A stretch of DNA of 45,281 nt from a virus, in the IMG/VR virus record IMGVR_UViG_3300018421_000054, positions 1 to 45,281 of that record. One strand, written 5' to 3'. This document shows, piece after piece, positions 1 to 45,281 of this stretch; positions within the stretch are counted from its first letter, which is position 1, and each line of letters opens with the position of its first letter. Under the pieces are notes generated by a model. It saw only the letters and a program-made list of their open reading frames with translations, did not search any database and was not told the DNA's origin. A program made the translations under genes and the position numbers.

Positions 1-360
1 CAGAATGATTTAACGGTGATTATTACACAACTGGGGCAGGACTTAGACTTCGATAATCTCAGTAGAGGTGAACGAAATAGACTCATCTTAAGCCTAAGTT
101 GGGCATTCCGTGATGTTTGGGAATCATTGTATCATGGCATTAACTTATTATTCATCGATGAACTTGTGGATAGCGGCATGGACAGTGCAGGAGTTGAGAG
201 TTCCATTGCGGTTCTCAAGAAGATGACACGTGAAAGACACAAGAACGTGTTCCTAATTTCGCATAGAGATGATCTTGCGGGACGTGTTAATACCGTATTA
301 AAGGTTATCAAGGAGAATGGATTTACTTCATACTCAAATGATGTGGAGATTGTGCAATGA
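1..360 (+). CDS. 46: Recombination endonuclease subunit gp46 (SMC/Rad50-type ATPase), C-terminal part
   Basis: The frame is open to the left edge, so this is the C-terminal end of a larger protein (about 119 residues visible). It carries the ABC-ATPase signature LSRGERNR, a Walker B strand LLFIDELVD and the H-loop FLISHRD, in the order and spacing of T4 gp46 and Rad50. In T4, gp46 with nuclease gp47 resects DNA ends for recombination-dependent replication and host DNA breakdown. The N-terminal Walker A motif and coiled coil lie outside the window. The stop codon overlaps the next start (ATGA), so the oxygenase that follows is translationally coupled to it. Family assignment is firm. Confidence 0.9.
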   Translation, partial: QNDLTVIITQLGQDLDFDNLSRGERNRLILSLSWAFRDVWESLYHGINLLFIDELVDSGMDSAGVESSIAVLKKMTRERHKNVFLISHRDDLAGRVNTVLKVIKENGFTSYSNDVEIVQ

Positions 361-905
361 AATCGCACTTTTATGTCGTAGAAAATTCACACACAGTTGA
401 AGAATGTTCTGCCATAAGAAATGCGATTAAAAATAATATTAATAGTAAAGCCTCTGACAGTCCTGCACAAGGAGTTACAAAAACTTCAAAGGTGCAAATT
501 GTAGATTATGGAATGGTTTCAAGAGAACTCTACAAGTTTAGGCAAATCATTCAAGATATCAATAAAAATTTTTTCGGTTTAAACTTGTTTTCTGCCTGTG
601 ATTTTGATATTGTCAACTATGCAGATTATCACTCACAAGATGATGCCGAATATGGATGGCATGCTGATAATGTTGGTGGAGAAATGTACGATATAAAACT
701 AACAGCATTACTAAATCTAAGCGAGAATGACTATGACGGAGGAAAGTTTGAATTATTCTTAAACGGTCCTTATCCAATTGATAAGTTTGATAAGATCGGA
801 TCTATGATAGTTTTTCCAAGTTTTGTTCCGCATAGAGTTACTCCCGTAACAAAAGGAACAAGGTCCAGTCTGGCATACTTTGTCACAGGACCAAATTGGT
901 TATGA
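357..905 (+). CDS. 2OG-Fe(II) oxygenase, prolyl-4-hydroxylase/PKHD type
   Basis: A 182-residue protein with the double-stranded beta-helix pattern of 2-oxoglutarate dioxygenases. The metal ligands are visible as WHAD (H102, D104) and the distal His in FVPHRVTPV (H159), with R169 placed to bind 2-oxoglutarate. The family (P4Hc/PiuC-like) hydroxylates protein or small-molecule carbons using O2, Fe(II) and 2OG. It starts on an ATG overlapping the gp46 stop and ends in a TGA overlapping the next ATG. The substrate cannot be read from the sequence. It stands apart from the five oxygenases in the cluster at 36359-43231 and has the canonical HxD rather than HxH ligand pair. Confidence 0.85.
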   Translation: MKSHFYVVENSHTVEECSAIRNAIKNNINSKASDSPAQGVTKTSKVQIVDYGMVSRELYKFRQIIQDINKNFFGLNLFSACDFDIVNYADYHSQDDAEYGWHADNVGGEMYDIKLTALLNLSENDYDGGKFELFLNGPYPIDKFDKIGSMIVFPSFVPHRVTPVTKGTRSSLAYFVTGPNWL

Positions 906-1159
906 GCACTGACAACCACGACAAAATGATTGAAGCATTCCAAAATTATTTCAAATGGCAGGAAAGATTTGAATACAAGGGAAGTGACGAAGCCGGAATT
1001 AAGGCTCGCTTTTGGCTATCAGAGATACGTAATTTTGCAAGTTTAAGGCGCACAGAAATTCAAGATAAGAGGCAGGAAAGAAAGGAAGCCAGAAAAGGCA
1101 TGGTGGGTCGTCCGTCGAAAGTAAGTAAGACTGATGACGAACCCGAGTTGGACATTTGA
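902..1159 (+). CDS. Small basic hypothetical protein
   Basis: An 85-residue unrecognised protein. I chose the ATG at 902, which overlaps the preceding TGA in an ATGA arrangement, over the in-frame TTG at 896. The middle is helical and rich in Arg, Lys and Glu (FWLSEIRNFASLRRTEIQ then RQERKEARKG), followed by a probably unstructured tail with GRPSK and an acidic end. The basic GRPSK patch resembles AT-hook-like DNA-minor-groove binders, but one short motif is weak evidence. The end overlaps the next gene by 26 bases. No function assigned. Confidence 0.7.
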   Translation: MSTDNHDKMIEAFQNYFKWQERFEYKGSDEAGIKARFWLSEIRNFASLRRTEIQDKRQERKEARKGMVGRPSKVSKTDDEPELDI

Positions 1160-1583
1160 AGGCAATATTATTGACAGTATTCCAGAAGAATATGAAGGCT
1201 TCGTTTATCTCATTACCAATACTACCAACAACAAGAAATACATAGGCAAGAAATTAGCCAAATTCAAAACTACCAAGCCACCACTCAAAGGCAAGAAAAA
1301 CAAGCGTCGCGGCCACAAGGAATCAGATTGGAAAGAATATTGGGGATCATCCGATAGGCTTATCGCTGATGTGGAAGCACTTGGACCACAAAACTTCACA
1401 AGAGAAATACTCTATTTCTGCACAAACAGGGCAGAGATGGGTTACATCGAGGCAAGGGAACAATTTGATCGCAGGGTATTAGAATCAGACGAATATTACA
1501 ATGGCATAATCAATGTTAGAGTAGGCGGTTCCGAAAAATTGCGCAAGGCACTTCTCGAAAGACAAATTAAAAACAAGGCTTAA
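1134..1583 (+). CDS. GIY-YIG endonuclease-like protein
   Basis: A 149-residue protein with the GIY-YIG nuclease core: the first half-motif is VYLI (residues 24-27) and the second is KYIG (35-38), separated by a short turn, with downstream Arg and Glu candidates for the active site (FTREILYF; EAREQFD). A Lys/Arg-rich insert (residues 40-65) probably contacts DNA. In T4-like phages this fold appears in free-standing homing endonucleases (Seg type) and repair nucleases. It lies just before a hairpin-rich spacer without genes, which fits an insertion/homing locus, but no intron could be recognised. The domain call is good; the homing role is inference. Confidence 0.75.
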   Translation: MTNPSWTFEGNIIDSIPEEYEGFVYLITNTTNNKKYIGKKLAKFKTTKPPLKGKKNKRRGHKESDWKEYWGSSDRLIADVEALGPQNFTREILYFCTNRAEMGYIEAREQFDRRVLESDEYYNGIINVRVGGSEKLRKALLERQIKNKA

Positions 1584-1885
1584 CATAGCAACATGGTTTG
1601 GTCGGGGCTGCTCGACCCATCTTGAGGACGCCTGCCGTGCGGGCAGTGTGCGTTCAGATACTGGTGCGTTGCAAGGACAATGCTAACTTAAGGCATGAAA
1701 GATGTGGCTCTGTGAAAAAGGTACAACCACGAAGCAAGTGATTTCGACTGTTAGGGATTAACTGCTTTCCGCGGATATTGCGAATGCTGAAGTAGGGGGT
1801 TGAAGGTCTGCCGCCTCCGTACATATTATATGTAATCTTCTTTAACAGGTTGGTGACGCTAACTCACATGAAGCTCAACAACACT

Positions 1886-1909
1886 AATTCGTCCGGCAAC
1901 GGGCGAATT
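1886..1909 (+). other. GNRA-capped 10-bp hairpin
   Basis: AATTCGTCCG, loop GCAA, then CGGGCGAATT: ten pairs with one G-U. GCAA is a GNRA tetraloop on the plus strand, the signature of a folded RNA rather than of a DNA palindrome. No T-run follows, so it is not a simple terminator. Confidence 0.7.
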
Positions 1910-2015
1910 GTGGCTCTACTATCTACATGATGCTAACAAAACTGCTTCGCAGTTGTTGTGTTCATATATAAAAGTTTCGAAGAAGAAAAATGCGTTGAGC
2001 GCAAGCGAAAACGCA

Positions 2016-2033
2016 AGAGATCTTTAGATCTCT
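2016..2033. other. Inverted repeat near the end of the minus-strand unit
   Basis: AGAGATCT, TT, AGATCTCT: a perfect 8-bp palindromic stem. It lies 31 bases past the minus-strand stop at 2064. Neither strand has a clean T-run directly after it, so termination is possible but not shown. Confidence 0.4.
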
Positions 2034-2063
2034 ATTAAACGTTTTCAACTGTTGGAAATAATC

Positions 2064-2237
2064 TTAAAAGAATGGAAGTTTGGTTTTTTTGGTAGTCTCA
2101 AGATTCTCTTCGACAATGTCTCCGATTAACTGTCTTTCCTCTGAACTTAGATGCATGGCTTCGCTGTAGGACATACCTCTCATGTACCAACACACCTTGA
2201 GGATATCCTTCTTGAGTGCCCTTGCGTCCTTATCCAT
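2064..2237 (-). CDS. Short conserved protein downstream of gp26, gp51-like; possibly the frameshifted C-terminus of gp26
   Basis: A 57-residue frame on the minus strand from ATG (2237-2235) to TAA (2066-2064), missed because of its size. It reads MDKDARALKK, a helix containing VCWYMRGMSY, SSEERQLIGDIVEENLE, and ends TTKKTKLPFF. From memory, a protein with this ending follows gp26 in T4-like marine phages, where it is annotated as hypothetical or as hub assembly catalyst gp51. The frame stays open upstream of the ATG to a slippery T TTT TTC inside gp26, and no Shine-Dalgarno sequence precedes the ATG. It may therefore be made as a 75-residue extension of gp26. That it is coding is likely; the gp51 name is tentative. 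Confidence 0.65.
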   Translation of the reverse strand: MDKDARALKKDILKVCWYMRGMSYSEAMHLSSEERQLIGDIVEENLETTKKTKLPFF

Positions 2238-2275
2238 CTTGTCGGACAGTTCTAAGATCTCTGATACGGGCAGCG

Positions 2276-3160
2276 TCAGGATCTGCGCTCGAAAAAATCC
2301 GATTGATCAAGTGTTACGGGAACATTAAAGTTGTGTTTGCATTCCTCATTTTCACACTGAACCTTTTGATCAGGAATGTTAACTCCCTGTCTCGTTTCTT
2401 CGATATGGGTCTTGAGTTCGTTAAAGATTTCGCTGGTTGTGTTTTCCAAAAATTCCTTGATCTGCTCCGGGTCGCTTACGCTCCCTTCTGGCACCTCAAT
2501 TTTGTCAACGCACTGCGTAATCATGTCAACTGTCATTGTTGTCAGTTTGACAAAACTCTCATTGAACTTGGTCATCTTTTCGGAATCTGATAGTTTTTCA
2601 TCATTGATTACCGAAAACACTCTCTGCTGTTCAAGAGCCTTTAGATTGTTATCCGTCATCTGCTTGTAGGTAAACGGTTTGATGTAAACAGTCATTGCTC
2701 CAACCTGTACTGTGGGTTGGAATTGAAACTGCTGTACCCTACCAAGATGATCCACCAATGGTAGCGTGTATTTGTTTTCTGTTTCGCACTTAGGACAGTT
2801 TGCAAAGAAATCCATGTCCTTGCCATAGGTAGCAATCCTGATTGCCATCAAGACAGCATCAAGATCAATAGTGGGCATTACCCACGGATTCTTGATTGCT
2901 GGTACGCAACTCTTGATCACTTCAACAGTGCTCTGTCCTGAAAGGAGCGCATCTGGCGTTTTCAATAATAGTTCGTCCTTGGCTGTCATGGCATAAACTG
3001 GATATTCACCATTTTCTGATGCATCAAGGGCATCACCATAATACACACCTTTAGATGGCAATTTGATATAGATCTTTGGTTGTCTATAGTAGCCCTGAAG
3101 GGGATTTGGTTTCTTTGTTTGTCCCTCTGTTATCGTAACGTTAGGAAGTTCATCCGCCAT
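2276..3160 (-). CDS. 26: Baseplate hub/tail assembly protein gp26-like
   Basis: A 294-residue protein matching the T4 baseplate family (gp26): an N-terminal PSKGVYYG stretch, then GEYPVYAMTAKDELLLKTPD, SCVPAIKNPWVMPTIDLDA and AIRIATYG. Two Cys pairs (C122/C125 and C269/C274) could form a zinc site. In T4, gp26 acts in assembly of the central baseplate hub. It is on the opposite strand to the tape measure gene, with a shared promoter region between them. SD GGAG precedes the ATG by about eight bases. The last codons before the TGA contain a canonical -1 slippery heptamer leading into the downstream frame. Confidence 0.85.
   Translation of the reverse strand: MADELPNVTITEGQTKKPNPLQGYYRQPKIYIKLPSKGVYYGDALDASENGEYPVYAMTAKDELLLKTPDALLSGQSTVEVIKSCVPAIKNPWVMPTIDLDAVLMAIRIATYGKDMDFFANCPKCETENKYTLPLVDHLGRVQQFQFQPTVQVGAMTVYIKPFTYKQMTDNNLKALEQQRVFSVINDEKLSDSEKMTKFNESFVKLTTMTVDMITQCVDKIEVPEGSVSDPEQIKEFLENTTSEIFNELKTHIEETRQGVNIPDQKVQCENEECKHNFNVPVTLDQSDFFERRS
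2291..2297 (-). other. Candidate -1 ribosomal frameshift site (T TTT TTC)
   Basis: Read on the minus strand in the gp26 frame, codons 288-290 are GAT TTT TTC, giving the heptamer T_TTT_TTC in the X_XXY_YYZ phase needed for tandem -1 slippage. A slip moves ribosomes into a frame that runs 75 codons to TAA at 2064, giving a product of about 365 residues. Only a weak stem (AGCG/CGCT) follows, so efficiency is uncertain. Confidence 0.5.
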
Positions 3161-3171
3161 ATTTTATCTCC

Positions 3172-3179
3172 AATAAATA
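3172..3179 (+). promoter_or_regulatory. T4-type late promoter (AATAAATA), plus strand
   Basis: AATAAATAC matches the T4 late -10 box (TATAAATA) at seven of eight positions. It lies in the divergent gap and points to the tape measure gene at 3241, with a leader of about 55 bases. Confidence 0.5.
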
Positions 3180-3206
3180 CATTATGTTAAACATATATAG
3201 TGTAAG

Positions 3207-3214
3207 TATTTATA
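3207..3214 (-). promoter_or_regulatory. T4-type late promoter (perfect TATAAATA), minus strand
   Basis: On the minus strand this is an exact TATAAATA followed by C, the T4 late promoter consensus. It reads into the gp26-like gene with a leader of roughly 40 bases that contains SD GGAG. Confidence 0.65.
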
Positions 3215-3240
3215 TGCGCAGTTTTCTGGAAAAATAAAGA

Positions 3241-5925
3241 ATGGCAAAAGTAATTATTGATATACCCGGAATTGGAGAAGTAGAAGCCAAAAATGTCGCT
3301 TCTGAGGCTACGCTACGTGAATTAGTCAAATTAATGGGCGGAAGTGCTGGCAACCAGGGTGGTGGTGCTGGCGGTGCAGCGAGCAGTTTGGCCAAGAGCC
3401 TTGCTGGTGCCGGGAAATCAAGCGGTTCTCTAACCAAGGCATTTGGAGGATTGGCAAAAATACCTCTTGCATTGGGCAAGGGATTAATGATAGCGGCCAC
3501 GGCGGCCTATAAATTTACCAAGTTTGTTGCGGACATGACCAACCAGGCAAGTGCCGTGTTGGGAAGTTTTGCAGACCTTGACAAGAGCCTAACTGGTGCG
3601 GCTGCCAAGATTCCTCTGTTTGGACAAACCTATGCGAGATCGGTCAAGGCAACGGAAGAATTGGTTAATGCATTCCAGGCAGCGTCCAGCGTTGGTGCGA
3701 GTTTTGGAGGCAGCATTCTAAATCTTTCAAACGCGGCAGCACAGGGAGGCATGACCATAGACGAATATACCAGATTCGTGAGACAGAATGCAAATGCTTT
3801 CAGGCTATTGGGCGGCAGCGTTGAAACGGGAAGAAAGAGATTTGAAAGCATCAGCAAGGAATTAAGAACATCGGGATTGATGACCCAATTAACTGCACTT
3901 GGATACACTTCTGCCGAGGTTAACGAAACGGCAGCCAAATACATAGAATTAGTAAGCATGATGGGCAGACAACAAAACATGTCTGTGCAGGAACTGGCAA
4001 TACGTTCGGCAAATTATGCGAAAGAAATTGACATGCTGGCCAAGGTTACTGGTGAAACCAGAGAACAACAAATGGATGCACAGAAACAGTTGTTGGCTGA
4101 TGCACAGTTCCAGGCAAAGATTGACAATATGTCAGTAGACAGTGCCAAGGCATTGATGGCTTTCATAAATGGTCTGGAACCTGCAATGAGACCAATAGCC
4201 AAGGACATCATAGCAACTGGAAGTGCAACAACGGACCTTTCAAGAAAGTTTGCAGCAACACACGGTGATTCGTTTAGAATGATGCAGGAGTTTGCAAAGA
4301 TTACGGAGAAGGATGGAATACTGACTCTCCAACAACAAACAAACTTGGACAACATGCTACGATCAGAAGGAAATCTAAACGCAGCAAGGTTTAGAGACAT
4401 AGGTAGATTTAGTTCAGACTTCGCAGGATTGTACAATGTGATGACGGTAAATTCACGTATGGACGAGGACAGACGAATGAAGGCTGCGGCTGACCAGGCA
4501 AAACAGATCAAACTCAGCGACGAATACGTCAAGACCATAGAAACCCTAAGAAGAAGAATTAACGAAACTTCCATTGAATTTAAAAACTTCCTTGTTTCAT
4601 CAGGACTGCTAAACGGATTCATGCAGGCATTCGAGACGGTGACAGAAGTAGTAAGAGCAATATTCATGCCTATACAAAAATTAGGCTCTGCCTTTGCAAG
4701 ACTGTTTTCAGCGGTGATTAATTTATTCAAACCAATCGCAACACTCGTTAAAAACGCACTCAACCCACTCGTGGACGTATTAGTTCCGGTAGTTGATTTC
4801 TTTACAAACATGGTGAATTCGATTTTTCCTGCGGTGGAACTTGGAATGCTCTACGTCAAGAAAGCATTCTATTCTGTATCGGATTGGGTATCCGATACCT
4901 TCAGACCGATCATGGATTTCTTTGGAAGAACCTTCGAAGGTATTTCCGAATGGTTCAACAACAACTTCGTGATACCTTTCCAAGAAGTAGGATTATGGTT
5001 TAGAGAAAAATTTGTCAAGTTTTGGCAGGATTCCATGCAGTGGATTGAAGAATCGTTAGGACCCCTTTCGGATGCATTTACATGGATGTACAACCACGCA
5101 ATCAAACCAGTTGCCGAAGGATTCCAGAAGATGAAAAATTGGATGACTGACTTTATTGATTCGTTCTCGGGTTTTGGAGATGTACTCGAACTGTTTGGAA
5201 TACAGTTTTCAAAATTAGGAGTGGCATTTGATGAGTTTGGTCTTTGGGTTGACAAGAAGACCACATTCTTTGAGAATGACGAGGACAGACAAAGATTTGC
5301 AGAAAAGCAGGCTGCCATTGATGAGAAGAATAATGAAATCAAGGAAAGATCTCAAAAGTTGGCAACCAAGATGGAAGAAACCAAGAACAAGGTTCAGTCA
5401 GATCGTGCGATCAAGGAATTGGAAATTCTTGAAGCAAGGAAAAAGCGTGATAATGAACTTAATACACAGATTGGAAATGCACAGAGCCAACTTTGGAAGG
5501 CAGTAACAGGCAAGTCTCTTGATATCGTTGAGAAAAACGAACAGGCAAAAATAGATGCGCAGAATAAGGGCGGTGTTGATTTTGCCAATCCTTACATTGC
5601 ACTCGGTTACAAAGCAGCCAAGGAAGACAGTTACCTAATAGGTGATCGAGGAAAAGGAAACATAAAATCCATTGAAGATCAAAATGCCAAAGATGATGCC
5701 AAAAAAGAAGCAGAAGAAAAAGCCAAAAAGGAACAACAATCCAAAAATACAGGTGCGGGAACCAATACAGGATCTTCTTCAGCCACATCTTCGAGTGCCG
5801 AGGGTGGATCTACATTAAATAGTATGATGGCACAATTGGTTGAATTAAACAAATTACAATTAAAAGCAGCGAATAGACAAATCAAAGTAACGGCTGGACT
5901 GGCTGGCGATTTGAATATTACGTAA
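3241..5925 (+). CDS. Tail tape measure protein
   Basis: An 894-residue protein with tape-measure layout: a Gly/Ala/Ser-rich N-terminus (residues 30-75), a long helical region, several hydrophobic segments (about residues 470-560, for example PLVDVLVPVVDFFTNMVNSI), and a Lys/Glu/Gln-rich C-terminal third with coiled-coil character ending in a Ser/Thr-rich linker. Such proteins fix tail length and sit in the tail lumen. It occupies the role of T4 gp29, although I see no clear gp29 motif, so no number is given. It lies between the gp26-like gene and the portal gene. The only SD-like sequence before the ATG is a weak purine run. Confidence 0.8.
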   Translation: MAKVIIDIPGIGEVEAKNVASEATLRELVKLMGGSAGNQGGGAGGAASSLAKSLAGAGKSSGSLTKAFGGLAKIPLALGKGLMIAATAAYKFTKFVADMTNQASAVLGSFADLDKSLTGAAAKIPLFGQTYARSVKATEELVNAFQAASSVGASFGGSILNLSNAAAQGGMTIDEYTRFVRQNANAFRLLGGSVETGRKRFESISKELRTSGLMTQLTALGYTSAEVNETAAKYIELVSMMGRQQNMSVQELAIRSANYAKEIDMLAKVTGETREQQMDAQKQLLADAQFQAKIDNMSVDSAKALMAFINGLEPAMRPIAKDIIATGSATTDLSRKFAATHGDSFRMMQEFAKITEKDGILTLQQQTNLDNMLRSEGNLNAARFRDIGRFSSDFAGLYNVMTVNSRMDEDRRMKAAADQAKQIKLSDEYVKTIETLRRRINETSIEFKNFLVSSGLLNGFMQAFETVTEVVRAIFMPIQKLGSAFARLFSAVINLFKPIATLVKNALNPLVDVLVPVVDFFTNMVNSIFPAVELGMLYVKKAFYSVSDWVSDTFRPIMDFFGRTFEGISEWFNNNFVIPFQEVGLWFREKFVKFWQDSMQWIEESLGPLSDAFTWMYNHAIKPVAEGFQKMKNWMTDFIDSFSGFGDVLELFGIQFSKLGVAFDEFGLWVDKKTTFFENDEDRQRFAEKQAAIDEKNNEIKERSQKLATKMEETKNKVQSDRAIKELEILEARKKRDNELNTQIGNAQSQLWKAVTGKSLDIVEKNEQAKIDAQNKGGVDFANPYIALGYKAAKEDSYLIGDRGKGNIKSIEDQNAKDDAKKEAEEKAKKEQQSKNTGAGTNTGSSSATSSSAEGGSTLNSMMAQLVELNKLQLKAANRQIKVTAGLAGDLNIT

Positions 5926-5937
5926 CAAGGATAGATA

Positions 5938-7638
5938 ATGAGTTGGAAAAAGTATTTTACACCGGTTAATCCAAATAACACAGGCGGCTCAATGAGCCCA
6001 ATTAGTGGAGGAGGCAGTCCCGGACCGGCACGATCTCATTACTCATCTTTTCTTCCAGACGTCTATGCAGGTAGTCCAAATCGTATTGAAAAATACATGC
6101 AGTACGACACAATGGACATGGATTCAGAAGTAAATGCAGCCTTGGATATTCTTGCTGAATTCTGTACAGGCAAGGACAAGGAGAACGCAACACCTTTTAA
6201 CTTTTTCTTTAGGCAAGCACCAACTGGTGTTGAAACAAAACTGCTCAAGGAAGCATTACAAAAGTGGACCAAGGTAAATCAATTAGAACAAAGAATTTTT
6301 AGAATAGTAAGAAATACATTTAAGTACGGTGACTGTTTCTTTATTCGTGATCCGGAAACTAAGAAATTATTATATGTTGATCAAGCCAAAGTATCAAAAA
6401 TAATTGTAAACGAATCAGCAGGAAAAATACCAGAACAGTATGTTGTTAGAGATATTAATTTTAACTTTAAGAATTTAATAGCAACAACACCACACGGAAC
6501 TACTAACACATCACCAAGCGGTACTTCATCCTACACAAGCGGTGGAGGTTTTGGTCGTGGCATGGTTGGTAATGTTGCACAACCCCCTGGCACAAGATTT
6601 CATAATCAGCAAAACGAAATTACTGTTGATGCTGAACACATCATGCATATTTCATTATCGGAAGGACTGGACAACAACTATCCATTTGGTAATTCATTGC
6701 TCGAAAGTGTGTTTAAAGTTTACAAGCAGAAAGAATTATTGGAAGATGCTATCATCATTTATAGAATTCAGCGTGCTCCGGAAAGAAGAATATTTTATGT
6801 TGACGTGGGTAACATGCCCGCACACATGGCAATGGGATTTGTTGAAAAGGTCAAGAATGAAATCCAACAGAGACGTATTCCAAGTGCAACTGGCGGTGGA
6901 ACATCAGTAATTGATGCTTCATACAATCCACTTTCAACTAACGAGGACTACTTCTTCCCACAGACTGCTGAAGGACGTGGATCAAAAGTTGAAACACTAC
7001 CGGGTGGTACCAATCTTGGCGAGATTACGGATCTAAAATATTTTACTAATAAATTGTTCCGTGCTTTAAGAATTCCGGCGTCTTATTTGCCAACTTCAAT
7101 TGATGAACAGCCTAACACAGTAGCAGACGGAAAAGTAGGAACAGCATACATTCAGGAACTACGCTTCAACAAATACTGCGAAAGACTACAGGCAAACATT
7201 GTTGAATCATTTGATCAAGAGTTTAAATTATGGTTAGACTCAAATGGATATAACATTGATTCAAGTCTGTTTGAATTGAAATTTAATCCACCACAAAACT
7301 TTGCAGCATACAGACAGGCAGAACTTGATGCAACAAGAGCAAACATCTATGGTGCGATACAGGGTGTTCCATTCTTGAGTAAACGTTTTGCAATGAAAAG
7401 ATATCTTGGTTTATCTCAAGAAGAAATTGTTGAGAACGAAAGATTATGGAGAGAGGAAAATGCCGCAAACATTTCAGCAGCACAGGATGCTGCGGGCGAA
7501 TTAAGAAGCGCGGGCATAACTCCTTCCAGCATTTCAGCAGATGCTGAAACACAATCAGCCGAAGCACCAGAAGGTATGGCAGCAGCGGCGGAACAACCTG
7601 GCGAAGAGGGAGCAGGCGAAGAAACGACCGCTCAATAA
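5938..7638 (+). CDS. 20: Portal vertex protein gp20
   Basis: A 566-residue portal protein. The N-terminal half has the family hallmarks YSSFLPDVYAGSPNRIEKY, YDTMDMDSEVNAALDILAEF and NTFKYGDCFF; later come IIYRIQRAPERRIFYVDVG and NKLFRALRIPASYLP. The portal dodecamer forms the DNA-entry vertex and nucleates prohead assembly. The length is close to T4 gp20 (524). The C-terminal 50 residues are Ala/Glu-rich and probably disordered. It starts 12 bases after the tape measure stop and is followed by the usual prohead genes, as in T4. Confidence 0.95.
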   Translation: MSWKKYFTPVNPNNTGGSMSPISGGGSPGPARSHYSSFLPDVYAGSPNRIEKYMQYDTMDMDSEVNAALDILAEFCTGKDKENATPFNFFFRQAPTGVETKLLKEALQKWTKVNQLEQRIFRIVRNTFKYGDCFFIRDPETKKLLYVDQAKVSKIIVNESAGKIPEQYVVRDINFNFKNLIATTPHGTTNTSPSGTSSYTSGGGFGRGMVGNVAQPPGTRFHNQQNEITVDAEHIMHISLSEGLDNNYPFGNSLLESVFKVYKQKELLEDAIIIYRIQRAPERRIFYVDVGNMPAHMAMGFVEKVKNEIQQRRIPSATGGGTSVIDASYNPLSTNEDYFFPQTAEGRGSKVETLPGGTNLGEITDLKYFTNKLFRALRIPASYLPTSIDEQPNTVADGKVGTAYIQELRFNKYCERLQANIVESFDQEFKLWLDSNGYNIDSSLFELKFNPPQNFAAYRQAELDATRANIYGAIQGVPFLSKRFAMKRYLGLSQEEIVENERLWREENAANISAAQDAAGELRSAGITPSSISADAETQSAEAPEGMAAAAEQPGEEGAGEETTAQ

Positions 7639-7644
7639 TAAATA
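7637..7644 (+). promoter_or_regulatory. Late promoter (AATAAATA) abutting the start codon
   Basis: AATAAATAC overlaps the gp20 stop region and ends five bases before the ATG at 7649. A T4-type start about six bases past the box would fall on the ATG, giving a leaderless message; no SD precedes this ATG. Confidence 0.6.
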
Positions 7645-7648
7645 CAGT

Positions 7649-7888
7649 ATGCTTCTAAAAGAATTTTTATATTTTAACGACGAGATTAACGACTTTGCTG
7701 TTGATAAGAGATACGATAACAGCAAGGACGAATCAGTGATGGATTTAGATAATACTCGTAAAATCAGATTGACACTTCGTCAGATAAATGAACTCAGACT
7801 TCAGGCAGAAGCACACGAAGCAGAAAGACAATCTGAACTGGGGTTCATTAGACAAATGTACGGTACTCCAGTTGAAGCACAAGAATAA
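7649..7888 (+). CDS. Small prohead-region protein between gp20 and the core genes (gp67-like position)
   Basis: A 79-residue protein. I use the ATG at 7649 rather than the farther in-frame start inside gp20. A conserved-looking helical core is TRKIRLTLRQINELRLQAEA, ending in RQMYGTPVEAQE. A small protein with RLTLxQINxLR is found at this place in T4-like marine phages; in T4 the slot after gene 20 holds prohead core proteins gp67 and gp68. It overlaps the next frame by about 17 bases. Coding status is good; the prohead-core role rests on position. Confidence 0.75.
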   Translation: MLLKEFLYFNDEINDFAVDKRYDNSKDESVMDLDNTRKIRLTLRQINELRLQAEAHEAERQSELGFIRQMYGTPVEAQE

Positions 7889-8513
7889 GCAAAAAGATAT
7901 AGCATTCGTTTTAGGAAACGGTCAGAGCCGACTCAAGTTGGACTGTCCTTCGCTATTGAACATTGGAACTGTCTATGGTTGCAATGCTCAGTATAGAGAA
8001 TTTGATCCTCACTACCTCGTAGCAGTTGATGTCAAGATGGTTAACGAAATAATCGATGCCGGTTATCATGCTCGAGGAACACTGTGGACCAACCCTAATA
8101 AGGGAATCAAAACCAAGAATCACGTAAATCTCTTCAATCCGCACAAGGGCTGGTCGAGCGGACCAACAGCACTATGGTTTGCGGCTTCAAACGGACACAA
8201 GGACATTTATATATTTGGGTTTGATTATCAAGGATTAAATGGAAAGTTTAATAATGTGTACGCTGACACGTTTAATTACAAAAAATCAGGCGATTCTGCA
8301 ACGTTTTTTGGTAATTGGCTAAGCCAAACTGAGAAGGTTGTTAAGGAATTTAAGAACACACGTTTCTACAGAATCATAGATAATGGAGCATTTATACCGG
8401 ATAAATTGGGGCCGCAGCATCCTAATTTAAAGCACATATCTTTCAAGGATTTTGAAAATACCTTTGCGGGAACCACCGTAGAAGGTAAAATGACTCAAAA
8501 AATGCCCATTTAA
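7872..8513 (+). CDS. Glycosyltransferase-like protein (GT42/DUF115-type Rossmann fold)
   Basis: About 213 residues. The frame extends to an ATG at 7788, but that start would sit deep in the preceding gene, so the TTG at 7872 is preferred; the start is uncertain. It opens with FVLGNGQSR, followed by TVYGCNAQYREFDPHYLVAVD. The GNGxS loop and the GCN after a strand resemble CST-type sialyltransferases (GT42) and DUF115 proteins, which transfer or bind activated sugars. Later segments are WSSGPTALWFA and IYIFGFDY. It sits inside the capsid gene block without an obvious morphogenetic role and may modify virion or host glycans. The donor cannot be told from the sequence. Confidence 0.6.
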   Translation: MKHKNKQKDIAFVLGNGQSRLKLDCPSLLNIGTVYGCNAQYREFDPHYLVAVDVKMVNEIIDAGYHARGTLWTNPNKGIKTKNHVNLFNPHKGWSSGPTALWFAASNGHKDIYIFGFDYQGLNGKFNNVYADTFNYKKSGDSATFFGNWLSQTEKVVKEFKNTRFYRIIDNGAFIPDKLGPQHPNLKHISFKDFENTFAGTTVEGKMTQKMPI

Positions 8514-8533
8514 CCCTGATTTTATAACAATAA

Positions 8534-8541
8534 TGTAAATA
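8534..8541 (+). promoter_or_regulatory. Probable late promoter (TGTAAATA)
   Basis: TGTAAATAT lies 46 bases upstream of the acidic core protein gene in the gap after 8513. The TAAATA core is intact. The gene has its own strong SD (AAAGGAG). Confidence 0.45.
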
Positions 8542-8579
8542 TATAATGAAACAGCCTTACCAATTTAAAGGAGAATACA

Positions 8580-9509
8580 ATGGCAGATAAAACTACATTA
8601 GAACAAATGCTTGAGCATTTGGTAAACGACGAACAAGGAAAGGCAGAAGAACTTTTCCATGAATACGTTGTAACAAAATCAAGAGAAATTTACGAAAACC
8701 TAATCCAAGAAGAGATGAAGGACGACGAAGAAGTTGATGAAGCATCAAAAGACGAAGATGCAGAAGACAAAGAAGTTGACGAAGCATCTAAGGATGAGGA
8801 TTCAGAAGAAGACAAAGTTGACGAAGCATCAGACGAAGACAAGGATGATGAAAAAGTTGACGAAGAGTTCGAAGAAGTAGCCGTAGAAGGCGACGACGAA
8901 GAAGGTGAAATGGACGCTATGGGCGGAGATGAAACCGACGAACTTGAAAAAGAAATTCAAGGCGATGAGGAAGGTGCAGAGGGTGAAAAAGAACCTGAAG
9001 AACTTTTCCAAGATCTTGACGCTATCGTAGACGAATTACAAGCAAAATTCGACGAAATCAAAGGCGAAGGCGACGAAGAAGGCGAAGCAGAGATGGATAT
9101 GGACGCAGAAAAAGAAGAAACTTTTGCTCCTGAAGCATCTGCAGACCCAGAAGGCGACGACGAATTAGCAACTATGCGTGAGTATGTTGAAAAAGTAGCA
9201 GGTGGACACGGTGCTGAGAAAAAAGGTGCTGCGGACTCTGCGGACAACAAAAAATCTGTTGTTGACAACATGAAAAATGACATGGGTGGAACTACTGCTA
9301 ACATCGCAAAAGGCGGTGAAGCATCAGAAAAGAATGATGGTGGTTTATCAGAAGTAACACCTAAGGATATTGACTCAGGCAACGTAAACGTTCCAGGCGC
9401 TAAGAAAGCAGCGGACATGTCAGCAGTAAAAGGCGGACATGGTGCTGAAAAAGCAGGCGCTAAAGAACAAGCGGACAACAAACAATCAATTTTCCGTGGT
9501 CGTAGATAA
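8580..9509 (+). CDS. Highly acidic prohead core-like protein
   Basis: A 309-residue protein. The N-terminal helix (LEQMLEHLVNDEQGKAEELF, then EYVVTKSREIYENLI) resembles core proteins of T4-like marine phages. A long Asp/Glu-rich centre contains repeats such as VDEASKDED, followed by a Gly/Ala/Lys-rich end with two copies of GGHGAEK...ADNKxS. It ends in the basic SIFRGRR. In T4 the prohead core consists of acidic proteins that gp21 cleaves to peptides during maturation; the position just before the protease supports that role. AAAGGAG is a strong SD. The gp67/gp68/gp22-type identity cannot be settled by eye. Confidence 0.7.
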   Translation: MADKTTLEQMLEHLVNDEQGKAEELFHEYVVTKSREIYENLIQEEMKDDEEVDEASKDEDAEDKEVDEASKDEDSEEDKVDEASDEDKDDEKVDEEFEEVAVEGDDEEGEMDAMGGDETDELEKEIQGDEEGAEGEKEPEELFQDLDAIVDELQAKFDEIKGEGDEEGEAEMDMDAEKEETFAPEASADPEGDDELATMREYVEKVAGGHGAEKKGAADSADNKKSVVDNMKNDMGGTTANIAKGGEASEKNDGGLSEVTPKDIDSGNVNVPGAKKAADMSAVKGGHGAEKAGAKEQADNKQSIFRGRR

Positions 9510-9524
9510 CAGAGGGCATAAGGA

Positions 9525-10154
9525 TTGAAAACTAACCTACAAGAACATCTGAGCTTCGATCAGGCTAAAATCGTCATTGAGCGTGATGAAGGCGAGAACG
9601 GTAAAACGTTACACTTGAGTGGCATCTGTATTCAGGGTGACATTCGTAACGCTAACCAGCGCATTTATTCTTCGCAAGAAATTGATAGGGCTGTCAAGAC
9701 GCTCAACGAACAGATTTCTGGGGGGTATTCAGTGTTAGGTGAAGTCGATCATCCTCAAGATTTACGTATCAACCTCGACCGTGTATCACACATGATCACA
9801 AAAATGTGGATGGACGGTCCTAACGGCTACGGAAAACTTAAGATGCTTCCAACTCCAATGGGTCAATTAATTACGACCATGTTGGAGTCGGGAGTCAAAT
9901 TAGGCGTATCCAGCCGCGGATCAGGCGAAGTTGACGGTGGTGGCAATGTAAATGGTTTTGAAATTGTCACAGTTGACGTTGTTGCACAACCGAGTGCACC
10001 AGGCGCCTATCCAACACCAGTTTATGAACACCTTATGAATAATAAAGGTGGTTACCAGGCATTTAGAGTAGCTCAAGAAGTTAAAGGCGATCCACAGGCA
10101 CAACGTTACATTGCAGAGTCCTTGAAGAAGATAATTCAAGGATTAAATCATTAG
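9525..10154 (+). CDS. 21: Prohead core protease gp21
   Basis: A 209-residue serine protease of the T4 gp21 (peptidase S80) family. Visible motifs: NANQRIYS (43-50), GEVDHP with the candidate catalytic H76, GVSSRGSG with the candidate nucleophile serine (127-134), and VDVVAQPSAPGAYPTP. It matures the prohead by cleaving scaffold and capsid proteins. The start must be TTG at 9525 (preceded by GAGGG), because the first in-frame ATG lies after H76. It stands directly before the scaffold and capsid genes as in T4. Confidence 0.93.
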   Translation: MKTNLQEHLSFDQAKIVIERDEGENGKTLHLSGICIQGDIRNANQRIYSSQEIDRAVKTLNEQISGGYSVLGEVDHPQDLRINLDRVSHMITKMWMDGPNGYGKLKMLPTPMGQLITTMLESGVKLGVSSRGSGEVDGGGNVNGFEIVTVDVVAQPSAPGAYPTPVYEHLMNNKGGYQAFRVAQEVKGDPQAQRYIAESLKKIIQGLNH

Positions 10155-10165
10155 GAGAATCACAG

Positions 10166-11260
10166 ATGTTAGACTTTGTAAAACAATTGTTTGAAAACAA
10201 CGTGATTTCCGAAGAAGTCAAGTCGGAAATTGAAACCGCTTGGGAAACTGCCGTAAAAGAAAACCGCGACACAGTCGCAACTGATTTGCGCGAAGAATTC
10301 GCACAGAAGTATGAACACGATAAGGCTGCAATGGTTGAAGCAGTGGAAAAAATGCTTTCAGATAGAATTGAAGCAGAACTTTCTGAATTTGCTGATGACC
10401 GCAACGGACTTATCGAAGCAAAAGCCAAGTATGCTAAGAAAATGAAAAACGATTCCAAAGCAATGGAATCTTTCGTTCTTAACAACTTGAAAAAGGAACT
10501 TGGCGAACTTCACGAAGATCGTAAATCAGTCGCAGCGAATGTTGCTAAATTAGAATCTTTCATTGTGGATCAATTGGCAAAAGAAATTGCAGAATTCCAC
10601 TCTGACAAGAAGGATCTTGCTGAAACTAAGGTTAAATTAATCAAAGACAGCAAGGCTAAGTTTGAAGAAGTTAAGAAAAATTTCTTGAACAAAGCATCCT
10701 CACTTGTTTCTGAAACAGTAGGTAAGAAATTACATGCTGAGATGAGTCAGTTGAAAGAAGATATTGAAGCAGCTCGCAGAAACGATTTTGGTCGCAGAAT
10801 TTTTGAAAGTTTTGCAAGCGAATACGCAACAAGTCATCTAAACGAAAAATCTGAAACTTCAAAACTTCTTAAAGTTGTAAAACAGAAAGAAGAAGCAGTT
10901 GCAGAAGCAGAAGCAAAAGTTTCTGAAGTTGAGAAGATTGTTGAAAGTAAAGATGCTGAAATTGCTAAAATCAAAGACGCAGTAGAAAGAAAAGAGATTA
11001 TGTCAGAATTGATGTCACCTCTTTCTAAAGAAAAGCGTGAATTGATGGGCGAACTTTTAGAATCTGTACAGACTAATAAATTACACGCCGCATTCGACAA
11101 GTACATTCCAGCCGTAATGGAAGGAAACGTACCAGCGAAGAAGGTGTTGTCAGAAGGCAAAGAAGTAACAGGCGATAAAGCACAGGCACAGTCCAACGGT
11201 CAAGAGAATAAGACCGCTGAGATATTTGACATCCGCAGGCTTGCGGGCTTAAAAGTTTAA
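10166..11260 (+). CDS. 22: Prohead scaffold protein gp22
   Basis: A 364-residue protein, almost entirely charged helix and coiled coil (Glu, Lys, Ala, Asp rich), starting MLDFVKQLFENNVISEEVKS and ending with DIRRLAGLKV. This N-terminus and C-terminus pattern, and the place between gp21 and gp23, identify the T4 gp22 scaffold. It forms the internal core around which gp23 assembles and is then degraded by gp21. SD GGAG precedes the ATG. The internal Lys/Glu heptad-rich segment runs from about residue 20 to 280. Confidence 0.93.
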   Translation: MLDFVKQLFENNVISEEVKSEIETAWETAVKENRDTVATDLREEFAQKYEHDKAAMVEAVEKMLSDRIEAELSEFADDRNGLIEAKAKYAKKMKNDSKAMESFVLNNLKKELGELHEDRKSVAANVAKLESFIVDQLAKEIAEFHSDKKDLAETKVKLIKDSKAKFEEVKKNFLNKASSLVSETVGKKLHAEMSQLKEDIEAARRNDFGRRIFESFASEYATSHLNEKSETSKLLKVVKQKEEAVAEAEAKVSEVEKIVESKDAEIAKIKDAVERKEIMSELMSPLSKEKRELMGELLESVQTNKLHAAFDKYIPAVMEGNVPAKKVLSEGKEVTGDKAQAQSNGQENKTAEIFDIRRLAGLKV

Positions 11261-11272
11261 GGAGAACAACAA

Positions 11273-12463
11273 ATGTCACAACTATTAGAGTCACGCTGGT
11301 CAGAAACCAAAGACGCCCTTTTAGAAGGTCTTCAAGGTAACAAGCGTACTGTTATGGCAACGACTCTTGAAAATACCCGTAAGTATTTGTCAGAGAGTGC
11401 TACAGCAGGTGCTACTTCTGCCGGCAACGTCGCAACACTAAATCGCGTCATTTTACCAGTAATTAGACGTGTTATGCCAACCGTTATTGCTAACGAGTTA
11501 GTTGGTGTACAACCAATGACTGGACCAGTCGGCCAAATTCACACATTGCGTGTGCGTTATGCTGACGCATTCACTTCATCTGCATCACCTGCTCCATTAG
11601 GAACAGATGTAACAGCAGGCGAAGAGGCACTATCGCCATTCAAGATTGCTCAAGGCTATTCAGGTTCGAGCACGACTGATAAGGCTGATACTACAGCAGC
11701 AAAAGAAGGTGTTGCTGGTAACAGATTATCAATCCAAATCTTGAAGCAAACAGTTGAAGCGAAAACTCGTAAATTGAGTGCTCGTTGGACTTTCGAAGCA
11801 GCACAAGATGCACAAGCTCAACAGGGCATTGACATCGAGGCTGAGATCATGGCAGCTCTTGCACAAGAGATTACTGCTGAGATCGATCAGGAAGTTATCA
11901 ACTCGCTTTCAACACTTGCAGGCACAGCCGCTTTAACATACGACCAAGCAGCGGTATCAGGTACTGCTACATTCGTTGGTGATGAACATGCTGCATTAGC
12001 AGTTCAAATCAACCGTGTTGCTAACTTGATTGCTCAGCGTACACGTAGAGGCGCAGGTAACTGGGCTGTTGTTTCACCAACAGTATTAACTCTGTTACAA
12101 TCTGCAACTACTTCTGCGTTTGCGAGAACAACTGAAGGTACTTTTGAAGCACCAACAAACACTAAGTTTGTAGGAACTTTAAACAGTGCAATGAAAGTGT
12201 ATGTAAACGGCTACGCTACATCAGACGATGTGCTTGTTGGTTACAAAGGTTCAAGCGAATCAGACGCAGCAGCGTTCTACTGCCCATACATCCCATTGAT
12301 GTCAAGCGGTGTAGTACTTGATCCATCTACTTTTGAACCAGTAGTGTCGTTCATGACAAGATATGGTTATGTTGAGTTATCAAACACAGCATCATCTCTT
12401 GGTAATGCGGCAGACTACTTGGGTAAAGTAGCGGTTACAAGTGCAAACTTACGTTTTGCGTAA
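11273..12463 (+). CDS. 23: Major capsid protein gp23
   Basis: A 396-residue HK97-fold capsid protein of the T4 family. Recognised parts: LENTRKYLSE, NRVILPVIRRVMPTVIANEL, GVQPMTGPVGQIHTLRVRY, RKLSARWTFEAAQD and the C-terminal FMTRYGYVELSN. It is shorter than T4 gp23 (521 aa); the missing length falls in variable insertions. The N-terminal segment before about residue 50 is probably removed by gp21. SD AAGGAGA lies upstream. A strong terminator follows, fitting a highly expressed last gene of the head operon. Confidence 0.96.
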   Translation: MSQLLESRWSETKDALLEGLQGNKRTVMATTLENTRKYLSESATAGATSAGNVATLNRVILPVIRRVMPTVIANELVGVQPMTGPVGQIHTLRVRYADAFTSSASPAPLGTDVTAGEEALSPFKIAQGYSGSSTTDKADTTAAKEGVAGNRLSIQILKQTVEAKTRKLSARWTFEAAQDAQAQQGIDIEAEIMAALAQEITAEIDQEVINSLSTLAGTAALTYDQAAVSGTATFVGDEHAALAVQINRVANLIAQRTRRGAGNWAVVSPTVLTLLQSATTSAFARTTEGTFEAPTNTKFVGTLNSAMKVYVNGYATSDDVLVGYKGSSESDAAAFYCPYIPLMSSGVVLDPSTFEPVVSFMTRYGYVELSNTASSLGNAADYLGKVAVTSANLRFA

Positions 12464-12489
12464 TCATTAACACTTTACAGTGTTTAAAA

Positions 12490-12516
12490 GGGCGGCATTT
12501 ATGTCGCCCTTTTTTT
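12490..12516 (+). terminator. Rho-independent terminator after gp23
   Basis: GGGCGGCAT/ATGTCGCCC forms a nine-pair stem (one G-U) followed by seven Ts. It begins 27 bases after the capsid gene stop. Confidence 0.92.
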
Positions 12517-12521
12517 ATGGC

Positions 12522-12551
12522 TTGACAATCGCTCAAAAAGAGTGTTAAATA
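12522..12551 (+). promoter_or_regulatory. Composite promoter: sigma70-like (TTGACA-N17-TTAAAT) over a late box (TTAAATA)
   Basis: A perfect -35 TTGACA (12522-12527) is followed after 17 bases by TTAAAT (12545-12550), which overlaps a late-type TAAATAT. Both would start transcription near the ATG at 12557. The 10-mer CTTGACAATC recurs at the promoter near 44367. Confidence 0.65.
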
Positions 12552-12556
12552 TTAGT

Positions 12557-12829
12557 ATGCTTGAAATAGAAAGTCATCTTGATTTTGATAAACTAAGAGA
12601 CCAATTGGATAAGTGGAGAAAACGTTTTCCCATGTTTGGTCATGATGTTAGGCGCATACAATCAGCAATAGAAGTCCATATGAAAAATTATATGGAGCAT
12701 CTCATCCGTTACAAGCAGACAAAAAGCGAACACTGCATAAAAAATGCACAAGCCGAGATAGACAAAATCAACGCACTAATGAATACTATTAGCAAGGTTG
12801 AATTGATGGCATTATTGAGTAAAGGATAA
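12557..12829 (+). CDS. Small helical hypothetical protein
   Basis: A 90-residue protein; the ATG at 12557 is preferred over the GTG at 12542 because the promoter lies between them. It is mostly alpha-helical and charged: LRDQLDKWRKRFPMFGHDV, then a segment with IEVHMKNYMEHLIRYKQ, then AEIDKINALMNTISKVE. No SD precedes the ATG, and the -10/late box ends six bases before it, so the mRNA may be leaderless. I do not recognise the family. Its position after gp23 behind an independent promoter suggests separate, perhaps earlier, expression. Confidence 0.75.
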   Translation: MLEIESHLDFDKLRDQLDKWRKRFPMFGHDVRRIQSAIEVHMKNYMEHLIRYKQTKSEHCIKNAQAEIDKINALMNTISKVELMALLSKG

Positions 12830-12832
12830 ATA
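12825..12832 (+). promoter_or_regulatory. Late promoter (GATAAATA)
   Basis: GGATAAATAC overlaps the stop codon of the preceding gene. A start six bases downstream would place the 5' end at about 12838, exactly where the structured leader begins. Confidence 0.6.
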
Positions 12833-12837
12833 CATTG

Positions 12838-12905
12838 GTAATAGAGCCGAATCTTTCGGACTTATGCGGAACCAACCGCGTATTACATAGAATGTAACAT
12901 AGGAG
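12838..12905 (+). promoter_or_regulatory. Structured 5' leader with two mutually exclusive folds
   Basis: GTAAT (12838-12842) can pair with ATTAC (12882-12886), closing a junction with two hairpins, CCGAA/TTCGG (12847-12859) and ATGCGG/CCGCGT (12864-12881). ATTAC overlaps TTACAT (12883-12888), which can instead pair with ATGTAA (12892-12897) just before the SD AGGAG at 12901. The two folds exclude each other. Whether this regulates translation is not known. Confidence 0.5.
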
Positions 12906-12911
12906 AAAAAA

Positions 12912-13331
12912 ATGGGAAGACCAATTAACAAAAAATGGTTTGGTACACAGACCGGCACGTCAGAAGGCGATTATCCGAATATTCCAGTCGAAGCAGCATT
13001 CATCGGTGGAAAAATTGTAAGAAGTGATGAAGGTGGATCAGAAGTATTCATCGTCAAGCAAAAATCTGCACGCAGATTTCTTGTGCAATCACAGGATGAA
13101 GGCGAACAGGCAGTTTGTAAACTCGTAAACAAAGTAACTGATTCATCTGCTGTTGCAGCAGGCGAAATGGTAATTGTTGGACACTTAGCATCTTCAGGCG
13201 GAGATGGTGGTCAAGCGATCAACATCATGAAGATGACCAACAGAGTTGCAACATCTTTTAACGGAACACGCTACAAGTGGTCTGTAACTGATGACTCTAC
13301 TGCTAACGTTCTTGTTTTGACAGCAATGTAA
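12912..13331 (+). CDS. Putative small virion structural protein
   Basis: A 139-residue beta-rich protein starting MGRPINKKWFG and containing FIVKQKSARRFLVQSQDEGE and a Gly-rich turn ASSGGDGGQA. It is preceded by a strong SD (AGGAG) and a structured leader behind a late promoter. It begins the run of structural genes after the capsid cluster. Proteins with a GRPxNKxxFG start occur in T4-like marine phages as uncharacterised structural or decoration-like proteins; that is memory, not proof. No enzyme motif is visible. Confidence 0.7.
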   Translation: MGRPINKKWFGTQTGTSEGDYPNIPVEAAFIGGKIVRSDEGGSEVFIVKQKSARRFLVQSQDEGEQAVCKLVNKVTDSSAVAAGEMVIVGHLASSGGDGGQAINIMKMTNRVATSFNGTRYKWSVTDDSTANVLVLTAM

Positions 13332-13343
13332 TTTAGGTAATCT

Positions 13344-14309
13344 ATGGCACAGTTTTTACAAACAAACGGCGACTATACTATAAAGACCACAGACAGTGGA
13401 AAGATCACTCTTGACACTGGTCCGGGTATTGGTGAAGTTTATGTTACTGGAAACCTCGTTGTTGAAGGTGACACGCTTACTGTGTCTGCAGAAAACTTAA
13501 ACGTTAATGATAACGTTATCATGTTAAATTATGGCGAAACCGGTGCGGGTGTCAGTCTAAGATATTCTGGTATACAGATTGATAGAGGCACCCTAACCGA
13601 TGCCATATTTTATTTTGATGATAATGATGATACATTTAATATTGCTCAAGGTTCTCCGGAAGGATCTTTTAACTTTTCGGATAGCGCATTAAGAACAAGA
13701 AAAATTTTAACAAATTCTGACACGGATAATGGAGATCTAACACTAATTGGAACAGGTGCAGGAGTCGTTAAAGTTACTGGTACTCTTAACTATGAACAAC
13801 AGATTACCGACGATGACGACATTCCTAACAAAAAATATGTTGACGATTCAATTAGAGATAATCCAACCTTCCAGATCATTGATGACAACACAAGGGTTAT
13901 TATTTCTGATAAGGAAGTTAGTGGATCGCTGGCGTACCTAACGGCTGAAACTGGTTATAGTACGTTTGGAGAATCTGGAGTTTCTGTAATTGTAGACGGA
14001 ACCCTAAACACACAGTTTTATCCAAATAGAACCATCATCCAAAGTTTGGAAATTAATCAAAACGAAATTACAAACAATGATACAAACGCTAACATATATG
14101 TTAGGACACAAGGTACTGGTAAATTACAAACCAATTACGGAATTGAATTGGAAGAATTATCAGTGACACCAGCATACGTTGCAGATTCAACAATACTTTA
14201 CTCGAATGCACCGAGCACTGGAAAAACAGGATTATACTTTACTAATTCTACTGACACTGGAGAATTAATAAGTAAGAATAGAGCATTATTGTTTGGAATG
14301 TTGTTTTAA
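13344..14309 (+). CDS. Fibre-like structural protein with beta-solenoid-type repeats
   Basis: A 321-residue protein, rich in Thr, Asn, Asp, Gly and Ile. It carries the fibre pattern VEGDTLTVSAENLNVNDNVI, followed by IQIDRG and by a C-terminal segment with NAPSTGKTGLYF and STDTGELISKNRALLFGMLF. Such VEG(N/D)xxV...NLxVxDN stretches occur in phage tail fibre shafts and in marine T4-like structural proteins. It starts 12 bases after its neighbour and belongs to the structural run. The exact place in the virion cannot be read. Confidence 0.7.
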   Translation: MAQFLQTNGDYTIKTTDSGKITLDTGPGIGEVYVTGNLVVEGDTLTVSAENLNVNDNVIMLNYGETGAGVSLRYSGIQIDRGTLTDAIFYFDDNDDTFNIAQGSPEGSFNFSDSALRTRKILTNSDTDNGDLTLIGTGAGVVKVTGTLNYEQQITDDDDIPNKKYVDDSIRDNPTFQIIDDNTRVIISDKEVSGSLAYLTAETGYSTFGESGVSVIVDGTLNTQFYPNRTIIQSLEINQNEITNNDTNANIYVRTQGTGKLQTNYGIELEELSVTPAYVADSTILYSNAPSTGKTGLYFTNSTDTGELISKNRALLFGMLF

Positions 14310-14322
14310 CAAAGGAAGATAA

Positions 14323-14667
14323 ATGGCAATTAGTAACTCACAAGTTAACTCAAGCACAATAACAGTACCAGTGAGTGTGTACACGAGTTCAGGAACAAAT
14401 GCTATTACCACAATAGCATTGTGTAACACTCAGGCAGTAACTCTAACTGACGAAACTGCAAATTCTGTTAATGTTAATGTTTACTTGGTAGCAAGTGGCG
14501 ATACCGCTGGTGCAGATAATTTAATTGTAAGTAATTTAACTATTCCAGCAGGGGAAACTGTTTTCTTCAGCGATGAAAAATTCGTTCTTGAAAACAACGA
14601 TGCTGTCTGGATTGGTACATCACAGGCAAATTATATTACCGCTACTGTTAGCACATTAGCAGTGTAA
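14323..14667 (+). CDS. Small beta-sandwich-like structural protein (paralog 1 of 3)
   Basis: A 114-residue protein without Cys-based motifs beyond one Cys (ALCNTQ). The layout is an N-terminal strand pair, then IALCNTQAVTLTD, VNVYLVASGDTAG, the turn LTIPAGETVFFSDEKFVLEN, and a closing TATVSTLAV. The same order (CN/AN-containing strand, VxxYLV/VIDE strand, LTIPxxxTV, LVLE/LILPE) is seen in the genes at 17790 and 31766, so the three are diverged copies of one small virion module. SD AAAGGAAGAT lies before the ATG. Confidence 0.7.
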   Translation: MAISNSQVNSSTITVPVSVYTSSGTNAITTIALCNTQAVTLTDETANSVNVNVYLVASGDTAGADNLIVSNLTIPAGETVFFSDEKFVLENNDAVWIGTSQANYITATVSTLAV

Positions 14668-14677
14668 GGAAGATATT

Positions 14678-15232
14678 ATGAAGTTTTTAAAAGCACAAAA
14701 CACATCTCGTTATAGTCCTGCTGACAATGCTTTTTTTATCAATTCGTACGGTAGAGCAGTGATGGATGTAACTGGCGGTCTTATGGTTCCTAAAGGATCA
14801 ACAGCTCAACGACCTTACACAACTGCTGACGTTAAGCACGGAGCAATAGGCGAAGTTGATACAAGCAAAATTCCAAACGGATATTTTAGATTTAATACTG
14901 ACACTGAAAGTTTTGAAGGTTACATTAATGGCAGATGGGAAACTGTCAGAGCACCAGGTGCCTCGGCAATTTCTATAGAAACATTCGGACCAGGTGATGA
15001 TACCGAAACTGTGTTTGGAACTCTTTCTAATGTTCCTGTTTCAGCAAACAATGTTATCGTTTTAGTTGAAAACGTTATACAGATTCCAACAACGAACTTT
15101 ACTCTTGAGCAGAGTGTTTCTGGTAGTCTTGCAGGACCCAATGCACCTTATGCTGACGGTTGGTATTTAAAATTTACATCACCAGTGCCTACATCAAAGT
15201 ATGTTACAATGTTCTTTGGGTTTGCGAACTAA
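14678..15232 (+). CDS. Fibre-associated structural protein with an RFNTDT module
   Basis: A 184-residue protein with MVPKGSTAQRP then GYFRFNTDTESFEGYINGRW (residues about 68-87), a motif common at the ends of T4-like marine fibre proteins (RP..G..R(F/Y)NTDT...E.(Y/W)xxGxW). The C-terminal half has repeated strands with NNVIVLVENVIQIPTTNFTL, resembling phage fibre knob/adaptor domains. SD AAGGAAGAT lies 11 bases after the upstream stop. The structural role is inferred from family style and neighbours. Confidence 0.7.
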   Translation: MKFLKAQNTSRYSPADNAFFINSYGRAVMDVTGGLMVPKGSTAQRPYTTADVKHGAIGEVDTSKIPNGYFRFNTDTESFEGYINGRWETVRAPGASAISIETFGPGDDTETVFGTLSNVPVSANNVIVLVENVIQIPTTNFTLEQSVSGSLAGPNAPYADGWYLKFTSPVPTSKYVTMFFGFAN

Positions 15233-15242
15233 GGAGTAGAAA

Positions 15243-16601
15243 ATGGCTCAATTGGGGCGAATTGGCGGACATCTACTAAAAGACGAACTTGTTAGAGACG
15301 GGGTCGATCTTTCATTTAAGAATACTGTTTTTGATACAGCACTATTATACTTCGATGTTAATTCTGCAAAGATAGGAATTAACAATGACGCTCCTGCATT
15401 TGATCTACAAATTAATTCAAACATTGTTTCAACAAACGGTAATGCAACCAACCAAGCAAGATTTGATAATATCATAGTTGACAGTACCAGTAACATTAGA
15501 TCATTAACCGGACCAATTTATGTTACACCACAGACGGCTGGTTCCTATTTAGAATTCCAAAGAATGCAATCAGATGATCTTGATTTTAATGATAATACCA
15601 TTTCCACAAAATTTTCAAACACAAATATGGAATTACAAGCCAATGGTACTGGTACCATGGAATTGCAGGCAAATACAAATGTAACTGGGGATTTATCTTT
15701 AACAGGAAATATCTTAGTTGATGGAAATTTATCATCAGCAGGAAATGTAATAGTTGGTGACTCTCCTTTGGACACAGTTACCATCGTTCCTGATCTAACA
15801 CAAACTATTAAACCAGGAACTGATAATGAACACGATCTTGGTCAACAAGCAAACGACTCAAGTCCAAGAAGATGGAACGAAATATACATCACTGATAATC
15901 TTGTAAACACCACAGTAGTCAATCCAAATGCTGTTACCGTTAGTAGCCAGATGACATTGGACGGTGTGAACAATCAGATTTTTGCAATACAATCTAACGA
16001 GGATATTGAGTTACTTCCTGACACCGGTATTACTTTTATTGAAAGTACCAAGTGGGAAAATAATGACATAACTAATTTGTTGAATACTCCTCTTACTTTT
16101 AGTAATACTGGCATAGGTTATGTTAGATTCATGGGCGATAACGCCATAAGAATACCTGCGGGAGCAGATTCAACAAGACCAAGCAATCCTGAACTTGGAG
16201 ACACGAGATGGAATACTGACGAACAGTACATGGAGTCTTTCCTTGGAGCAGTAGAATCAGTTTCATCGGCAGGAAATGTTTCAGGACTTGTTAACCAAAC
16301 ACAAACAGGAATAACAGGAACAACAAGTGGTAACGGAGTAAATGCCCAATTTACATTTACTATTTCTGGTGGATCTTTAACTGTTACAGTTACAACTGCT
16401 GGGTATGGTTATGTAACCGGAGACACAATAATTGTTCTTGGAACAGTGTTTACTGGAGGAGCAACTCCAGCCAATGATATTACCCTCACTGTAGGGGCTC
16501 AAACCAAGGGTGGATATGTAATTTCCACTGGTGGTGGTGAGGAAGTTACCACAGGTGTTATGGAAGATCTTGGTAATGTATACAGTCTAATCCTTGGTTA
16601 A
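15243..16601 (+). CDS. Fibre-like structural protein (paralog of 16718-17785)
   Basis: A 452-residue protein starting MAQLGRIGGHLLKDELVRDG, then YFDVNSAKIGIN, repeated Leu/Asn/Thr strands (ELQANTNVTGDLSLTGNI), and the module RPSNPELGDTRWNTDEQY near residue 320. It aligns by eye along most of its length with the gene at 16718. Unlike that one, it has an extra C-terminal domain, TAGYGYVTGDTIIVLG then TPANDITLTV, which also occurs in both giant tail proteins. It is a virion fibre or collar component by composition and context. SD AAGGAG is present. Confidence 0.72.
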   Translation: MAQLGRIGGHLLKDELVRDGVDLSFKNTVFDTALLYFDVNSAKIGINNDAPAFDLQINSNIVSTNGNATNQARFDNIIVDSTSNIRSLTGPIYVTPQTAGSYLEFQRMQSDDLDFNDNTISTKFSNTNMELQANGTGTMELQANTNVTGDLSLTGNILVDGNLSSAGNVIVGDSPLDTVTIVPDLTQTIKPGTDNEHDLGQQANDSSPRRWNEIYITDNLVNTTVVNPNAVTVSSQMTLDGVNNQIFAIQSNEDIELLPDTGITFIESTKWENNDITNLLNTPLTFSNTGIGYVRFMGDNAIRIPAGADSTRPSNPELGDTRWNTDEQYMESFLGAVESVSSAGNVSGLVNQTQTGITGTTSGNGVNAQFTFTISGGSLTVTVTTAGYGYVTGDTIIVLGTVFTGGATPANDITLTVGAQTKGGYVISTGGGEEVTTGVMEDLGNVYSLILG

Positions 16602-16613
16602 TTTTACCAAAAG

Positions 16614-16621
16614 GCTAAATA
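16614..16621 (+). promoter_or_regulatory. Late promoter (GCTAAATA followed by CTATT)
   Basis: CTAAATACTATT matches the extended T4 late consensus TATAAATACTATT closely. The predicted start is about 16627-16628, the first base of a hairpin. Confidence 0.6.
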
Positions 16622-16627
16622 CTATTG

Positions 16628-16707
16628 TTAACGTAGACCAACGTTAATCTTTTACTGTGGTCAACCCGCAATGCAAGGTGGTTGGAGGGACAGGATCCCC
16701 GCGTACA
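16628..16707 (+). promoter_or_regulatory. Structured 5' leader
   Basis: The leader opens with a perfect hairpin TTAACGT (16628-16634), loop AGACCA, ACGTTAA (16641-16647). A second stem CAACC/GGTTG follows (about 16662-16684), then a GC-rich GGATCCCCGCG stretch. The SD AAGGAGAG (16707-16714) lies just before the ATG at 16718. Confidence 0.45.
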
Positions 16708-16717
16708 AGGAGAGCAG

Positions 16718-17785
16718 ATGGCAATTGGTCGTATAAGTGGGCCGCTCTTAAAGGCAAATCTCGTTAGAGATAACGTCAATTTGTCCTTTAGAAATGGAGC
16801 AAGTGACCCTGATATTTTGTATTTGGATGTGGTTAACTCTCGCATCGGAGTTAATACGAGCTCGCCAACCGCGGATCTTGACGTTAACGGAACAGTAAAA
16901 GCAACAAATCTTACAATAGACAATCAATTAGATATCGGTAATTTACAAATTACTGGTAACACTATTTCGAGTGATCAATCTACTATATCTTTTATTCCTT
17001 CGGGAAGCGATCCTGTAATTTATAATTCAAGATTACAGATTGATGATCTTGAAATATCTAATAACAGAATTTTTACAACAAATAGTAATGCCAATCTTGA
17101 ATTAAATCCAAATGGATCTGGTTCTATAGAATTACAATCAAACACAAATATTACCGGCAATCTTTATGTAACTGGAAATATTAATGCAGATGGTGATGTA
17201 ACAATTGGTGGTAATATTACAATTGGTGATGCATTAACTGATTCAGTTCAAATTAATGCTGCAATTTCATCTGATTTAATTCCAGAAACAGACAACACAT
17301 ACGACATCGGTGCTGTGGGTTTAAGATGGGCAAATTTATACGTAAACAATTTAAACACAGATTCTTTAACAATTAATACTCTTGATGTTGGGGATCTAAT
17401 GTTTCGTGATAACGAAATTACAACAACAACTGGGTTGGATCTTTATATTGACGGAAATGGTTCCGGTGGTGTAAGACTTGGTAACTTTAGAATTGTTGAC
17501 AATGTTATCACAAATGTTTCAGTAAATGCAATTACACAAATTGCACAGTCTGGAACAGGATATTTTAAAATTGATACAACAAACGGTTTTGTTCCTCCAA
17601 GAGGAACGAATGCAGAGAGACCAACAGCGTATGCGGTGTTGGGAATGACAAGATATAATACTGATACAAAGGCTATCGAAGTTTGGGATGGAAGTGCTTG
17701 GGCGTCTCCATCGGGTGCATCGGGTGCGGTTTCCGAAGCAAACGCAAACGACATTGCTGCTCAGTATGCTTTAATGTTAGGATAA
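16718..17785 (+). CDS. Fibre-like structural protein (paralog of 15243-16601)
   Basis: A 355-residue protein. The ATG at 16718 is preferred over the GTG at 16682, because it follows the SD AAGGAGAG and gives the same N-terminus as its paralog (MAIGRISGPLLKANLVRD against MAQLGRIGGHLLKDELVRD). Internal strands repeat as in the paralog (ELQSNTNITGNLYVTGNI). The C-terminal module reads RPTAYAVLGMTRYNTDTKAI then EVWDGSAWASPSG. Probably a tail or neck fibre component made from its own late promoter. Confidence 0.72.
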   Translation: MAIGRISGPLLKANLVRDNVNLSFRNGASDPDILYLDVVNSRIGVNTSSPTADLDVNGTVKATNLTIDNQLDIGNLQITGNTISSDQSTISFIPSGSDPVIYNSRLQIDDLEISNNRIFTTNSNANLELNPNGSGSIELQSNTNITGNLYVTGNINADGDVTIGGNITIGDALTDSVQINAAISSDLIPETDNTYDIGAVGLRWANLYVNNLNTDSLTINTLDVGDLMFRDNEITTTTGLDLYIDGNGSGGVRLGNFRIVDNVITNVSVNAITQIAQSGTGYFKIDTTNGFVPPRGTNAERPTAYAVLGMTRYNTDTKAIEVWDGSAWASPSGASGAVSEANANDIAAQYALMLG

Positions 17786-17789
17786 GAAA

Positions 17790-18122
17790 ATGGCAACGGT
17801 ATTTAAACATGCAGTAAACACAGACGTTGGAACTACTCCAGTTGATATACTTCAAATTCCGGCAGGAGTTAGAGCAACGGTTATTGGAGTTAACCTTGCG
17901 AACACAACAGATTATGATACTGTCGTTGCTAATCTTTATGTGATTGACGAAAACTCTACACAGGCACATTATGTTAGAGGATTAACAATTCCGCCAAACA
18001 GTACAGTGAAAGTTATTACACAGGGTGAAAGATTGATACTACCTGAAACGGCAGGATTGAGATTAGTAAGTGATACTGAAAACAGTATTGACTCAACAAT
18101 AAGTTATGTGGAGATATCGTAA
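17790..18122 (+). CDS. Small beta-sandwich-like structural protein (paralog 2 of 3)
   Basis: A 110-residue protein with the same strand order as the genes at 14323 and 31766: VDILQIPAGVRATVIGVNLAN, VVANLYVIDENST, RGLTIPPNSTVKVI, GERLILPETAGLRLVSD. It starts four bases after the fibre paralog and is followed by the 121-residue protein with an SD AAGGAG. No catalytic motif is present. Likely a small oligomeric virion piece (adaptor or decoration). Confidence 0.7.
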   Translation: MATVFKHAVNTDVGTTPVDILQIPAGVRATVIGVNLANTTDYDTVVANLYVIDENSTQAHYVRGLTIPPNSTVKVITQGERLILPETAGLRLVSDTENSIDSTISYVEIS

Positions 18123-18132
18123 GGAGTGAATT

Positions 18133-18498
18133 ATGCCAAGTAATTATTATATAGGAACCAGTCCAGACGAAGCATTGGGTGATAGCCCAAGATATTTTTA
18201 TGCTGTTCGTAGGAACGATGATGGTGAATTATTTTTAGTTAGACAGGATCAATTAAGAGACAAGGATTCAATTGAAATAAACACTCCAGGAGGACCTGCA
18301 GAAAACTTTGAAGATTTTGAACCAGGTGTTGATTATTTTGAAGGAATTCAAGCAGATCACGAAAAAGCATTTGACAATCTTTACTGGACACAGTACAGAT
18401 GGGATGATAGAAACATGTTATATTATGTGGATGACGAAGGACAGTTGGTACAAAGAATAAATCAGTCTTATACGCATCCATCGGGGATTTCAAGTTAG
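18133..18498 (+). CDS. Hypothetical structural protein
   Basis: A 121-residue acidic protein with YFYAVRRNDDGELFLVRQDQ, a loop FEDFEPGVDYFEGI and aromatic-rich WTQYRWDDRNMLYYVDDEGQ. The tyrosine/aspartate richness and its place directly before the giant tail gene suggest a small virion component or a chaperone for the giant protein. I do not recognise a named family. SD AAGGAG is present. Confidence 0.65.
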   Translation: MPSNYYIGTSPDEALGDSPRYFYAVRRNDDGELFLVRQDQLRDKDSIEINTPGGPAENFEDFEPGVDYFEGIQADHEKAFDNLYWTQYRWDDRNMLYYVDDEGQLVQRINQSYTHPSGISS

Positions 18499-18507
18499 GA
18501 TTAGATT

Positions 18508-21500
18508 ATGGCAGAATTTAAGATAAGCAGAATTAGGTATACCTGGAGAAATAACTGGCAGGCGGCGACAGTATACAACAAAGACGACATTGTTAAGTTT
18601 GGTGGTTCGTCATACGTCTGTATTAGAAAACACACTTCCGATCCTGACTTCTATGCTGATCAATCATACTATGCTAATCCAAGCGATAGTGCTCCGTCTC
18701 CTGCATGGTCAAAAATGACCGATGGTGTTTTCTACAGAGGCGATTGGCAAAGTTCAACAGTTTATGGTGTGGGAGATATTGTAAGACAGGGTGGTAATTT
18801 ATACTACTGTGCCACTGGTCACACTTCACAATCTACATGGGATGTTGATTTATCAAAATGGACAACTTATGTAATTTCGAGCCATTTTAAGGGAGTATGG
18901 ACTGCGGGCGTAAGATACGGAGTAGGAGATCTTGTAAGATGGGGTGGAGCAGTTTATCGTGCAAATACAGGACACACTGCATCAAGTACGGGAACAGAAT
19001 TAGCCGACCAACAATCTAATTGGGATATCTATACACAAAATATTGATCCTGTGGGTGCATGGCAAGAAACCACTGCATACGCACTCTATGATCTTGTGCT
19101 TTATCAAGGAACGGTATTTAGATGCACAACAGCACACACGTCGACATCAACATTTGATGCTACAAATTTTGATTTAGAATTTCTTGGAAGCGGATATGAA
19201 GGCGAATGGAGCTCATCTGCGTATTATGGACAGGGAAGTGTCGTAAAATATGGCGGTGTTTTATATAGAGCAAATGTTTCTCATGATGCTTCAGATTCAG
19301 CACATGAACCTATTCAATCTATCTATCAAACTCAAGGAACTCCTGCCTGGGCAGAATTATCGAAAGGATATAACTTTGTAGGAAGTTGGTCATCAACAGT
19401 AAGTTATAAGACTGGTGATGTTGTAAGACGTGGTGGTAATTTATATGTTGCACTTCTTGATACGGTAAGTGACGGAAGTACACTTGACTATCTTGATACA
19501 TCAAACTGGGAATTGTTGACCGAAGGACAACACTGGAGAGGAGTTTGGGTAGAAGACCAAGTTTATTCTATCAACGATGTCGTATCCTATAAAGGATCAG
19601 TTTATAAAAACAATCTTGAACATACTTCAAGCACAGAAAACTTTCCAGGTGATAACGGAAGTGGTTTCTTTTATTGGGACACACTGATTCAAGGTAACGA
19701 ACTAATTGGAATGACCAAGGAAGGTCAGTTACTAACCTATGGATTGAGCCGAACCCTTGTTGGCGACCAAAGTACACTTGGTGCTACTGGAGTCGACATT
19801 GGAAGAATAGGCGAAGTAATAAAAATTAATGGTTCTGACAATGTAGTTTATCAGGTATATGGTGGAACTCCAAGACAATTTTATGTATCACCAAATGGAA
19901 GTGATGCCTATGATTACCCAGTGCCAACGTACACAACTTATGCGGTAACAACTACTTCAGTATTACTTCAGGCTGCTACGGGTTTAAATCCAGCAGTTTA
20001 TAGTGATGATGACGGTCAAGTCTATGTTGATAATGTAGCGAAAAAATCTTTAACATTCGAAATTGGAAACATTTATACGTTTACATCATCGGATGAATCA
20101 ATGAGACAATATCCATTATTATTCTCTTCGGACAATCCAAACGGAACTTCACAGGGCGGATCTATTTATGATGGTGATGTTGTTTATTACCTTGACGGTA
20201 CAGAAGTATCAAGAGGAGATTACATAAGTGGTTATCTAACAGCAGCCGAAAGATCCATAGAAATCACGGTTACATCAAATACTCCGTCAACCCTATACTA
20301 TTTTGTTGACGGCGAAATGAACTATGGCGGAACAATATCAGTTATAGTTAATCAGTCCAACACGGGCGGAACCATATTAAAGCCTTTTAGAACAGTAAGA
20401 TATGCACTTGAAAGAGCAGCAGACAATTATTCAGGACACACAACCATCCATGTTGCCACAGGATTGTATGAGGAAGTCCTTCCATTATACGTTCCACCAA
20501 GAACCGTTGTTCTTGGAGACGAATTAAGAAGTACAACAATTAAAGCCAAGGAAGCAATTACTGCACTTGCTGGAGATGCTGACTATACAATCTTAACACT
20601 AAACAGAATTAAGAGTTTTATTTCAAATGTCATGCAGGGACTTTCAGTAACCAAGACTGCTTCAAATCCTGAAGATCCTGTAGTGATTCTTGGTGGATCC
20701 AGTGGCTTTCCACTAACTGTTTCAATAGATGATGGAATAACAAAAGCAGAAGAATTAATCGACGACATTATCAGTTACATAGATTTTCATATCAATGACA
20801 CTGGTTCAGAACCAACAGCAACGGGTTCAAACACTGCTAATACTGCACAGGGTGTAAAAAACGCTATTAGAGTATTATTAGCAAACAGAACATTCTTTGA
20901 ATATGAAGCGGTTGCATACATGCAAACTAACTACCCAGGCTATGCATTCGTTGCTGATAATTGTAGAAGAGATGTAAGAAAATATATCGATGCAATAGCA
21001 TACGATATCAAGTACGGTGGAAATTGGAAATCCGTGCTTGCCGCAAGATATTATCGAAATAGTGTTCTTGGTTCACTCACAGAAGACATGTTCTACATGA
21101 GAGATGCTACAGGATTAAGAAACTGTACATTAAGTGGATTACGAGGAACTCTAAATCCACCAAACGTTTTTGATTTATATAGAAGACCAACTGGAGGAAT
21201 TTATGTTTCTCTCGATCCAAGTTGGGGTCCAGAGGACAATACTGTTTGGATTAATACACGTTCACCATATATCCAAGGCGTAACAGTTCTTGGATATGGT
21301 TCTACCGGTCAAAAAATTGATGGTAATCTACACAATGGTGGTTACAAATCAATGGTATCAAACGATTTTACACAGGTAATTGACGATGGTATTGGTGCAC
21401 ACGTTACCAACAATGGTAGAGCAGAACTTGTTTCGGTGTTCACTTATTATAGCACGGTGGGATACCTGTCAGAAAGTGGTGGTAAGATACGTGCCACAAA

Positions 21501-24480
21501 CGGTAATAACTCCTATGGTAGATATGGTTGTATCGCAGACGGAATTGATGCAACTGAAACACCCCAAGCGACAACAGTAAACGCAAGAAATAACGAAGCA
21601 ACTGTTGAGTCGGTATTCATTGGCGATCTTGCTACAGGTGTTAAAGTTTTTGAATATTCAAATTGCGGTCAGGATTATACTTCAGCAACTGCCACAGTGG
21701 TTGGTTCCGGAACGGGCATAAGCACAACGTTTGACGAACTAAGAGACAATGGTATATTCGAAGCAAGAATAATTGACACAAGCGATTCAACTCCAGACGT
21801 TGGAGGAGGAGGCTTTGTAACCATAAATGCGAACGCACAGGCAAGCATTGATCCAGCAGTTACATCAGTTGGTTTGGTACTAAGCGCAACTGACGCGAAT
21901 GTTGAAAATGATTATCTTGGTATGAGAATCTTTATTAATTCTGGTACTGGTGCAGGTCAATATGGTGAAATAACATCATATGACGAATCAAGCAAAAAGA
22001 TTACGGTTAAGAGAGAATCAGATGGTCAACCAGGTTGGGATCATATCATTCCAGGTACTCCAAGTGTGACTATCATGGATACTTCTTTGAACTACACCAT
22101 CCAACCAAAACCAGTGTTTAGCGCACCTCCTACAACAGTAACTGAAGTGGAAGTGTCAACTTCAGGAACATACAATGATGTTGTTTATGGTGAAAACACG
22201 GAAACATTTGTGAATGTTGAAGGTACGGCAGGAACAGGAAGTGTTGTCGAAGATGATGGTTTAACCGCACTAAATGCAAAATTCTTAGTAACAAAATCCG
22301 GAAGAAATTATACAGCGGTAACGTTGTCATCCGGAGGAGCAGGTTATGCAGTGGATGATGTTGTTACTCTTTCAGGAGAAGATCTTGGAGGATCAACACC
22401 AGATAACGACATAACAATTACTGTTACGACAACAACTGACGATTCAACCAACTCAATATTAACGTATACTTGGGAAGGTAAACCAGCAGGTGGTAGATAT
22501 GTTGCGGTCAAGACTGGATCGGCAGGTGGATTAACATCACGAAACGGTACGACATGGTCTGCTGTTACATTACCTGCATCAGGAACATGGACACTTGCAG
22601 CAGGAAACAATAGATTTGTTGCAGCAAGAAGAGGAACAACAGCAGCCGCTTATTCACTCGACGGTGTGACATGGAGTTCTGCAACATTACCTGGTGCTGA
22701 CAACTGGGACAGCATTCAATACGGTGGCGGAGTATGGTTAGCGGTAGCAAGTAACACCAATGATGCTGCTTACAGTACCAACAATGGCCAAACTTGGTCA
22801 GCAGTTACTCTTCCAACAGTTGGAGACTCAACACTAAATGAATGGGTTGATGTTGCATATGGTAAGAATAAATTTGTTATTGTTGCTAATTCAAACAACA
22901 TTGCTGCCGTTGGTTCTTATAACTCAGGAACGGATACTTGGACCTGGAACGGTAACGTCATGGACGTTATTGCAGACAGTTCACAGAAAGATTGGACTTC
23001 AGTTGCATTTGGTAACAATAGATTTGTTGCAGTTTCTTCGACTGGTGATGTTTCATACAGTTTTGATGGAATTGTTTGGTATGGTGCAACTCTTCCGACA
23101 CAGGATGGTTCAACTGCACACTACTGGAAAAAAATTAGATATGGACAGGGTGTATTCATTGCTGTGGGTACAACGGGTGGAAGACCAATTGCAGGAGACA
23201 ATGTTGGAGAAGTAACAACATTTGCTGCTAAATCCTACGGTGGAAATATTTGGGAAGAATTAACATTGGCTACCAGCGCAGCATGGTCTGCGGTAACATT
23301 TGGTTCACCACACGATTCGGCGGAAGATTCAACTCCAGGTGGAAGAACAGGAAGATGGGTTGCAGTTGCTTCAGGAAATAAATTTAACACAATTCAAACA
23401 GGTGCAAGAGCACTTGGTAGAATTACATTTGCATCGGGTAGAGTTGCCCAAGTAAGATTATGGGAACCAGGTAGTGGATACGAAAAACTTGGAAACACCT
23501 TAACATTGGTAGATCCAAATAATACTGGAGATCCTGATTTTGAATTGAGAGTTGGCGACGGAGTATTACCTCAACCTACATTTAATAATAGAGGATCTAA
23601 CTATAATACATCAACTACCGTAAGCATTACTGGTGATGGATTTGCTGATATATACGCCGTTGGTAAATTTGTTACTGTTGAAGGATTAACAACTTATCCA
23701 GGTCCGGGTGCGAGAATTATTATCAACGGAAACGAAGCAGACAGTAGAACATTAGTGGCAATTACCGAACTTGGAGCAATTACTGACAACGGGTTGAGTG
23801 CAACATTTAGAATTTCTCCAACTATTGATATTAGAGAAAATGTTGGACACGGAACGGCTATTACCATTAGAGAAAGGTATTCTCAGGTTAGATTAACGAA
23901 CCATGATTTCCTTGACGTGGGAACTGGTAATTTTTCTGAAACAAATTATCCAGATTTATACTCTCAGGCAAATTATACATACATTGAGGCAAACGAAGTA
24001 TACGAAGAGTCGGGCGGTAAGGTATTCTACACATCCACTGACCAATCAGGTAACTTTAGAACTGGTGAACTGTTCGCTGTTGAACAGGCAACAGGTATTG
24101 TTACAATTAGTGCTGACTTCTTTGACTTATCTGGTCTAACAGAATTAAGATTAGGTGGTATTAGAGTTGGCGGAACAAGTGTTGTTATTAGAGAGTTTTC
24201 AACAGATCCACTATTTTCTGAGGATTCAAACAACATTGTACCAACGCAGAGAGCAGTCGCTGCATACTTGGCTAACAGATTAAGCGTTGGCGGTGAAGAT
24301 CTTGCAACCAACAGTTTTACTGCTGGTAATGTTAAGGTTGGACCAAGCGAAATAACAAACGTACTAAATCTTGGTATTAATTTCCCAAGAACAATGAAAT
24401 TTGAAGGAGACAAAGCGTCAGTTCAAGGATCGATCTTAGCACAAAACATGTTTATAAGATCCTTCGATCGCGGCTTTTAA
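18508..24480 (+). CDS. Giant modular tail protein/adhesin (1990 aa)
   Basis: Residues 1 to about 400 hold seven tandem repeats of roughly 55 residues (for example RGDWQSSTVYGVGDIVRQGG), resembling CBM5/12-type carbohydrate-binding modules. Then come YVSPNGSD and a parallel beta-helix-like region (RTVRYALERAADNYSGHTTI), one CRRDVxxxIDAxxYD module (about residue 818), EDMFYMRDATGLRNCTLSGL, SPYIQGVTV and a conserved VSNDFTQVIDDGIGA. A stretch of Asp-box-like repeats (SLDGVTW, STNNGQTW) follows. The C-terminus has HDFLDVGTGNFSETNYP and STDQSGNFRTGELFAVEQ. It resembles giant structural proteins of marine T4-like phages; surface-glycan binding is inference from the repeats. Confidence 0.8.
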   Translation: MAEFKISRIRYTWRNNWQAATVYNKDDIVKFGGSSYVCIRKHTSDPDFYADQSYYANPSDSAPSPAWSKMTDGVFYRGDWQSSTVYGVGDIVRQGGNLYYCATGHTSQSTWDVDLSKWTTYVISSHFKGVWTAGVRYGVGDLVRWGGAVYRANTGHTASSTGTELADQQSNWDIYTQNIDPVGAWQETTAYALYDLVLYQGTVFRCTTAHTSTSTFDATNFDLEFLGSGYEGEWSSSAYYGQGSVVKYGGVLYRANVSHDASDSAHEPIQSIYQTQGTPAWAELSKGYNFVGSWSSTVSYKTGDVVRRGGNLYVALLDTVSDGSTLDYLDTSNWELLTEGQHWRGVWVEDQVYSINDVVSYKGSVYKNNLEHTSSTENFPGDNGSGFFYWDTLIQGNELIGMTKEGQLLTYGLSRTLVGDQSTLGATGVDIGRIGEVIKINGSDNVVYQVYGGTPRQFYVSPNGSDAYDYPVPTYTTYAVTTTSVLLQAATGLNPAVYSDDDGQVYVDNVAKKSLTFEIGNIYTFTSSDESMRQYPLLFSSDNPNGTSQGGSIYDGDVVYYLDGTEVSRGDYISGYLTAAERSIEITVTSNTPSTLYYFVDGEMNYGGTISVIVNQSNTGGTILKPFRTVRYALERAADNYSGHTTIHVATGLYEEVLPLYVPPRTVVLGDELRSTTIKAKEAITALAGDADYTILTLNRIKSFISNVMQGLSVTKTASNPEDPVVILGGSSGFPLTVSIDDGITKAEELIDDIISYIDFHINDTGSEPTATGSNTANTAQGVKNAIRVLLANRTFFEYEAVAYMQTNYPGYAFVADNCRRDVRKYIDAIAYDIKYGGNWKSVLAARYYRNSVLGSLTEDMFYMRDATGLRNCTLSGLRGTLNPPNVFDLYRRPTGGIYVSLDPSWGPEDNTVWINTRSPYIQGVTVLGYGSTGQKIDGNLHNGGYKSMVSNDFTQVIDDGIGAHVTNNGRAELVSVFTYYSTVGYLSESGGKIRATNGNNSYGRYGCIADGIDATETPQATTVNARNNEATVESVFIGDLATGVKVFEYSNCGQDYTSATATVVGSGTGISTTFDELRDNGIFEARIIDTSDSTPDVGGGGFVTINANAQASIDPAVTSVGLVLSATDANVENDYLGMRIFINSGTGAGQYGEITSYDESSKKITVKRESDGQPGWDHIIPGTPSVTIMDTSLNYTIQPKPVFSAPPTTVTEVEVSTSGTYNDVVYGENTETFVNVEGTAGTGSVVEDDGLTALNAKFLVTKSGRNYTAVTLSSGGAGYAVDDVVTLSGEDLGGSTPDNDITITVTTTTDDSTNSILTYTWEGKPAGGRYVAVKTGSAGGLTSRNGTTWSAVTLPASGTWTLAAGNNRFVAARRGTTAAAYSLDGVTWSSATLPGADNWDSIQYGGGVWLAVASNTNDAAYSTNNGQTWSAVTLPTVGDSTLNEWVDVAYGKNKFVIVANSNNIAAVGSYNSGTDTWTWNGNVMDVIADSSQKDWTSVAFGNNRFVAVSSTGDVSYSFDGIVWYGATLPTQDGSTAHYWKKIRYGQGVFIAVGTTGGRPIAGDNVGEVTTFAAKSYGGNIWEELTLATSAAWSAVTFGSPHDSAEDSTPGGRTGRWVAVASGNKFNTIQTGARALGRITFASGRVAQVRLWEPGSGYEKLGNTLTLVDPNNTGDPDFELRVGDGVLPQPTFNNRGSNYNTSTTVSITGDGFADIYAVGKFVTVEGLTTYPGPGARIIINGNEADSRTLVAITELGAITDNGLSATFRISPTIDIRENVGHGTAITIRERYSQVRLTNHDFLDVGTGNFSETNYPDLYSQANYTYIEANEVYEESGGKVFYTSTDQSGNFRTGELFAVEQATGIVTISADFFDLSGLTELRLGGIRVGGTSVVIREFSTDPLFSEDSNNIVPTQRAVAAYLANRLSVGGEDLATNSFTAGNVKVGPSEITNVLNLGINFPRTMKFEGDKASVQGSILAQNMFIRSFDRGF
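18520..19700 (+). repeat. Seven carbohydrate-binding-like protein repeats in the 1990-aa tail gene
   Basis: Each unit follows W...Y..GD(I/V)V(R/K).GG..Y.....HT, then a variable turn and a closing W. Units are diverged at DNA level. Spacing is about 150-190 bases. Confidence 0.75.
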
Positions 24481-24490
24481 TTAACGTAAT

Positions 24491-24498
24491 GATAAATA
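24491..24498 (+). promoter_or_regulatory. Late promoter (GATAAATA)
   Basis: TGATAAATAG lies in the 36-base gap before the second giant tail gene. The predicted start at about 24504 leaves a short leader containing SD GGAG (24507-24510). Confidence 0.6.
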
Positions 24499-24516
24499 GT
24501 AACATCGGAGCAAAAA

Positions 24517-27500
24517 ATGGCAGAATTTAAACTTGGTAGAATTAGATTTGTATGGAAGGGTGACTGGACAACAGCCACTACTTACTACAAAGATGACGTC
24601 ATAAGATATGGCGGACGAACATATATCTGTGCTGTAGGACACACAGCAGCAGCATCTTTTGATACGGACTTAACTTACTCTCCTACAAAGTGGAACCAGA
24701 TGTCCGATGGTCTGGATTGGAAGGGAGATTGGACTACTGCAACCGTTTACAAAGTAAGAGATATTGTCAAATACGGTGGAAATTTATATGTTGCTGCCGC
24801 TGGTCATACAGCAGCATCAGCATTTGAAACTGACTTAACAGCATCAAGATGGGATTTATTTGCAGAAGGGTTTGATTGGAAAGGAAACTGGACAACAGCC
24901 ACTTCATACAAAATTGGTGACATCGTAAGATACGGTGGTAACACATATCGTGCAAAAGCAACACATACTTCTGGAACATTTTCTTCAGACCTATCTGCCA
25001 ACTGGGAAGTGTTTAACACAGGTATTGAATACAAAGGTACTTGGGCAACTGCTACTGCTTACAAGGTAAATGATGTTGTTTTATCAGGCGGCGGTCTTTG
25101 GATCACTGCACAGGATCATACATCCGATGCCACAAGTTTTGAAAATGATCAATCAACATACTGGACACAGTTTGTAAAAGGTTTTGAATACGAAGGTGAC
25201 TGGAGCGGAGCAACTTCATATCAACCAGGAGACATTGTTAAGTATGGTGGTAATCAGTACATTGCCAAAACAACACATACGAATTCAACTCCAACACCAG
25301 GATCTGATTGGGATCTATTCACAGAAGGATTTAATTTTGTTTCTGACTGGAGCGGAGTAACAGCATACAAGGTAGGTGACGTAGTTAGATTAAATGGTTA
25401 CACTTATCTTGCTACAGCAACAAGCACAAACCAAGAACCACCTAATGCTTCATACTGGGAAAGACTAAATGCTGGTATATCATGGCAGGGAGAGTGGCAA
25501 AACTCAACAGATTACAAACTTGGTGACGCAGTTGTCTATAACGGAAACTCTTATATCGTTGTTCAGGCACACACATCAGCAGACGATGACTCAACAACAC
25601 TTGGTGATGTTGGAAGATCTCCAGCAACTGATACAACAGGAACATATTATAACGTATTAGCACTTGGTTCAGAGGTTGCAGTATTAACAACAACTGGTGA
25701 CCTTGTTTACTACGGCGGTAATGGTCCAACAAGATTACCTGTAGGAACTGAAGGACAAATTTTAACAGCAGGTGCTACTTACCCAGAGTGGGCAACACTT
25801 GGTGATGTTGATCATGTTTATTATGTTTCACCAACTGGTGAAGATAGACCTTATCCGTTATCAGGATATTCGATAGACAAACCATGGAAAACAATTCGTT
25901 ATGCTGCGGAACAAGTTGAAAAAGGACCAAGAAATCCTGGCGCACAGAGATTGCTTGAACTTAACAGAGTATTCCTTCAAAGAGAAGTTACGGCATACAT
26001 TGATTATCAGGTAAACTATTTTACAAACACTGCTCCTGACGTTTCAAGCATTTGGTATAACTTTGATTATGATGAATACAAGTGTGAAAGAGACGTTGGA
26101 TTCATAGTTGACGCATTAATCTATGACTTGGGTCATGGTGGAAATGTTAAATCAAGAGGAGCAGCAAATTCATACGTTCAAGCATTGTATGAATCAGAGC
26201 GTGAGCCATACTTAAATTTAAGTGCTGAAAAAGAACAAGACATTGAAAGTTTCACTCACATGCTAACTGTTGTGCAGGCAGTCCTAAATCAAGAGGCTCC
26301 TGGTACAGTTTATCAAAATGTTAGCGATGACAGTACTGCAATTGCTGCACAGGTTTTTGATTCAGATGTTACTGCTGAATCAGGAACATATACAACCGTT
26401 GCGAGTCTTGTAGAAATTATTACAAATGCACTTGAGGATGAAGATGCTTCAAGAGTTCCAGCAAGATATTCTCCAAGCAATCTTATTAAAATAGCAACAG
26501 GTACCTACAGAGAAGTTCTTCCAATCATTGTTCCAGAACAGACTTGTATACTTGGAGATGAATTAAGAAGTACTAATATTCGTCCAGCAGCAGTATCGGA
26601 TAGAAATCTTGACATTACTGATGCAAAATACAGCATTGGTTCTTTGGGAAGAATGGAAACTATTTTACCTTTGATTGCACAGGGTTCAACAGTTACACCT
26701 ACTTCAGGAAACTCAGAAACACAAAGCAAGGTTTGGCCTTATTCGGATAACGATACTGGTGAAAGCATTGCAAGATTAGCAAGATCCACAGCACACAACA
26801 TTGACTGGAGACTTGGCAGCACAGCATTGAGATCAATTCCTGATGCAACAGGTTATAACAGTTCATTCCTAAGTGGTTATGGAGATGCGAGAAAGAACAT
26901 TCTATACAATAAAAAATTCTTTGCTGAACAGGTTAAGAAATTTATTGACACAAACTATTCATCTGTAAAATACAGCAGAACAAAATGTTTACAGGATGTT
27001 GGATACATTGTTGATGCAATGGTATACGACTTAACCTATGGTGGTTATTCAGAATCATTAAATGCTGGTCTTGCATACTTTGATGGACCTGGCGGAGCAC
27101 TTGCTTTTGATTCTACTGAAAAAACAGCAACGCTTGCTTCATACAATTACCTAAAAGGTATGATGTCAACAGCGGCATTGGCTAATACAGTAACATCCAA
27201 TCAAAGTGTAATTGCACAATTTAAGGATACTGCTGGTAGTGCAGGTTCTGCAACATTCATTGAAGACAACATGGATATTATCTATAACATCATCAATGGT
27301 GGAACTACATCTGCTCCAACCGTAAGAATCACAACCATCGCAACTAATACTTGTACAACTTCTGCAAACCATGGTCTTGGTGTTGGTGATGCAATTACAA
27401 TTATTGACGCAGGAAATGGATTAACGGAAGGTGTTAAATATTGGATTAAAACTGTACCGGCTGCAAATCAATTTACACTTTCAGCAACCTACGACGGTAC

Positions 27501-30500
27501 AACTGCAACACTAACTAACGGCACTTCTTTGGCACTTGATGCTTATGCAATTGATTATCCAAGTGCTGCTGACGCAAGCGTATCAGGAACATTTACAGCG
27601 GCTTTTGCTGCCCTTGACGGACAGCAGGAAACATTGGTATCTGCGGCAACTTCATTTATTTCCGCAACTTATCCAAGTTTATCATACAATGTTGCCAAGT
27701 GTGAAAGAGACACAAGATTAATTCTTGAAGCGATCGGTTTTGACGCAATGTTTAATTCAAACTGGAAAACAGTCAAGGCTGCACACGCATATCTAAGATC
27801 AACTGCTTCTGATGTTTACGATGGTGGTCAGAAGGCTGCAACTATTGCAACCTATAACAATGTAAAATCAACGATTGCAGGAGATACTGCAACATACGTA
27901 AACGGAGATTCAACATATGCTGCAAGAGTAGAAGCATTATTTGAAACTCTTGAAGCAATCATATTCAGTGGTAGCATTGATGGATCAATCTGTCAAACTA
28001 ATGATAGAATGAGAGATTATGCTGTTCTTCAAATTGAAAGAAACAGAGACTTTATCAAGGCTGAAGTTGATGCATGGATTGCTTCAACATACACTGACAC
28101 TGTAACGGCAACTTCTGGTTCAGGAAATATAGTTACTATTTCAGACACAAGTTGGTTACAGAGAAACACCGCTATTAGATTTAGTGGAAGTGTTGGTGGC
28201 GGATTAGCAACAGGCACAACTTACTATGTACAAAATGTTGAAAGTTCAACAACATTTACGGTTGCGCTAACAAGAAATGCAACAACTGCTATCACTCTTA
28301 CAAATTATACAACATCATTTACTGTTGATTTATACTACGATTCAACACTATGTCAAAGAGACGTTGACAGATATATCGATGCATTCAAATACGATACAAG
28401 ATTTGTTGGAAACTATAAATCAATTTATGCAGGAAGATACTATGCTAATGCAGTAACAGGATCTCTTGAAGAGGATATGTTCTATCTAAGAGATGCTACA
28501 GGTTTAAGAGATTGTACACTACAGGGACTAACTGGAGACTTATTAGCAGTAAATTCAAATGGTACTTCAAGGGTATCAGCGGGTGCTTATGCATCGCTTG
28601 ATCCAGGTTGGGGTCCAGACGACTACAGAGTTTGGATCATTGATCGTTCACCATACATCCAAGGTGTAACAACAATTGGTACCGCGTGTATTGGTCAGAA
28701 GATTGATGGTGCTCTACACAACGGTGGAAATGACTCAATGGTATCAAACGACTTTACTCAGGTATTGAGTGATGGTATTGGTGCTTGGGTTGATAACAAC
28801 GGAAGAGCAGAACTTGTTTCGGTGTTCACGTATTACAATCACATTGGATATCTATCAACAAACGGTGGTAGAATCAGAGGTACCAACGGTAACAACTCAT
28901 ACGGTGACTTTGGTTCAGTAGCAGAAGGCTTTGATGCCACAGAAACTCCAAATACAGCGGTTGTGGATAACATTTTCCAATTTAAAGCAACAGCAGGATC
29001 AGTATTAACCAACAACTCAAATATATTACAGTTTGAATATGACCATGCAGGTCAGGATTATACAGAGGCTGCTTGGACTATAACGGGTGGTGGTATTAAC
29101 GCAGACGTTGATCAGGACGAATTCCGTGATGGTGCTGTGTCTCAGGTAAGATTACTTGATCTTGGAGATGATTCTTCCGGACAGCTCGGAGGTGATGGAT
29201 TCTTAACAGTGACTGGAGGTGTATCGGGTGGCGGTACAACAACCACTCTACAACTTACTGCAACTGATGATCAGTTAACTAATGGTTATGCAGGAATGAG
29301 AATTACAATTACTACTGGTACTGGTTCGGGACAATATGGTATCATACAATCCAATGATGCTGCAACAAAAACAGCAAACATCATTAGAGAATCAGACGGT
29401 CAAGCAGGTTTTGATACTATAATTCCAGGTACAACGGTAGTTGCTCCAGATGCTTCGTCAATTTATACAATTGAACCAGCAATTTCATTTACTGCACCTC
29501 CTACTTCAAGCACAACTGGTGCTATGCACACTTCAGCAACTTGGACGAGAGCCGTTTATGGTGAGACTGTGGGTGTTTACACACCAGCATACACATACAG
29601 TGGTTCAGGAACAGGAGCAATATTTACAGTTACAAGAAATGGTTGGAAATATGATGTAACAATTACATCTGGTGGTACTGGATACACAAGACTTGAAACT
29701 ATTACTATAGCAGGAAACAATCTTGGTGGTACAACCACAGAAAATGACTTAGTATTAACAATAACTTCAGTTGATTCAAATGGTGTCATCCAAGCATTTG
29801 ATCAAACAGGTTCTGGTAAGGGTGGTGTTTACATTGCTGTTACTAATTCAGGAACAACATCTTCAATCAGTTCCGATGGATCAAATTGGTCAGCAGGTGG
29901 CTCATTACCAAGTTCAGGTAACTGGACAGGTATCACACATGGTTTGATAGATGATGGTTCAACCATTGCTAAGGTATCCAGATTTGTTGCGGTACAATCA
30001 GGTGCGGACATTGCTGCTTACTCAGACGATGGTGGAGCAACATGGACACAGACCGCATTGCCTGCTTCAGCAAACTGGAGTTCAGTAGTTTACGGTAACG
30101 GCAAATATGTTGCAATTGCTTCAAACAGCACAACAACTGCTGTATCAAATGACGGTGTGATTTGGGATCAAAACGGTACGTTACAGTCAACAGGATTTGT
30201 TGACATTGCATACGGTGCAGGTTATTATGTTGCAGTTAAACCAAGTGCTTCAACAGGCGCAATCAACAGAAGTCTTGATGGCGTAAGTTGGACAGCAGAA
30301 GATCTAAATGCATCGCACACATGGAACAGCATTGCATATGGTGACAACGCATTTGTTGTAGTAGCAACTGATAGCAACGCCGGCGAAGTCAGTGGTGATG
30401 CTGGTGCAAACTGGACAGCAACTACAATGGGTTCGCCAGATTCAACAGATCCAGCAGGATATCAACAGGTAAGATATGGTCAGGGTGTGTTTATTGCAAC

Positions 30501-31746
30501 CACATATCTTGCATCAGTAACTGGATATTCTACTGTGATGAAATCAGAAAATGGAATATACTGGGAAGCAGTTGATTTACCAAGTCCAGGCACATTCAGC
30601 GGTTACAATGCTATTGCATTTGGTAATCCAAACAGAGTGGGACACTGGGCAATTATTTCATATGCTTCTGGAACACACGTTGCAAATCTAAAAACTGGTG
30701 CAAAAGCAAGAGCAAGATCATTTGTTTCAACAGAAAAAATCTTTGCTATTAGATTAACTGAGCCAGGTTCAGGATATGTTACAGCACCAACAATGACTGT
30801 AACTGATCCAGGTAACACATATGATCCACCTCACACAGTAAGAATTAGTGACGGTGCTCTTGGACAGCCAAGTTTTGTAAACAGAGGTGTTCAATACACG
30901 ACTGGTTCGGCAGCAATTGGAGACGGTGACGGTGACGGTTATGCTGATATATTCCAGGATGGTGCATACGTTGCTGTAAGAAGAATCACAAACGTTCCTG
31001 TAGCAGGTTCTAACGTTGTATTTGATCACATACCAGACAGGACATTTAAACTTGTTAGCATTCTAACACTTAGAGGATCTTATGATGGTGCATACACTGC
31101 ATTCTATCAAGTAAGTCCAGAAATATTAAGTACTGAGGCTGCTGATCATCTAACAGGTGTTGAAACAAGAATTAGATACTCACAGGTTAGATTGACTGGT
31201 CATGACTTCCTTGATGTTGGTACTGGTAACCTTGCAGAAACTAATTATCCAGGAACACCTACACAGGATCCAGTACAGGCCAACGAAACCTACGAAGCGG
31301 ATGGCGGACGAGTATTCTATGCTTCAACTGACCAAGACGGTAACTTTAGAGTTGGTGACTTGTTCAGCGTTGAACAGAGTACGGGTGTTGCTACGTTGAA
31401 TGCGGATGCATTTAACATTTCCGGACTACAGGAAATTTCATTAGGTGAAGTTACACTTGGTGGCGGATCAGCAACAATCACTGAATTCTCAACAGATCCA
31501 TTCTTTACAGCGGATTCAGACAGTGTCATTCCGACACAGAGAGCAATTAAGGCTTACATCGCTTCACAAATTGGAGGTGGTGGTGCAGCATTGAACGTAG
31601 GAAGCGTAACTGCTGGTAACATTTTTGTAAGTGGAAACACTATTACAACTGTTGGCGGTGCGACAACTATTACAATGAATGCTAAATTTAACTTTACTGG
31701 CGGCATAACTGGTTATCCGCTGGCAATGAACTACTTTTTAGTATAA
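24517..31746 (+). CDS. Giant modular tail protein/adhesin (2409 aa), paralog of the preceding gene
   Basis: Same plan as the 1990-aa neighbour: seven N-terminal repeats (for example WKGDWTTATVYKVRDIVKYG), YVSPTGEDRPYPLSG, KPWKTIRYAAEQV, EVLPIIVPEQTCILGDELRS, EDMFYLRDATGLRDCTLQGL, Asp-box-like repeats, and the same C-terminus (DVGTGNLAETNYPG; STDQDGNFRVGDLFSVEQ). The extra length comes largely from more copies of a C-x-RDV-x-x-I-x-DA-x-x-YD module (near residues 524, 823, 1061 and 1278, against one in the neighbour) and from inserted beta domains (TVRITTIATNT; TVTATSGSGNIVTI). Probably forms a second giant fibre or a hetero-assembly. The host-binding role is inference. Confidence 0.8.
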   Translation: MAEFKLGRIRFVWKGDWTTATTYYKDDVIRYGGRTYICAVGHTAAASFDTDLTYSPTKWNQMSDGLDWKGDWTTATVYKVRDIVKYGGNLYVAAAGHTAASAFETDLTASRWDLFAEGFDWKGNWTTATSYKIGDIVRYGGNTYRAKATHTSGTFSSDLSANWEVFNTGIEYKGTWATATAYKVNDVVLSGGGLWITAQDHTSDATSFENDQSTYWTQFVKGFEYEGDWSGATSYQPGDIVKYGGNQYIAKTTHTNSTPTPGSDWDLFTEGFNFVSDWSGVTAYKVGDVVRLNGYTYLATATSTNQEPPNASYWERLNAGISWQGEWQNSTDYKLGDAVVYNGNSYIVVQAHTSADDDSTTLGDVGRSPATDTTGTYYNVLALGSEVAVLTTTGDLVYYGGNGPTRLPVGTEGQILTAGATYPEWATLGDVDHVYYVSPTGEDRPYPLSGYSIDKPWKTIRYAAEQVEKGPRNPGAQRLLELNRVFLQREVTAYIDYQVNYFTNTAPDVSSIWYNFDYDEYKCERDVGFIVDALIYDLGHGGNVKSRGAANSYVQALYESEREPYLNLSAEKEQDIESFTHMLTVVQAVLNQEAPGTVYQNVSDDSTAIAAQVFDSDVTAESGTYTTVASLVEIITNALEDEDASRVPARYSPSNLIKIATGTYREVLPIIVPEQTCILGDELRSTNIRPAAVSDRNLDITDAKYSIGSLGRMETILPLIAQGSTVTPTSGNSETQSKVWPYSDNDTGESIARLARSTAHNIDWRLGSTALRSIPDATGYNSSFLSGYGDARKNILYNKKFFAEQVKKFIDTNYSSVKYSRTKCLQDVGYIVDAMVYDLTYGGYSESLNAGLAYFDGPGGALAFDSTEKTATLASYNYLKGMMSTAALANTVTSNQSVIAQFKDTAGSAGSATFIEDNMDIIYNIINGGTTSAPTVRITTIATNTCTTSANHGLGVGDAITIIDAGNGLTEGVKYWIKTVPAANQFTLSATYDGTTATLTNGTSLALDAYAIDYPSAADASVSGTFTAAFAALDGQQETLVSAATSFISATYPSLSYNVAKCERDTRLILEAIGFDAMFNSNWKTVKAAHAYLRSTASDVYDGGQKAATIATYNNVKSTIAGDTATYVNGDSTYAARVEALFETLEAIIFSGSIDGSICQTNDRMRDYAVLQIERNRDFIKAEVDAWIASTYTDTVTATSGSGNIVTISDTSWLQRNTAIRFSGSVGGGLATGTTYYVQNVESSTTFTVALTRNATTAITLTNYTTSFTVDLYYDSTLCQRDVDRYIDAFKYDTRFVGNYKSIYAGRYYANAVTGSLEEDMFYLRDATGLRDCTLQGLTGDLLAVNSNGTSRVSAGAYASLDPGWGPDDYRVWIIDRSPYIQGVTTIGTACIGQKIDGALHNGGNDSMVSNDFTQVLSDGIGAWVDNNGRAELVSVFTYYNHIGYLSTNGGRIRGTNGNNSYGDFGSVAEGFDATETPNTAVVDNIFQFKATAGSVLTNNSNILQFEYDHAGQDYTEAAWTITGGGINADVDQDEFRDGAVSQVRLLDLGDDSSGQLGGDGFLTVTGGVSGGGTTTTLQLTATDDQLTNGYAGMRITITTGTGSGQYGIIQSNDAATKTANIIRESDGQAGFDTIIPGTTVVAPDASSIYTIEPAISFTAPPTSSTTGAMHTSATWTRAVYGETVGVYTPAYTYSGSGTGAIFTVTRNGWKYDVTITSGGTGYTRLETITIAGNNLGGTTTENDLVLTITSVDSNGVIQAFDQTGSGKGGVYIAVTNSGTTSSISSDGSNWSAGGSLPSSGNWTGITHGLIDDGSTIAKVSRFVAVQSGADIAAYSDDGGATWTQTALPASANWSSVVYGNGKYVAIASNSTTTAVSNDGVIWDQNGTLQSTGFVDIAYGAGYYVAVKPSASTGAINRSLDGVSWTAEDLNASHTWNSIAYGDNAFVVVATDSNAGEVSGDAGANWTATTMGSPDSTDPAGYQQVRYGQGVFIATTYLASVTGYSTVMKSENGIYWEAVDLPSPGTFSGYNAIAFGNPNRVGHWAIISYASGTHVANLKTGAKARARSFVSTEKIFAIRLTEPGSGYVTAPTMTVTDPGNTYDPPHTVRISDGALGQPSFVNRGVQYTTGSAAIGDGDGDGYADIFQDGAYVAVRRITNVPVAGSNVVFDHIPDRTFKLVSILTLRGSYDGAYTAFYQVSPEILSTEAADHLTGVETRIRYSQVRLTGHDFLDVGTGNLAETNYPGTPTQDPVQANETYEADGGRVFYASTDQDGNFRVGDLFSVEQSTGVATLNADAFNISGLQEISLGEVTLGGGSATITEFSTDPFFTADSDSVIPTQRAIKAYIASQIGGGGAALNVGSVTAGNIFVSGNTITTVGGATTITMNAKFNFTGGITGYPLAMNYFLV
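24541..25600 (+). repeat. Seven carbohydrate-binding-like protein repeats in the 2409-aa tail gene
   Basis: Units follow (W/Y)xG(D/N/T)W..AT.Y..(G/N)DIV(R/K)YGG..Y.....HT. They are more alike than those of the neighbour: GACTGGACAACAGCCACT-like DNA recurs in units 1 and 3, suggesting recent duplication or conversion. Confidence 0.75.
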
Positions 31747-31765
31747 CATATGGAGGTAAACTAAA

Positions 31766-32086
31766 ATGGCAACAGGAAGACTTGGAGCATCCAACTTATC
31801 AGCAACGACTGATACCGTGGTGTACACATGCCCAGCCAGCAATTTTGCAGTTGCAACAGTTTCTATTTGTAACAGAAACGCATCAGCAATTACGGTTAGA
31901 GTGGCGGTAGCATCTACAGCATCACCAGGAAATGATGAATACATTGAATATGATACTTCGTTATCAGGAAACGGTGTACTTGAAAGAACTGGTTTGGTAC
32001 TTGACGCAGGTAAGAATATTGTTGTTTACTCAAGCTCAACAAACGTAAGTGTTGTTGTGATGGGTATTGAAACATCTACTGCTTAA
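31766..32086 (+). CDS. Small beta-sandwich-like structural protein (paralog 3 of 3)
   Basis: A 106-residue protein with VVYTCPASNFAVATVSICNR, AITVRVAVASTASPG, TGLVLDAGKNIVVYSSSTNV. Strand order and turns match the genes at 14323 and 17790, although sequence identity is low. The three copies each follow a fibre-like gene or the giant tail genes. SD GGAGG lies upstream. Probably a small virion component. Confidence 0.7.
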   Translation: MATGRLGASNLSATTDTVVYTCPASNFAVATVSICNRNASAITVRVAVASTASPGNDEYIEYDTSLSGNGVLERTGLVLDAGKNIVVYSSSTNVSVVVMGIETSTA

Positions 32087-32104
32087 TAAAAGAGGAATTG
32101 ATTA

Positions 32105-32803
32105 ATGCCACGTAACATACACCCCGGATTCGTAGCAAAGAACGTAGGTAATCTGGCCATTGGTTCAAACAAAATTGCTCCATTAGCCGATAACGATGAC
32201 GTTATTTTGAACGTTGACGGAACAGGAATTATCACATCTCCCGACAGGGTTACTATCACTAATGGCACCGCTTCAAACAGTTCAGGAACAGGCGCAATGG
32301 TGGTAACTGGAGGAATGGGAGTTGGTGGAGACTTGTTCGTTGGTGGAGACATCAGCGTTGGTGGAGTTTCCGGTTTTAACGGTGTGGCAATTGGTGGAAC
32401 TTCAGTAGGAACATTTACTAATCTAACAGCAACTGGAACATCCACATTTTCTGAGACTGTTAACGTTGCAGAAGCAATTACAGGAGCAACAGGAACTGTT
32501 GTTCATGATACTGCGTTGACGAATAATTGGGTTCATACCTCCATAGCATCCAATTTTACGGTAAATTTTACCAATCTTGCAACAACAAACAATAGATCAT
32601 ACACACTGAACTTATTCTTATACCAAGGGGGAGCAGCATATCTTGGAAATGCTGTGCAAATTAATGGAGTCCCGGAAAGTATTAGATGGGCGGCATACGG
32701 TACACCAACCGTTAATGCCAATAGATTTGAAATATTAACATTCGTTATCTATCGTGTTGGTAGCACGTGGGACGTATGGGGCAACCTTACATCTCATGGA
32801 TAA
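32105..32803 (+). CDS. Tail fibre protein (paralog of 32832-33524)
   Basis: A 232-residue protein. An N-terminal shaft reads DGTGIITSPDRVTITNGTAS, then TGAMVVTGGMGVGGDLFVGG, a pattern widespread in phage tail fibres. It is followed by TFTNLTATGTSTFSETVNVA and a C-terminal globular domain (residues about 120-232) with SNFTVNFTNLATTNNRSYTL and INGVPESIRWA, which probably forms the fibre tip. The next gene has the same two-part plan. SD GAGG lies upstream. Confidence 0.75.
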   Translation: MPRNIHPGFVAKNVGNLAIGSNKIAPLADNDDVILNVDGTGIITSPDRVTITNGTASNSSGTGAMVVTGGMGVGGDLFVGGDISVGGVSGFNGVAIGGTSVGTFTNLTATGTSTFSETVNVAEAITGATGTVVHDTALTNNWVHTSIASNFTVNFTNLATTNNRSYTLNLFLYQGGAAYLGNAVQINGVPESIRWAAYGTPTVNANRFEILTFVIYRVGSTWDVWGNLTSHG

Positions 32804-32806
32804 TGG

Positions 32807-32814
32807 CATAAATA
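32807..32814 (+). promoter_or_regulatory. Late promoter (CATAAATA)
   Basis: GCATAAATACG lies between the two fibre paralogs, 18 bases before the ATG at 32832; SD AGAGGA follows it. Confidence 0.55.
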
Positions 32815-32831
32815 CGTAGAGGAAAACAATT

Positions 32832-33524
32832 ATGGGAAGAAAAGTTTATCAAAGTGGAGGAACAGTAGCAGGTGATATCCAACTTACCACAAACCGTGTC
32901 TCTACAAAAGCAATCAACCAGGATCTTGTGTTAGATGCACGAGGAACTGGAATTATTACCACAGACGATAGATTTACAATTACGAATAGTACCGCAAGTA
33001 CAAATTCAACAACAGGTGCAGCAGTAGTTACAGGCGGACTTGGTGTTGGTGGAGACTTATATATCGGTGGTGGTTTTAATGGCGGCCAACTTGACAACTT
33101 AACAATTGGTGCTTCGGTACCTGCCGCTGCTACATTTACAAATTTAACAGCAACTGGCACAACAACACTGGCTGAAATTGCAGAAACTGTTGCTGCCAAA
33201 ACTGGAGCAACTGGTGTTGTAACTCACGATTTTACTGAATCTAATCTTTGGCACCACAGTTCAATGAGTGCAAACTTTACAATGAATTTAACAAATGTTC
33301 CAACCACAAATAACAGAATTATTACTGTTGGATTGGTTTTGATACAGGGCGGCACAGCAAGATATGCCAGTGCATTCCAAGTTGATGGTGTTTCTCAGAC
33401 CATTAGATGGGCTGGTTATACTGCACCAACGCCACAAGCCAGCAGATATGAATTACAAACCTTTACATTGGTCAGAACCGCAAGTTCATGGACAGTGTTT
33501 GGATCATTAGCATCATTTGGATAG
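32832..33524 (+). CDS. Tail fibre protein (paralog of 32105-32803)
   Basis: A 230-residue protein. The shaft has DARGTGIITTDDRFTITNST and TGAAVVTGGLGVGGDLYIGG; the tip domain has SANFTMNLTNVPTTNNRIIT and VDGVSQTIRWAGY. It matches its neighbour end to end with the strongest likeness in the shaft and in the TTNNR and IRWA motifs. Tandem fibre genes with divergent tips are a common basis of host-range variation; that role is inferred. A late promoter directly precedes it. Confidence 0.75.
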   Translation: MGRKVYQSGGTVAGDIQLTTNRVSTKAINQDLVLDARGTGIITTDDRFTITNSTASTNSTTGAAVVTGGLGVGGDLYIGGGFNGGQLDNLTIGASVPAAATFTNLTATGTTTLAEIAETVAAKTGATGVVTHDFTESNLWHHSSMSANFTMNLTNVPTTNNRIITVGLVLIQGGTARYASAFQVDGVSQTIRWAGYTAPTPQASRYELQTFTLVRTASSWTVFGSLASFG

Positions 33525-33533
33525 GAGTAGTTA

Positions 33534-34745
33534 ATGCCACGATTTCAGGACATAGCAAAACCATTAGTAGGAAGATATCTGTTAGGAGCAGGTCCAGAAT
33601 TTGGAGGTTCATCTCCCGCTGACGGAGGAACTGCTAACATTTCAGCAACTGGCGGATTTACTACGGTATTTGACGCTGATGCAATTAATACAAAAAACTA
33701 CGGATCAGTAACATTTTCCGCGAGTGGCGCTCTGCCTGCAGGATTTTCTTTTGATGCGAATACTGGTGTATTGAGTGGTTCATACACTCTACAGGCACTT
33801 AACATTAACGGTGGTTTTGCCTTCCAGATTGTTGCAACTGAAGCAAATCCAACTCTTCCAATTTCGTCAGTGGCAACAAGAAACTTTACAATTTTCCTTT
33901 CTGTTCCTTTCAAGGTAAGACAGGTTGTTACGACTGGTTACATGATGGGCGGCTATCAAAATGGTCAGTTGTGGAGCAACGTTAACAGAATTACACATTC
34001 AAACGATTCGACAACCAACCTTGGTAACGGTAGGATTCAAAACTACCACTACAAGTCAGGAGCAACTGATTTGAATAGAACCATGATATGGAATGGTGGA
34101 TTCGTTACTGCGTTTAACATGAGAACGGAAGTAAGAAATGACACTGGCTCAATCAACTTCAATGGTGGTAATACCAGTTTTGTTTGGGATCCGGACAGAA
34201 ACTACGGTTGGGTAAATGGTGAAGGAAGCGGCCAAGTAAGAAGATGGGATTTCTCAACACTTACCATCACTTCAAATAGAGGAAGTGGATGGAACGATCA
34301 CTCTGCCTCCATATCAGGAGAGGACAGAGGTATTTACTGGGGTAACTCAGGACAGACTCAGCGTATCATATATTCAACAGAATCAATCGCAGGTGTCGGA
34401 ACATCAGCAGGCGCACACGGTCAGCAGAAGGGATTAAGTTCCAAGGATGGCAAGGGCTATGGTGGCGAACAAGGCGGTTATAATGGCGGATACCAATTCC
34501 GTGTAACCAGCACGGTAAATGAAGGAAGAATTACCAACGTAGGAAAACCATTCGGAAACATGGGCGAGGAAAACTACGGACATGGTCAGGACAAGGGTTA
34601 CTGCATTGGTACATATGACGGTAGCCAAAATAACCGATCGTTTGTATTAAACTATGCTTCAAACTCAGGATTTGAAACTGGAGGAACTACCCAGCCAAAA
34701 GGACACGGTGGATGCAGTTCAGGACACTGCGGTTTCAGAGAGTAA
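33534..34745 (+). CDS. Tail fibre/adhesin with putative-Ig domain and Gly-rich tip
   Basis: A 403-residue protein. After a short N-terminus, residues about 30-125 carry a cadherin/Ig-like He_PIG-type motif (GALPAGFSFDANTGVLSGSY). The rest is rich in Gly, Asn, Trp and Tyr with propeller-like repeats (FVWDPDRNYGWVNGEGSG; EDRGIYWGNSGQTQRIIYST). The end is unusual, GHGGCSSGHCGFRE, with two Cys and two His close together. It closes the fibre gene run and is probably a receptor-binding part. Function is inferred from domain style and position. Confidence 0.7.
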   Translation: MPRFQDIAKPLVGRYLLGAGPEFGGSSPADGGTANISATGGFTTVFDADAINTKNYGSVTFSASGALPAGFSFDANTGVLSGSYTLQALNINGGFAFQIVATEANPTLPISSVATRNFTIFLSVPFKVRQVVTTGYMMGGYQNGQLWSNVNRITHSNDSTTNLGNGRIQNYHYKSGATDLNRTMIWNGGFVTAFNMRTEVRNDTGSINFNGGNTSFVWDPDRNYGWVNGEGSGQVRRWDFSTLTITSNRGSGWNDHSASISGEDRGIYWGNSGQTQRIIYSTESIAGVGTSAGAHGQQKGLSSKDGKGYGGEQGGYNGGYQFRVTSTVNEGRITNVGKPFGNMGEENYGHGQDKGYCIGTYDGSQNNRSFVLNYASNSGFETGGTTQPKGHGGCSSGHCGFRE

Positions 34746-34749
34746 CCTC

Positions 34750-34757
34750 ACTAAATA
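34750..34757 (+). promoter_or_regulatory. Late promoter (ACTAAATA)
   Basis: CACTAAATAGTATG begins just after the fibre gene stop. Start at about 34763 leaves a minimal leader with SD GAGGAG. It could drive the two unknown genes and the oxygenase cluster behind them. Confidence 0.55.
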
Positions 34758-34775
34758 GTATGAGGAGAAAAATTT

Positions 34776-35807
34776 ATGTCTGAAAACAAAAACGAAATTA
34801 TTTTAAAAAACATATCAGCGGGTAGAGAATTAACGCCGAAAGAAGAGGAATTAAGAAAAAAATTTAATCTTACCCATTGGGATTCTAAGAACTATTTCGC
34901 CGAATACGACACTCCAGAATACAACACAAAATTAAGAACAAAACACTTGGATAAGTTATCCAATCAAGAGCAAACTCTTCTTGAAAGATGCCTTAACAAG
35001 ACTCTGATCAATCCAAAATATAAGATGAAATACTTTCAGGGTGCTGATCAATTAACACCTTTTCATAAACTTAGACAGTGGTTAATTGAATTAAAGACTC
35101 TTGAGCAGGCAATCGAAGAATGGGAAACCAAGAATGAAAAGAGAAAACTTGAATTAGAACTTGCCGAGATGAAATTTGAGGCAGCGGCCGATCCTATTCA
35201 AAAGAAAGAATTAGAAATACAACTCTGCGAACTAAGAGCATGGAATAATGGATTAAAACAAACTGCTGCACAGCACTATATAGAAAGACATCATTATATC
35301 GATCTTATTAACGAATTCCTTGAGTCAGACGAAGGAAAAACTGAGGATGGAAGATCTCTTCTTGAAGTTTTTGATACTCCTGAAGAGGATTTATACGAAA
35401 GACACTATTGGACCATTAGGCTTGCCAAACAAGCAGCAATGGATCTTTTAATGTATGGTAGAATTGGCTCGGGAAACATGAGCGCAATAGTTACTCTTGA
35501 TGAAGCTCAACAAAACGAAATCATAAGCATTGCACACAGATACAATCTTGAAATGACAGTTCACCAGGAAAAAATTAAAAATGCACATGCCAAGGAACTT
35601 GGTATAGATCCGGGTGCAGCAACAGCAATTAGTGTGGATACTTCAAAAGCATTTGTTACTAATGAAGAAGGAAAGGTCAAACAGTCAGAAAATTCTCAAC
35701 CAAAAGACAGAAACAATATGGAACAGAGAATGGAAGAAGTCAAAAAGGCACAGGAATCTGATGCTAAAAAACAAGGAGTAAAGTTACAAGATGTATATAA
35801 TCAGTGA
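34776..35807 (+). CDS. Helical hypothetical protein (343 aa)
   Basis: A charged, mostly helical protein; residues about 105-185 are a likely coiled coil (TLEQAIEEWETKNEKRKLEL, then AEMKFEAAADPIQKKELEIQ). Later segments are HYWTIRLAKQAAMDLLMYGR and a disordered Lys/Gln/Glu-rich tail. I do not recognise a family. SD GAGGAG is present. It overlaps the next gene by 17 bases, so the two are probably made together. It may be a structural or assembly protein; no enzymatic motif is visible. Confidence 0.7.
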   Translation: MSENKNEIILKNISAGRELTPKEEELRKKFNLTHWDSKNYFAEYDTPEYNTKLRTKHLDKLSNQEQTLLERCLNKTLINPKYKMKYFQGADQLTPFHKLRQWLIELKTLEQAIEEWETKNEKRKLELELAEMKFEAAADPIQKKELEIQLCELRAWNNGLKQTAAQHYIERHHYIDLINEFLESDEGKTEDGRSLLEVFDTPEEDLYERHYWTIRLAKQAAMDLLMYGRIGSGNMSAIVTLDEAQQNEIISIAHRYNLEMTVHQEKIKNAHAKELGIDPGAATAISVDTSKAFVTNEEGKVKQSENSQPKDRNNMEQRMEEVKKAQESDAKKQGVKLQDVYNQ

Positions 35808-36372
35808 AACACTGGGCGGTAATGACCCAAGACTCCTACCTGAAATGGAAAGACTGTATACCAATTGGCTTTACACTTCTTATTACATTCCAGAGGAAAG
35901 CAGAGGAAAAGTAAACTTATCCAGTTACGATGCAGAGGAAGTATCTGAGTCAGTAGCCAAGGCTGGAAAGTTTGGAATAGCAAAATACGAATCCGGCAAA
36001 TTTAAAATTGGATTGAGAACAGGAACATCAGCACACGAAGATGTTTTTATGGAATCAACAGAAGCAGATGGAGAAAAGACATACTATTTTCTGACTGCGG
36101 AGGAAGATGCTAACACTTGTGAATTCTTAAAAACAGAAATGAGAATTCACCTAAGGAAACACTTTAACTCTGTTTTATCAAAAGCAGATAACATGAGATT
36201 TCAAAGCAAGAAAAATGCTATCGAATCAGAAATTAATGCTTGTAATGATTTGCTATCAGCGAAAAAGCTCTTGCATAATAGATTTGGTCTATTAATTCAT
36301 AATCCGGGCGATCATGGTTTACCTCCAGAAGCAAAATTAGACATGTCTGAACCTGGACGTGACAATTACTAA
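35791..36372 (+). CDS. Hypothetical protein (193 aa)
   Basis: The protein begins MYIISETLGGNDPRLLPEME, overlapping the previous stop. It has a beta-rich middle (KFGIAKYESGKFKIGLRTGT; KTYYFLTAEEDANTCEFLKT) and a helical C-terminal third. Not recognised. SD AAGGAG lies 12 bases upstream. The end overlaps the start of the first oxygenase of the tailoring cluster by 14 bases, so it may belong to the same transcript. Confidence 0.65.
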   Translation: MYIISETLGGNDPRLLPEMERLYTNWLYTSYYIPEESRGKVNLSSYDAEEVSESVAKAGKFGIAKYESGKFKIGLRTGTSAHEDVFMESTEADGEKTYYFLTAEEDANTCEFLKTEMRIHLRKHFNSVLSKADNMRFQSKKNAIESEINACNDLLSAKKLLHNRFGLLIHNPGDHGLPPEAKLDMSEPGRDNY

Positions 36373-36946
36373 AGATATATTCGAAGTACAAGACTTCATC
36401 CCAAAGGAAAAACAACAGTGGCTGATCAACTATATGTTGAAGCCAAACTTTCCCTATGCATTTACTCATGATGCTGTAAAGGGTGTTAAGGAAAATGAGG
36501 ATATAATATTAGAAGATGATGCCATAGTGGGCATGTTTCATACTTTGCTTATAGATGGAACACCATGTTCTCCTCATTTTGATGACATTAAATGGATACT
36601 TGATTATTTTGAACCTCTTGGGCTAAAGGATAAACCTATTAATAGAATTAGAATTGGATTATTCTTTAAGAATCCCTTCACTGAATCTCATGAACCCCAC
36701 GTTGATCTAAGGAGTGATCACACAACGGCTGTTTATTATGTTAATGATTGTGACGGTGATTTTTATTTCTATGAAGAAAGTAACATAACACATCCATTCA
36801 AGAAGCCGACAGAATATACCCTAAAGAAAAAAGTAAGTCCAGCACAAGGAAAATTAGTAGTTTTCAACGGCAATCATTACCATGCAAGTTCCTATCCAAA
36901 CCAAAAACCTGTTAGATTAGCAATCACATTTAATTTTCTACCGTAA
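36359..36946 (+). CDS. 2OG-Fe(II) oxygenase (HxD type), first of the tailoring cluster
   Basis: A 195-residue dioxygenase. Ligands: HVD in EPHVDL (H114, D116), distal His in GNHYHASSYP (H173 or H175) and R186 in PVRLAITFNF for 2OG. The front half (FIPKEKQQWLINYMLKPNFP) is the usual N-terminal helix of these enzymes. The start is GTG at 36359, inside the previous gene; no ATG upstream of the core is available. These enzymes hydroxylate or otherwise oxidise C-H bonds, and some halogenate, but the Asp ligand here argues for hydroxylation. Substrate unknown. Confidence 0.8.
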   Translation: MTITKDIFEVQDFIPKEKQQWLINYMLKPNFPYAFTHDAVKGVKENEDIILEDDAIVGMFHTLLIDGTPCSPHFDDIKWILDYFEPLGLKDKPINRIRIGLFFKNPFTESHEPHVDLRSDHTTAVYYVNDCDGDFYFYEESNITHPFKKPTEYTLKKKVSPAQGKLVVFNGNHYHASSYPNQKPVRLAITFNFLP

Positions 36947-36954
36947 TATGCGCA

Positions 36955-36962
36955 CATAAATA
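36955..36962 (+). promoter_or_regulatory. Late promoter (CATAAATA) abutting the start codon
   Basis: CATAAATACGGT ends five bases before the ATG at 36967. The predicted start coincides with the ATG and no SD is present, so a leaderless message is expected. Confidence 0.6.
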
Positions 36963-36966
36963 CGGT

Positions 36967-37584
36967 ATGAACCATAATCCAGAGATCGTAACCAATCATG
37001 ACTTTCTTATGGTATTTGATAATGTATTAAAGCCAGAAGAATGTAATGAATTTATAAATTATTTTGAAAGACTTAAATCCATGAATCTTGTTTTTGATAG
37101 GCAAGAAACGCAGGATGGATTGAAACACGAAAAGAATGACGAAACTGCTTTTCTTCTTGACAAAGACGTTATTACCTTTACTAAAGAAACGCCAATATTT
37201 TTTAATTTTTTAAATAGATTTTGGGACTGTTATAAGATGTATGCTGACACATATAGCGTGTTACACACGAGTGAAATGCACGGAATGTCAAGCATTAGAT
37301 TACAAAAAACTGTTCCAGGACAGGGATATCATAACTGGCATTACGAATCAAGTGATTCTGCGGCAGCGAAAAGAATAGTTGCATGGCAACTTTATCTTAA
37401 CACCATTAACGAAGGTGGAGAAACAGAATTTTTATACCTCTCAAAAAGAGTAAATCCAAAAGAAGGTAGATTGGTCATTTGGCCAACTTCATACACACAT
37501 ACTCATAGAGGAAATCCTCCATTGAATAAAACAAAATATGTTCTAACAGGTTGGTTAGAATTTTTAGGGAATCCAAAAAAATGA
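36967..37584 (+). CDS. 2OG-Fe(II) oxygenase-like protein (HxE ligand)
   Basis: A 205-residue protein resembling prolyl-4-hydroxylase-type domains: SSIRLQKTVPGQGYHNWHYE, then AWQLYLNTINEGGETEFLYL, RLVIWPTSYTHTHRGNPP and KYVLTGWLEF. The apparent metal pair is H125 and E127 (HYE) instead of HxD, with distal H178 or H180. The 2OG-binding basic residue would be K190 instead of Arg. These are uncommon but viable variants. The stop overlaps the ATG of the next gene (ATGACA). Role unknown; it begins the coupled run of tailoring genes. Confidence 0.75.
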   Translation: MNHNPEIVTNHDFLMVFDNVLKPEECNEFINYFERLKSMNLVFDRQETQDGLKHEKNDETAFLLDKDVITFTKETPIFFNFLNRFWDCYKMYADTYSVLHTSEMHGMSSIRLQKTVPGQGYHNWHYESSDSAAAKRIVAWQLYLNTINEGGETEFLYLSKRVNPKEGRLVIWPTSYTHTHRGNPPLNKTKYVLTGWLEFLGNPKK

Positions 37585-39257
37585 CACCAAGAAAAATATT
37601 TTCAGTTCCTCTCAATCCAAAATTAAACGAAAAACAATTTGAGTTGTTTTATAATTTTCTTAATCAGCACAAGGATTGGATATATGATGTTTATTTTACA
37701 TCAAGAATGCCTCCTTTCTTTCAGGATGCAATGGGCGATACCATAACTACCCAGGAAAATGCACAAGGGGCGATAGAAAACGCTATTGGAATTAAAAAAT
37801 ATCTTGGTATTGAAATTAGTGCTACGTTTAATAATACTGTTGTTCCGCCTACACAGAAAAATCTTGACACATTCATTGAACAGTTTAAGTATCTCTATGA
37901 TGCGGGAATTAGAGTGGCTACCATTCCACATACCCATTGGATGGCAACAGGTCAAATTAAAGCCGCATTTCCCGATTTGTATGTAAAAAATACAATCCTT
38001 AGAGATGTGAGAACAGCAACAGAAATAGTTAATCTTGCAAAGTATGGATTTGACTACATCAATCTTGATAGAGATTTGATGAGAGATAGAGATACCCTGC
38101 TAAGACTTAAACAGGCAAAGGAATGGATTAAGAAAAACTTAGGCAAGGATATAAAATATAGTATGCTTGCCAATGAAGGATGCCTTGGATCATGTCCTAT
38201 GATGGTAGAACACTTTGAATACAATAACACAAGATACGGAAACCAACCACAATACTTTAACGATCCTATCAGCAGAGTAAGTTGTCCTAAGTGGGAAATT
38301 GAAGATCCGGCAGTTTATCTAAAAACTGCAAATCTTCCACCCTGGAGAGAAGATTGGGAAGAGTTTTTAAATGATCTTGGGATTGATGTTTTTAAGATGC
38401 ACGGTCGAGAAAACATTGAAAGATTAAACGAAACCATGCAAATTATAACCAAGTATGCCCAAGGGGAAGAATTTGTTGTTCCCGGATTTGAAAATTGGCT
38501 TCAAGAATCTAACATGGAGGAAAGACCAATTGATGTCTGGAGAGACAAGATCAAGAACTGTAAATTTGATTGTTGGGAATGCCAGTACTGCGATAAGATA
38601 CACGATAGAAAATCTGAACTTGATTATAGTGATCTGGTCAAGCACACTGTTGATTCAATACACAAGTCAGGCGTACCGTCAGTTTATAATGATATACCTG
38701 GATTAACATCACCAAGAGTACAAACATTGCTCAACCATCTTGCAAAGGGTGTTGGTAGTTGTCTTGAAATTGGAAGTTTTCTTGGAGCAACAACCTGTGC
38801 GATACTACAGAACAATAATTTAAATATGTTCTGCGTAGACAGGTGGGTATCTCAGATACAACCGCAGAGAAAGGACATAACTTTACCTTCAAACAGTAAG
38901 GATGCATTTTTAGAAAATATAGAAAAATACAAAGGAGATTCCATAATTAAGATTATTGATAATGATATTTTTGAAACTCCAACAGACATAATGAGTAATC
39001 AAATACAGATGTTTTTCTATGACGGTCCTCACGAACAGACAACTACTAAACAGGCAGTTGAATATTTTTGGAGTACATTTAAAAATGAAGTTCTAATGGT
39101 GTTTGACGATGCTAATTGGGACGGAGTTGTTAATGGAGCAAGAGAAGGAATAGAGTCAATGGGCGGAAAAATATCATATGATAAAATTATTCTTAATGAA
39201 GAGGAAAGTAAGAATGATTGGTGGAATGGAGTTTATGTTGCTGTGGTGAGAAAATAA
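37581..39257 (+). CDS. U32-peptidase-like (Fe-S) domain fused to a class I methyltransferase
   Basis: A 558-residue protein; ATG 37581 is chosen over the upstream TTG inside the previous gene. Residues 1-340 resemble the U32 family (UbiU/UbiV, TrhP, RlhA): VATIPHTHW, AKYGFDYINLDRDLMRDRD and ANEGCLGSCPMMVEHFEYNN (C201, C205), then C235 and a cluster C327, C331, C334, C337, plausible 4Fe-4S ligands. Residues 380-558 form a Methyltransf_24/TylF-like domain: GSCLEIGSFLGATT binds SAM, and FYDGPHEQ and VFDDANWDG follow. Known U32 proteins hydroxylate quinones, tRNA or rRNA without O2. I know of no described fusion like this. Reaction and substrate are unknown. Confidence 0.7.
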   Translation: MTPRKIFSVPLNPKLNEKQFELFYNFLNQHKDWIYDVYFTSRMPPFFQDAMGDTITTQENAQGAIENAIGIKKYLGIEISATFNNTVVPPTQKNLDTFIEQFKYLYDAGIRVATIPHTHWMATGQIKAAFPDLYVKNTILRDVRTATEIVNLAKYGFDYINLDRDLMRDRDTLLRLKQAKEWIKKNLGKDIKYSMLANEGCLGSCPMMVEHFEYNNTRYGNQPQYFNDPISRVSCPKWEIEDPAVYLKTANLPPWREDWEEFLNDLGIDVFKMHGRENIERLNETMQIITKYAQGEEFVVPGFENWLQESNMEERPIDVWRDKIKNCKFDCWECQYCDKIHDRKSELDYSDLVKHTVDSIHKSGVPSVYNDIPGLTSPRVQTLLNHLAKGVGSCLEIGSFLGATTCAILQNNNLNMFCVDRWVSQIQPQRKDITLPSNSKDAFLENIEKYKGDSIIKIIDNDIFETPTDIMSNQIQMFFYDGPHEQTTTKQAVEYFWSTFKNEVLMVFDDANWDGVVNGAREGIESMGGKISYDKIILNEEESKNDWWNGVYVAVVRK

Positions 39258-39258
39258 C

Positions 39259-40776
39259 ATGGGGATTCTGAAGGCAAATCATATAATAATCTTTGGTGGC
39301 GGAACAAGTGGTTGGCTCACGGCAACCTTTATGGTTAACAATATAAATTTTCCCTGCAAGATAACACTTATCGAAAGTACCAAACTTGGTCCAATAGGTG
39401 TAGGTGAAGGAACACAACCTGCTACAGCAAGATTTCTTTATGACGCAGGAGTTGATCCTAAGACATGGATGGAACCCAGCAACGCAGTATTTAAACTTGG
39501 TGTTGAATTTGAGGGTTGGACTGATAAAAACTTTTTTGTGGACAATGATTTTATTGAACACACACAAATAGGTCCAGATCTATACACTTCCGATTATTTT
39601 ATTGACAAGAGCCTTGACGAATATCTTGATTATCTTCCTGCCTACAAATTAGCAAAATTAAACAAGAGTCCTAAACTTGCAGGACTTGACACAAATTATG
39701 CATTAAGCGGGGATAGACAATTTGGAGCGGTACACTTTGCAGCATTAGGAATAGTTGATAGTTTAAAAAAAATAGTCGGAGATAGAATTAGAGCCGTTGA
39801 TACTGAAATTGTTGATATCAAGACCGATGAAGAAGGTATCAAGGAATTGATAGACAAGGATGGAAATTCTTACAGTGCAGATCTTTATATTGATTGTACA
39901 GGTTTTAATTCATTATTATTAGAAAAACAACTTGGTGTTGACTTTATGCCAGTAAATGATATATTACCGTGTGATAGAGCAGTAGCAATGCCAAAGCAAT
40001 ACACTAATCCCCAAGAAGAATGTCATCCATACACAAAAGCAACAACAATGACAGCGGGTTGGAGATGGACCATTCCTATTTTTAATAGGATAGGAAACGG
40101 TTATGTGTATAGTTCAAAACACATTTCTCCGGAAGAAGCAGAAAAGGAATTACGAGATTCTATAGGTGAGTACGAAGCAGAAGCCAATCATTTAACCATG
40201 AAATGTGGTATACACAAAGCAACAGCACATAAAAATGTTGTGGCAGCAGGACTGAGCGCCGGATTCGTTGAACCACTCGAAGCCACGGGTATTACGTTTA
40301 CGACCAAGGCAGTTGAAATCCTAACACATCTGCTCAATATTAATCAGGGAGTTTGGTCAAACAATTCTAAAAGATTGCTAAATGAAAGTTATGAAAGATC
40401 GTTTTGGGAAATTGTGGCATTTGTTTGGGTACACTATCATTTCAGCACAAAAAACGATACACCGTTCTGGCAAGATATAAGAAAACAAACAGCGGATAAA
40501 TTACCACCCCAGGTAATGGAAACAATTAAGAAATTTGTTCCTAACTTACACAGACAATTTTTCCTACATCCGGAAAGTAGTTTTCACATAGGACATTGGT
40601 TTCAAGTGTTGTTTCCAGGAGGAGCATACGAGAATCATCCAAGAATGCTTTCTGGAGACTTGGAAAAATATGCTGAGTACTTCATAGAAAATCAAAAATT
40701 TAGGGTTGAGAAAATCATAGAAATGTTTCCTAATCATTATGAATTTCTCAAGGAATGGTATGGAAGAAAAGATTAA
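39259..40776 (+). CDS. Flavin-dependent tryptophan-halogenase-like enzyme
   Basis: A 505-residue flavoenzyme. FAD site GGGTSGW (13-19), the halogenase signature GWRWTIP (267-273, the WxWxIP motif), and GLSAGFVEPLEATGI near the flavin. K79 in AVFKLG matches the catalytic Lys of PrnA, and E341 in EPLEATG matches its Glu, so the enzyme looks competent. The family makes HOX from FADH2, O2 and halide and halogenates indoles and other aromatics. Marine phage homologs exist, including the characterised VirX1 of a cyanophage. A reductase is not seen nearby, so host FADH2 would be needed. The start follows the fused U32 gene directly. Substrate and halide unknown. Confidence 0.88.
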   Translation: MGILKANHIIIFGGGTSGWLTATFMVNNINFPCKITLIESTKLGPIGVGEGTQPATARFLYDAGVDPKTWMEPSNAVFKLGVEFEGWTDKNFFVDNDFIEHTQIGPDLYTSDYFIDKSLDEYLDYLPAYKLAKLNKSPKLAGLDTNYALSGDRQFGAVHFAALGIVDSLKKIVGDRIRAVDTEIVDIKTDEEGIKELIDKDGNSYSADLYIDCTGFNSLLLEKQLGVDFMPVNDILPCDRAVAMPKQYTNPQEECHPYTKATTMTAGWRWTIPIFNRIGNGYVYSSKHISPEEAEKELRDSIGEYEAEANHLTMKCGIHKATAHKNVVAAGLSAGFVEPLEATGITFTTKAVEILTHLLNINQGVWSNNSKRLLNESYERSFWEIVAFVWVHYHFSTKNDTPFWQDIRKQTADKLPPQVMETIKKFVPNLHRQFFLHPESSFHIGHWFQVLFPGGAYENHPRMLSGDLEKYAEYFIENQKFRVEKIIEMFPNHYEFLKEWYGRKD

Positions 40777-41356
40777 ACAAATAGGATTAATACACTCGGA
40801 TCTGTTTCTTAAGAGAATAGGAACGCAAGAACAAATTGACAACCTTATAAAGGAAGTTAAAGATTGTCAAAAATTAAATCCCCAAGGTATTAATAAATCA
40901 AATGAAGGGTGCTGGAGATGGAACAATCCATGTTCAGATATTTCTTGGTTGGCTGAAGAAATAGTTAAGACAGTTGAAGTTGCTGCCAATCACTACGACA
41001 GCGTTGATCCTGTTTTTAAAAATGTTCCTGATTTAAGGGATGTGAAATTAAATTATTGGGCAAATGTTAATGGTTATATGTCAAGGAACTTTTTACATTC
41101 TCACAAATCTAAACAGTTTTCAGCAGTTTATTATCTGCAAGGAGAAGGAACAGGAGCAATTGTTTTTACGAACCCAGCAAATATTATGAGCGATTGTAAT
41201 TGGGGAGCACCATTTGTGAGAGAATTTAGATATGAACCTCGAGATGGTGATCTTTTGGTATGGCCCGCATGGATGCCTCACGAAGTTGATTTTAATCTAT
41301 CAAATAGAGAAAGAATTAATTTAGTGTTTGATATTGATATAAAGGAAAATGGATGA
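40760..41356 (+). CDS. 2OG-Fe(II) oxygenase-like protein (HxH type, TIGR02466-like)
   Basis: A 198-residue protein; ATG 40760 has an SD (AGGA) and is preferred over 40739. Motifs follow the putative 2OG oxygenase pattern: NYWANVNGYMSRNFLHSHKS, then FSAVYYLQGEGTGAIVFTNP, and DLLVWPAWMPHEV followed by R183/R185. The metal residues appear to be H113 and H115 (HxH) and H174, so the usual Asp is replaced. The start overlaps the halogenase stop and the stop overlaps the next ATG, so all three are coupled. Possibly acts on the same product as the halogenase. Confidence 0.75.
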   Translation: MEEKIKQIGLIHSDLFLKRIGTQEQIDNLIKEVKDCQKLNPQGINKSNEGCWRWNNPCSDISWLAEEIVKTVEVAANHYDSVDPVFKNVPDLRDVKLNYWANVNGYMSRNFLHSHKSKQFSAVYYLQGEGTGAIVFTNPANIMSDCNWGAPFVREFRYEPRDGDLLVWPAWMPHEVDFNLSNRERINLVFDIDIKENG

Positions 41357-42138
41357 AAAAGAAAATAATTTTTGCTTCTAAGATAAAAGGAATATCAGAC
41401 GTTTATCCTATTATTCCTGCAAAGAACTATAAATGGCGCTGGGCGGAAGCAATGAGAGAGGACCATAAAAAAGTAAACGCAGAATTAAAAGGAAAGCCTT
41501 ATACCCACACGTTTAGATGTCCTGGAATTTTTGATATTGCAGCCAAGGGTTACATCATACCGTTGCCTTGGGATGTGACCATAGAAACAACCGGCGACGG
41601 AATAAATTTTAATGCCGATTTACCAGGTGGACAGATAGAAAGACTTCTTGAAACACCACCCGTTGATGCTCATTCTCATGATACTATATCAAGAGATGTT
41701 CCAAAGGGCCCTGGAGTTTTAAAAACAGTAATTAAACTTCACACTCCTTGGCAAATTATCGTGCCAGAAGGATTAAAGTTTTTAATGTTACCCATACCGT
41801 ATCCAGATACTTTTGAGTTTGAAAATTTTGCAGGAGTTCTTGATAGTGCCCATAGCAGTGAAGTACACATACAATTAAAATGGAAAAAGTTGCTTGGAAG
41901 ACACACCATTAAGGCTGGAACTCCCATGGCACAACTTATACCATTGTCTGATGAAGAATTTGATTTGGTGGTGAGAGATTTTACCGATGAAGATTATGAA
42001 TGGCATGAGAAGAAGAAATATTTTCATACCATTAATATCACTCGAGATACTAAACTTGTGGCAAGGATGTACAAAAAGTTTTTCTATGATGATAAATCAT
42101 TATGGAATAGGATTAAAAAATTCTTTGGAAAAAAATGA
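41353..42138 (+). CDS. DUF6065-like protein
   Basis: A 261-residue beta-rich protein: FRCPGIFDIAAKGYIIPLPW, KLHTPWQIIVPEGLKFLMLP, EFENFAGVLDSAH and a cupin-like GTPMAQLIPLSDEEFD. This order (FxCPxxxD...LPxD...PWxIxxPxGxxxLxxPxP...AGVxD...GTPxxQLIP) is that of the DUF6065 family as I recall it, whose function is unknown. Start and stop both overlap neighbours by four bases (ATGA). It might be a carrier or binding protein for the tailoring enzymes; this is speculation. Confidence 0.6.
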   Translation: MKKKIIFASKIKGISDVYPIIPAKNYKWRWAEAMREDHKKVNAELKGKPYTHTFRCPGIFDIAAKGYIIPLPWDVTIETTGDGINFNADLPGGQIERLLETPPVDAHSHDTISRDVPKGPGVLKTVIKLHTPWQIIVPEGLKFLMLPIPYPDTFEFENFAGVLDSAHSSEVHIQLKWKKLLGRHTIKAGTPMAQLIPLSDEEFDLVVRDFTDEDYEWHEKKKYFHTINITRDTKLVARMYKKFFYDDKSLWNRIKKFFGKK

Positions 42139-42659
42139 TAGTACAGAAGTTTATTACTAACATATGGCAGGATCGATTTGAATTGACCCAAGACGTTATA
42201 AAAGAACTTGACGATTGGATTGATTTTGAAAAAGAACTTGATCCCACAGGAAGGAACGAATCAACAACGGAAAAGGGCTGGCAATATTCCTTTGGACCAA
42301 AGGATAAGATGCCAAGGTGGTTAGAAATATTACAACCTAATATTAAAAATATTAAAGAAGAAATAAAATCTAATTACATTAAGAGTTCTTGGGTAGTTGA
42401 TTACAATACGGGAGGGTATCAGGATCCACATTTTCACGAACCTGGTAATGATCTAAAAACAGTAATACTAAACCTTAGGGGCGAAGGAGAATTATTGTTA
42501 TTTGATCCAAGACCAATGGCAGTAAGCCATGGCGAATCAATAGTTGAAAAGGTTAAACTAACACCCGGAGACTGGATAGCAATACCCAGTTGGCTTGTGC
42601 ATAATACAAAACCCTGCAATGATCGCAGAACAATTTATGTTATGGATGTTTATTCATGA
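42135..42659 (+). CDS. 2OG-Fe(II) oxygenase-like protein (HxH type)
   Basis: A 174-residue protein with DYNTGGYQDPHFHEPGNDLK, VILNLRGEGELLLFDPRP, then GDWIAIPSWLVHNTKPCNDR. The likely metal residues are H99 and H101 (HFH), H156, and R164/R165 for 2OG. The family resembles its neighbours at 40760 and 42656 but has diverged. It overlaps both adjacent genes by four bases (ATGA). N-terminal half (RFELTQDVIKELDDWIDFEK) is helical. Function unknown. Confidence 0.75.
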   Translation: MIVQKFITNIWQDRFELTQDVIKELDDWIDFEKELDPTGRNESTTEKGWQYSFGPKDKMPRWLEILQPNIKNIKEEIKSNYIKSSWVVDYNTGGYQDPHFHEPGNDLKTVILNLRGEGELLLFDPRPMAVSHGESIVEKVKLTPGDWIAIPSWLVHNTKPCNDRRTIYVMDVYS

Positions 42660-43231
42660 AGAATAATTTTGAACAACTTGAGTTTGAAACAAAGCATCCG
42701 AGACCCACACTGATCTGGACCACAGTTCTTGATAATAAGGATGAGATAAATCAACAGATCATGGAAACAATTAATCAGGAAAGAAAAAATAATCCTGAAG
42801 GATACAATGATGAGATTAATATCAATGTGTGGCAAAGCGGCTGGGATATGGAAAATGCTTCAGGATTTAATAGGGTGACGCAGGCAGCAAAAATATTTAC
42901 AAAACAGATTGCTGACGAAAAGTTAAATTTTTCGATATTTAATCCACACATGATAGACTGTTGGTGTAATGTATACAACAAGGAAAGCGGCTGTGCTGTT
43001 CACTCTCATTTTCCATCAACATTTAGTCTTGTTTATTATGTTTCAGTACCCAAGGACAGTGGTAGAATATTTTTTCCGGATATTGAAATATATCTTGATC
43101 CCCAGCCAGGTCTATTGCTGTGTTTTAGGGGGGATACGTGGCATGGTGTTGAATTTAATAAGACAGAAAATGACAGAATTATTGTGGGCATGAATATTAT
43201 GCACCAAGATCAAACCAAACAAAGTTCTTAG
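42656..43231 (+). CDS. 2OG-Fe(II) oxygenase-like protein (HxH type, TIGR02466-like)
   Basis: A 191-residue protein with CWCNVYNKESGCAVHSHFPS, FSLVYYVSVPKDSGRIFFPD, then GLLLCFRGDTWHGVEFNKTE and NDRIIVGMN. Metal residues appear to be H116, H118 and H163, with R174 for 2OG. Last gene of the coupled run; the next gene has its own late promoter. It is the closest relative, by motif layout, of the oxygenase at 40760, suggesting duplication within the cluster. Confidence 0.78.
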   Translation: MKNNFEQLEFETKHPRPTLIWTTVLDNKDEINQQIMETINQERKNNPEGYNDEININVWQSGWDMENASGFNRVTQAAKIFTKQIADEKLNFSIFNPHMIDCWCNVYNKESGCAVHSHFPSTFSLVYYVSVPKDSGRIFFPDIEIYLDPQPGLLLCFRGDTWHGVEFNKTENDRIIVGMNIMHQDQTKQSS

Positions 43232-43236
43232 TATAG

Positions 43237-43244
43237 GATAAATA
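43237..43244 (+). promoter_or_regulatory. Late promoter (GATAAATA) abutting the start codon
   Basis: GGATAAATATTAGT ends at the ATG (43250). The 14-mer TAAATATTAGTATG is identical to the one at 12546. Predicted start coincides with the ATG and no properly spaced SD is present. Confidence 0.6.
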
Positions 43245-43249
43245 TTAGT

Positions 43250-44359
43250 ATGGCAAGACTTCCTATTATAAACAATTTACGAGTAGTTCCAAGAGATTCG
43301 GATTTTCTCGGTAGAAAACTTGGGTCAAGAGGAGAGATCTATTACGATCAGGACAACAAGACTCTTAGGGTCTATGACGGAACACAGACCGGTGGCTATA
43401 GCATGGCCATTGATGACCTTTCAAACGTTTCGGATGCAGACTTCTTAACTAAGGCAACTGCTGCTGGCGTTGGTGGAGGTTCGGGAAGTTTTGAATTAAC
43501 TATTGCTGCTGATGATTCAACTGTTAGAACTATTACTTCTGGTAATACTCTTCAGTTTGTTGGTGCGAACGGAATAAGCACAACAAGTGCTGATGATGGT
43601 ACCATTACTATCGAAAACACTGGTAGTAAATTTACAACCTTTGCAGTGGATGGACAAACTAATGTTGTTGCTGATACTGCATCTGATACACTAACATTAG
43701 TTGCTGGTTCTAATGTAACAATCACAACTGATGCTGATAACGATTCCATTACTATTTCAGCAACTCCAGGAGGTGGTGGCGGAAATGCATTTGGAACTAT
43801 TGCAGTAAGTGGACAAACTAATGTTGTCGCTGAATCATCCGGAGATACACTAACTCTTGTTGCAGGCGCAGGTATTTCACTCACAACAAATGCAGCAACA
43901 GATACCGTAACAATAACAAATGCAGTTAGCAGTGTTTCTGATTTTACAGATCTAACGGAAGTACAGGCAGGAAACTTTACAATCGATCAAACGTATATGC
44001 CTGCAATTACTATGCTTACCGTTACTAACAGTGGATCATCTGCATATCTATTTGATCAATATACTGGAAATAATCCAACAGTCTATGCACTAAATGGTGC
44101 CACCATTGCATTTAAACTTTCAGGACTAACAGGACATCCATTTGAAATACAGGATCCTACAGCCACTCCTTACAATACTGGATTGATACACGTTGACATT
44201 GACGGTACTGTATCGACGGGCGCATCGGCACAGGGTAAGACACAGGGCACTCTGTATTGGAAAATTCCATCAAGCATATCTGGAGGATACAGATATCAGT
44301 GCCAAGCTCATGCCGGAATGGTAGGTAGCATTAGCATCAAAAACTTCGGTTCAATCTAA
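43250..44359 (+). CDS. Fibre-like structural protein with C-terminal cupredoxin-like domain
   Basis: A 369-residue protein. Residues 1-60 contain PIINNLRVVPRD, SRGEIYYDQDNKTLRVYDG; residues 125-225 hold two copies of a shaft repeat (VDGQTNVVADTASDTLTLVA and VSGQTNVVAESSGDTLTLVA). The last 120 residues look like a cupredoxin: FKLSGLTGHPFEIQ with H296, LYWKIPSS, and RYQCQAHAGMVG with C351, H354, M357. The C-x2-H-x2-M spacing is that of amicyanin, a type-1 copper protein. Thus the domain may bind copper. It follows the oxygenase/halogenase cluster and ends the late block. A virion location is inferred from the shaft repeats. Confidence 0.72.
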   Translation: MARLPIINNLRVVPRDSDFLGRKLGSRGEIYYDQDNKTLRVYDGTQTGGYSMAIDDLSNVSDADFLTKATAAGVGGGSGSFELTIAADDSTVRTITSGNTLQFVGANGISTTSADDGTITIENTGSKFTTFAVDGQTNVVADTASDTLTLVAGSNVTITTDADNDSITISATPGGGGGNAFGTIAVSGQTNVVAESSGDTLTLVAGAGISLTTNAATDTVTITNAVSSVSDFTDLTEVQAGNFTIDQTYMPAITMLTVTNSGSSAYLFDQYTGNNPTVYALNGATIAFKLSGLTGHPFEIQDPTATPYNTGLIHVDIDGTVSTGASAQGKTQGTLYWKIPSSISGGYRYQCQAHAGMVGSISIKNFGSI

Positions 44360-44366
44360 CAACCAC

Positions 44367-44395
44367 TTGACAATCAAGGTAAATTAATCTATAAT
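44367..44395 (+). promoter_or_regulatory. Consensus sigma70 promoter (TTGACA-N17-TATAAT)
   Basis: Perfect -35 (44367-44372) and -10 (44390-44395) with the ideal 17-base spacer, in the gap after the cupredoxin fibre gene. It would drive the transporter-like gene with host RNA polymerase, as for a T4 early promoter. No TAAATA late box is present here. Confidence 0.85.
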
Positions 44396-44427
44396 AAGTA
44401 ATAGTATAAAATTTACGGAGATTTCTT

Positions 44428-45281
44428 TTGGATTACAGTTTAATATATAGCGGACAGATTTATCTATTACTAATCGTATTTGTGATGATGATCGCGGGCA
44501 TGATCAAAGAGCATGGACTATTCAAGGACATCTTTTGCTACTTCGAACAAACACTTAAAAGCAAAAAAGCAGTAGTTGCCGTTGTAAGTGCCCTAACAGG
44601 TCTGTTACCCATCAAGGGTCGTGTAACCGTAAGTGCCGGTATGCTGGAAACACTTGCACCGGACAAAGGCTGTTGCGGCCGTGAGAAGTTTGGTCCAATT
44701 GACTATGTAAGCACACACCATTATTACTTTTGGTCACCCTTGGAAAAAACTGTTATCCTACCCATGGCGGCATTTGGTTTAAGTTACGGTGCTTGGATAG
44801 GAATCATTTGGCCTCTACTGTTAGTTTCAATTGCTTTTATCCTTGCCTATCTCATATGGGGAGTCAAGGAAACTGACATCGAACTTAAAGACTGTGAAAC
44901 GGATATAAAAATCAGTCGCATAACAAGATACGTATTTCCATACATAGCAGGTGTTGGCGCCATCATTGCTGGCATTGATTTTATATGGGCGTTTGGTTCA
45001 TTAACAATTTACTATATGTTCTGCACAAGAACATTTGATCTTAAGAAACTGCTTGGATATGTTGATTGGAAACTCGTAGGTTGGGTAGCACTTATTATTG
45101 TTGCGGCCAACTATGCAGTATCTAATACAGATAACATAAAAGCATTTTTAGGAAATGCTGGACTTGATATTAACACAGCAAGTGGATTTGTGTTACTAAG
45201 TTTGTTTAGTTTTGCAGGAGCCTTTGCACTAGGTTCCAGTTCAAGATTTGGTGCTATCACAGTATTAATGGCAAGCATCTA
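44428..45281 (+). CDS. Membrane transporter-like protein (DUF401-like permease), N-terminal part
   Basis: Open to the right edge; 284 codons visible. Start TTG 44428 with SD CGGAG at 44416-44420; the first residues are MDYSLIYSGQIYLLLIVFVM. Several hydrophobic segments are visible (for example YLLLIVFVMMIAGM, AWIGIIWPLLLVSIAFILAY, WVALIIVAANYAV, GFVLLSLFSFAGAFALG). A re-entrant-like LTGLLPIKGRVTVSAGMLE, then DYVSTHHYYFWSPLEKTVIL, resembles the DUF401/ion-transporter-like permeases, which are poorly characterised. It is a candidate auxiliary metabolic gene expressed early from a host-type promoter. The transported substrate is unknown and the family call is moderate. Confidence 0.7.
   Translation, partial: MDYSLIYSGQIYLLLIVFVMMIAGMIKEHGLFKDIFCYFEQTLKSKKAVVAVVSALTGLLPIKGRVTVSAGMLETLAPDKGCCGREKFGPIDYVSTHHYYFWSPLEKTVILPMAAFGLSYGAWIGIIWPLLLVSIAFILAYLIWGVKETDIELKDCETDIKISRITRYVFPYIAGVGAIIAGIDFIWAFGSLTIYYMFCTRTFDLKKLLGYVDWKLVGWVALIIVAANYAVSNTDNIKAFLGNAGLDINTASGFVLLSLFSFAGAFALGSSSRFGAITVLMASI

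Follow-up and report, generated by a model that had tools for sequence, protein, structure and literature searches.

Beside the gene for a predicted propeller fibre protein, a T4-like aquatic phage, probably a jumbo phage, carries eight tailoring genes. Together, these genes may form a late, exchangeable tail-fibre cassette that matures the phage's own fibre tip by hydroxylation, halogenation and O-methylation, a reading held here with moderate confidence. Throughout, the window is the whole stretch of DNA analysed (45,281 nucleotides), and all features described lie on its plus strand.

Profile matches bear out the eight-gene tailoring cluster that a first-pass annotation had placed at 36359–43231. 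All eight genes lie there on a single strand, beyond chance open reading frames, and comprise five 2OG-Fe(II) oxygenases (OG1 to OG5), one intact flavin halogenase, one fusion of a U32-fold domain to an O-methyltransferase, and one phrog_7084 protein. OG1 (36359–36946; PF13640 at 3.7e-6, phrog_274 at 4e-36) begins with a GTG that overlaps the preceding gene. Its HxD...H...R active site (H114, D116, H175 and R186, conserved in the alignment) fits the Fe-ligand pattern HxD/E...H with a distal Arg. OG2 (36967–37584; PF13640 at 2e-12) is prolyl-4-hydroxylase-like, matching the prolyl 4-hydroxylases 3itq/5hv0 in the PDB at 1.4e-8, and in the window reads HxE...H with both His (H125, H180) invariant. 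The remaining oxygenases have HxH instead, in an HxH...H...R arrangement whose residues are invariant: OG3 (40760–41356, alternative start 40739; PF13759 at 6.5e-13, TIGR02466 at 4e-13; H120, H122, H181, R192), the 2OG/cupin-type OG4 (42135–42659; phrog_81 at 2e-13, PF13759 at 0.003; H99, H101, H156, R165) and OG5 (42656–43231; PF13759 at 9e-11; H116, H118, H163, R174 in 6 sequences). The Pfam cut-off is passed by four of the five; OG4 falls below it and is placed only via phrog_81.

The flavin-dependent halogenase (39259–40776), of the tryptophan-halogenase family, matches PF04820 at 2.7e-96 over residues 9–458 and known halogenases in the PDB at 5e-68. Its catalytic residues are intact: the FAD-binding GGGTSGW (GGGxxGW) and GWRWTIP (WxWxIP) motifs are present, and K79 and E341 (in PLEATG) are invariant across 28 sequences. 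The viral flavin-dependent halogenase VirX1 (PDB 6qgm) is likewise phage-encoded and of the same family (E 1.7e-52), although the nearer matches of the window's enzyme are bacterial Trp halogenases. The gene at 41353–42138, previously called DUF6065-like, is present as a phrog_7084 member (2e-40). Its DUF6065 identity is not established, since PF19541 gives no match to the window protein and reaches just two of its 32 homologues, at an E-value of 0.081 at best. It also shows a weak dUTPase-like signal, with PDB matches at E>=0.2 and non-significant Pfam signals.

The proposed 'U32/methyltransferase fusion' (37581–39257; phrog_1458 at 4e-167; T4-GC354) holds for its class I methyltransferase half by profile (Methyltransf_24, PF13578, 1.2e-10; 42.6 bits vs a cut-off of 26.3). 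The U32 half holds by predicted fold only and not by sequence, as the U32 profile PF01136 finds nothing at E<=10 in the window. In the predicted model, Foldseek relates the TIM barrel to the U32 peptidase Mk0906 (5d88; E 2.3e-6, TMt 0.61), with MTHFR-type barrels fitting about equally well. Seven Cys in the U32-fold domain (C201xxxC205, C235 and C327xxxC331xxC334xxC337) are invariant in 34 sequences and may be ligands of an iron–sulphur cluster. The methyltransferase domain, with D481, D509, D510 and N512 conserved in the alignment, has a predicted Rossmann-type fold matched by Foldseek to SafC and MycF. The domain resembles small-molecule and sugar O-methyltransferases such as these, rather than protein methyltransferases in particular. 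A phmmer search of the fusion against the PDB gave no useful match, and a profile search gave weak methyltransferase matches only. Three matches emerged from a scan of genomes for the fusion, all on short MAG contigs and two with the phage neighbours, so they are probably stray phage DNA.

Within the cluster, adjacent genes share exactly 4 bases at four junctions, the halogenase follows the fusion after a 1-base gap, and OG3 overlaps the halogenase by 17 bases. These overlaps uphold the suggested translational coupling from 36967 onward, but not a single eight-gene operon. OG1 belongs to the preceding unit (starts at 34776, 35791 and 36359), and is set apart from OG2 by 20 bases that carry a separate TAAATA at 36957, which indicates two coupled blocks. 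Gaps of at most one base leave no room for a RiPP precursor in the coupled block, where none was found, and the earlier statement that NRPS and PKS genes are lacking holds in and near the set.

The late promoters proposed at 34752, 36957 and 43239 correspond to real TAAATA motifs (34752–34757, 36957–36962 and 43239–43244), standing before g343 (start 34776), the coupled block and the next fibre gene (start 43250), respectively. Of the 15 TAAATA copies on the plus strand, 6 fall no more than 60 nt from a gene start, where 0.7 would be expected. The full T4 consensus TATAAATA shows no enrichment, and only the shorter motif is enriched. Among related loci, against an expectation of 6.8%, TAAATA lies upstream of 54/120 g343 homologues (45%) and 32/36 homologues of the closing fibre gene (89%), compared with 2% of loci for the fusion and 7% for OG3.

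The fibre gene f403 (33534–34745; phrog_1417 at 3e-40; T4-GC351, 'sericin 1 precursor-like') encodes a Kelch-type six-bladed beta-propeller; no literature on 'sericin' in cyanophages was found. Its AlphaFold model (pLDDT 78) resembles the Keap1 kelch domain (Foldseek E 6e-10, TMt 0.72–0.81) and, as a predicted model, many other Kelch propellers (TMt 0.71–0.81). An Ig-like He_PIG stretch lies N-terminal to the propeller, and the C-terminal region GEEN...QNN...SSG is conserved. Between f403 and the fusion lie g343 (34776–35807; phrog_1409 at 3e-30, cyanophage T4-GC353) and g193 (35791–36372), both of them constant linked partners. The cassette is closed by a fibre/baseplate connector (43250–44359; phrog_677 'baseplate wedge tail fiber protein connector' at 1.4e-32). 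The nearby fibres had been described as Trp- and Asn-rich: f403 has a modest excess of Asn (8.9% vs 6.4%), but the fibres are not rich in Trp, f403 having 1.7% vs 1.5% for all window genes. A link between halogenase presence and the aromatic content of f403 was also tested and set aside. The raw difference is small (2.9% Trp in halogenase-bearing loci vs 2.5% in others, p 0.02), and the halogenase state changes just four times on the tree, which therefore offers no independent test.

In a linkage census of IMG/VR contigs, collapsed at 95% identity, neighbours were counted within 6 kb; for f403 and phrog_7084, contigs were scanned with narrow alignments. Upstream of the fusion, f403 was found in 47/47 distinct contigs, and g343 and g193 in 41/47 each. 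Downstream, any 2OG oxygenase was found in 38/50, the halogenase in 37/50 and phrog_7084 in 39/50. Taking f403 as anchor, the fusion follows in 45/45, a 2OG gene in 41/45 and the halogenase in 23/45, while g343 is linked in 44/45 and g193 in 45/45. The remaining fibre genes near by accompany the fusion much less regularly (f106 14/47, f230 23/47). The 2409-aa tail gene, whose co-occurrence had been put forward as a key test, lies within 6 kb in only 12/47. The halogenase often stands apart from the fusion, which is nearby in only 9/30 halogenase loci, so f403 is not its exclusive partner. The pairing of f403 with the fusion spans diverse contigs and two phage groups in fixed order. Synteny is hence highly conserved over dozens of distinct phage contigs, and the idea that the genes are rarely neighbours or are transcribed separately fails.

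Cultured relatives place this linkage at an exchangeable locus. Among isolates, the fusion occurs in 123 records and f403 in 105, all of them cyanophages; a megablast search with the region found no match among phage records. The order f403, g343, fusion, with a 2OG gene directly after, recurs in Syn33, P-SSM4, P-RSM1 and Syn19. Cyanophages in the databases already hold both halves of the cluster, but separately. The T4-GC351 to GC354 block (Syn19, Syn33, P-SSM4, P-HM2) has homologues of f403 and g343 and the fusion in the window's order, with a 2OG gene next in Syn19, Syn33 and P-SSM4. Unlike the window, it lacks the halogenase and phrog_7084, and its fusion is 43–44% identical to the window's. 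Conversely, the syn9/Syn10-type cluster (also in S-RIM44, Sf-FP1 and S-CREM1) shares with the window one or more halogenases (about 29–35% identical), phrog_7084, many 2OG genes in one direction and a position adjoining tail-fibre genes, but lacks the f403 propeller and the fusion. The ensemble, which the first-pass annotation did not recognise as a known set, is therefore less unique than thought, with 2OG/halogenase clusters in sequenced cyanophages and a pelagiphage. Nevertheless, the strict adhesin–enzyme pairing appears new, even if its parts are known.

In Syn19, S-SM1 and syn9 the fibre genes on the left (82–85% and 57–76% identity) and the flanking genes on the right (47–81%) are held in common, and three different sets of fibre-tip and enzyme genes lie between them, S-SM1 having no f403 (T4-GC351) gene. 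Alternative sets thus occupy one slot, with the enzymes exchanged along with the fibre-tip genes. This co-exchange, together with the Kelch-propeller gene being the fusion's most constant partner, sustains the suggested link to the nearby fibres. An excerpt of PMC7029224 describes a comparable variable island with extra enzymes beside tail fibres, the host recognition cluster (HRC) of pelagimyophages and cyanomyoviruses. Its enzymes are glycosyltransferases and radical SAM proteins, and a fixed adhesin–enzyme pairing is not described in that excerpt. The window ends at 45281, short of any neck gene (the HRC runs from VrlC to gp14), and contains the fibre neighbours.

How might such a cassette work? 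It would encode the propeller fibre first and then its maturing enzymes, of which f403 is the candidate substrate. The 2OG oxygenases would hydroxylate fibre residues, the halogenase would act on an aromatic residue of the fibre, and the fusion may hydroxylate and/or methylate a hydroxyl group. As enzymes and fibre would be made together late in infection, the tip may be decorated before or during assembly, which would tune how it binds receptors, how stiff it is or how the host recognises it. Prolyl 4-hydroxylases act on protein prolines, and the sequence likeness of OG2 to them would fit a protein substrate. More tentatively, the process could be a dedicated, RiPP-like multi-enzyme oxidative maturation, with tip and enzymes swapped as one cassette and attachment chemistry changing accordingly. 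Adjoining late phage genes, however, also stay together for other reasons. There is precedent for both chemistry and target: SrpI and MibH, flavin halogenases like the window's, respectively brominate and chlorinate a Trp residue of a gene-encoded peptide (PMC10858898), and mycobacteriophage virion proteins bear glycans (Freeman 2023, as cited in a passage of PMC12619734). Those halogenases act on short precursor peptides, whereas the window has no precursor and the candidate substrate, f403, is predicted to be a folded protein of 403 amino acids.

The main rival, in which the target is a glycan or metabolite of the host surface, is unlikely. During infection the enzymes would change a glycan, lipid or surface protein of the host, perhaps reshaping the receptor or shutting out superinfecting phages, and would sit beside fibres since both serve host recognition. 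The likeness of the methyltransferase domain to sugar and small-molecule enzymes agrees with this, as do a DUF401 membrane transporter-like gene that comes after the cassette both in the window and in many relatives, and HRC glycosyltransferases proposed, in the excerpted part of PMC7029224, to change the host surface. On the other hand, the window's cassette has no glycosyltransferase or sugar-nucleotide gene, its motifs resemble late promoters rather than the early class, the gene linked to it most tightly encodes a structural fibre protein, and OG2 is prolyl-hydroxylase-like.

Free Trp or small molecules are the usual substrates of the tryptophan-halogenase family. A small diffusible product, for example tryptophan or another host metabolite tailored to the advantage of the infected cell along the lines suggested for cyanophage prnA, could be envisaged, as could a tailored secondary metabolite, but we consider it improbable. 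Cyanophage VirX1 is reported to iodinate diverse small substrates (title of Gkotsi 2019, as cited in a passage of PMC10452541), and antibiotic protection has been proposed earlier (PMC2984593, PMC9964418). Yet no scaffold-making gene (NRPS, PKS or ligase) lies in or near the set, and the strict propeller pairing and co-exchange with fibre genes would be left unexplained.

It is very improbable that the oxygenases mostly consume 2-oxoglutarate or adjust the host nitrogen signal in an auxiliary-gene hot-spot, although this has been proposed for cyanophage 2OG oxygenases (PMC3037559) and such enzymes can be numerous (24 in S-SCSM1; PMC9602691). The halogenase, the methyltransferase fusion, the conserved order and the fibre partner would all be needless, and many divergent oxygenases, each with a conserved active site, suggest many specific substrates. 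Least credible is a chance grouping of unrelated roles at a recombination hot-spot, even if the fibre region is known as hypervariable (excerpt of PMC7029224). The reciprocal pairing of f403 with the fusion (47/47 and 45/45) in fixed order across two phage groups largely refutes it where these two genes and g343 are concerned; it may still apply to the halogenase and phrog_7084. DNA hypermodification was set aside, the oxygenases matching PF13640/PF13759 and other DNA-modification genes not being seen.

Marine phages carry many 2OG oxygenases and tryptophan halogenases, for which published proposals include nitrogen signalling, DNA repair and protection from antibiotics. Strict propeller pairing and the exchange of tips and enzymes in one slot turn these into one directly testable idea, for which cultured Syn19, Syn33 and syn9 are suited. 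If the fibre tip is indeed matured in this way, virion modification would gain a new class, and the cassette would offer enzymes for halogenating, hydroxylating or methylating folded proteins.

The eight tailoring-type genes that the first-pass annotation recognised at 36359-43231 are borne out by Pfam, PHROGs and NCBIfam matches. Probable metal- and 2OG-binding residues are retained in all five 2OG-Fe(II) oxygenases (OG1-OG5; 36359-36946, 36967-37584, 40760-41356, 42135-42659 and 42656-43231). OG1 and OG2 have an HxD/E...H pattern and the other three HxH...H, a pattern shared with PF13759/TIGR02466-type proteins; prolyl 4-hydroxylases are what OG2 resembles (PDB 3itq/5hv0, E 1.4e-8). In the halogenase (39259-40776) the FAD and WxWxIP motifs are intact, as are Lys79 and the catalytic Glu, two residues that are invariant in 28 relatives. 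The proposed U32/methyltransferase fusion (37581-39257) holds for its second domain, a class I O-methyltransferase resembling SafC and MycF, while the U32 half is assigned from predicted fold only, as a TIM barrel that resembles U32 peptidase Mk0906 (E 2.3e-6) and has seven invariant cysteines. The U32 relatives UbiU/UbiV, RlhA and TrhP participate in hydroxylation reactions, which makes hydroxylation followed by methylation a plausible role for the fusion. The protein at 41353-42138 is phrog_7084, with just weak dUTPase/DUF6065 signals; its former DUF6065-like label is not supported.

Viral-contig scans found hundreds of relatives, and the synteny sought in metagenomic contigs proved strikingly constant. 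The near-constant order is long fibre, small fibre proteins, f403, g343 (34776-35807), g193 (35791-36372), (OG1-OG2), fusion, halogenase, OG3, phrog_7084 and OG4. The fibre protein f403 (33534-34745), beyond the originally delimited interval, is predicted to be a Kelch propeller; its polar motifs GQQK, GEEN, QNN and C-terminal SSG are retained even in distant family members, and its gene often occurs in two or three tandem copies. After collapse at 95% identity, f403 lies near the fusion in 47/47 fusion loci and the fusion near f403 in 45/45 f403 loci, counts that describe the closest 80 relatives per query, picked by similarity, rather than all phages. The fusion is essentially phage-only (three MAG contigs among 84,980 genomes). 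The halogenase is an optional member, present in 37/50 fusion loci and 23/45 f403 loci; it is also found elsewhere, and a tree of 80 fusion proteins shows just four changes in its presence. A second, distant halogenase resembling the cyanophage type lies downstream, sometimes on the opposite strand, in cassettes of relatives L012, L013, L014, L031, L032 and L033; in L040, L042, L046 and L048-L060, two diverged phrog_7084 copies share a cassette.

Tight coupling across 36967-43231 was confirmed: four junctions overlap by 4 bases and one by 17, and one leaves a 1-base gap. The two genes that precede OG1 are coupled with it, and a TAAATA motif stands between OG1 and OG2. Across 136 loci bearing the fusion, this late-promoter-like motif precedes g343 in 45% and the closing fibre gene (43250-44359) in 89%, against 6.8% expected, and the fusion in only 2%. 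Such motif placement suggests that the enzymes and the fibre genes probably share late promoters.

In cultured cyanophages, a common slot is bounded by fibre GC346 (82-85% identical) and GC347 on the left and by GC357 and GC43 on the right. Syn19 and P-SSM4 (also Syn33) carry f403, g343, the fusion and a 2OG gene there. S-SM1 has other fibre-related genes and several 2OG genes, with no fusion, halogenase or full f403, and syn9 combines a different set of fibre-tip genes with two halogenases, phrog_7084 and numerous 2OG genes. Fibre-tip genes and enzyme sets change together within the slot, and the window's cassette joins a Syn19-type f403/fusion module to a syn9-type halogenase/phrog_7084 module. 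In public cyanophage records (e.g. NC_015285, NC_047734), 2OG genes of these clusters are labelled denV/DNA endonuclease V, minor coat protein or ferrochelatase, probably wrongly and apparently through PHROG-label carry-over.

The 45,281-base IMG/VR virus contig carries T4-like baseplate, tape-measure and portal genes; the portal is nearest to those of large T4-like phages such as Atu_ph07, Phosso, PA5oct and CBB (46-50%), and one relative with the same genes sits on a 245-kb contig. The window is a fragment, likely of a jumbo T4-like phage. It also encodes a fibre protein of 1990 aa that contains seven carbohydrate-binding modules of the chitin-type CBM_5_12 family (18508-24480) and a SegE-like GIY-YIG homing endonuclease within the structural region (1134-1583). 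An isolated minus-strand gene (2276-3160) is T4 baseplate hub-like and has a TATAAATA motif immediately before it (3207-3214). At 44428-45279 begins a multi-span DUF401 membrane protein (10/11 homologues match, best 4.7e-11), kept directly after the cassette in many relatives and possibly a transporter belonging to it. Window 43769-45278 and L010:14894-16400 are 84% identical in DNA and 99% in protein, against 71-78% for L010's other genes, which suggests that the DUF401 gene was exchanged recently or is under strong constraint.

For the cassette, enzymes, active sites, linkage, exchange and a late-type motif are established. The most likely reading, at about even odds, is a cassette making a fibre tip plus the enzymes that would mature it; substrate, residues and benefit are inferred, and f403 is the best candidate substrate, linkage being the sole ground. 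The chief rival, an unlikely one, is that the enzymes act on a host glycan or on a surface molecule. In its favour, pelagimyophages carry glycosyltransferases in this region, which is known as a host recognition cluster (PMC7029224), and the fusion's methyltransferase part is similar to enzymes for sugars and small molecules. Published metabolite-tailoring and 2OG-level hypotheses (PMC3037559, PMC2984593, PMC9964418) account poorly for the constant fibre partner.

Phage halogenases occurring singly, arrays of 2OG genes and hot-spots at fibre genes have been described before (PMC3037559, PMC2984593, PMC9964418, PMC7029224, PMC9602691). In the literature searched, largely outside subscription journals, no account was found of f403 and the fusion being strictly paired, of a U32/O-methyltransferase fusion, or of fibre tips and enzymes being exchanged together. 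Fibre-tip maturation falls within a known frame, phage virion-protein modification and variable fibre islands; demonstration of halogenated, hydroxylated or methylated fibre residues would make it categorically new.
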